Positions 1-36,611 of a stretch of DNA of 36,611 nucleotides are shown piece after piece. Every line of letters starts with the position of its first letter. Within the stretch, counting starts at the first letter, position 1. The notes under the pieces were generated by a model. That model did no database searches. It saw only the letters and a list, made by a program, of their open reading frames with translations, and was not told the DNA's origin. A program made the position numbers and the translations under genes. Source of the stretch: an uncultured Gammaproteobacteria bacterium (lineage in GTDB: Bacteria > Pseudomonadota > Gammaproteobacteria > DRLM01). The stretch lies in the NCBI GenBank assembly GCA_947259075.1, contig CAMYKQ010000022.1, positions 1-36,611 of the forward strand, read 5' to 3'.

Positions 1-70
1 CGCTCAAGTCCTTGCCTTCACGCAATGCCTTGATGGCGGCTTCCATATCGAAGTTGAGATTGTCTTTCAT
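1..70 (-). CDS. IS256-family transposase, N-terminal fragment (runs off window)
   Basis: An ATG at 70-68 opens a frame reading MKDNLNFDMEAAIKALREGK and on to the window edge. The pattern (short acidic start, then an A-x-x-A-L-x-x-G-K/Q-x-L segment) resembles the N-terminus of proteobacterial IS256-family (Mutator-like) transposases. Those enzymes carry out copy-out or cut-and-paste transposition with a DDE catalytic core. Only about 23 residues are visible, so no catalytic residue can be checked. The leader contains an inverted repeat typical of an IS end. An unrelated small protein cannot be excluded from this little sequence. Confidence 0.5.
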   Translation of the reverse strand, partial: MKDNLNFDMEAAIKALREGKDLS

Positions 71-125
71 GTGTCATTCCTTTTTGGTTCAGTTTAAAGA
101 AATGACACAGAATTCTGAACACTAC
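1..125 (-). mobile_element. End of a probable IS256-family insertion sequence
   Basis: This stretch holds the first codons of a transposase-like gene and its leader. Read on the minus strand, the outer edge begins near 124 with GGTAGTGTTCAGAATTCTG, which resembles terminal repeats I associate with proteobacterial IS256-family elements. Internal symmetry supports an IS terminus. There is an 8-bp inverted repeat, gtgtcatt (71-78) and aatgacac (101-108), and a 10-bp palindrome at 108-117. The other end lies outside the window, so neither a matching terminal repeat nor a target duplication can be seen. The element stops about 6 bases after the mshN stop codon, so it has not cut that gene. Confidence 0.55.
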
Positions 126-130
126 CTAGC

Positions 131-1261
131 TTACTGCAAATGCCGCCTCACTATCGACAAGCGCTGCTCCGCATAATCACGCACTGGCGCTTCATTCGCG
201 CTGTAACGATAGGCTTGTGCATAGGACTCGCTGGCGAGCGGCCATTCGCGCAGGGCTTCGGCGGCGATGCCGAGGCCTAACCACCAGCGGCCTTCGGCGG
301 GTTTGAATGACAGGGCCGCACGAAAATTATCACGCGCCTCGGCGTAGCGGTTATCGCGTTGATACAAGGTGGCGAGCAGGCCGAGGTAATCGCCGTCGGG
401 ACGAGTGCGCGCGAGGTTGTCTTCCAATAACGCTAAGGCGCGCGCCTCATCATTGGCGTCAACGTAGATCCGCGCGAGGCGCGTGGTGAAGCCGGGGTGT
501 TGCGGCAGCACGGCCATGGCCTCGTATAAATCCTGTTTCGCCTGTTGCATGTTGCCGTTTTGAAGCGACATATCGGCTAAGGTTTCGCGCGCGGCGAGGT
601 GGCCGGGTTCGATGAACAGCGCGGTGCGCAAGGCTTGTTCCGCTTCATCGAGCCGCTTGCCGCGCAGCAGGCTCACGGCCTTGCGATATTGGTTCTCGGC
701 CTTTTCCGCGGCGCTGAGCGGCCGCGCGGTGCGTTCCAAATGCATAGTCGCGGCCGCGTTGTCTTCGCGTGCGGTGGTATTGATGACGGGCGCGGCGCCA
801 GGTGTTTCACGCGGCGTTTCCGTTGGCATGGGCTTGCTTTGCGCGCGATTCTCTACGGGCGGGTTCGCTGAAGCAGGCGGCGCCACATTTTTTTCAGCTT
901 GCGCTTGCGGTGAACTCACCGGAGGTGCGGTAACGGCGGGCGCGCTGGCGAGCGTGAGTTCATTACTTGCGGGCGATGTGATTTGCGCTGCGCTGATTGC
1001 GGCGGCTGCAACTTCAACGCGAGGCGCGGGGGTGTCGGCGGCGCGCGGCCAGGTCCACGCTTGTTGCAGCGCCGCCACGGCAATCACGGCGATGATGACG
1101 GCGCTGAAGCCGAGCAGCATCATGCGGCGCAGACGCGCGTTGTCGCCGCCCATGCCGTGGGCGTCACCCACGGGGCGCACATCGGCGAATAAGGCGCGCC
1201 CGGCGGAACGGCCTTGGGCGCGGTGATCCAGATCCAATAAAACTTTGTTGATGAGGCTCAC
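131..1261 (-). CDS. mshN: MshN-like TPR protein of MSHA pilus biogenesis
   Basis: The product is a tetratricopeptide-repeat protein at the end of the MSHA cluster. The N-terminus reads (f)M-SLINKVLLDLDHR, the usual MshN start. A transmembrane segment follows at about residues 46-66, then a Pro/Ala-rich linker. The C-terminal half, about 185-370, is built of TPR helices. I chose the GTG at 1261, whose last two bases are shared with the mshM stop (GTGA overlap), because it gives the family N-terminus. An ATG five codons earlier (1276) is the alternative and adds MGSLA. MshN is thought to act with MshM and the secretin MshL in assembling the envelope machine, though its exact role is not settled. 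An IS end begins about 6 bp beyond the stop codon, and the C-terminus appears intact. Confidence 0.85.
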   Translation of the reverse strand: MSLINKVLLDLDHRAQGRSAGRALFADVRPVGDAHGMGGDNARLRRMMLLGFSAVIIAVIAVAALQQAWTWPRAADTPAPRVEVAAAAISAAQITSPASNELTLASAPAVTAPPVSSPQAQAEKNVAPPASANPPVENRAQSKPMPTETPRETPGAAPVINTTAREDNAAATMHLERTARPLSAAEKAENQYRKAVSLLRGKRLDEAEQALRTALFIEPGHLAARETLADMSLQNGNMQQAKQDLYEAMAVLPQHPGFTTRLARIYVDANDEARALALLEDNLARTRPDGDYLGLLATLYQRDNRYAEARDNFRAALSFKPAEGRWWLGLGIAAEALREWPLASESYAQAYRYSANEAPVRDYAEQRLSIVRRHLQ

Positions 1262-2217
1262 GGCCAATGACCCCATACCGCGGTCGCGGCGGAGACCGCG
1301 GCCACGCCGAGTAAGGTGGAGACATAACGCAACCAGCGGCGCGGCGCGGTGGACTTGCGCAGACCGACGGCCTCGGTGTCGGCGATCGCGGCCTTGACGT
1401 ACTGCGCGCCGATGCTGAGTTCACCCGCGCCGTAAGCGGCGAGCAAGGCCTTGTGCGCGAGCACGTTGATCAAACGCGGCACGCCGCCGCTGGCTTCGTA
1501 CAGCAGTTTGACCGCCGCGGGCGTGAACAGGCGTTTGCCTTGATAGCCGGCGGTAGACAGGCGGTGCGATAAATAATCTTCTATGCCCGCTTGATCCATG
1601 GGCGCGAGCGTGGCGGAAAAACTGATGCGCTGTTTGAGCTGGCGCACCGCCGGTTGCTCCAGGCGATGATCCAGTTCGGGCTGGCCGAACAAGACTAATT
1701 GCAGCAGTTTGCGCCGCGGTGTTTCCAGATTGCTGAGCAGGCGCAGCGCCTCCAAGGTTTCCATGGGCAGGGCGTGGGCCTCGTCGAGACACACGACCAC
1801 GGTGCAATCGTGTTCGGAGTAGGTCTCGATCAAAAACGCGGTGAGCGCTTTCAATAATTGGTGTTGATTGACATCGTCGTAATAGGGCACGCCCAATTCA
1901 TCGGCCACCGCCAGCAACAGGGTCATGGGTTCGAGGTAGGGATTGGGTATATAGGCGGTGACGAAATTTTCATCCAGCGATGTTAAGAATTTCCGGCACA
2001 ATAAGGTTTTTCCGGTGCCGACCTCGCCGATGACCTTGGTGAAGCCCTCGCCGCTGCGCACGGAGACCAAAAGGGTGTTGAGCGCGATTTGACAACTGTC
2101 ATGCGCGAAGAAGAAGCGCGAATCGGGGGTGTTGGTGAAGGGGGCTTCACGCAGGCCGAAATGGCGCGCGTAGACCCAGTCGGCCGAGGAGCTGCGTTCC
2201 ATGCGAGTGTGCGTCAT
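1258..2217 (-). CDS. mshM: MshM, ExeA/GspA-like AAA ATPase
   Basis: This is an inner-membrane ATPase of the ExeA/GspA family. It has a Walker A (GEVGTGKT, residues 64-71) and a Walker B (VVVCLDEA, about 140-147) in the N-terminal cytoplasmic AAA module. A transmembrane helix sits near the C-terminus, within the last 25 residues. The family motif HFGLREAPFTNTPDSRFFF follows a short N-terminal extension of about 18 residues. ExeA/GspA proteins help insert or assemble secretins, so MshM probably supports MshL assembly. The ATG at 2217 is preceded by a good Shine-Dalgarno (GGGAGG, about 6 bases away). The gene lies 15 bp after mshL and overlaps mshN by 4 bp. The start could instead be the sixth codon (ATG), but the SD favours the first. 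Confidence 0.9.
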   Translation of the reverse strand: MTHTRMERSSSADWVYARHFGLREAPFTNTPDSRFFFAHDSCQIALNTLLVSVRSGEGFTKVIGEVGTGKTLLCRKFLTSLDENFVTAYIPNPYLEPMTLLLAVADELGVPYYDDVNQHQLLKALTAFLIETYSEHDCTVVVCLDEAHALPMETLEALRLLSNLETPRRKLLQLVLFGQPELDHRLEQPAVRQLKQRISFSATLAPMDQAGIEDYLSHRLSTAGYQGKRLFTPAAVKLLYEASGGVPRLINVLAHKALLAAYGAGELSIGAQYVKAAIADTEAVGLRKSTAPRRWLRYVSTLLGVAAVSAATAVWGHWP

Positions 2218-2232
2218 CCTAGCCTCCCGTCC

Positions 2233-3963
2233 TCACGGCTTGCGCGTGTCGAGCAGATCGGCGGCGCGCCGTTGCGAAGACTGTATCGAGTCCGTCCACA
2301 CCTGGTTGCCGTCGACCACGGTGGGTTTGAGCAGGATCACCAGCTCTTTTTTGATGCGGGTGATTTTCTGGTGTTTGAAAAGATTGCCGATGACGGGGAG
2401 GTCACCGAGCAAAGGCACCGAGGCGTTTTGCGTGGTGACCGCCTCTTTCATCAAACCGCCGATGACGATGACCTGGCCGGTGTGGGCGCGCACCACGTTA
2501 TCCGACTCTTGAATGGTGCTGAAGGCCAGCGGCAGACTGAAACTTTCGCCGCTGATGACGAAGCTTTTATCTTTCTGTTGCACATTGCTCACCGTGGGGT
2601 GGATGTGCAGGGTGATATTGCTGTTGCTGTCGATCTGCGGCGTGACGTCCAAGGCGATGCCGGAGAAGAAGGGCGTGAGCTCCACCGACGGCGTTTGCGT
2701 GGTGGTGGAACCGGTGGTGCTGGCGGAGTTGCTCACGCCGGTGACGAAAAATTCATCGCCGCCGACCTTGATGACGGCCTTTTGATTGTTGACCGTGGAT
2801 ACGCGCGGGCTGGACAAGACATGCACATTGCCCTGGGTTTGCAGCAGCTCGACGAAGGCGGCGAAGTCCGGTGTCTTCAAGGCGAGGCTGAACATGCCGC
2901 CGAAGGCGGAGGTGAGGCCGGACTTCACCGGCGCGAAATTAGCGTCGGGTTGCAGATTACCAGACTTGCTGGCGAGATCGCTCACGCCGGAATTGAGCAA
3001 GGTGCCGCCGCCGGTTTGGCCCAAGAGATAGTCGACATCACCCACGCCGCCCAGCGCCGCCCAATTGATGCCGGCTTGAAAACCGTCATTGAGTTCCACC
3101 TCCACGACCTTGGCTTCCAATACCACTTGGCGGTTGACGGTGGATTGGGTGATGCCGAGATAGTGTTCCACCATCGCCAATTCATCGGGCATGGCGCGCA
3201 CGATGACCAAACCGGCTTGCGGCTGCACCACCACGCGGCGGCCTTCCTCGGTGCCGATGATGGCCTCCAGCGCGCCGCGGAGCTCCTGCCAGAAATGACT
3301 ATCGGATAAGGTTTCGACTTGTATGCTATTGGCGCGGCGCGAGCCGCCGTCACCGCCGCTATCGCCGTTGCTATTGCCATTCTCGCCATTGCCATTGCTG
3401 TTACCTTGCGTCAACTCGCCGGAGGAGACGCGGGTTTCCGAACGGCCCTTACGATTGAGCGCGAGATAGTTGACGGGGAACAAGCGCGTTTGCAGGCCTT
3501 GGCCCAAGATATAAAAGCGATGATCGTCGCGGCGGAAATCATAACCGTAGACCTGGCGCAGGGCGTCCACCGCCTCGGGCACGGTGACGTTTTTCAGATG
3601 CAGTGAGATCGTGCCGCTGACCTCGGGATGCACCACCATGCTATACGGCGTGTCTTCCACCAGACTCATGAACACTTGCCGCGCCGGCGTATTGCTGGCG
3701 CTCAAATCGAAGCGAGGTTCCAAGGGGGCATCGGCCGCCGCCGGCACATTGAGCGTCATGGGCGGCAACAGCGCTTGATTCACCTCCGGCGGCAGATTCA
3801 TGCTGGTCTGCTTCGCCTCTTTCAGACTGGCGTTGATCTCATTTTTCACCGAACCGTCCCAGCGCGAGGGCGCGCTTTGACAGCCAGCCACCAGTGCGGC
3901 CAGCAACAGCGCCGCGCCGCGTGTCAGCGATGGTTGCAAGAATTTAGTTTTATTCTGTTTCAC
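2233..3963 (-). CDS. mshL: MshL, outer-membrane secretin of the MSHA pilus
   Basis: The secretin forms the outer-membrane pore through which the pilus leaves the cell. The N-terminus is a lipoprotein signal peptide with lipobox LVAGC (Cys28), so the protein is probably acylated and Lol-sorted. N-type ring-building domains follow (an STN-like region around residues 85-155). A low-complexity Gly/Asn/Ser linker lies at about 187-210. The C-terminal secretin domain contains the typical GGLMKEA and PLLGDLPVIGNLFK motifs. At 576 aa the length suits MshL. The gene overlaps mshK by 14 bp and is followed by mshM, which probably assists its assembly. The Asn/Gly-rich linker is unusually repetitive but sits where secretins often vary. 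Confidence 0.93.
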   Translation of the reverse strand: MKQNKTKFLQPSLTRGAALLLAALVAGCQSAPSRWDGSVKNEINASLKEAKQTSMNLPPEVNQALLPPMTLNVPAAADAPLEPRFDLSASNTPARQVFMSLVEDTPYSMVVHPEVSGTISLHLKNVTVPEAVDALRQVYGYDFRRDDHRFYILGQGLQTRLFPVNYLALNRKGRSETRVSSGELTQGNSNGNGENGNSNGDSGGDGGSRRANSIQVETLSDSHFWQELRGALEAIIGTEEGRRVVVQPQAGLVIVRAMPDELAMVEHYLGITQSTVNRQVVLEAKVVEVELNDGFQAGINWAALGGVGDVDYLLGQTGGGTLLNSGVSDLASKSGNLQPDANFAPVKSGLTSAFGGMFSLALKTPDFAAFVELLQTQGNVHVLSSPRVSTVNNQKAVIKVGGDEFFVTGVSNSASTTGSTTTQTPSVELTPFFSGIALDVTPQIDSNSNITLHIHPTVSNVQQKDKSFVISGESFSLPLAFSTIQESDNVVRAHTGQVIVIGGLMKEAVTTQNASVPLLGDLPVIGNLFKHQKITRIKKELVILLKPTVVDGNQVWTDSIQSSQRRAADLLDTRKP

Positions 3964-4336
3964 CGTCCCGCTCCTTGCCAGGGTGATGTTCCACCACCGG
4001 CCGCGCCAGCAGCTTCAAGCTGAAATCACGCCCACCCCGCTCCACCCACACTTCATAGGGCTCGACCGTTTTGACGCGCGCCCCCGCCACCATCGCGCCC
4101 ACGCCCACGGTTTGCCCGTTGATGACCGCCAGCCGCCGCCCGGAGGAGACGATGGTCGATTGCAACACCAGGGTCTGCGCCGGTTTCGCCGCCGTCCGCC
4201 CATTGTCCACGGCCCAAGTTTGCGGGCGCATCGGGTCGGGCAGCTCGCTGAGATCCTGCGCCTGCACCCCGCCCATGCACGCCACCGCGACGCACAGCCG
4301 CGTGATGAAAATGATGCCGTTGTACGTCGGCTTCAT
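3950..4336 (-). CDS. mshK: MshK, PilP-like periplasmic protein
   Basis: This is a small periplasmic protein of 128 aa. The N-terminus is a signal peptide (hydrophobic segment about residues 8-24, ending at VQAQ). Next comes the LPDPMRP motif, shared by PilP/MshK-type alignment-complex proteins. The C-terminal half is a small beta domain. In type IV pilus systems such proteins link the inner-membrane PilN/PilO-like pair (here MshI1/MshJ) to the secretin. I set the start at the ATG 4336-4334, because it overlaps the mshJ stop (ATGA) and begins a good signal peptide. The longer open frame upstream lies inside mshJ. The 3' end overlaps mshL by 14 bp, which suggests translational coupling. Confidence 0.82.
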   Translation of the reverse strand: MKPTYNGIIFITRLCVAVACMGGVQAQDLSELPDPMRPQTWAVDNGRTAAKPAQTLVLQSTIVSSGRRLAVINGQTVGVGAMVAGARVKTVEPYEVWVERGGRDFSLKLLARPVVEHHPGKERDGETE

Positions 4337-5019
4337 AAACCTATCCACGCTTGATCCATGCTCAAGGTGTAGACCACCACGGTGGCCGAGGACACGGGGT
4401 ATTTTTCGGTGCGCACATCGACTTGATCCCACAGCACCCGCCATGGCAAGGCTTCGAGATTGATTAAAAACGTCACGATATCGCGGTAACCGCCCGACAC
4501 CTCGATACGTAAACCGTGTTTATACAACGGCACGACGGGTTCAGGCGGCGGCATATCGCCTTCGGCGTTGTTCTCCTGAATTACATGCGGCGGCAGGTTC
4601 TCCACTTTCACTACCCGCAGCTGGTGATTTTGCGATAGCAGACTTTGCACCAGCTGGGTCATCTCCTTCGGGCTCACCAAACCGTTCATCAATTCCGCGA
4701 GCGGCGCGTCCACTTCGCGCAATTGCTGGGTTAATTCCCGCAGGCGCGCTTGATTGCCGGCATCGGGGTCTTGAGTCAATTGCATGGCCAAATTGGAAGT
4801 TTGCGTTTGCAGTGACGCGAGCTCGCTTTGTTTGCCGTCCAGTTCGGCGCTGAGTTGCGCGCGTTGTTTGTGCAGCGGCGAAAAGACCGCGAAGATGCTG
4901 ATGACGAACACGATCGCCAAGGCCGTAGCGAACAACATCACGCGCTCGCGCAGACTGCGTCCGTCCACCCATTGCATCAAGACTTGCGTGCGTCCGGCGA
5001 GGGCGGCGGGGAATTTCAT
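4333..5019 (-). CDS. mshJ: MshJ, PilO-like inner-membrane alignment protein
   Basis: This 228-aa bitopic inner-membrane protein has a single transmembrane helix at about residues 27-46. A periplasmic coiled-coil region (about 50-115, with many Gln, Leu and Glu) comes next, then a ferredoxin-like C-terminal domain typical of PilO/GspM-type proteins. It is expected to pair with the PilN-like product of the gene just upstream and to help connect the motor platform to the secretin. It overlaps the preceding gene (ATGA at 5016-5019) and mshK (ATGA at 4333-4336). Assignment rests on topology, length and exact position in the I-I1-J-K-L series more than on a catalytic motif. Confidence 0.85.
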   Translation of the reverse strand: MKFPAALAGRTQVLMQWVDGRSLRERVMLFATALAIVFVISIFAVFSPLHKQRAQLSAELDGKQSELASLQTQTSNLAMQLTQDPDAGNQARLRELTQQLREVDAPLAELMNGLVSPKEMTQLVQSLLSQNHQLRVVKVENLPPHVIQENNAEGDMPPPEPVVPLYKHGLRIEVSGGYRDIVTFLINLEALPWRVLWDQVDVRTEKYPVSSATVVVYTLSMDQAWIGL

Positions 5020-5636
5020 GAACCCTCCGGAAAGGCGGTGGCGACTAGGAACGCCATGGGGCCTTGCGCCGGTTTGTTATCTTCCGTCAGCGGGCGATGG
5101 AGTTGGAAGCTGCGAAACTCTTGGCCTTGCAGCAGGGTTTCATGCGAGAGATTTTGCAAATATTGCGGCACCAGATCGGGGGTCAGCGTCGCGCCGCGCA
5201 AGGTGAAGTCATTGCCCGCGCCGGTGATGGAGACGCTGGTCAACCACATGCCGCGCACATGCTGGCGCGCGAGGGCGACCAGATAACGGGAGTAACCTTC
5301 GCCGCGTTGAAACAGATCGCCCTGCAACAGCGCGCGCAATTGCTGGCGGTGGTTGATGACTTGTTCGAGTTTGTTTACCTGTTCGAGCAAGGCCGGGTCC
5401 GGCTGGGCCGCGGCGAGTTGCGCGGCGAGCGCCGCCAATTGCTGCTGAGAGTCCGCCACTTGAAGCGCCACGGCGCGGCTGCGTTCTTGCAGGGTATACA
5501 GCTGCCAGCCGGCAAAACCCGCCAACGCCGCGGCGCCGGTCAGCACCGCGGCGATGCTCCATAACAGCGTCTTCGCCGCGAAGGGTTTCTTTTCGCGGCG
5601 CAGCGGGGCTTGATACAGATTGATCTGCTGTTTCAT
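5016..5636 (-). CDS. mshI1: PilN-like MSHA biogenesis protein (MshI1 type)
   Basis: This 206-aa protein opens with MKQQINLYQAPLRREKK. The QQINLY segment is the conserved cytoplasmic PilN motif, which in type IVa pilus systems docks onto the PilM-like ATPase-fold protein. One transmembrane helix follows at about residues 24-46, then a coiled coil rich in Gln and Ala (about 50-100) and a small periplasmic domain. It is thus the partner of MshI (upstream) and MshJ (downstream), overlapping each by 4 bp. Naming varies between genomes (mshI1, mshI2 or pilN-like), so the symbol is tentative while the PilN-family call is firm. Confidence 0.85.
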   Translation of the reverse strand: MKQQINLYQAPLRREKKPFAAKTLLWSIAAVLTGAAALAGFAGWQLYTLQERSRAVALQVADSQQQLAALAAQLAAAQPDPALLEQVNKLEQVINHRQQLRALLQGDLFQRGEGYSRYLVALARQHVRGMWLTSVSITGAGNDFTLRGATLTPDLVPQYLQNLSHETLLQGQEFRSFQLHRPLTEDNKPAQGPMAFLVATAFPEGS

Positions 5637-6577
5637 GCCGCGATGCCTTCGTCACGCAAGGCCGCGGCCAGCGGTAAAAAGAAACGCGATTGCCAGTCCG
5701 CGGGCAAACCGCCTTGGTGATCGATGTAGTCACCCAGATCGAGCAAGGAGACCTCGACGCCGAGATTCGCGCGCAGGTAGTCGATCACCGGCGCGGCCTC
5801 TATCGCCAAGGGCGCCAGTATCAAATGCCGCAGCGGCGCTTGGCGGAAATGGCTCTCGTAATAATCGAGCGAACGTTGTATCTCAAGGACGATTTGCCCC
5901 AAGGCGTTGTCACGCGTCACTTCGCTGCTGAGTTGAGTCTGCCCCACCGACAGGGTGCGGCTGAGATAGAGTTCGCCTTGGCGGGTCAGGGTGATTAAAC
6001 CGTGATCCTGCCGCAGCGAGAGCAGGGCCACGCCTTGCGCGTCCTGCGGCAACAGGGCCGCGATATTGCGCTGGGCCAGCTCGGCGATGTCGATGACGGC
6101 CAGTTTCGCGCCGGTGTTCAGCAGCAAATCCACCCGCTGCTTGAGCACCGCGTTGCGCGCCGCCACGACGTAGACCGAACGTTTATTGCTATTGGCGCCG
6201 ACACGCGGCGCCTCGAAGACGTCCAAGGTGACGTCGCTGACCGGGCCGTCGACCAGGTCTTTGATGCGCCAGCGTAGCGCCGCGGTGAGTTCGGCCGCGG
6301 GCACGTCCGGCGCTTCCGCCACCAAGAGCTTGTAATCACCGCCCTCCAGCACGGTGGTGCAGGGCGTCTGTTGTAAATGGTGGCGTTGCGTCAATTCGCG
6401 CATCAAGTCGGCGGGGCTGCCGCCGTCGGCGAAGGCGCGGAAATCACAGGCGAGCAGCTTGGGCCGCAGCCGCCCGCTGTGCTGCAATTGCACCAGGGCG
6501 ATACCGTCGCTGTCCACGCCGATGGCGCTGATGCCCGGCGAGGCTTTCTTGCCCAGTAATTTGGCGAACAGACCCAT
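5633..6577 (-). CDS. mshI: MshI, PilM-like actin-fold protein
   Basis: This protein of about 314 aa has the PilM/MshI pattern. The opening MGLFAKLLGKK is followed by an actin-like fold starting with the strand IGVDSDGIALVQL. It should sit on the cytoplasmic face and bind the PilN-type N-terminal motif of the next gene product. I chose the ATG at 6577 because it gives the family N-terminus. Purine-rich SD-like stretches (AAGGAG) lie 13 and 1 bases upstream. The open frame extends 22 codons further (MPGKRV...), but that part looks non-coding. The 164-bp gap upstream is the largest within the second half of the msh cluster, so an internal promoter for mshI-N is possible. Confidence 0.85.
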   Translation of the reverse strand: MGLFAKLLGKKASPGISAIGVDSDGIALVQLQHSGRLRPKLLACDFRAFADGGSPADLMRELTQRHHLQQTPCTTVLEGGDYKLLVAEAPDVPAAELTAALRWRIKDLVDGPVSDVTLDVFEAPRVGANSNKRSVYVVAARNAVLKQRVDLLLNTGAKLAVIDIAELAQRNIAALLPQDAQGVALLSLRQDHGLITLTRQGELYLSRTLSVGQTQLSSEVTRDNALGQIVLEIQRSLDYYESHFRQAPLRHLILAPLAIEAAPVIDYLRANLGVEVSLLDLGDYIDHQGGLPADWQSRFFLPLAAALRDEGIAA

Positions 6578-6722
6578 ACTCCTTTGCAATCTCCTTGTGT
6601 CCCTTATGCCACCCAGCCGGCCGCGTACGCGCTTTCCCGGCATGACACCGCAAGACCCCGCTCGCTTGCGATGAGTCTAAGACACTGACTTTATCGGCGG
6701 GACGCGGGCGAACCTTAGCAAA

Positions 6723-6738
6723 CGTGACCCGCGTCACA
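6723..6738. promoter_or_regulatory. CRP-like palindrome upstream of mshI (candidate)
   Basis: The plus strand reads CGTGA-cccgcg-TCACA and the minus strand TGTGA-N6-TCACG. This is one base away from the CRP/Vfr core TGTGA-N6-TCACA. It lies just after the mshP-like stop and about 146 bp upstream of the mshI start. No convincing -35/-10 pair is visible nearby, so it could be a chance palindrome or a short stem. Confidence 0.3.
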
Positions 6739-6741
6739 GTT

Positions 6742-7728
6742 TCACGGGATGACATCCTGCCAGTTGCTGACGCTGATACCGCCGCCGCCGGGCCCCGATA
6801 GATTGACCTCGTCGAACAATACGGCGTAGGCCTCATTTTTTTTGACCTTATTATCGTTCTTGACGTCAAAGGCGAGGCGGATGCGGTTGATGCTTTTGCC
6901 GGCGGGTACGGTCCAGTTGAGGCTGGTATTGGTCCAATTGATCTTTTGGATTTGGCAATCGGACCAGAGGCGGTAGACGGTGTTGTCGCTAGCCACGAGA
7001 TCTATCGCCATCATCATATTGTCGGTCTTGCCCTTGTCGCGGATTTTCCTATACCAAAAATCCAACAGCAGGTTGTCGCCCGCTGCGAAAGGCGCGGGCA
7101 GGCCGTGTTCGCGGTAGCCGCTCAAGCGGCCGTTGGCCACGGTGGCGTCCACCTCGGCGCGGAAGGCGCCACCCGTGGAACCCGGCGCGTTTTCCGTGGG
7201 GTCGTATGTCACCCAGCCGGTGCTGGCCGGCGCGGTGATGTTATCCACCGTTGGCGGGCAGGCGCGGTTGAAGGTGTCGCCGGCGGGTCCCGCCGTGGGC
7301 CAGGCGCTGATGTCGTTGAAGGGCTCGCTGACACCGGCGGCGCTGATTTCCGCGATCACCTCCGTCACCCGCACGGCGTTGCCGCCTTGGGTGGCGACGC
7401 GGCCGCTGCTGCTGATGCGCCGCTGGTTGGCGGGCAGGGGATTGCCCGAGGCGTCGTTGGTGCTCACGCTAATCGTGAAGTCGCCGTCGGCGAACACCAC
7501 CGGGCCTTCGCCCGTGTAGGTGCTTGGGCTCAGCGACCATTGGCGCATGCCGCGCTCCAAGCCCGATTCGGCGATGAACAGCGCCTTGCTGGCGTGGGCC
7601 TGATTGACATTGCTGCTCACCTGGCTGGTGGCGAGAAAGGCCACGGCGCTGCCTAAAAACCCCATGACCACGATCATCACCACCGCGACGATGAGCAGCG
7701 AACCGCGCTGCGCGCCGGGCGATTTCAT
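6742..7728 (-). CDS. mshP: MshP/PilX-like minor pilin with large C-terminal domain
   Basis: The first ~65 residues look like a PilX/MshP-type prepilin: a short basic leader ending QRG, then a long hydrophobic helix and the segment ASKALFIAESGLERG. The residue five after the cleavage Gly is not Glu, as in GspK and PilX-like minor pilins. The protein is 328 aa, much longer than a simple MshP. Residues ~135-312 form a separate beta-rich domain (for example NLLLDFWYRK, RIRLAFDVK, FDEVNLSG) resembling a jelly-roll carbohydrate-binding fold, with two cysteines at about 157 and 258. It might be a tip adhesin, but that is inference. It is last in the mshA-C-D-O-P run and overlaps mshO by 4 bp. Confidence 0.7.
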   Translation of the reverse strand: MKSPGAQRGSLLIVAVVMIVVMGFLGSAVAFLATSQVSSNVNQAHASKALFIAESGLERGMRQWSLSPSTYTGEGPVVFADGDFTISVSTNDASGNPLPANQRRISSSGRVATQGGNAVRVTEVIAEISAAGVSEPFNDISAWPTAGPAGDTFNRACPPTVDNITAPASTGWVTYDPTENAPGSTGGAFRAEVDATVANGRLSGYREHGLPAPFAAGDNLLLDFWYRKIRDKGKTDNMMMAIDLVASDNTVYRLWSDCQIQKINWTNTSLNWTVPAGKSINRIRLAFDVKNDNKVKKNEAYAVLFDEVNLSGPGGGGISVSNWQDVIP

Positions 7729-8234
7729 GAAAAGCTCCTCGGCTTAATGAGCGTGCGCGAAGTCAAATTGGCGCCGCCGCGCGTCACGGTGAAACTGGCC
7801 GCGATGTAATAGACCTGGGTCGCGTCGGCGGCGAGGGTTTTGCCGTCGCGGCGCAGATAAGTGAAGGACAGCGCGCTGATGCCGTCGGCCAAGGGCTGGC
7901 CGTTGCGCAGCAGCACATTGCCGGACAGGCTGTAATTGATGCTGCTGCCCGCGGTGTTGACCAGGGTGATTTGGCTGGCGGGGATCATCACCAAATCCGC
8001 CGCCGTGGCTGAGCGCACGGCGCGCAGATCGCGATTGAGCCGTTGCAGGGCGAGGTGTCCCTGCCAGTCGGCGTCGCTGACGTCGCGCTGGCGGAAATAG
8101 GCGTCGAAGCCGCCGCTGAGGATGGTGCTGCTCACCCCCGCGATCAGCGCGAGAATAATGATGACCAGCACCAATTCGAGCAAGGTGAAACCGCGGCTGC
8201 GGCGGACTGCATGAATGCCGGGTGCCGGCGCCAT
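7725..8234 (-). CDS. mshO: MshO-like minor prepilin
   Basis: This 169-aa protein carries a class III/type IV prepilin signal: a basic leader, then RG|FTLLELVLVIIILALIAG with Glu at +5 after the cleavage Gly. The remaining domain is short and beta-rich, without an obvious disulfide pair. It lies fourth in the pilin block after mshA, C and D, the usual place of MshO, though MshO proteins I know of are longer. It starts 1 bp after mshD and overlaps the mshP-like gene (ATGA). MshO is a minor pilin, probably part of the priming or tip complex. The prepilin call is firm and the specific letter is inferred from gene order. Confidence 0.72.
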   Translation of the reverse strand: MAPAPGIHAVRRSRGFTLLELVLVIIILALIAGVSSTILSGGFDAYFRQRDVSDADWQGHLALQRLNRDLRAVRSATAADLVMIPASQITLVNTAGSSINYSLSGNVLLRNGQPLADGISALSFTYLRRDGKTLAADATQVYYIAASFTVTRGGANLTSRTLIKPRSFS

Positions 8235-8235
8235 A

Positions 8236-8664
8236 TCAGTAATTCGCCACCAGCGCGGTGAGTTGCGCCCCGCCCTTGCCGCTCACGGTCACGGTGATGA
8301 CTTTGTAATTTCCATCGCCGTTCCACGCCGTGCCCAGGGTGCCGGTGACGGTGAAACCGGCGGGGATGGCGCTGCACACCGGCTGGGTCGACGGCGGCGC
8401 GGAGGTGCAAGGGTCGAAACTGGCCGCGGTGAAACCGGCGAAACCCAGGGCGCGTTTTTGCGCGAGGATCAGTTCCATGCGCTCCGCCGCCAATTGCGCC
8501 GAGCGCACCGTGCGCTCCAACTCGCGGGCGCTTTGCAGCGCGCCGGTGAAGCTGGCGAATATGGCTACGCCCAGCACGCCCATCACCACGATGAAGATCA
8601 GCAGCTCAATGAGCGTGAAGCCGCGCGTGCGCGGGTGAGCAGGGAATAAGCGGCCGTGTTTCAT
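8236..8664 (-). CDS. mshD: MshD-like minor prepilin
   Basis: The product is 142 aa with the prepilin motif TRG|FTLIELLIFIVVMGVLG, including Glu at +5, so it should be cleaved by a PilD-type prepilin peptidase encoded elsewhere. The helix continues into a segment with Arg/Glu (SARELERTVRSAQLAAERMELIL). The C-terminal part has two Cys (SFDPC and QPVCSAI) that could form a loop. By position after mshC it corresponds to MshD. It overlaps mshC by 4 bp (ATGA) and is separated from mshO by 1 bp, so the four minor pilin genes are probably translated as a unit. Confidence 0.72.
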   Translation of the reverse strand: MKHGRLFPAHPRTRGFTLIELLIFIVVMGVLGVAIFASFTGALQSARELERTVRSAQLAAERMELILAQKRALGFAGFTAASFDPCTSAPPSTQPVCSAIPAGFTVTGTLGTAWNGDGNYKVITVTVSGKGGAQLTALVANY

Positions 8665-9134
8665 GGCGCGATCACCCGGCCGGTTTGCGGGCTGATGCGT
8701 ACCGTGCGGTTCTCGCCTTCGGCGCTGAGGGTGATGACCGCGTCGGCGGCCAGGGCCGTGCCCGGCAAGGCGCTGTCCACATAGGGCGCGCCGTTACCGC
8801 TGAAGACCAAAAAGGCATGGGTGCCAGTTAAAGTGATGCCGCTGGCTAGAGACACGTTGTTGGCGGCGGTGGCCGGATGCGGCACCGGCACCGTGCCCGC
8901 GGCATTGCTGAATGAGTAACCCGCCGCGCTGAAGTTGATGCGGTAACGCTGGCCGCGGGTCATGGAGAGGGATTGAATGTAACGGATGTCGCTCACCAGT
9001 TGATCGGCCTGCGCCGCGAGATTGACCGAGAGGCCGCGCCATTGAGTGACGAACATCAGCGAGAGGATGGAGACGACTACTAACACCGTCACCAGTTCTA
9101 CGAGGGTGAAGCCTTTGTGATGGCCGCGGGACAT
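8661..9134 (-). CDS. mshC: MshC-like minor prepilin
   Basis: This 157-aa prepilin has a very short leader (MSRGHHKG) followed by FTLVELVTVLVVVSILSLM, with Glu at +5. The globular part contains a GspH/FimT-like pattern (DIRYIQSLSMTRGQRYRINFS), common in MshC and related pseudopilins. It is the first gene after the major pilin mshA, and a GC-rich hairpin separates the two, so it is probably expressed at a lower level than mshA. It overlaps mshD by 4 bp. In pilus systems of this kind MshC-type proteins are low-abundance subunits. Confidence 0.75.
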   Translation of the reverse strand: MSRGHHKGFTLVELVTVLVVVSILSLMFVTQWRGLSVNLAAQADQLVSDIRYIQSLSMTRGQRYRINFSAAGYSFSNAAGTVPVPHPATAANNVSLASGITLTGTHAFLVFSGNGAPYVDSALPGTALAADAVITLSAEGENRTVRISPQTGRVIAP

Positions 9135-9153
9135 GGTGAGGCCTTAAAACGGA

Positions 9154-9183
9154 ATGCCCGCGCCACTGGCGCGGGCATCACCA
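9154..9183 (-). terminator. Hairpin between mshA and mshC (partial terminator/attenuator)
   Basis: An 11-bp perfect inverted repeat, atgcccgcgcc (9154-9164) and ggcgcgggcat (9168-9178), encloses a 3-base loop. Read on the minus strand, the stem follows the mshA stop by about 20 bases and is followed by TCCGTTTTAAGG, a short and imperfect U-run. The geometry suits a leaky terminator or an mRNA-stabilising 3' stem. That would let the major pilin mRNA exceed the minor pilin genes in abundance. Confidence 0.72.
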
Positions 9184-9197
9184 TTGTTTAAGACAAC

Positions 9198-9569
9198 TTA
9201 GAGAACTTCAATCGCCCGGAAGCTGGCGGTGGTGCTATTGGGGCCAGTCAAGGTGCAAGCGGCCGAGGTGCCGTCGATGCCCGAGGCCATCACGACGGAG
9301 CCAATAGAGTAGCCTGCTGGCAAGCCGCCATCCAGCAGAGCGCCGGCCGCCGTGCAGTTACCGATCGCCGTAGCGGCGCCGGAGGATTTTTTCTTGGCGA
9401 AATTCATCACGGAGGCAGAACCCAAGGCACCGGCCGTGGCTTCGGTGGCGGCGACTTGCGCATCGTCCGACAGATCGATGAATTGCGGCACGGCGACGGC
9501 GGCCAAGATGCCGAGGATCACGATCACGAGTACCAGTTCGATCAGGGTAAAGCCAGACTGCTTCTTCAT
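9198..9569 (-). CDS. mshA: MshA, major MSHA pilin
   Basis: This is the major type IV-like pilin, 123 aa before processing. The leader MKKQSG is cut before Phe, giving FTLIELVLVIVILGILAA with Glu+5, then VAVPQFIDLSDDAQVAA, which is the hallmark N-terminus of MshA. Two cysteines (GNC and SAAC) near the C-terminus probably form the D-region disulfide. It is compact compared with Vibrio MshA. I set the start at ATG 9569, preceded by AGGAG eight or nine bases away. A TTG six codons earlier is open but lacks support. A 254-bp AT-richer gap upstream probably holds its own promoter, and a hairpin follows the gene. Confidence 0.92.
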   Translation of the reverse strand: MKKQSGFTLIELVLVIVILGILAAVAVPQFIDLSDDAQVAATEATAGALGSASVMNFAKKKSSGAATAIGNCTAAGALLDGGLPAGYSIGSVVMASGIDGTSAACTLTGPNSTTASFRAIEVL

Positions 9570-9823
9570 TTTGAAATCTCCTAACAAGGTGTCAATGTAA
9601 TTTATTTAGTGAAAGTGCCCGAAAATTTGCGTTTCGTTGCAGACTGATTGGAAATCCCTCTACTCGTACCGCTGTCCGTCCTGAACGCCGCTTACACAAC
9701 TCGCCGTCGCTGATGTGCGTGCCGCGGAACCCGGTCACACTTTGTGTCGGCACGGAAAATATTTTCTTTAGAAAAAACTGCTGGCTTATCAGCTTAAAAC
9801 TTGGGTAAATGCGGCGGGCCCGC
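9570..9823 (-). promoter_or_regulatory. mshG-mshA intergenic region, probable mshA promoter
   Basis: This 254-bp stretch has no gene. Near mshG, the minus strand has a weak stem GCTG-N6-CAGC (9780-9793) followed by AG and six T, a possible weak terminator for the mshE-mshG transcript. Next come a 12-bp AT-only-centred palindrome gaaaatattttc (9755-9766) and an 11-bp palindrome acactttgtgt (about 9737-9747), which could be protein-binding sites. AT-rich sequence (TAAATAAATTAC) lies close to mshA. I could not fix a convincing -35/-10 or -24/-12 pair by eye. Confidence 0.45.
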
Positions 9824-11050
9824 TTAGTGATGCAGGGCCGCGCTGGCCAAGCCCCACATGGGCATGAAGACGCCCAGGGCCAGAATCAGCACGATGACAC
9901 CTACCGCGCCCAGCAAGACCGGTTCGATGGCGGTGCTGAGGTGTTTAAGCTGGTATTCCACCTCCCGTTCGTAATATTCCGCTACCTCGTTTAATAAATG
10001 GTCGAGGGCGCCGGTCTGTTCGCCGACGCCGATCATTTGAATCACCAGCGGTGGAAACAGGCCGGTGGCGGCGGCGGTGCGGGTGATGCTCTCGCCGCGC
10101 TCCACGCCGTCGCGCATGGCGCGCACCTTTTCGGCGATGTAGACATTGTCCACGGCATTACCCACCACCATCATGCCTTGCCCCCAAGGCACGCCGGATT
10201 TGATACAGATGGACAGGGCGTGGGCGAAGCGGCCTAAAGTGGCGCGGTAGATGATGCCGCCGATGATGGGCATCTTGAGTTTGTAGCGGTGCCAGCGCAT
10301 GCGGCCTTCCGTGGTGCGGATGTGGCGTTTCGCGCCAAACACGCCGCTGACGGCGGCGAAGACCAGCAGGGGCCAGTATTTCAGGGTGAAGCTGGAGCTG
10401 GCGATGAGGATGCGGGTGGGCAGGGGCAGCTCGGCGTTGAACCGCGAGAATAATTGCGCGAAGGCCGGGATGACGAAAATATTGATGATGACCAGGGCGG
10501 CGGCGATGGCGCCGATGACGATGAGCGGATAACGCATCGCGGAGCGGATGCGGTTGCGGGTTTCGCGTTCTTGTTCCAGATAACTGACCAATTGCAAAAA
10601 ACTCTCGGCCAGGGTGCCGCTGGCCTCACCGATTTCGATGATGCTGACATAGAGCGAAGGGAAGACATCGGGGTGTTGTCTAATCGCGTTGCTCAAATCC
10701 TGCCCCGAATCCAGGCCGTCGCGGATGGCGCCGATCACCGTCGCCAGGCCGTCGCTGGGCGTGGATTCGCGCAAGCCCTGCAAGGCATCAAGGATGGGCA
10801 CGCCCGAGCGCAGCAAGGTGTACATCTGCCGCGAAAAGAAAATCAGGTCGAGAAGATTGATCTTGGGTTTAGATTTAAGACCGGACCAAACCAGACCGGC
10901 CTTTTTCTCCGCCGGCGCGGGGGCGATGTCGATGGGGGTGATGCCATTGCCGGATAAATAGACGGCCACGGCATTTTCATTGTCCGCGTCCAACACCCCG
11001 GTTTCGAGCTGGCCTTGGTGATTGCGTCCACGATAACGGTAGTGAGCCAT
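9824..11050 (-). CDS. mshG: MshG, PilC/GspF-like inner-membrane platform protein
   Basis: This 408-aa polytopic inner-membrane protein forms the platform on which the pilus is assembled. It opens with AHYRYRGRNHQGQLETGVLDA, the standard PilC/GspF N-terminus. Two GspF domains follow, each with DLIFFSRQMYTLLRSGVPILDAL-type helices, and hydrophobic segments near residues 170-190, 215-235 and 375-400. The family motif IGVGEQTGALDHLL is present in the second repeat. The gene begins 2 bp after mshE, so the two are almost certainly co-translated and their products work together. Length and motifs are normal for the family. Confidence 0.92.
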   Translation of the reverse strand: MAHYRYRGRNHQGQLETGVLDADNENAVAVYLSGNGITPIDIAPAPAEKKAGLVWSGLKSKPKINLLDLIFFSRQMYTLLRSGVPILDALQGLRESTPSDGLATVIGAIRDGLDSGQDLSNAIRQHPDVFPSLYVSIIEIGEASGTLAESFLQLVSYLEQERETRNRIRSAMRYPLIVIGAIAAALVIINIFVIPAFAQLFSRFNAELPLPTRILIASSSFTLKYWPLLVFAAVSGVFGAKRHIRTTEGRMRWHRYKLKMPIIGGIIYRATLGRFAHALSICIKSGVPWGQGMMVVGNAVDNVYIAEKVRAMRDGVERGESITRTAAATGLFPPLVIQMIGVGEQTGALDHLLNEVAEYYEREVEYQLKHLSTAIEPVLLGAVGVIVLILALGVFMPMWGLASAALHH

Positions 11051-11052
11051 GG

Positions 11053-12762
11053 CTAATCTTCGATGCTGAAGCTGACCCGCAGCACTTCATCCACGGTGGT
11101 CAAGCCTTGTCTGGCCAAGTCCAAGGCACTTTGTTTGAGGCTTTGGTAGCCGTTTTGCTGCACCGCGCGGCGGCTGAATTCGACGTATTTTCCTTGATGC
11201 AGCAGCTCCGCCAGCTCGGCGGTGATGGCGAGGTATTCGAAGATGCCCATGCGGCCTTGGTAGCCGGAATCATTGCAATAGGCGCAACCGCGGCCGCGTT
11301 TGAATGCTACCGGCTCGGCGCCCAGCGCCAGCTCGCCTTGCAAGACCACGCGCGTGGCGGGATCGACCTCATCGTCCTCGACGCAGTTGTCGCAGATGCG
11401 GCGGATCAAACGTTGCCCGAGGATGCCGCGCAAGGCCCCGGCAATGAGATAGGGTTCGGCGCCCATATCGATGAGGCGCAATACGCAGGACACCGCGTCG
11501 TTGGTGTGCAGGGTGGAGAGGACGAAGTGGCCAGTCATCGCGGCACGCAGGCCGATCTGCACGGTCTCCGCGTCGCGCATCTCGCCCACCAGCACCACGT
11601 CGGGATCGTGGCGCAACACGGCGCGCAGCACGCGGGCGAAGGTCAGTTCCACTTTGGTATTCACCTGCACCTGATTCACGCCGGGCAGGCGGTATTCCAC
11701 CGGATCCTCTACGGTGATGATTTTCACCGAGGGTTCGTTGAGTTCCTTGAGCACGCTGTAAAGCGTGGTGGTTTTACCGCTGCCGGTGGGGCCGGTAACT
11801 AGAAAGATGCCATGCGGACTGCGCAGCACTTGTGCCATGCGTTTGCCGATGGCGGCGGGCAGATCCAGTTGCGCGATGGACAAAATGCCCGCTGAATGGT
11901 TGAGCAGACGCAGCACCGCCGCCTCGCCGGTTTCCAGTGGCATGGTGGAGACGCGCACGTCCACGTCCTTGTCGCGGATATTCATGTGAAAGCGGCCGTC
12001 TTGCGGCAGGCGCCGTTCGGAGATGTCGAGATGGGCCATGAGTTTCAGCCGCGACAGCAGGGCGGCGCTGATGCGCCGCTCAGCGGTGGTTTGCAAATGC
12101 AACACGCCGTCGATGCGGAAACGGATGCGCAATTCGGTTTTGTCCGGCTCGATGTGGATGTCGGAGGCATTGACCTGCACCGCGTCCTCGAACATGGTTT
12201 GCAACAGCTTCACCACCGGCGCGTCGGCGACGTTTTCGTTGACGGTGCGGCCGAACAGCGGTTCGTCGTTGGCGGAGAGTTGCTGGTCGAGTTCCGCGGC
12301 GAGGCCGCTGATCTCCGTGGTGCGGCGGTACACCGTGTCGATGATGCGCAGCAGATCGGCCTCTTTGACCACCGCCAGCTTGATCGGCTTTTGGGTGATG
12401 CGCGCCACTTCATCGTAGGCGAAGATGTTGGTGGGGTCGGCCATGCCCACCAGCAGGCCTTCGGCGTCTTCCTCGAGGGCGATGACCCGGAAGCGGCGCG
12501 CCTGCACCTCGGGAATCACTTTGACGATATCTTGTTTGATTTCGTAGCGGCGCAGATCAATGAAATCGATGTTCAACTGCCGCGCGAGAAAATTCAGCAA
12601 TTGGTCTTCGCTGAGGATGCCGCTGTCGATGAGCACCCGCCCGAGCTTTTGCCCGGAACTCTTTTGGGTGTTGAGCGCCGTGCCGAGCTGTTCCGCGGAG
12701 ATCACGCCGTGCTCGACCAAGAGGTCGCCGAGGCGGATTTTTTTAGGTTTCACCAGCGCCAT
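11053..12762 (-). CDS. mshE: MshE, c-di-GMP-responsive pilus extension ATPase
   Basis: This is the hexameric PilB/GspE-type ATPase that powers pilus extension. The N-terminus holds two MshEN motifs: residues 10-33 (RLGDLLVEHG...LNTQ) and 39-62 (KLGRVLIDSG...LARQ), separated by five residues. Both fit RLGxxLLxxGLLxxxxLxxxLxxQ, the known c-di-GMP-binding pattern, with Lys for Arg in the second. The C-terminal ATPase has Walker A GPTGSGKTT (about 324-332), the Walker B region LVGEMRDAET (about 391-400), and a CxxC pair (CDNC, CAYC) that probably binds zinc. The SD AAGGACGG supports the ATG at 12762. It heads the pilus cluster, followed 2 bp on by mshG and preceded by a GGDEF-EAL gene. Confidence 0.93.
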   Translation of the reverse strand: MALVKPKKIRLGDLLVEHGVISAEQLGTALNTQKSSGQKLGRVLIDSGILSEDQLLNFLARQLNIDFIDLRRYEIKQDIVKVIPEVQARRFRVIALEEDAEGLLVGMADPTNIFAYDEVARITQKPIKLAVVKEADLLRIIDTVYRRTTEISGLAAELDQQLSANDEPLFGRTVNENVADAPVVKLLQTMFEDAVQVNASDIHIEPDKTELRIRFRIDGVLHLQTTAERRISAALLSRLKLMAHLDISERRLPQDGRFHMNIRDKDVDVRVSTMPLETGEAAVLRLLNHSAGILSIAQLDLPAAIGKRMAQVLRSPHGIFLVTGPTGSGKTTTLYSVLKELNEPSVKIITVEDPVEYRLPGVNQVQVNTKVELTFARVLRAVLRHDPDVVLVGEMRDAETVQIGLRAAMTGHFVLSTLHTNDAVSCVLRLIDMGAEPYLIAGALRGILGQRLIRRICDNCVEDDEVDPATRVVLQGELALGAEPVAFKRGRGCAYCNDSGYQGRMGIFEYLAITAELAELLHQGKYVEFSRRAVQQNGYQSLKQSALDLARQGLTTVDEVLRVSFSIED

Positions 12763-12891
12763 TCGCCGTCCTTAAAAGTCGCGCATTCGCAAGAGAGACG
12801 GGCGCCGGGGCGTTTTTTCCTATGCCGGCGGTGATTGCCCACCCGAGAGCTTTAGCGGCTGATCGCGCTTGATCTTTATCGGACGCGGTGT

Positions 12892-15750
12892 TTAGTTCAA
12901 GGGAAAGGCCGAGGCCAGCAAGGTGTTTAAACCTGGACCGGAGACGGGGGGGCTGAAGAGGAAGCCTTGGCCGATGTGGCAGCCCTGGCCTTGGAGAAAG
13001 CGCAATTGCTCGGGGGTTTCGATGCCTTCGGCCACCACGTTCAGCTCCAAGGCCCGCGCCATGGCGATGACGGCGGAGATGATGGCCTCGTCATCCTTGT
13101 CGTGGGTGGCGTCGCGCACGAAGGAACGGTCGATTTTCAAGGTGTCGACCGGAAAGCGTTTGAGATAGCCGAGGGAGGAGTAACCGGTACCGAAATCATC
13201 GATGGCGAGACGGACCCCCATGGCTTGCAAGGCGTTGAGGGTGTGTTCGGTGACGGGGTCATTTTGCATCAACACGCTTTCGGTCACCTCCAGTTCCAGC
13301 AGGTGGGAGGGAAGGCCGTGTTCCGCCAGGATGGTCCGCAAATTCGCCACCAGGGTAGGCTGCATGAATTGCCGGCCGGAGATATTGACCGATAACCGCA
13401 GCGGCGCGCCGCCGTGCTCACGCCAGCACACGGCGTGTTCACAGGCCTTGCGCAAGGCCCACTCGCCCACCGCCAAGATCAGGCCGGTGTCTTCGAGGGC
13501 GGGGATGAAGTCCATGGGGTTGATGAGCCCGCGTTGCGGGTGCTGCCAGCGCAGCAAGGCCTCGGCGCCGATGATACGGCCGCTGATTAAATCGACCTGC
13601 GGTTGAAAGTAAAGAGCAAACTCATTACGTTCCACCGCGTGGCGCAGATTGGTTTCCAGGTCCAGCCGCTTAAAGGCGGTGGCGCTCAAATCGGCGGAAT
13701 AAAATTGAAAGCAGTGGCGGCCCTGTTCCTTGGCGCGGTACATGGCGGTGTCGGCGTGGCGCAAAAGAATGTGTGGATCACCGCCATCGTCCGGCGCGAG
13801 GGCGATACCGATACAGAGGGTGATGTAAAGTTCGTGTTCATCGATACGCAGGGCCTGGGACAGCGCGTTGAGTATGGCATTGGCCTGTTGCGGCACGCTG
13901 TTGCCGGCGGGGAGGTTTTCCAGCAGCAGCGCGAATTCATCGCCGCTCAAGCGGGCCAAGGTATCGCCGGGCTTGGTCTGCTTGACCAGCAGTTCCGCCA
14001 GCGCCTTCAGTACTTGATCACCGAACTCGTGCCCCAGGGTGTCGTTGACGATTTTGAAGCAGTCGATGTCGAGGCAGAGTACCGCCAGCTGTTTTCCCGA
14101 ATCCTGGTTTAAGGCCAGCGCGTGTTCGAGGCGCTCGGTGAAAAGCTGGCGGTTGGGCAAGCCGGTGAGCGCGTCGTGATAGGCGAGATAATGCAGACGT
14201 TCTTGGGTCTGCATGCGTTCGGTGATGTCCTTGCCGGTGGAAATGTAGTGGCTGATCTCGCCGCCGGCGCCCTTCAACGGCGTGATGGTCTTCTCTTCGT
14301 AATACAACTCACCGGTTTTTTTGCGGTTGATGAGGATGTCGCGGAAGGGCTGACCCGCGAGCAGGGTTGACCACAACGCGCGGTAAAACGCCCTACCGTG
14401 TTTGCCGGATTTAACGATATTGGGTTTATGCGCCAAGGCTTCGGCGGCCTCGAAGCCGGTCATGGCGGTGAAGGCGGGATTGATGTATTCGATCACGCCA
14501 TCGCGGTCGGTGATCATCACCGCGTCCGCGGTCTGCTCCAGGGCGAGGGAGAGCTTGCGATTTTTTTCATTGTCGCGCTGATGGATCAATTCCGCGGCGA
14601 TGCGCGTAGCGAAGATTTGCAGTATGGCCTCGGCCGGTTGCAGTTCGGGCAGCGCCTTGCGGTGGCTGATGGCCACCAGGCCGAGCGGCCGGCCGGCGGT
14701 GTCGGTGAAGGGCACGCCCAGAAAACTCTCCAGCTCGAATTGCGTGGCCAGCGAGCATTCGGGAAAGTGCCGGCGCAGGGCGCGGGGATAGTAATTCGGC
14801 CGGGCCTGAAGCACTTCATTGCAGGGCGTGCCCGTCAGCGAATAGCGATGATGGCTGACGATGTTGCCGCGATCGCACAGCGTCACGATCTCGGCCGTCG
14901 TCGGTTCGGCGGTTTGCACGCTGATGAAAGCCACGTCCACCCGCAGTACGCGGGCGAGCGCTTCGACCAACGAACGATAGAATTGCTCGCCGGTGCTGGC
15001 GGAGACCGCCGCCGCGACGTCGCGCAGCGCCACCTCCAAACGCTGGCGCTCTTTCACTTCCTTGCGCAATTTTTTATTGCCTTGGCGCAGCTCGCGGGTT
15101 TGCGCGGCGAGTTTGGCTTGCAAGGAGGCTTGGGTCTCGCGCAGATCCTCGCCCGCCGCTTGTCCCTGGAATCGATGGTGACAGGCATCGATCAAGCTTG
15201 CGGTGGTGTCCAGCAGCGGGGCGAGATACTCGATCAAGGCCTGATCGTAAGCCCCGGCGCGGTTGGCCAGGCCCACCATGCCTATCAGTCGCCCGCCGCA
15301 CTTCAAGGGCAGACCCAGAAAATTATCCATTGGCGGATGACCCGGCGGCGTGCCGCCGCTGCGCGGGTCCTTGGCCGGATCGTCGGCGATCACCGCCTCG
15401 CCGCCGGTGATCACCGCGCCGAACAGCGTATCGAGATTGTGAAATTCCAGACCCTGTTGCGCGTAGCGCCGATACAACTCGCGCGTCTCCTCATTCCAGG
15501 TGATGTCGCTGATGGCGCGGGTCTTGAGAAACGGCGCGCCGTCCTCTTCGCGCAGGATTTCGCCGATGAAGCCGAAGGCGCTGTCGCTGAGCGCCAAGAA
15601 TTCGATGAGCAATTCATTGAAGAGCGCGAGCGGATCGTTCGCGGAGATGAAATGTCGTTGCGCGCGAAGGATGCACTCCAGCAGGCGATGCTGAGCGGCG
15701 GCCGGCGTTGTCTGATTTTCCTGTGGCGAGCGTTGACCACGGTCTATCAT
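12892..15750 (-). CDS. GAF-GAF-PAS-GGDEF-EAL c-di-GMP signalling protein
   Basis: This is a 952-aa soluble-looking sensor with no clear membrane helix. Domain order: GAF (about 20-195), a coiled coil, GAF (about 240-395), PAS (about 400-515, with ADAVMITDRDGVIEYINPAF), GGDEF (about 525-690) and EAL (about 695-945). The GGDEF signature is SGDEF (602-606), and the inhibitory I-site is KPGD rather than RxxD, so synthase activity may be weak or unregulated. The EAL side looks complete: EAL (730-732), DDFGTGYSS (851-859), KIDRSF (872-877) and EGIET (908-912). I therefore infer a mainly c-di-GMP phosphodiesterase role. It lies 129 bp upstream of mshE in the same orientation, so it is well placed to control MshE by hydrolysing its ligand. 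Confidence 0.9.
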   Translation of the reverse strand: MIDRGQRSPQENQTTPAAAQHRLLECILRAQRHFISANDPLALFNELLIEFLALSDSAFGFIGEILREEDGAPFLKTRAISDITWNEETRELYRRYAQQGLEFHNLDTLFGAVITGGEAVIADDPAKDPRSGGTPPGHPPMDNFLGLPLKCGGRLIGMVGLANRAGAYDQALIEYLAPLLDTTASLIDACHHRFQGQAAGEDLRETQASLQAKLAAQTRELRQGNKKLRKEVKERQRLEVALRDVAAAVSASTGEQFYRSLVEALARVLRVDVAFISVQTAEPTTAEIVTLCDRGNIVSHHRYSLTGTPCNEVLQARPNYYPRALRRHFPECSLATQFELESFLGVPFTDTAGRPLGLVAISHRKALPELQPAEAILQIFATRIAAELIHQRDNEKNRKLSLALEQTADAVMITDRDGVIEYINPAFTAMTGFEAAEALAHKPNIVKSGKHGRAFYRALWSTLLAGQPFRDILINRKKTGELYYEEKTITPLKGAGGEISHYISTGKDITERMQTQERLHYLAYHDALTGLPNRQLFTERLEHALALNQDSGKQLAVLCLDIDCFKIVNDTLGHEFGDQVLKALAELLVKQTKPGDTLARLSGDEFALLLENLPAGNSVPQQANAILNALSQALRIDEHELYITLCIGIALAPDDGGDPHILLRHADTAMYRAKEQGRHCFQFYSADLSATAFKRLDLETNLRHAVERNEFALYFQPQVDLISGRIIGAEALLRWQHPQRGLINPMDFIPALEDTGLILAVGEWALRKACEHAVCWREHGGAPLRLSVNISGRQFMQPTLVANLRTILAEHGLPSHLLELEVTESVLMQNDPVTEHTLNALQAMGVRLAIDDFGTGYSSLGYLKRFPVDTLKIDRSFVRDATHDKDDEAIISAVIAMARALELNVVAEGIETPEQLRFLQGQGCHIGQGFLFSPPVSGPGLNTLLASAFPLN

Positions 15751-15914
15751 TATATTTATTCCGAACTCTTAAACGTCTCGGTTACCGAAGCCGCGCGCCT
15801 CGTCGCGTCGTGAGGAATATCTAAGCGCGCCGCTTGGCTTTTATTTTTCATCCGGGGCCCATTAAACACGACACGACCACTTAGCCGCAATAGCTAATTC
15901 AATACCGCGGACCA

Positions 15915-17894
15915 TCACGGATGAAAGGCGCGCACCTCGCGGCGTAAACGCGGTAAACAGGTGTGATCGCCACGCGCGCCGTAGCGCAGCGCGATGTACA
16001 GCGCGCTGATGGTGCGCACTTGATGCGCCAGTTCGGGGCGGACGCGGCTTACGCGCCGCGCATAATCTTCAGGGCCTTCGTGCGCGGCGCGCGCCAGGCC
16101 GCGGCGCGCGAGTTTGCGGCAAAAGCGCTGATATAAACGCGTCACTGGATCATTGCCGCGGCGCTCCGCGTTAAGCAGGCGCAAGACTAGCAGGCAGAGA
16201 ATGACGCCGATGACCGTCAGCAAGCCGATCGCCACGCTCTGCCAGGTGAGGCCGCCGAGGCTGAGCCATGACAGCAAGTCCGATTGACGCCCGGCATCGA
16301 AACCCAGCACCCATTCATTCCAGCGGGTATTGACCGCGTCCCAGCCGTGACGCATGCCGCGCCATAGCGTGTTGAGCAAGGGATTGCGCTGCAGTTCGAA
16401 GCGTACGGCCATGCCCTCTTCTTGCGGACTGAGATCGATGCCGCGTTCGACGCGTTCGGGCGCGACCGCGGCGGTGGGATCCACCCGCTGCCAGCCGCTG
16501 CCGTCCAGCCACACTTCGGCCCAGGCGTGGGCATCGCGCTGACGCACGATGAAATAATTGCCGAGTTCATTGAGCTCGCCGCCCTGATAACCGGTGACCA
16601 CCCGCGTGGGAATGCCCGCGGCGCGCATCAAAAAAGCGAAGCTGCCGGCGTAGTGTTCGCAAAAACCCTTGCGGGTATCGAAGAGAAAACCATCGACGAA
16701 GTTATCGCCGATCAGCGGCGGCGAGAGGGTGTAGATGAAATTTTCAGTGCGGTACAGCCGCAAGGCGGTTTGTACGATCTCCGCGGGCGAGGCCGCGCGC
16801 CGGCGCCATTCCGTGGCCAGACCGCGCGCGCGCGGATTGCCGCCGATCGGCAGTTGTAGATAACGCTGGCGTTCCGTTTCGCTCAAGGCGCCGGTTTTGT
16901 AGTCGGGATAGGAGCGCATTTCATAGCGCAGGCGTTCTCGCACCGGTTGGCGCGACAGCAACTGGAATTCGTCGTTGATATCGCTGAACGGCGGCACTTC
17001 GGCGGGCAGGTCGAGAGCGAACAGCCATAGCTTGTTGTGCGGCTCGATCATCACCGCATATCGCAACGGTTCGCCGAGGGCTTGATAGTTCACCACCTGC
17101 GTTTGCAGGGCGCCGCCGCGCCGCGGCGCGGCGCGCCAGCTCTCGCCATCGGTTTGCGAGAATACCGGGCCGCGCCAGTAGCGCTGCTGCGCTTCGGGCG
17201 GCGCGCCCTCGAAGTTGGCGCGGAAGGCGATCGCGTCCGATTGGCCCAGCTGGCTGATTTGCCCCGGTGACATTTCATCGCTCAACCCCGTCATGCCGCT
17301 GTAGGCGTCGTTGGGCAGGCCCCACAGCGGGCCGCTGATGCGCGGAAACAAGACGAACAACACCAGCATCAACGGCAGGGCGCGCGCCAGCATGGCGCCG
17401 GCGAGACGCAGATTAATCAGCGGCGCGGCGCTCTGGCGGCGATTGAGATCGATGAGCACGGCCGTGAGCACGGCCACCATGCCTAGCATATACACCGCCA
17501 TGAACATGGATTGGCTGAAGAGGAAATGGATGATGACCAGGAAATAACCGAGGAAGACGACCACGTAGATATCGCGGGTCTCGCGGATTTCCAGCAGCTT
17601 CAAACCCAGCATGGCGATGAGCAGCGCGGTGCCGGAATCCCGTCCCAGCAGGGTGCCGTAATCAGCGAATATCACCGTGAGCGTGACGAGAGTGAGCAGG
17701 ATGCGCAGCCAGGCGGGCGGCATGCGCCGCTGTTGCCGCGCCGCGATAAAACGCCAGGCGCCAAGACTGAAAACCAGGATGCTGAGCCACGGCGGCAGAT
17801 GCGGGGTGTGGGGCAGCACCACTAAGGCCAGCACCGCGAGCAGGTAATAAAGCGTTTCCCCGCGCAGCGGTGGATGCAATGTCCCGCGCCGCAT
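15915..17894 (-). CDS. TgpA-type transglutaminase-like membrane protein
   Basis: The product is 659 aa. About five or six transmembrane helices occupy the first ~190 residues. A periplasmic region follows, containing a transglutaminase core, then a further helix (about 550-575) and a short cytoplasmic tail. The catalytic triad is visible: Cys412 (GFCEHYAGSF), His456 (DAHAWAE) and Asp472 (WQRVDPTAA). This is the DUF3488/TgpA architecture; in Pseudomonas aeruginosa TgpA is reported as essential, with an unknown substrate. I chose the ATG at 17894, which shares one base with the upstream DUF58 stop (TGATG). The longer frame runs back inside that gene. It is the last gene of the MoxR-DUF58-TgpA operon. 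Confidence 0.88.
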   Translation of the reverse strand: MRRGTLHPPLRGETLYYLLAVLALVVLPHTPHLPPWLSILVFSLGAWRFIAARQQRRMPPAWLRILLTLVTLTVIFADYGTLLGRDSGTALLIAMLGLKLLEIRETRDIYVVVFLGYFLVIIHFLFSQSMFMAVYMLGMVAVLTAVLIDLNRRQSAAPLINLRLAGAMLARALPLMLVLFVLFPRISGPLWGLPNDAYSGMTGLSDEMSPGQISQLGQSDAIAFRANFEGAPPEAQQRYWRGPVFSQTDGESWRAAPRRGGALQTQVVNYQALGEPLRYAVMIEPHNKLWLFALDLPAEVPPFSDINDEFQLLSRQPVRERLRYEMRSYPDYKTGALSETERQRYLQLPIGGNPRARGLATEWRRRAASPAEIVQTALRLYRTENFIYTLSPPLIGDNFVDGFLFDTRKGFCEHYAGSFAFLMRAAGIPTRVVTGYQGGELNELGNYFIVRQRDAHAWAEVWLDGSGWQRVDPTAAVAPERVERGIDLSPQEEGMAVRFELQRNPLLNTLWRGMRHGWDAVNTRWNEWVLGFDAGRQSDLLSWLSLGGLTWQSVAIGLLTVIGVILCLLVLRLLNAERRGNDPVTRLYQRFCRKLARRGLARAAHEGPEDYARRVSRVRPELAHQVRTISALYIALRYGARGDHTCLPRLRREVRAFHP

Positions 17895-18877
17895 CACCGG
17901 CGCGGCTCCTCGTAGAGGGCCAGGGCTTCCAAACAACGTTGCTGCTGGCCTTCGCCTTGCCCGGGTGCTAGCACCGTGCCCGGCAGGCGCAGGCCGTAGC
18001 GCCGGCCGTCGCGCGCCGCCTCCAGCACCCAGCGGCACAGCTGGCGCAGGCGCGCCTCACCGTCGAGTTGCGGCAGGGCGTCCCAGTCCAGCCACAATTC
18101 GGGCGACTCGCTGGCGGCGAATTGTTTGGTGAGCAGCGGCAGGGCGCGCGCCAGCGCCTTCCAATGCACGTGGCGGATGGAGTCACCGGCTTGATAGGGA
18201 CGAAAGCCGAGAAAGTCGTCGGTGCCCGGTTGATGGCCGCTGTTGTCGCCGTGATCTTGGCGGCGGTCGCGCGGCAAGGTTTGGAAATGGCCGGGCCGCG
18301 GATAGATCAAGCCGTGCATGTCGACGTCGGCGTAGGACCAGGCGCGCACCAGCCCCAAGGGAAAAACGGTGGAGACGGTGATGCGGCCCAGCGCCAGACG
18401 TCCGCGTTTGAGCGCGGGCACTTTCACTTCGACTTGCGCCGTGCTTTGCGCGGGGATGTCGCACAACACCGCTTCGCCGTTTTTGGGGGCGAGCACGAGG
18501 GCGGTGCGCGGCAGATGGTCGCCGTTGTGCAGCTGCACGATGAAACGCGCCGTGCCGCCGGCGAAGGCGGGCAGCACGCGGCCGCGGCCGAGGGTGAGCC
18601 GGGCGATGTTGCGGTAGGTGTACAAAATGGAAAGCATGCCTAAGCTCGCCAGCAGAAAGGTCAGGGCGAAGCCGAGGCTGTTGTTGTAATTGATGGAGCC
18701 CAGCAGCATCACGAACAGCATGAAGCCGAACAGCAAACCGTAGCGCGTGGGCAAGGCGTAGATGCGGCGGCGGTCGAGGGTGACGCGCTCGCCGCGCGGT
18801 ACCTTGTGGGGAAAGAGCTTGTCGAGACGCAAGCCCGTCCACAGTTGTTGGCCGGCGGTGGCGAGGGCCTGTTTCAT
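17894..18877 (-). CDS. DUF58 family protein (MoxR operon)
   Basis: This 327-aa protein has two adjacent transmembrane helices near residues 45-85, then a beta domain and the DUF58 motif GTDDFLGFRPYQAGDSIRHVHWKALAR (quoted in parts: DFLGFRPYQAGD, HVHWKALAR) at about residues 215-245. DUF58 proteins resemble von Willebrand A-type domains, often lack a full metal site, and are nearly always encoded with MoxR ATPases. Here the gene begins 5 bp after moxR and overlaps the transglutaminase gene by 1 base. The likely task is to couple the ATPase to a membrane or periplasmic target. No enzymatic residue can be assigned. Confidence 0.87.
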   Translation of the reverse strand: MKQALATAGQQLWTGLRLDKLFPHKVPRGERVTLDRRRIYALPTRYGLLFGFMLFVMLLGSINYNNSLGFALTFLLASLGMLSILYTYRNIARLTLGRGRVLPAFAGGTARFIVQLHNGDHLPRTALVLAPKNGEAVLCDIPAQSTAQVEVKVPALKRGRLALGRITVSTVFPLGLVRAWSYADVDMHGLIYPRPGHFQTLPRDRRQDHGDNSGHQPGTDDFLGFRPYQAGDSIRHVHWKALARALPLLTKQFAASESPELWLDWDALPQLDGEARLRQLCRWVLEAARDGRRYGLRLPGTVLAPGQGEGQQQRCLEALALYEEPRR

Positions 18878-18882
18878 GGCGC

Positions 18883-19863
18883 TCAGGGAATGGGCACGGC
18901 GGCCAGGGTCTGGAATAACTCGGCGGACGATTGTTCGCTGTACTCGGGCGCGGCTTGCAGGCGATGACGCACTACGGCGGGTAACACCGCCTGCACGTCT
19001 TCGGGCATGACATAGGCGCGGCCCGCCAGCACCGCCCAGGCCTGCGCGGCGCGCACCAGCCCCAGTCCGGCGCGGGGCGAGAGGCCGTCGCGATACTGCG
19101 GCGCTTGGCGGCTGGTTTGCAGGATGGCTTGCACATAATCGAGCAGGGCCTCGCTCACGCGCACTTGGCCTACGCTGGCTTGCAGGGCGATGAGCGCCGC
19201 CGGGTCCAGCGCGGGCTGCATGGCATTGATAAGTTCGCGCCGCTCTTGGCCTTGTAGCAGGGCGCGTTCGGCGCGCGCGTCCGGGTAACCCAGCTCCAAG
19301 CGCATCAAAAAGCGGTCGAGTTGCGACTCGGGCAGGGCGAAGGTGCCGACTTGATGGCTGGGGTTTTGCGTCGCGACCACGAAGAAGGGCTCGGGCAAGG
19401 CGTAAGTGTGTCCCTCCACCGTCACTTGATATTCCTCCATCGCTTCCAACAGCGCGCTTTGCGTCTTCGGCGTGGCGCGGTTGACCTCGTCGGCGAGCAC
19501 GAGCTGGGCGAAGATGGGGCCGGGGTGAAAGGTGAAACCGCCTTGATCGCGATCGTAGACCGTGGCGCCGGCGATGTCGGCCGGCAGCAGGTCGCTGGTG
19601 AATTGAATGCGGCGGAACTGCAAGCCCAGAGCGCGCGCCAGCACATGCGTCAAGGTGGTCTTACCCACGCCGGGCACATCTTCGATGAGCAGATGGCCTT
19701 TGGCGATGAGGCAGGCCAGGGCCAGGCGCAGCTCGCGCTCCTTGCCCAAGATGATGGCGCTGGCGGCGGCGATCACCCGCTCGAGCGCGGCCTTACGTCC
19801 GGCGGCGGAGGCGGCCTCGGCATCAAGATGGCGGGGCGAGGGGTTGGGAACCGGTGATGTCAT
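18883..19863 (-). CDS. MoxR-family AAA+ ATPase
   Basis: This 326-aa AAA+ ATPase has Walker A VPGVGKTT (63-70), Walker B LVLADE (121-126, followed by the MoxR-typical VNRATPKTQSALLEAMEE) and a sensor segment VVATQNPS. MoxR proteins are chaperone-like ATPases that help mature or activate partner proteins. The downstream DUF58 and transglutaminase genes make this the common MoxR-DUF58-TgpA arrangement. The ATG at 19863 has no strong SD, so a downstream start cannot be excluded, although the first ~25 residues are typically variable. It is divergent from mnmG across a 166-bp gap. Confidence 0.9.
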   Translation of the reverse strand: MTSPVPNPSPRHLDAEAASAAGRKAALERVIAAASAIILGKERELRLALACLIAKGHLLIEDVPGVGKTTLTHVLARALGLQFRRIQFTSDLLPADIAGATVYDRDQGGFTFHPGPIFAQLVLADEVNRATPKTQSALLEAMEEYQVTVEGHTYALPEPFFVVATQNPSHQVGTFALPESQLDRFLMRLELGYPDARAERALLQGQERRELINAMQPALDPAALIALQASVGQVRVSEALLDYVQAILQTSRQAPQYRDGLSPRAGLGLVRAAQAWAVLAGRAYVMPEDVQAVLPAVVRHRLQAAPEYSEQSSAELFQTLAAVPIP

Positions 19864-19944
19864 AGTATTTCAATCGTTTTGGTTAAAGCGCCCACAGGGC
19901 CGGTAGCGGCGCGCACAGTCCAAACTTTATTCCCTTCCCCGTCC

Positions 19945-19974
19945 TTGGCCAAGGCCTATTAAAGAGGATAGAAT
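19945..19974 (+). promoter_or_regulatory. Probable sigma70 promoter of mnmG
   Basis: TTGGCC (19945-19950) and TAGAAT (19969-19974) are separated by 18 bases, giving a start point near 19981 and a leader of about 50 bases before the mnmG ATG. Both boxes match the sigma70 consensus at four or more positions. No other good pair is visible in the 166-bp divergent gap. Confidence 0.55.
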
Positions 19975-20029
19975 GCGCCGTTAAACATGGGGCGGCCGAT
20001 GTCTAACGCCCTGTCCGCGGAGTGAGCGC

Positions 20030-21922
20030 ATGTATCATCAACAAGCCTTTGACGTCATCGTGATCGGCGGTGGCCACGCCGGCACCGAGGCCGCGCTCGC
20101 CGCCGCGCGCATGGGCGTCCGCACCCTGCTGCTCACCCAGAGCATCGACACCCTCGGCCAGATGAGCTGCAACCCCGCCATCGGCGGCATTGGCAAGGGC
20201 CATCTCGTCAAGGAGATCGACGCCCTCGGCGGTTTGATGGCCCAGGCCGCCGACCGCGCCGGCATCCAATTCCGCACCCTCAACGGCGCCAAGGGCCCGG
20301 CGGTGCGCGCCACCCGCGCCCAGGCCGACCGCGCACTCTATAAACAAGCCGTGCGCGCCGCCCTGGAAAACCAGCCCAATCTGCAACTCTTCCAGCAGGG
20401 CGTCGACGACCTCATCGTCGAGGGCGGCCGCGTCACCGGCGTCGTCACCCAGATGGGCCTGCGGTTTCACGCCCGCGCCGTGGTGCTCACCGTCGGCACC
20501 TTCCTCGGCGGCCGCATCCACATCGGCCTCGCCAATTATCAGGGCGGGCGCGCCGGCGATCCGCCCGCCAACGCCTTGGCCGCGCGCCTGCGCGAACTGC
20601 CCTTCCCCGTCGGCCGCCTCAAGACCGGCACGCCGCCGCGCATCGACGGCCGCAGTATTGATTATAGCCAGCTCAGTGAACAGCCCGGCGACACGCCATT
20701 GCCGGTGTTTTCCTATTTGGGCCGCGTCGAGGACCACCCGCGCCAGGTCTCGTGTTTCATCACCCACACCAATGAGCGTACCCACGAGATCATCCGCGGC
20801 GGCCTCGACCGCTCGCCGATGTACTCGGGGGTGATCGAGGGCGTGGGGCCGCGCTACTGTCCCTCGGTGGAAGATAAGGTGATGCGCTTCGCCGGCAAGG
20901 ACAGCCATCAGATCTTCGTCGAGCCTGAAGGACTCAGCACCCACGAGGTCTATCCCAACGGCATTTCCACCTCCCTGCCCTTCGACGTGCAATACGCCTT
21001 GGTGCGCTCCATCCGCGGCTTTGAAAACGCGGCCATCACCCGCCCGGGTTACGCCATCGAATACGACTACTTCGACCCGCGCGATCTCAAACCCTCGCTG
21101 GAAACCAAGCATATGGACGGCCTGTTCTTCGCCGGGCAGATCAACGGCACCACCGGCTACGAAGAGGCGGCCGCGCAAGGCCTGCTCGCGGGTTTGAACG
21201 CCGCCTTGCAAACCCAGGAAAAAGAAAGCTGGTGCCCGCGCCGCGACGAGGCCTATCTGGGCGTGCTGGTCGATGATCTCATCACCCGCGGCACGCTGGA
21301 ACCCTACCGCATGTTCACCAGCCGCGCCGAGTACCGCCTGATGCTGCGCGAGGACAACGCCGATCTGCGTCTCACCGAACGCGGCCGCGAACTGGGTCTG
21401 GTGGACGATAGGCGCTGGACCGCCTTCGAGCAAAAACGCGAGGCCATCGAACGCGAGCAGCAACGGCTGCGCGACACCTGGCTGCGGCCCGCGCAGCTCA
21501 GCGCCGAGGAAATGCACCGCGTCTTCGACGGTCCCTTGATCCGCGAGGCGCGTGCCTTGGATTTGCTGCGCCGCCCCGATGTCACCTATGCTGCGCTGGC
21601 CAGCCTGCCCGGCGTCGGGCCCGCGGTCGCCGACCCGAAGGTGGCGGAGCAAGTCGAGATTCAAGCGCAATACGCCGGGTACATCGACCGTCAGCGCGAC
21701 GAGATCGAGCGCCAGCGCCGCCATGAAGAGACGCATTTGCCGCCGACTTTCGACTACGGCGATGTGCGCGGCCTCTCGGCCGAGGTGCGGGAAAAACTCA
21801 CGCGCATCCGCCCCGCCACCTTGGGGCAGGCGGCGCGCATTCCGGGCATGACGCCCGCGGCCATTTCATTGTTGTTGGTGCATTTAAAAAAACGCTCGGG
21901 GCAGACGCGCAAGTCCGCCTGA
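20030..21922 (+). CDS. mnmG: MnmG (GidA), tRNA uridine-5-carboxymethylaminomethyl modification enzyme
   Basis: MnmG, with MnmE, adds the carboxymethylaminomethyl group to the wobble U34 of several tRNAs. The 630-aa protein begins with the FAD-binding Rossmann motif GGGHAG (13-18) and contains [23 protein letters not shown] (quoted in parts: [17 protein letters not shown]). The Cys in that motif belongs to the active centre. The helical C-terminus that contacts MnmE and tRNA is complete. The start ATG is preceded by GGAG nine bases upstream. In many gammaproteobacteria mnmG is followed directly by rsmG, but here two regulatory genes lie between them. Confidence 0.97.
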
Positions 21923-22045
21923 ATTTAAAAGCAATACCGCTCGCGTCCGCCGCAGGGAATCGGCAGGATAGTTAGAACAAAAGGACCACCCACACGACGC
22001 AAGCGCCCGAGGACGCGTGGGATGGCTGAAGCGGAGAAGGATGCA

Positions 22046-22087
22046 GCCGCTGATGGGCGAATCGTTTTAGGTTCGCCCATCAGCGGC
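22046..22087. repeat. Perfect 16-bp stem-loop after mnmG
   Basis: GCCGCTGATGGGCGAA (22046-22061) and its exact complement TTCGCCCATCAGCGGC (22072-22087) enclose a 10-base loop TCGTTTTAGG. Neither side is followed by a T-run, so it is not a standard intrinsic terminator. It lies 124 bp after the mnmG stop, in a 286-bp gap before the HDOD-GGDEF genes. It could be a transcript-stabilising stem, a mobile palindrome or a protein-binding site. Confidence 0.8.
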
Positions 22088-22208
22088 CGATAGCAATACG
22101 GCATCAACTTCCCGTTTCCAACAATAACGAGTGTCGCGGCGTACCGGCCGGAGTGTTTCCTGGTACGGACCGGCGCGATCTCACTGCTTACGGTTGCTGA
22201 TAAATCTA

Positions 22209-23741
22209 ATGATAACGACGAAGCTCGGCACGCTCACGCCCCATGATTTACCCTCCGCCCCTGAGGCCGCCTTGCGTATCGTGCGCGCCTGCGGCGATGC
22301 CCGGGCCAGCACCCACGAACTACAGACCCTCCTCAGCGCCGACACCGCCTTGAGCGTGGAAATGCTGCGCGTCGTCAACGCCCCTTACTTCGGTTTGCGC
22401 CGCTCCATCACCAAAATGGAGCAGGCCATTGTCGTGCTGGGCCAGCGCTTGATACGTAATATGGCCTTGGTGTTCATCGCGCGCGAGACCTTGCGCGCGA
22501 ACCCCATCGTCCAGCTCAATGGCCGGCTCTATTGGGAAGACTGTTTGCGCCGCGCGGTGGTGGCGCGGCTGCTGGCGGAGGCGCTGGGGCTGGATAGAGA
22601 TGACGCCTTCACCTTGGGCATGTTGCGCGACATGGGTTTGCTGGCCTTGTTCACGGCCTATCCCGATGCCGCAAGCGCTTGGCCTGCGTTGCGCTGCGCG
22701 ACCCCCGATCAGCGCCAGCAGCAGGAAATGGAGTTGTTCGGTGTAAGCCATACCCGCGTGGGGAAGATGCTGGCGGAGCGCTGGCGTCTGCCCGATGAAT
22801 TGGCCTTGCCGCTGGGGCATGACCACGATCAGTTTCTCGATGATTTCACGCCGCAGGTGAAGCAGCGCTGCCAATTACTGGCCTGCGCCGATTGGATGAC
22901 CGCCGTCTACACCGCTACCGACAAGCGCCTGGCCTTGGCGCGCTGCCGCCATGCCTTGGCGGAGCATTTTAATTTGGATCACCACGCCAGCGCCAAACTG
23001 CTGGCCGAGGTGCCCGCCGCCATGATTGAGGCGGGCGCCGCGCTGGGAATAGCGATCAGCAAACAAGCGGTGTTCGAGGAGTTGCTGGCCGATGCCAACC
23101 GCTCGATGATCGCCGCCCATCGCCGCGGCGATGAGCTGGCGCGGCATTTGGAGGTGGCCTTGCAGGAGCGCGAGCGCCTCGCCGAGGAATTGCAAATCGC
23201 GTTTGAACGGCTGGCGCAGCTGGCGTACTTCGATCCCCTGACCTCGTTGATGAACCGCCGCCGCTTCGACGAGGTGTTCAGCGCCGAGATCGCGCGCCAC
23301 AGCCGCTCGGGGCAATGTCTCTCGGTCGTGGTCGTGGATTTGGACGGCTTCAAGCACATCAACGACACCCATGGCCATTTATTGGGTGACGAGGTGTTGC
23401 AGCGGGTGGCGCACGCCATGAAAAACACCTTGCGCGCCTCGGATGTCGCGGCGCGCATCGGCGGCGATGAGTTTTACATGCTCTTGCCCGAGACGGACGT
23501 GGCGGGCGGCAGGATCGCCGCCGGACGTTTGCAAGCGGCGCTGGCGGCGTTGAGGTTTAATAGCCCGCTCGAGCCGGGTCACATTAGCGCTTCGATGGGG
23601 GGCAGTACCTGGTGCGGGGAGCAGGGTCAGCGCGCCGATGCTGGGGCCGTCCGCACCGCCCTTATCAGCACCGCGGACAAGGCCTTGTATAACGCCAAGC
23701 ATAATGGCCGGAATCAGATCAGCTGGATGCAACTCAAGTGA
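22209..23741 (+). CDS. HDOD-GGDEF regulatory protein, copy 1
   Basis: This product of about 510 aa has an N-terminal HDOD domain (residues 1-280), a coiled coil (about 303-335, ERERLAEELQIAFERLAQL) and a C-terminal GGDEF domain. The synthase signature is intact (GGDEF, 418-422) and the I-site RASD (409-412) is the usual five residues upstream, so c-di-GMP synthesis with product inhibition is expected. HDOD domains are metal-dependent-phosphohydrolase-like regulatory modules whose catalytic residues are usually lost. I took the ATG at 22209 because it aligns with the start of the second copy. An in-frame GTG at 22131 would add 26 residues. The gene is followed 109 bp on by a close paralogue. 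Confidence 0.85.
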   Translation: MITTKLGTLTPHDLPSAPEAALRIVRACGDARASTHELQTLLSADTALSVEMLRVVNAPYFGLRRSITKMEQAIVVLGQRLIRNMALVFIARETLRANPIVQLNGRLYWEDCLRRAVVARLLAEALGLDRDDAFTLGMLRDMGLLALFTAYPDAASAWPALRCATPDQRQQQEMELFGVSHTRVGKMLAERWRLPDELALPLGHDHDQFLDDFTPQVKQRCQLLACADWMTAVYTATDKRLALARCRHALAEHFNLDHHASAKLLAEVPAAMIEAGAALGIAISKQAVFEELLADANRSMIAAHRRGDELARHLEVALQERERLAEELQIAFERLAQLAYFDPLTSLMNRRRFDEVFSAEIARHSRSGQCLSVVVVDLDGFKHINDTHGHLLGDEVLQRVAHAMKNTLRASDVAARIGGDEFYMLLPETDVAGGRIAAGRLQAALAALRFNSPLEPGHISASMGGSTWCGEQGQRADAGAVRTALISTADKALYNAKHNGRNQISWMQLK

Positions 23742-23850
23742 ACGCCGGGCCACGCGCCGCGCCCTGTGGTTTATTCTTCACCGGCCGATGTATAGGGGAC
23801 GGTTCCGCCCGGCTGGCGTGCTGGGTGGATAAGATGATCAGAAGGTTGCC

Positions 23851-25473
23851 ATGAGCAAAAAATCGAGTCTCATCACCAAGCTGGGCCGCATCACCCCCGG
23901 TGATCTGCCTACGCCGCCCGAAGTGGCGATCCGCGTGATGCACGCTTGCGCCGACGCGAAACTTAACAGCCGCAAACTGGCCAAGATTATCAGCAGCGAT
24001 ACGGCCTTGGTGGCGGAGCTGCTGCGGGTGGCCAACTCGCCGTTTTTTGGCATCGGCCACAAGGTGAGTTCCGTGTCCCAGGCCGTGGTGGTGATGGGCA
24101 CCCGCTCTTTGCGCAATTTCGTTCTGTCGTTTTCCGCGCGTGAGAGTCTGCGGGCCAATACGCTGTCCGGCTTCGATGCCTTGAGCTATTGGGAAACCGT
24201 GTTGCGCCGCGCCGTGGGCGCGCGGCGGCTGGCGGAAATGGCAGGGGCCGATATGGACGAGGCCTTTACCGTGGGCATACTGCAAGACTTCGGTTTGTTG
24301 ACCTTATTTTTGGTCTATCCTCAGCACGCCGCCGCGTGGGAGCAATTGCGCGGTATGAATCCCGATGAGCGTTACCGCATGGAGCGAGAGACCTTCGGCA
24401 CGACTCACGATGAAGTCGCGCGTCTATTGAGTAAGAGCTGGGCCCTGCCCGACGAGGTGGCCTTTCCCATCGCCCATCACCACACGGAATTTCACGACGC
24501 GGTTTCGGCCTCGCAACTCACCCTCACCCGCATCAGCACTTGCGCGGACTGGATCGCCGCGGTGTTCGCGGCGACGGACAAGCGCCTCGCCCTCGCCCGC
24601 TGCCGCAAGCTGCTGGGTGATTATTTCGGCCTCAATACCGCCAAGGCCGACGCGCTGTTCAGCGCCGTGCCCGAGCATGTTGCGGAGGCCGCCGGCGTGC
24701 TGCATTTAGGCATCGGACCCCAGCTGTCGTTTGACGAGGTCTTGGCGCGCGCCAACCGCGAGCTGGTCGAGACCAGCGTGCAATCCGAAGATCGCGCGCC
24801 GCGTTTGGAGCGTGCCTTGGCCGAACGCGAGCGGCTTGCCGACGAGTTGCAAGTGGCCTACGAACGTTTGGCGCAATTGGCGTATTACGATCCGCTCACC
24901 GCACTGGTCAACCGCCGCCGCTTCGATGAATTGTTCAGCGCGGAAATCGCCCGTCACAGCCGCTCGGGCAAGCCGCTGTCGCTGGTGATGATGGACCTCG
25001 ATCATTTTAAAAAAATCAACGACAGCCACGGCCACCCCTTTGGTGACGCCGTGCTGCAAGCGGTGAGCGGCGTGCTCAAGGCCACGCTGCGCAGCTCCGA
25101 TGTGGCGGCGCGCATCGGCGGCGAGGAGATGTGTCTGCTGTTGCCCGAGACCGATGTCGAGGGCGGGCGCATCGCCGCCGAGCGGGTGCGCGCGGCGATT
25201 GAAAAACTCATCTTTCCCCATGGCGCTATCGAAGTGCAGCTTACCGCCTCTTTTGGCGGCCTGACCTGGCGTTTCGCGGTGCAGGATGTCAAAGCGATCC
25301 GCGAGGCCTTGCAACGGGTGCCCGAGGTGATGGGCGAAATCATGTCCTGCGCCGATAAGGCGCTCTATGCCTCGAAAGCGGCCGGCCGCAATCGTTTGAC
25401 GTGGGTCGATGAGCCGTCAATCGAAACAAGCGCGGAGGCGTCACCGGCGATCGCCGCGCATGGTAAAGTGTAG
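23851..25473 (+). CDS. HDOD-GGDEF regulatory protein, copy 2
   Basis: This 540-aa paralogue of the preceding gene has the same order: HDOD (about 1-290), a coiled coil (about 315-342) and GGDEF. The signature reads GGEEM (423-427) instead of GGDEF; Gly, Gly and both acidic residues are kept, while the final Phe is replaced by Met. The I-site RSSD (414-417) is intact. It may therefore still make c-di-GMP, but less certainly than copy 1. The linker segments (QLAY-DPLT, NRRRFDE-FSAEIARHSRSG) are nearly identical between copies, pointing to tandem duplication followed by divergence. SD AGAAGG precedes the ATG. It lies directly before rsmG, between genes normally adjacent. Confidence 0.87.
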   Translation: MSKKSSLITKLGRITPGDLPTPPEVAIRVMHACADAKLNSRKLAKIISSDTALVAELLRVANSPFFGIGHKVSSVSQAVVVMGTRSLRNFVLSFSARESLRANTLSGFDALSYWETVLRRAVGARRLAEMAGADMDEAFTVGILQDFGLLTLFLVYPQHAAAWEQLRGMNPDERYRMERETFGTTHDEVARLLSKSWALPDEVAFPIAHHHTEFHDAVSASQLTLTRISTCADWIAAVFAATDKRLALARCRKLLGDYFGLNTAKADALFSAVPEHVAEAAGVLHLGIGPQLSFDEVLARANRELVETSVQSEDRAPRLERALAERERLADELQVAYERLAQLAYYDPLTALVNRRRFDELFSAEIARHSRSGKPLSLVMMDLDHFKKINDSHGHPFGDAVLQAVSGVLKATLRSSDVAARIGGEEMCLLLPETDVEGGRIAAERVRAAIEKLIFPHGAIEVQLTASFGGLTWRFAVQDVKAIREALQRVPEVMGEIMSCADKALYASKAAGRNRLTWVDEPSIETSAEASPAIAAHGKV

Positions 25474-25505
25474 CGCCTCCATTCCTTCCGTTTCGCAGCG
25501 CCATT

Positions 25506-26168
25506 ATGGGTACACCCGCACCGCCTCGCCATTCCCCGCCGCCCTCCTTGGCTGAAAGCCTGGCGCAGGGCGTGGCCGCCTTGCATTTGAATGTGTCCGC
25601 CGAGGCGCGGGCGGATCTGCTGGCGTTTATCGCGCTGATGGACAAATGGACTCGGGTCTATAACCTCACCGCGGTGCGTTCGCGGCGCGAGATGCTCAGC
25701 CGCCACGTGTTCGATAGCCTGGCGGTGGTGCCGCATATTCAAGGGCCGCGGGTGCTCGATGTGGGCAGCGGCGCCGGTCTGCCGGGCATCCCTCTCGCCA
25801 TAGTCTTGCCCGATGTCCACTTCACCTTGCTCGACTCCGTCGCCAAAAAGACCCGTTTCATGGTGCAGGCGGTGGGGGAGCTGGGCCTGGGCAATGTCGC
25901 GGTGGAGCATAGCCGGGTGCAGTCCTACGAGCCGGGTCCGGTATTCGACACCGTGATCTCCCGCGCCTTCAGCGATATCAATCAATTTATTTCTTTGGCG
26001 GGGCAGCTGTGCCGTCCCGGCGGGCAATTGCTGGCGATGAAGGGCCGCGATCCCGAGCGTGAGTTGAGCGCCTTGCCCGCCGGCTTTGAGGTGACCGCCA
26101 TCACCGCGTTCAGCGTGCCGGGCTTGGACGAGGCGCGTTGCGTGGTGGCCTTGCGGCGGATGAGTTGA
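25506..26168 (+). CDS. rsmG: RsmG (GidB), 16S rRNA m7G527 methyltransferase
   Basis: RsmG methylates N7 of G527 in 16S rRNA using S-adenosylmethionine. The 220-aa protein has the SAM-binding motif VLDVGSGAGLPG (about 83-94) and family segments NLTAVRSRREM and SRAFSDI, close to the usual length. The N-terminus is Pro-rich and slightly extended. The ATG at 25506 has only a weak SD. It lies 32 bp after the HDOD-GGDEF copy 2 and may be co-transcribed with it. A weak hairpin with a T-run follows it. Confidence 0.95.
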   Translation: MGTPAPPRHSPPPSLAESLAQGVAALHLNVSAEARADLLAFIALMDKWTRVYNLTAVRSRREMLSRHVFDSLAVVPHIQGPRVLDVGSGAGLPGIPLAIVLPDVHFTLLDSVAKKTRFMVQAVGELGLGNVAVEHSRVQSYEPGPVFDTVISRAFSDINQFISLAGQLCRPGGQLLAMKGRDPERELSALPAGFEVTAITAFSVPGLDEARCVVALRRMS

Positions 26169-26175
26169 GCCCGTA

Positions 26176-26211
26176 AGCGCGCCGTAGGCGGCGGGGCCCG
26201 CGCTTTTTCTT
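26176..26211 (+). terminator. Possible terminator after rsmG
   Basis: AGCGCG (26176-26181) can pair with CGCGCT (26199-26204), and the stem is followed directly by a T-rich run (TTTTTCTT). The stem is short and the loop long (17 bases, itself GC-rich), so termination may be partial. It lies 8 bases after the rsmG stop and would separate rsmG from parA. Confidence 0.4.
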
Positions 26212-26400
26212 CAAAGCCGCTCACCGCTTGGTCCTTGAGCGATCTCGAGGTTTTCGCCGCGCTTAACAATCTGGTTCGCGCTTCTTCCCCACGGCCCAGC
26301 CGCGGATTCGCGCCGCGGTGATTTTTCGTGGCGCCGCGCCCGCGGCAGCGGCGGCGAGGCGCGTCGTGGAATGTGAGGTGGCGCCGCCCGCGCCCTGCCG

Positions 26401-26406
26401 TATAAT
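26401..26406 (+). promoter_or_regulatory. Consensus -10 box upstream of parA
   Basis: TATAAT is a perfect sigma70 -10 box, 42 bases before the TTG start of parA. No good -35 lies 16-18 bases upstream. A TG dinucleotide sits 3 bases upstream of the box, slightly too far for a classic extended -10. The start point would be near 26412. Confidence 0.45.
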
Positions 26407-26447
26407 CCCCGGACCATCATCACGGCTTCATTACACAGGGCACGGGT

Positions 26448-27263
26448 TTGAGCAGGATCATCGCCATCACCAATCAAAAGGGCGGCGTGGGTAAGACCAC
26501 CACCTCGGTCAATTTGGCGGCCTCGCTGGCGGCCACCAAGCGCCGGGTGTTGCTGATCGACCTCGACCCGCAGGGCAACGCCACCATGGGCAGCGGCGTG
26601 GATAAACGCACGGTGGCGGCCTCGATGTACGATGTGCTGGTCGAGGGGCGCGACATCCGCGCCGTGGCGCTGGCGGCCGGGGCGGCGGGCTTCAGCCTGC
26701 TGCCCGCCAATGACGACCTGACCGGCGCCGAGATCGCCATGCTGGAATTGCCGCAGCGCGAGCAGCGTCTGAAGCAGGCGCTGGCGGCGGTGGCGGCCGA
26801 CTACGATTACATCCTCATCGACTGTCCGCCGTCCTTGAACATGCTGACCCTCAATGCCTTGGTCGCGGCCGAGGGCGTGCTGATCCCGATGCAGTGCGAG
26901 TATTACGCGCTGGAGGGCTTGTCGGCACTGATGAAAACCGTGGACAAGATCCGCGGCAGTCTCAACCCGCGGCTGCAAGTGGAGGGCGTGCTGCGCACCA
27001 TGTTCGACCCGCGCAACAACCTGGCCAACGACGTCTCCGCGCAGTTAGTGGCGCACTTTGGCGAGCGCGTCTACCGCACGGTGATCCCCCGTAACATCCG
27101 CGTCGCCGAGGCGCCCAGCCATGGCTTGCCGGTGCTGCTTTATGATAAAACCTCTCGCGGCGCTCAAGCCTATCTGGCCTTGGCGGGTGAAGTTCTCCGG
27201 CGGGCGCAACAGGCGCGTGCCGTGGCCGCTACGCCCGCCGCAACCCACGACCAGCTCAACTGA
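26448..27263 (+). CDS. parA: ParA (Soj) chromosome-partitioning ATPase
   Basis: ParA is a deviant Walker-type ATPase that binds DNA non-specifically and moves ParB-parS complexes. The 271-aa protein starts (f)M-SRIIAITNQKGGVGKTT. The deviant Walker A KGGVGKTT (11-18) keeps the signature Lys, and motifs LIDLDPQGN and LIDCPPSL complete the ATPase. The start is a TTG (26448), because the conserved sequence begins two codons later and no nearby in-frame ATG or GTG exists. Its TGA overlaps the parB ATG by one base, so translation is probably coupled. The pair lies between rsmG and the atp operon, the usual origin-proximal arrangement. Confidence 0.95.
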   Translation: MSRIIAITNQKGGVGKTTTSVNLAASLAATKRRVLLIDLDPQGNATMGSGVDKRTVAASMYDVLVEGRDIRAVALAAGAAGFSLLPANDDLTGAEIAMLELPQREQRLKQALAAVAADYDYILIDCPPSLNMLTLNALVAAEGVLIPMQCEYYALEGLSALMKTVDKIRGSLNPRLQVEGVLRTMFDPRNNLANDVSAQLVAHFGERVYRTVIPRNIRVAEAPSHGLPVLLYDKTSRGAQAYLALAGEVLRRAQQARAVAATPAATHDQLN

Positions 27264-28159
27264 TGGACAAAAATATGGTGACGAAAAAGCGTGGCTTGGG
27301 CCGCGGATTGGATGCGCTGCTCGGTAATCTCGAGCCTGCCCTCGCTGCGCCCGCCGTCGCCGGCAAGCCGCCGCAGGACAGTGAGTTGCGCAAACTGCCG
27401 GTGGAGTTGATCCGCCGCGGCAAATATCAGCCGCGGGTGGACATGCACACCGAGAGCCTCGAAGATTTGGCCAACTCCATTCGTGCCCAAGGCGTGGTGC
27501 AGCCCATCGTGGTCAAGCCCGACGGCAAGGGCGAATATGAAATCATCGCCGGCGAGCGGCGCTGGCGCGCGGCGCAAATGGCCGGGCTGCAAGAGATTCC
27601 GGCGGTGGTGCGCGACGTGCCCGATAAAACCGCCATGGCCATGGCGCTGATCGAAAACATCCAGCGCGAGAATCTCAACCCCATCGAAGAGAGTAATGCC
27701 TTGCAGCGGCTCATCAATGAATTCAGCCTCACCCATCAAGAGGTGGCCGAGGCGGTGGGGCGCTCGCGCGCGGCGGTGTCGAATTTATTGCGTCTGCTGG
27801 AATTACACGAGGACGTCAGGCGCATGCTGGAACGGCGCGAGCTGGAGATGGGCCACGCCCGCGCCCTGCTGGCTTTAAAAGGCGCGGCGCAGCTGACGGC
27901 GGCGCGCGAGGTAGCGGCCAAAGGCCTGTCGGTGCGCGAGACCGAGCGCTTGGTGCGGCGCCTGCTGGCCGGCGCGGAAACCCGCGCGGCGGTGAAGAAG
28001 CCCGGACTCGACCCGGACATCCGCCGTTTGCAGGAAGACCTGTCGGAAAAATTGGGCGCCGGGGTGGAGGTGGCGCACGGCGCCAAGGGCAAGGGCAAGC
28101 TGGTGATTCATTACAACAGCCTCGACGAGCTCGAGGGCATCCTCGCGCATATCAAATAG
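27263..28159 (+). CDS. parB: ParB (Spo0J) partition protein
   Basis: ParB is a CTP-dependent DNA clamp that loads at parS sites and spreads along DNA. The 298-aa product has a basic N-terminus (KKRGLGRGLDALLG) that contacts ParA. The CTP-binding boxes include GERR (97-100) and ENIQRENLNP (131-140). A helix-turn-helix lies at about 156-178 (THQEVAEAVGRSRAAVSN) and a C-terminal dimerisation domain follows. A possible downstream start (ATG at 27275) would remove four residues. No parS-like 16-mer was recognised in this window, so its loading sites are probably elsewhere. Confidence 0.95.
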   Translation: MDKNMVTKKRGLGRGLDALLGNLEPALAAPAVAGKPPQDSELRKLPVELIRRGKYQPRVDMHTESLEDLANSIRAQGVVQPIVVKPDGKGEYEIIAGERRWRAAQMAGLQEIPAVVRDVPDKTAMAMALIENIQRENLNPIEESNALQRLINEFSLTHQEVAEAVGRSRAAVSNLLRLLELHEDVRRMLERRELEMGHARALLALKGAAQLTAAREVAAKGLSVRETERLVRRLLAGAETRAAVKKPGLDPDIRRLQEDLSEKLGAGVEVAHGAKGKGKLVIHYNSLDELEGILAHIK

Positions 28160-28558
28160 CCAGCCGCCGTGTTGCGGCGCGATGCCGCGGATTAACTTCA
28201 CCTGCCGGGGCACGGTAAAGAAGGCGGCAGCGTGCCACCTTGGGCCGGCGCTGAATGAAGCGGGCGTTACTTGCGCGGCGTGCGATCGGGGTTGGCATCT
28301 TGGCGGCGGACCGCGCCGGGCGGCCGATGTTTGCGATGTGTTGCGGCCCTTAGGAAGCCTTCGTCCCCGTGCGTGACCCCGGTCTTGTGACCTTGATCCT
28401 TTTTTGCAGCGGACGTCCCGTGTCCGCTCCAGCGCATTACTTCGCAGCGTCCCCGCGCGGGTTCATGCCGCTGCGCGGCTACCGCGCGGCTTCATGCCTT
28501 CGCTTTGTCCTCCTTTGGCGCGGCGTGCGTAAGCGGCCGGGACCCCGTTGTTTTCACA
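28160..28558. other. Gene-free region between parB and the atp promoters
   Basis: No convincing gene is visible here. Open frames are short, lack SDs and show no family signature. Short GC hairpins occur, such as CGCCG-TGTTG-CGGCG just after parB, GCGGAC-N7-GTCCGC near 28409 and GC-rich palindromic sequence near 28455-28495, but none has a proper T-run. It may hold a parB terminator of another kind or simply be spacer. Confidence 0.6.
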
Positions 28559-28587
28559 TTGACCCTTCAGAATGAGTCTTTTATACT
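28559..28587 (+). promoter_or_regulatory. Upstream sigma70 promoter P1 of the atp operon
   Basis: TTGACC (28559-28564) and TATACT (28582-28587) are separated by exactly 17 bases, a near-consensus sigma70 promoter. The predicted start is near 28594, giving a leader of about 100 bases before the first atp-operon start codon. Confidence 0.75.
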
Positions 28588-28636
28588 GCGCCCGCCCGAA
28601 GGCAAGGGAGCGGGTGCTGGCCGAGGGGTCGCGCGC

Positions 28637-28665
28637 TTGCGGCAAGGTCCTTGCTCGCTTATACT
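28637..28665 (+). promoter_or_regulatory. Proximal sigma70 promoter P2 of the atp operon
   Basis: TTGCGG (28637-28642) and TATACT (28660-28665) are also 17 bases apart. The -10 box is identical to that of P1, 78 bp upstream. The predicted start near 28672 leaves a leader of about 24 bases before the ATG at 28696. Confidence 0.65.
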
Positions 28666-28695
28666 CTCGCGCCTGTTTTACGGGTCCCTTCGCTC

Positions 28696-28899
28696 ATGCA
28701 GAAGTCAAAGGGAAGCGGGATGTTGCTGGTGGGTGTCGGCACCCATCTCGCCGCGATGGTGATTACCGGCTTCGCGCTGGGCTTCGCCCTGGATGTGTGG
28801 CTGGATACGCGACCGCTTTTAATGTTGTTGCTGGGCGCGTTGGGTTTCGTGGGCGGCATCATCAAGGCCCACCGGCTCTTGAGCGACGGGCTGAGATAG
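28696..28899 (+). CDS. AtpZ/AtpI-family small membrane protein
   Basis: This 67-aa protein has two hydrophobic helices (about 10-34 and 38-57) separated by WLDTRP, the typical ATPase-gene1 (AtpZ-like) pattern: GxxxGxxLD-W-L-T-P-x-x-x-x-x-G-x-x-x-G. Such proteins are encoded at the head of many F-type ATP synthase operons and have been linked to assembly or Mg/Ca handling. I set the ATG at 28696 because it gives the family N-terminus and sits just after promoter P2. An upstream in-frame TTG overlaps the promoter. AtpI follows three bases after the stop codon. SD support is weak. Confidence 0.78.
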   Translation: MQKSKGSGMLLVGVGTHLAAMVITGFALGFALDVWLDTRPLLMLLLGALGFVGGIIKAHRLLSDGLR

Positions 28900-28902
28900 A
28901 TT

Positions 28903-29289
28903 TTGAACGCCGACACAAGTGAGATTGGTAGCGCCACACGCCGGGTCCTCGGACTTCAAGTGATCGCGCTCCTGCTGGTGGCGGCGGGTTTTTTCGTGTT
29001 TAAGGGGCAGTGGGAAGCGTTGTCGGCCGTGTACGGCGGCTTGATCAGCGTGCTGGTCGCTTTTCTCCTGGGCCGGGGTGTCGCCCGGGCAGCGGGCGCG
29101 GCGCCGCAGGACCACAAAAGAAGCCTGGTGATGCTGTATTTAGGCGCCGCCCAGCGTTTCGTGCTGGTGGGCGTGTTGTTCGCCGCCGGTTTAGCGGCCT
29201 TTAAGCTGCTGCCCTTGGCCATGATTGCCGGGTTCGGCGCGGCGCAATTGATATTCATCGTCGCCATGCGCGGTGGCGGGCGGAACTAG
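28903..29289 (+). CDS. atpI: AtpI, ATP synthase accessory membrane protein
   Basis: This 128-aa protein has four hydrophobic helices (about 17-35, 39-57, 78-98 and 101-121), the standard AtpI topology. AtpI helps assemble the c-ring of F1Fo ATP synthase. The start is a TTG (28903), three bases after the preceding gene's stop; GAGATAGA upstream is a modest SD. The next in-frame methionine lies far inside. The rare start may keep expression low relative to the structural subunits, a pattern seen for accessory genes. The gene sits between the AtpZ-like gene and atpB. Confidence 0.87.
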   Translation: MNADTSEIGSATRRVLGLQVIALLLVAAGFFVFKGQWEALSAVYGGLISVLVAFLLGRGVARAAGAAPQDHKRSLVMLYLGAAQRFVLVGVLFAAGLAAFKLLPLAMIAGFGAAQLIFIVAMRGGGRN

Positions 29290-29296
29290 TTTTTAA

Positions 29297-30157
<861 letters not shown>

Positions 30158-30208
30158 TTTTTAACGTTGACCGGTTTGCTGTTTTGATTATTTGATACTT
30201 GGTTATTT

Positions 30209-30229
30209 TTTAAGGAGGTAATGCTAATG
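30209..30229 (+). promoter_or_regulatory. Perfect Shine-Dalgarno that sets the atpE start
   Basis: TAAGGAGGT (30211-30219) is a full complement of the 16S rRNA 3' end. It lies too close to the ATG at 30221 (two bases after GGAGG-T) but seven bases before the ATG at 30227, so the second ATG is the likely start. A U-rich leader (TTATTTTT and TTGATTATTTGATA) precedes it, recalling translational enhancers of highly expressed c-subunit genes. Confidence 0.8.
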
Positions 30230-30520
30230 ACACCCGAAATGATTTCCATGATTTACGCCTACACCGCCGTTGGCGTTGGCGTGATTCTAGCCGCCGCCGG
30301 TCTCGGTTCCGCCATCGGTTGGGGCCTGATCTGCGCCAAGACCCTCGAAGGTATCGCGCGTCAGCCGGAAATGCGTCCCGCGCTGATGACCAATATGTTC
30401 ATCTTCGCCGGTTTGATGGAGTCTTTCCCCTTCATCATCTTGGCGTTCGCCATGTGGTTCCTGTTCGCCAACCCCTTCGTCGGCGCTCTGCAATCGGCCT
30501 TGGGTGCCGCTGGCGTCTAA
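30227..30520 (+). CDS. atpE: AtpE, ATP synthase subunit c
   Basis: This is the c-ring subunit, 97 aa from the second ATG. It is a two-helix hairpin. Helix 1 is Gly/Ala-rich (about 10-40). The polar loop is ARQPE (44-48). Helix 2 (about 55-85) carries the ion-binding carboxylate Glu65 (GLMESFPFI), not the Asp seen in E. coli. In my alignment to Na+-type rings, the helix-1 Gln32 position is Trp here, so a Na+ site is unlikely and proton use is inferred. The strong SD suits the high copy number needed for the ring. Confidence 0.94.
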   Translation: MTPEMISMIYAYTAVGVGVILAAAGLGSAIGWGLICAKTLEGIARQPEMRPALMTNMFIFAGLMESFPFIILAFAMWFLFANPFVGALQSALGAAGV

Positions 30521-30570
30521 GAAAGTTGCTTGACGTTATCGCGACGTCATAACTCGACGAGGAACTGAAC

Positions 30571-31041
30571 GTGAATATTACAGCAACCCTCATTGCGCAG
30601 ATTGCCGCCTTCGTGCTGCTAATCTGGTTCGTCAACAAGATGCTGTGGGGCCCGGTGACCAAGGTCATGACGGACCGCCAGAAGCGGATTGCCGACGGCT
30701 TGGCCGCGGCCGACAAGGGTCAGCACGAATTAGTGCGTGCCGAAGAGCGGGCCAAGGAATTGCTCCGCGACGCCAAGGCTCAAGCCGGCGAAATCATCGC
30801 CCAAGCTGAAAAGCGCGGCGGCGAGATCGTCGAAGAAGCTAAGGGCGGTGCCCGTGCCGAAGCCGAACGATTGGTCAACGCCGCCAAGGCGGAGATCGAG
30901 CAAGAGGTCAATCGCGCCAAGGAGCAACTGCGCGGGCAAGTGGTGTCGGTGTCGGTGGCGGGTGCCAAGCGTATTCTCGCCAAGGAAATCGATGCGAAAG
31001 CCCACGGCGATCTTCTCAAAGATCTCGTAGCGCAGATTTAA
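30571..31041 (+). CDS. atpF: AtpF, ATP synthase subunit b
   Basis: Subunit b is the peripheral stalk. The 156-aa protein has one N-terminal membrane helix (about 5-22, [19 protein letters not shown]) and a long charged coiled coil to the C-terminus, ending in the region that binds subunit delta. The start is GTG (30571) with GAGGAA seven bases upstream. Position between atpE and atpH and length are typical. Confidence 0.95.
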
Positions 31042-31056
31042 CGGACCGGGATATTT

Positions 31057-31593
31057 ATGGCAGAGAAAACCACCATCGCGCGCCCCTATGCCCAGGCCGT
31101 TTTTGAGCTGGCTCAGGCGCGCAAGGAATTACCGCGCTGGTCTGAGACGCTGCAAATGGCCGCGGCGCTGGTGTCGGATGAACGCGTCGGCGCCCTGGTG
31201 GGTAATCCGCGCGTGTCCAAGACCCAGCTGGCCGAGTTGATTGTTAGTATCGGCGGCGAGCGCTTCAGCGAGCAGGCGCAGCATCTGCTGCACTTGCTGG
31301 TGGAGAACGGCCGTTTGAGCGTGCTGCCGGAAATCGCCGCGCTGTACGAGACCTACCGCGCCGACGCCGAGCGTACCGTCGAGGCGCAGTTGATCTCCGC
31401 CTTCGCGGTTGATGAGGCGCAGAAGCAGCAGGTGGCGGCGGCTTTGAAAAAACGTTTGGGACGCGATGTGACGGTGAGCTGCCAGGTCGACGAAAGCCTA
31501 TTGGGTGGTGCGATCATTCGCGCGGGTGATTTGGTAATTGACGGATCCGTAATAGGCCAGTTGGCGAAGCTCGAAGTAGCTTTGGCCCGCTAA
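31057..31593 (+). CDS. atpH: AtpH, ATP synthase subunit delta
   Basis: Subunit delta (OSCP-like) joins the F1 head to the peripheral stalk. The 178-aa product begins with TTIARPYAQAVFELA, the conserved N-terminal helix. It ends with DESLLGGAIIRAGDLVIDGSVIGQLAKL, the conserved C-terminal signature (shown in parts: GGAIIRAGD, IDGSV). It is 15 bp after atpF and 21 bp before atpA. Length is normal. Confidence 0.95.
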   Translation: MAEKTTIARPYAQAVFELAQARKELPRWSETLQMAAALVSDERVGALVGNPRVSKTQLAELIVSIGGERFSEQAQHLLHLLVENGRLSVLPEIAALYETYRADAERTVEAQLISAFAVDEAQKQQVAAALKKRLGRDVTVSCQVDESLLGGAIIRAGDLVIDGSVIGQLAKLEVALAR

Positions 31594-31614
31594 GCCCGGA
31601 AGAGGACTTAAAAA

Positions 31615-33156
<1,542 letters not shown>

Positions 33157-33170
33157 GAGGACTTTAGCTA

Positions 33171-34031
33171 ATGGCGGTTGGAAAAGAGATACGTACGCAG
33201 ATCAAGAGTATTAAAAATACTCAGAAGATCACGCGCGCGATGGAAATGGTGGCGGCGAGCAAGATGCGCAAGGCGCAGGAGCGCATGCGCGCCAGCCGTC
33301 CCTATGCGGAGAAAATCCGCGCCATCGTCGGCCACTTGGCCCAGGCGCATCCCGAGTATCATCACTCCTTCATGAAGGAGCGTGAGGCGAAGCGGGTCGG
33401 CATCATTATCATTTCCACCGACCGCGGACTGTGCGGCGGCCTCAACACCAACGCCTTCAAGGCCTCGTTGACGGCCCTGCGCGAATGGCGGGAACAAGGC
33501 GCGGACGTGGATGTGTGCACCATCGGCGCCAAGGCCGAGGCCTTCTTCAAGCGTTTGCGCAGCAGCATCGTCGGCCACGTCTCCCATTTGGGCGACGCGC
33601 CGAAGATCAGCGATCTGATCGGCACGGTGAAGATCATGCTCGACGCCTACAACGAAGGCCGCATCGACCGTCTGTTCGTGGTGTACAACCAGTTCGTCAA
33701 CACCATGACGCAGAAACCCCAGGCCCTGCAGTTGCTGCCGATCAAGGGCGAGGTGGACGAGGCGCTCAAGCATCATTGGGACTACCTCTACGAGCCCGAG
33801 GCCAAAGAGGTGCTGGACGATTTGCTGATGCGTTACATCGAATCCCTGGTGTATCAGGGCATGGTGGAAAACATCGCCTGCGAACAAGCGGCGCGTATGG
33901 TGGCGATGAAGGCGGCCTCCGACAACGCCGGTGATTTCATTTCGGATTTGCAACTCGTTTACAACAAAGCCCGTCAGGCGGCGATCACGCAGGAGATTTC
34001 CGAGATCGTCGGCGGCGCGGCGGCCGTATAG
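33171..34031 (+). CDS. atpG: AtpG, ATP synthase subunit gamma
   Basis: Gamma is the rotor shaft. The 286-aa protein has the conserved N-terminal helix ([23 protein letters not shown], in parts: [19 protein letters not shown]), the motif [11 protein letters not shown], and a C-terminal helix with [10 protein letters not shown]. It follows atpA by 14 bp. The next gene is 184 bp away, a gap filled by two palindromic repeats, which is unusual inside an atp operon. Confidence 0.97.
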
Positions 34032-34048
34032 AGAATTTTTTTTACCAA

Positions 34049-34086
34049 CTCCCCCTCTCCCTCTGGGAGAGGGTTAGGGGTGAGGG
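34049..34086. repeat. Palindromic repeat, copy 1 (after atpG)
   Basis: The 38-base unit starts CTCCCCCTCTCCC, has the arms ccctctccc (34053-34061) and gggagaggg (34065-34073) around a TCT loop, and ends TTAGGGGTGAGGG. It begins 18 bases after the atpG stop, behind a run of eight T. Copies 2 and 3 share the unit almost exactly. It is a REP-like element of a kind common in proteobacterial intergenic DNA. Confidence 0.85.
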
Positions 34087-34120
34087 CTGCTGGAGTGTAC
34101 TGCAACATAATTTAGAACCA

Positions 34121-34158
34121 CTCCCCCTCTCCCTCTGGGAGAGGCTTAGGGGTGAGGG
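34121..34158. repeat. Palindromic repeat, copy 2 (before atpD)
   Basis: This is the same 38-base unit as copy 1, in the same orientation, differing by one base (GAGGC for GAGGG in the right arm). The two copies are separated by 34 bases, and copy 2 ends 57 bp before the atpD ATG. Confidence 0.85.
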
Positions 34159-34194
34159 GATCAGGACCCCCGCGTAGCGGACAAACCGATTTAA

Positions 34195-35595
<1,401 letters not shown>

Positions 35596-35615
35596 ACAAA
35601 ACATCTTTTTACCAC

Positions 35616-35652
35616 CTCCCCCTCTCCCTCCGGGAGAGGGCAGGGGTGAGGG
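35616..35652. repeat. Palindromic repeat, copy 3 (after atpD)
   Basis: This 37-base copy of the same unit has the loop CCC/TCC region changed to CTCC-GGGAG and CAGGGG instead of TTAGGGG. Like copy 1 it starts about 20 bases after a stop codon (atpD) and follows a T-run plus ACCA. The orientation matches the other two. Confidence 0.85.
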
Positions 35653-35745
35653 GGTAGAAAGCAACCGCAAGGCATCGATGCCGCGTAGTCTCAGCATGCT
35701 TCTGGCAACGGAAGCCTGAAGTAGCGGCAAGCAGAGAGAAGATAT

Positions 35746-36171
35746 ATGGCCATGACCATGCATGTCGACATCGTCAGCGCGGAAGCGGAGATCTACTCCG
35801 GCCCCGCCCATATGGTGTTCGTGCCGGCGGTGATGGGTGAGGTCGGCATCATGCCGCGCCACACCCCGCTGCTCACCAAGATCAAACCCGGCGAAGTGCG
35901 CATCCGCACCCCCGAAGGCACCGAAGAATTCTTCTTCGTCTCCGGCGGCATGCTCGAAGTGCAACCCCACGTCGTCACCATCCTCGCCGACACCGCCGCC
36001 CGCGCCAAGGACATCGACGAGGCCGCCGCCATCGCCGCCAAGCAGCGCGCCGAGCAGGCATTGAAGGACCAAAAAGGCGAGATCGACCTCGCCCAAGCCG
36101 AAGCCGAACTGGCCGAAGCCATCGCCCAGCTCAAAGCCATCCAAAGTCTGCGGAAGAAGGCGGGGCGGTAA
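35746..36171 (+). CDS. atpC: AtpC, ATP synthase subunit epsilon
   Basis: Epsilon is the central-stalk and regulatory subunit. The 141-aa protein has the N-terminal beta-sandwich ([33 protein letters not shown]) and a C-terminal two-helix region rich in Ala/Glu (about 90-138), which can inhibit the enzyme in related systems. The ATG at 35746 has AGAGAAG upstream; ATGs at codons 3 and 5 are alternatives. It is the last gene of the operon, followed by a strong terminator. Confidence 0.95.
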
Positions 36172-36195
36172 GAGTAAAGACAGATGTGAATCCGG

Positions 36196-36226
36196 AAAGG
36201 CCGCTTGATGCGGCCTTTTTTGTTTT
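36196..36226 (+). terminator. Intrinsic terminator of the atp operon
   Basis: AAAGGCCGC (36196-36204) pairs with GCGGCCTTT (36210-36218) around a TTGAT loop, and is followed by a T-run to TGTTTT (36226). This is a textbook rho-independent terminator, 25 bases after the atpC stop. Confidence 0.92.
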
Positions 36227-36256
36227 AGGACACTCCGGCTTTCCTGAGCGCAAGTT

Positions 36257-36611
36257 TCACTGATGGTTTAGCCGGGCTTGGCGTGATGTCTGACGTAGGC
36301 GGGGCGCCAAGTAAGAGTAGCCCGGGTTGAGCGTTGTTTGCGAAACCCTGTTACGCTCCCGCTTAATCCAGACTACACGCTGGCGGGTATAATCGCGCGC
36401 CAGCGTGGCGTGGTCATTGGGCAGCGCGGTGGCCGAGTCCGTCCAGTCGCCCCAGGGAAACGCCTTGGCCCAGGGCGCGCGCACCAACTCGACGAACACA
36501 ATCCGCAAGGCCTCGACAGCCTGCTTGAACTGCCAATCGGCAACCCCCTTCGTTCTGCCTAAATCATCGAGATAATCGCTAAGAGTCTGCGCGCTATGGT
36601 GAGCCAGGCGC
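36257..36611 (-). pseudogene. Truncated tyrosine-recombinase/integrase N-terminal fragment (runs off window)
   Basis: From the right edge, the minus strand stays open to a TGA at 36257. The first ~75 residues read like the N-terminal extension of certain tyrosine recombinases: AQTLSDYLDDLGR, DWQFKQAVEALRIVFVELV, WAKAFPWGDW and ATALPNDHATLARDY. After that point the similarity stops, and the frame runs through a 60-bp palindromic repeat that encodes no family sequence. The core-binding and catalytic (R-H-R-Y) regions are absent here, so the gene is probably a remnant cut by the repeat. The N-terminus lies beyond the window. Family assignment is from memory of the pattern. Confidence 0.5.
36317..36376. 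repeat. 60-bp imperfect palindrome inside the integrase remnant
   Basis: The element begins GTAGCCCGGGTT and ends AATCCAGACTAC; the ends are inverted copies with three mismatches (GTAGcCcGGgTT against GTAGtCtGGaTT). The interior contains GAGCG and CGCTC. It resembles the CCCGGGTTGAGCG-type dispersed palindromes common in proteobacterial intergenic DNA. Confidence 0.65.

Follow-up and report, generated by a model that had tools for sequence, protein, structure and literature searches.

A gene for a GGDEF-EAL sensor protein lies directly upstream of mshE, the gene for the extension ATPase of an MSHA pilus, in the gammaproteobacterial DNA studied here. A first-pass annotation read this pair as a local switch, in which a cytoplasmic sensor lowers c-di-GMP next to its receptor and stops pilus extension. 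We asked if the locus supports such a dedicated circuit or if its organization is better explained in another way.

Locus organization

The window, by which we mean the entire 36,611-nucleotide stretch that was analysed, is contig C22 of a gammaproteobacterial genome of 3.1 Mb in 65 contigs (G000). It was compared with two congeners (G001 and G002), a member of another genus in the same family (G003), and a further relative (G004) used in comparisons with G001 and G003. The domain content, motif integrity, promoter-like sites and synteny reported below are direct observations on these genomes. The minus strand carries, in the order of transcription, moxR, a DUF58 gene, tgpA, the sensor gene, mshE, mshG, an mshA-like pilin gene and three minor pilin genes, followed by genes for a PilX_N protein, PilM-, PilN- and PilO-like proteins, a small protein, a secretin, an ExeA-like ATPase and a TPR protein. 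The plus strand carries mnmG, rsmG, parAB and atp genes, a set typical of the vicinity of a replication origin, together with two HDOD-GGDEF genes. The features are as follows.

18883..19863, minus strand: MoxR ATPase (Pfam)
17894..18877, minus strand: DUF58 protein (Pfam)
15915..18038, minus strand: TgpA transglutaminase-type protein, adjoining the sensor on its upstream side (Pfam; order shared with G001 and G003)
12892..15750, minus strand: sensor, GAF-GAF-PAS-GGDEF(SGDEF)-EAL, 952 aa, soluble, predicted c-di-GMP phosphodiesterase (Pfam, catalytic columns)
11053..12762, minus strand: mshE, MSHA pilus extension ATPase, 569 aa, two MshEN motifs (T2SSE, NF053729)
9824..11050, minus strand: mshG, inner-membrane platform protein (T2SSF, 195 bits)
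9198..9569, minus strand: mshA-like major pilin (sequence, MKKQSGFTLIELVLVIVILGILAAVAVPQF)
8661..9134, minus strand: minor pilin, GspH type (profile match)
8236..8664, minus strand: minor pilin, N_methyl (profile match)
7725..8234, minus strand: minor pilin, N_methyl (profile match)
6742..7728, minus strand: PilX_N protein (profile match)
131..6643, minus strand: PilM-like, PilN-like, PilO/GspM-like, small protein, secretin (mshL), ExeA-like ATPase (mshM), TPR protein (mshN) (profile matches)
22131..23741, plus strand: HDOD-GGDEF protein a, canonical GGDEF with RxxD (profile match, sequence)
23851..25473, plus strand: HDOD-GGDEF protein b, GGEEM (profile match, sequence)

The tandem HDOD-GGDEF genes (22131-25473) sit between mnmG and rsmG, and a tandem pair of this kind occupies the equivalent position in G001, G003 and G004. 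Across G000, GGDEF is matched 38 times and EAL 24 times, which would make any c-di-GMP pool at this locus a shared one.

MshE has the features of a c-di-GMP-responsive motor

In MSHA export, MshE requires c-di-GMP. V. cholerae MshE binds c-di-GMP, which promotes extension (PMC5013675, PMC7096442), and low c-di-GMP favours MSHA retraction (PMC7096442). The MshE encoded in the window matches the Pfam T2SSE family at 436 bits, and the motor is accompanied downstream by mshG, mshA and mshI-N homologs. Two complete MshEN motifs with a five-residue spacer had been reported for this protein, and both were confirmed, at residues 10-33 (RLGDLLVEHGVISAEQLGTALNTQ) and 39-62 (KLGRVLIDSGILSEDQLLNFLARQ); NF053729, the NCBIfam model for the MshE-related c-di-GMP motif, has a cut-off of 38 bits and scores 75 over residues 10-62. 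The protein also gives a clear match to the solved N-domain of V. cholerae MshE (5HTL), and its R10, Q33 and R89/R90 correspond, shifted by one, to R9, Q32 and R88/R89, the residues tested in V. cholerae MshE (PMC4624772).

The motif pair was general across a sample of 91 MshE proteins, made up of the window's own and those retrieved. The second motif starts with Lys rather than Arg in the window, as it does in 64 of 68 relatives, this count being taken on the proteins that fit a loose pattern. By its sequence the motif pair is a normal trait of the family, and family evidence supports the view that this MshE is of the c-di-GMP-responsive type.

The sensor is a predicted phosphodiesterase with an altered GGDEF domain

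The open reading frames upstream of mshE were as first annotated, with the sensor reading GAF, GAF, PAS, GGDEF, EAL and ending 129 nt before mshE. Its proposed cytoplasmic location also agrees with the sequence, as no membrane-helix-like stretch was found outside the EAL fold and the best 19-residue hydropathy window falls within EAL. EAL domains that carry E, N, E, DD, K, E and Q hydrolyse c-di-GMP. All of these positions (E730, N789, E821, D851/D852, K872, E908 and Q928) are present and invariant in four orthologs, which bears out the claim of a complete EAL site, and the sensor is predicted to be phosphodiesterase-competent. The sensor orthologs kept in the congeners G001 and G002 match at 74-76%.

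The GGDEF motif is altered to SGDEF and the I-site RxxD is replaced by KPGD, as the first-pass annotation had seen, and the first metal Asp is retained. The two congeners have SGDEY with GPGD, and in G001 the first metal Asp is changed to Gly, whereas the ortholog in G003 has a canonical GGDEF with RPGD, an RxxD motif. The cyclase domain looks to be eroding in the window's genus and seemingly intact in G003. We counted it in favour of a phosphodiesterase-type sensor that all four orthologs keep a complete EAL site even as the GGDEF half erodes within the genus. SGDEF alone is no proof of a dead cyclase: there is evidence of cyclase activity for the SGDEF enzymes MbaA (PMC8079147) and ECA3270, the latter according to the passage that cites it in PMC3974145, a paper that cautions against inferring activity from the SGDEF residue, and CdgB of Azospirillum combines SGDEF with PxxD (PMC9683572). 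The earlier statement that the sensor lowers c-di-GMP thus holds as far as the complete EAL site goes and is weakened by the ability of SGDEF enzymes to make c-di-GMP and by the GGDEF and RxxD motifs in G003.

It had also been suggested that the sensor was recruited in place of MshH, the GGDEF-EAL-type protein that heads the msh cluster in Vibrio and Shewanella. The remark on MshH itself was correct in that three Alteromonadales-type loci have a CsrD/MshH-type protein at a distance of 6.5-7.4 kb on the upstream side of mshE. MshH resembles CsrD and its sites are degenerate (PMC10333796). The window's sensor is like it as a GGDEF-EAL-type protein near msh genes and is unrelated in architecture, with a complete EAL site and a DibA-type score above that for CsrD (610 bits to the DibA model versus 131 bits to the CsrD model NF008281), whereas proteins at the MshH position score 466-618 bits to CsrD. 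We rejected the sensor as an MshH stand-in on these family scores and on its position, as it sits in the moxR block.

The sensor-mshE adjacency is restricted to part of one family

Both GAF domains were matched only in G000, G001 and G003 among 369 genomes sampled across the class; G002, which lies outside that sample, also has a sensor ortholog. Conservation of the pair across genomes, which the first-pass annotation had named as a check, was found in part: sensor and mshE adjoin in the window and in G003 (L040), with gaps of 129 and 143 nt, and these are only two of the four genomes with a sensor ortholog. In G001, the sensor lies downstream of moxR-DUF58-TgpA beside mnmG and is followed by a lone mshA-like pilin gene and then by unrelated Flavodoxin_2/UbiA and GSDH genes. 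The G002 contig starts at the sensor, and a lone mshA-like pilin gene is next. Wherever the upstream side is assembled (the window, G001 and G003), the constant neighbour of the sensor is tgpA and not mshE. The mshE gene of G001 is on a separate contig and has no adjoining GGDEF or EAL gene. In the loci retrieved from outside the family, the gene immediately before mshE is never of the GGDEF-EAL type and is most often mshN (55 loci), and a motif search found no HD-GYP gene adjoining mshE elsewhere. Broad conservation of the adjacency was rejected, since only the window and G003 show it among the loci retrieved. An EAL-domain fragment is present at a contig edge about 330 nt before mshE in the MAG FO_M_Gamma_043.1 (L011:1-641); it is divergently oriented and possibly an independent juxtaposition.

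The MshE of G001 branches outside the group formed by the window, G003 and loci L009-L013 (support 99/95, with the bootstrap not fully settled), a placement that misfits its congeners and suggests a non-orthologous msh cluster. The orphan pilins of G001 and G002 are 56-61% identical to MshA of the window and G003 versus 42% to MshA of the G001 cluster, which suggests that the linkage between sensor and msh genes is old. The simplest history would be an ancestral msh cluster at the sensor site, of which the G001/G002 line lost all but mshA. As a separate observation, the msh cluster of G001 (L119, contig C16) is of a second type, its MshE failing to group with that of its congener, which suggests transfer or an old duplication of msh clusters in the family.

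Sigma-28-type promoter-like sites precede the msh units

A FliA-like site was seen by eye in the mshG-mshA gap. A simple consensus score then picked out five sites in the window, each a short way before a gene, and a position weight matrix (PWM) was applied so as not to depend on a home-made consensus. The hypothesis arose from the window, which makes statistics taken on the window itself post hoc in part; the independent tests of the sigma-28 idea are the use of a matrix trained on E. coli and of loci outside the family. The PWM was derived from 15 E. coli FliA sites listed in PMC4183435, which themselves score 15.7-28.4, and the whole 36.6 kb window was scanned on both strands for sites of the form TAAAGTTT-N11-GCCGATAA-like. 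The five top scores, ranging from 22.4 to 15.1, all lie before genes in the correct orientation, and the next match scores 10.6. The sites are listed below.

6691..6717, minus strand: predicted FliA/sigma-28 promoter of the mshI operon (PWM 22.4, the window's best; 74 nt before mshI)
12852..12878, minus strand: predicted FliA/sigma-28 promoter of mshE, in the gap past the sensor gene (PWM 20.6; 116 nt before mshE)
19903..19929, minus strand: predicted FliA/sigma-28 promoter of the moxR-DUF58-TgpA unit (PWM 18.1; 66 nt before moxR)
22066..22093, plus strand: predicted FliA/sigma-28 promoter of the first HDOD-GGDEF gene, HDODa (PWM 16.0; 64 nt upstream)
9744..9770, minus strand: predicted FliA/sigma-28 promoter of mshA (PWM 15.1; 201 nt before mshA)

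Related genomes have sites before mshA (G001, G002 and G003), moxR (G001 and G003) and HDODa (G001). Orthologous upstream regions of G003 and G001 mostly repeat the sites, with p at most about 0.02 in most of them (100 simulations each), and no such signal was seen at the sensor and mnmG starts. By PWM, no FliA-type site was found at the sensor start in any of the four genomes; transcription from the predicted moxR-unit promoter may read through into the sensor gene. Similar sites precede mshE in L009-L013, loci that lack the sensor upstream, while the mshE site of G003 is weak (11.2) and the separate mshE of G001 lacks a noteworthy one (9.0). With the simple consensus score, equivalent sites were also seen in G001, in G003 and at the orphan-pilin loci.

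Outside the family, a PWM score of at least 15 was reached ahead of mshA in 15 of 67 cases, at distances of 90-189 nt from the start, versus 1 of 297 regions before comparison genes (mshN, mshG, mshJ/O, mshL and mshM), with each locus scored using its own base composition. When the window's composition was used, other loci gave 77 matches per 36.6 kb at a low threshold of 8.5, far above the window, a background that we take to reflect AT-richer DNA. A strict sigma-28 pattern showed no excess across G000 (14 matches versus 13 in the reversed control), and we therefore relied on the trained matrix and on position rather than on genome counts. A literature search limited to open-licence full text turned up no description of msh genes with FliA-type promoters.

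Scans of the sensor-mshE gap found neither a sigma-70 promoter nor an intrinsic minus-strand terminator. The lack of a terminator would allow partial co-transcription, and the promoter-like site in the gap weakens the case for sensor and mshE as one operon.

A general c-di-GMP-gated pilus is favoured over a private circuit

Of the proposed local switch, the MshE type and the predicted phosphodiesterase stood up, and the dedicated link between them was not supported. In such a circuit, the sensor's EAL domain would drain c-di-GMP beside MshE on a cytoplasmic signal and stop extension. The pair adjoins in two genera with both genes intact, the EAL site is conserved, the gap lacks a terminator, and some msh gene follows the sensor in all four genomes, an mshA-like pilin gene in G001 and G002. 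Against this, mshE has its own promoter-like site, two congeners keep the sensor without an adjoining mshE, the G001 mshE cluster is elsewhere with no GGDEF/EAL neighbour, the GAF-GAF form is confined to the family while mshE is widespread, and contact between the phosphodiesterase CdgJ and MshE was not detected in V. cholerae (PMC4624765). We consider a dedicated circuit unlikely; adjacency alone is shared synteny in part of one bacterial family and does not show a private circuit. Alternatively, the sensor could serve the moxR-DUF58-TgpA block or general c-di-GMP control, with its place beside mshE an inherited gene order without function. Whether or not mshE follows, the order moxR-DUF58-TgpA-sensor persists (window, G001 and G003). 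The many GGDEF and EAL matches in the genome make chance neighbours plausible: with 24 EAL matches in about 3,000 genes (our own estimate), the chance of a phosphodiesterase neighbour is about 1% per gene. However, msh genes seem to have been at the site ancestrally, as the pilin identities indicate. We regard this reading as a possibility short of probable.

A sensor that makes or degrades c-di-GMP according to its signal state could also promote extension. This would suit the canonical GGDEF and RPGD of the mshE-adjacent ortholog in G003 and the precedents of ECA3270, MbaA and CdgB, and it is at odds with the erosion of the domain in the window's genus, where SGDEF or SGDEY, loss of the I-site Arg and, in G001, the Asp-to-Gly change occur; we think it improbable. 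The explanation that we favour, and hold to be reasonably probable, is that the MSHA system is an ordinary one gated by c-di-GMP, with a phosphodiesterase-type sensor as its neighbour, inside a predicted sigma-28 regulon. c-di-GMP bound to the MshEN motifs of MshE would drive pilus extension, and retraction would prevail when c-di-GMP is low. For the cytoplasmic sensor we predict hydrolysis of c-di-GMP by the EAL domain, while the SGDEF domain may have weak cyclase activity or a regulatory role in sensing GTP; the sensor would influence MshE through the lowered c-di-GMP. Separate FliA/sigma-28-type promoters would start mshE, mshA and mshI, with the moxR unit and the HDOD-GGDEF gene sharing the promoter type, which would couple synthesis of the pilus to motility and leave c-di-GMP to gate its assembly. 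The enzyme activities, the sigma-factor use and the action of the sensor on MshE are what we infer from the observed features.

MSHA pili as candidate members of the flagellar regulon

The part of the locus that deserves specialist attention is the sigma-28 reading. We lean toward the view that the flagellar sigma-28 regulon includes MSHA pili in this lineage and in several other gammaproteobacterial groups, with FliA-type promoters driving mshE, mshA and mshI, the HDOD-GGDEF gene and the moxR unit. Swimming cells would then be pre-armed with an adhesive pilus, its assembly gated by c-di-GMP through MshE and phosphodiesterase sensors, and G000 may have kept the promoters after loss of its flagellum. 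If the promoter result holds, transcription would connect the flagellum directly with the MSHA attachment pilus and so complement the post-translational c-di-GMP link of Vibrio. The c-di-GMP pair adds little to this, as phosphodiesterase control of MSHA via MshE is already known.

FliA and FlhA are present in G001, G003 and G004. In G000, which is estimated to be 99.9% complete, no FliA was found above the cut-off and no FlhA was found. This tells against the sigma-28 reading, as do the genome-wide count of the strict pattern and the low mshE scores in G003 and G001. The assembly may lack the flagellar region, or the organism may have lost its flagellum recently, in which case the sigma-28 sites could be relics or be read otherwise. 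A lone flagellin gene persists in G000 (L176:2236-4005), preceded by a sigma-28-like site and lacking an ATG where its start would be expected, on a 13-kb contig in which no other flagellar genes were recognised.

Comparison with known systems

The V. cholerae phosphodiesterase CdgJ works through MSHA, with bulk c-di-GMP unchanged and MshE binding undetected (PMC4624765), a precedent indicating that a phosphodiesterase can matter for MSHA without adjacency. The two systems share an MshE with paired MshEN motifs, an EAL-type phosphodiesterase as a negative input and the msh gene set. They differ in that cdgJ has not been described as part of the msh cluster, while here a GAF-GAF-PAS sensor is directly upstream of mshE, and in that the window has an mshE-first gene order and FliA-type promoter-like sites before msh units. 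MbaA and CdgB likewise have SGDEF and an EAL-type domain in one protein, but their sensor domains (NspS-coupled periplasmic and MHYT, respectively) are unlike those of the window, and the passages of those reports that concern the two proteins describe no msh neighbour. The TAD pilus operon of Bdellovibrio (PMC5430801) is also a pilus operon under a flagellar sigma factor; that pilus is type IVb and its control has experimental proof, whereas the window encodes a type IVa MSHA pilus whose control is a prediction from sequence.

Lone mshA-like pilin genes with intact frames occur apart from msh machinery at L122:12235-12744, L124:3333-3710 and L134:3230-3613, beside the sensor in G001 and G002 and beside mnmG in G004.
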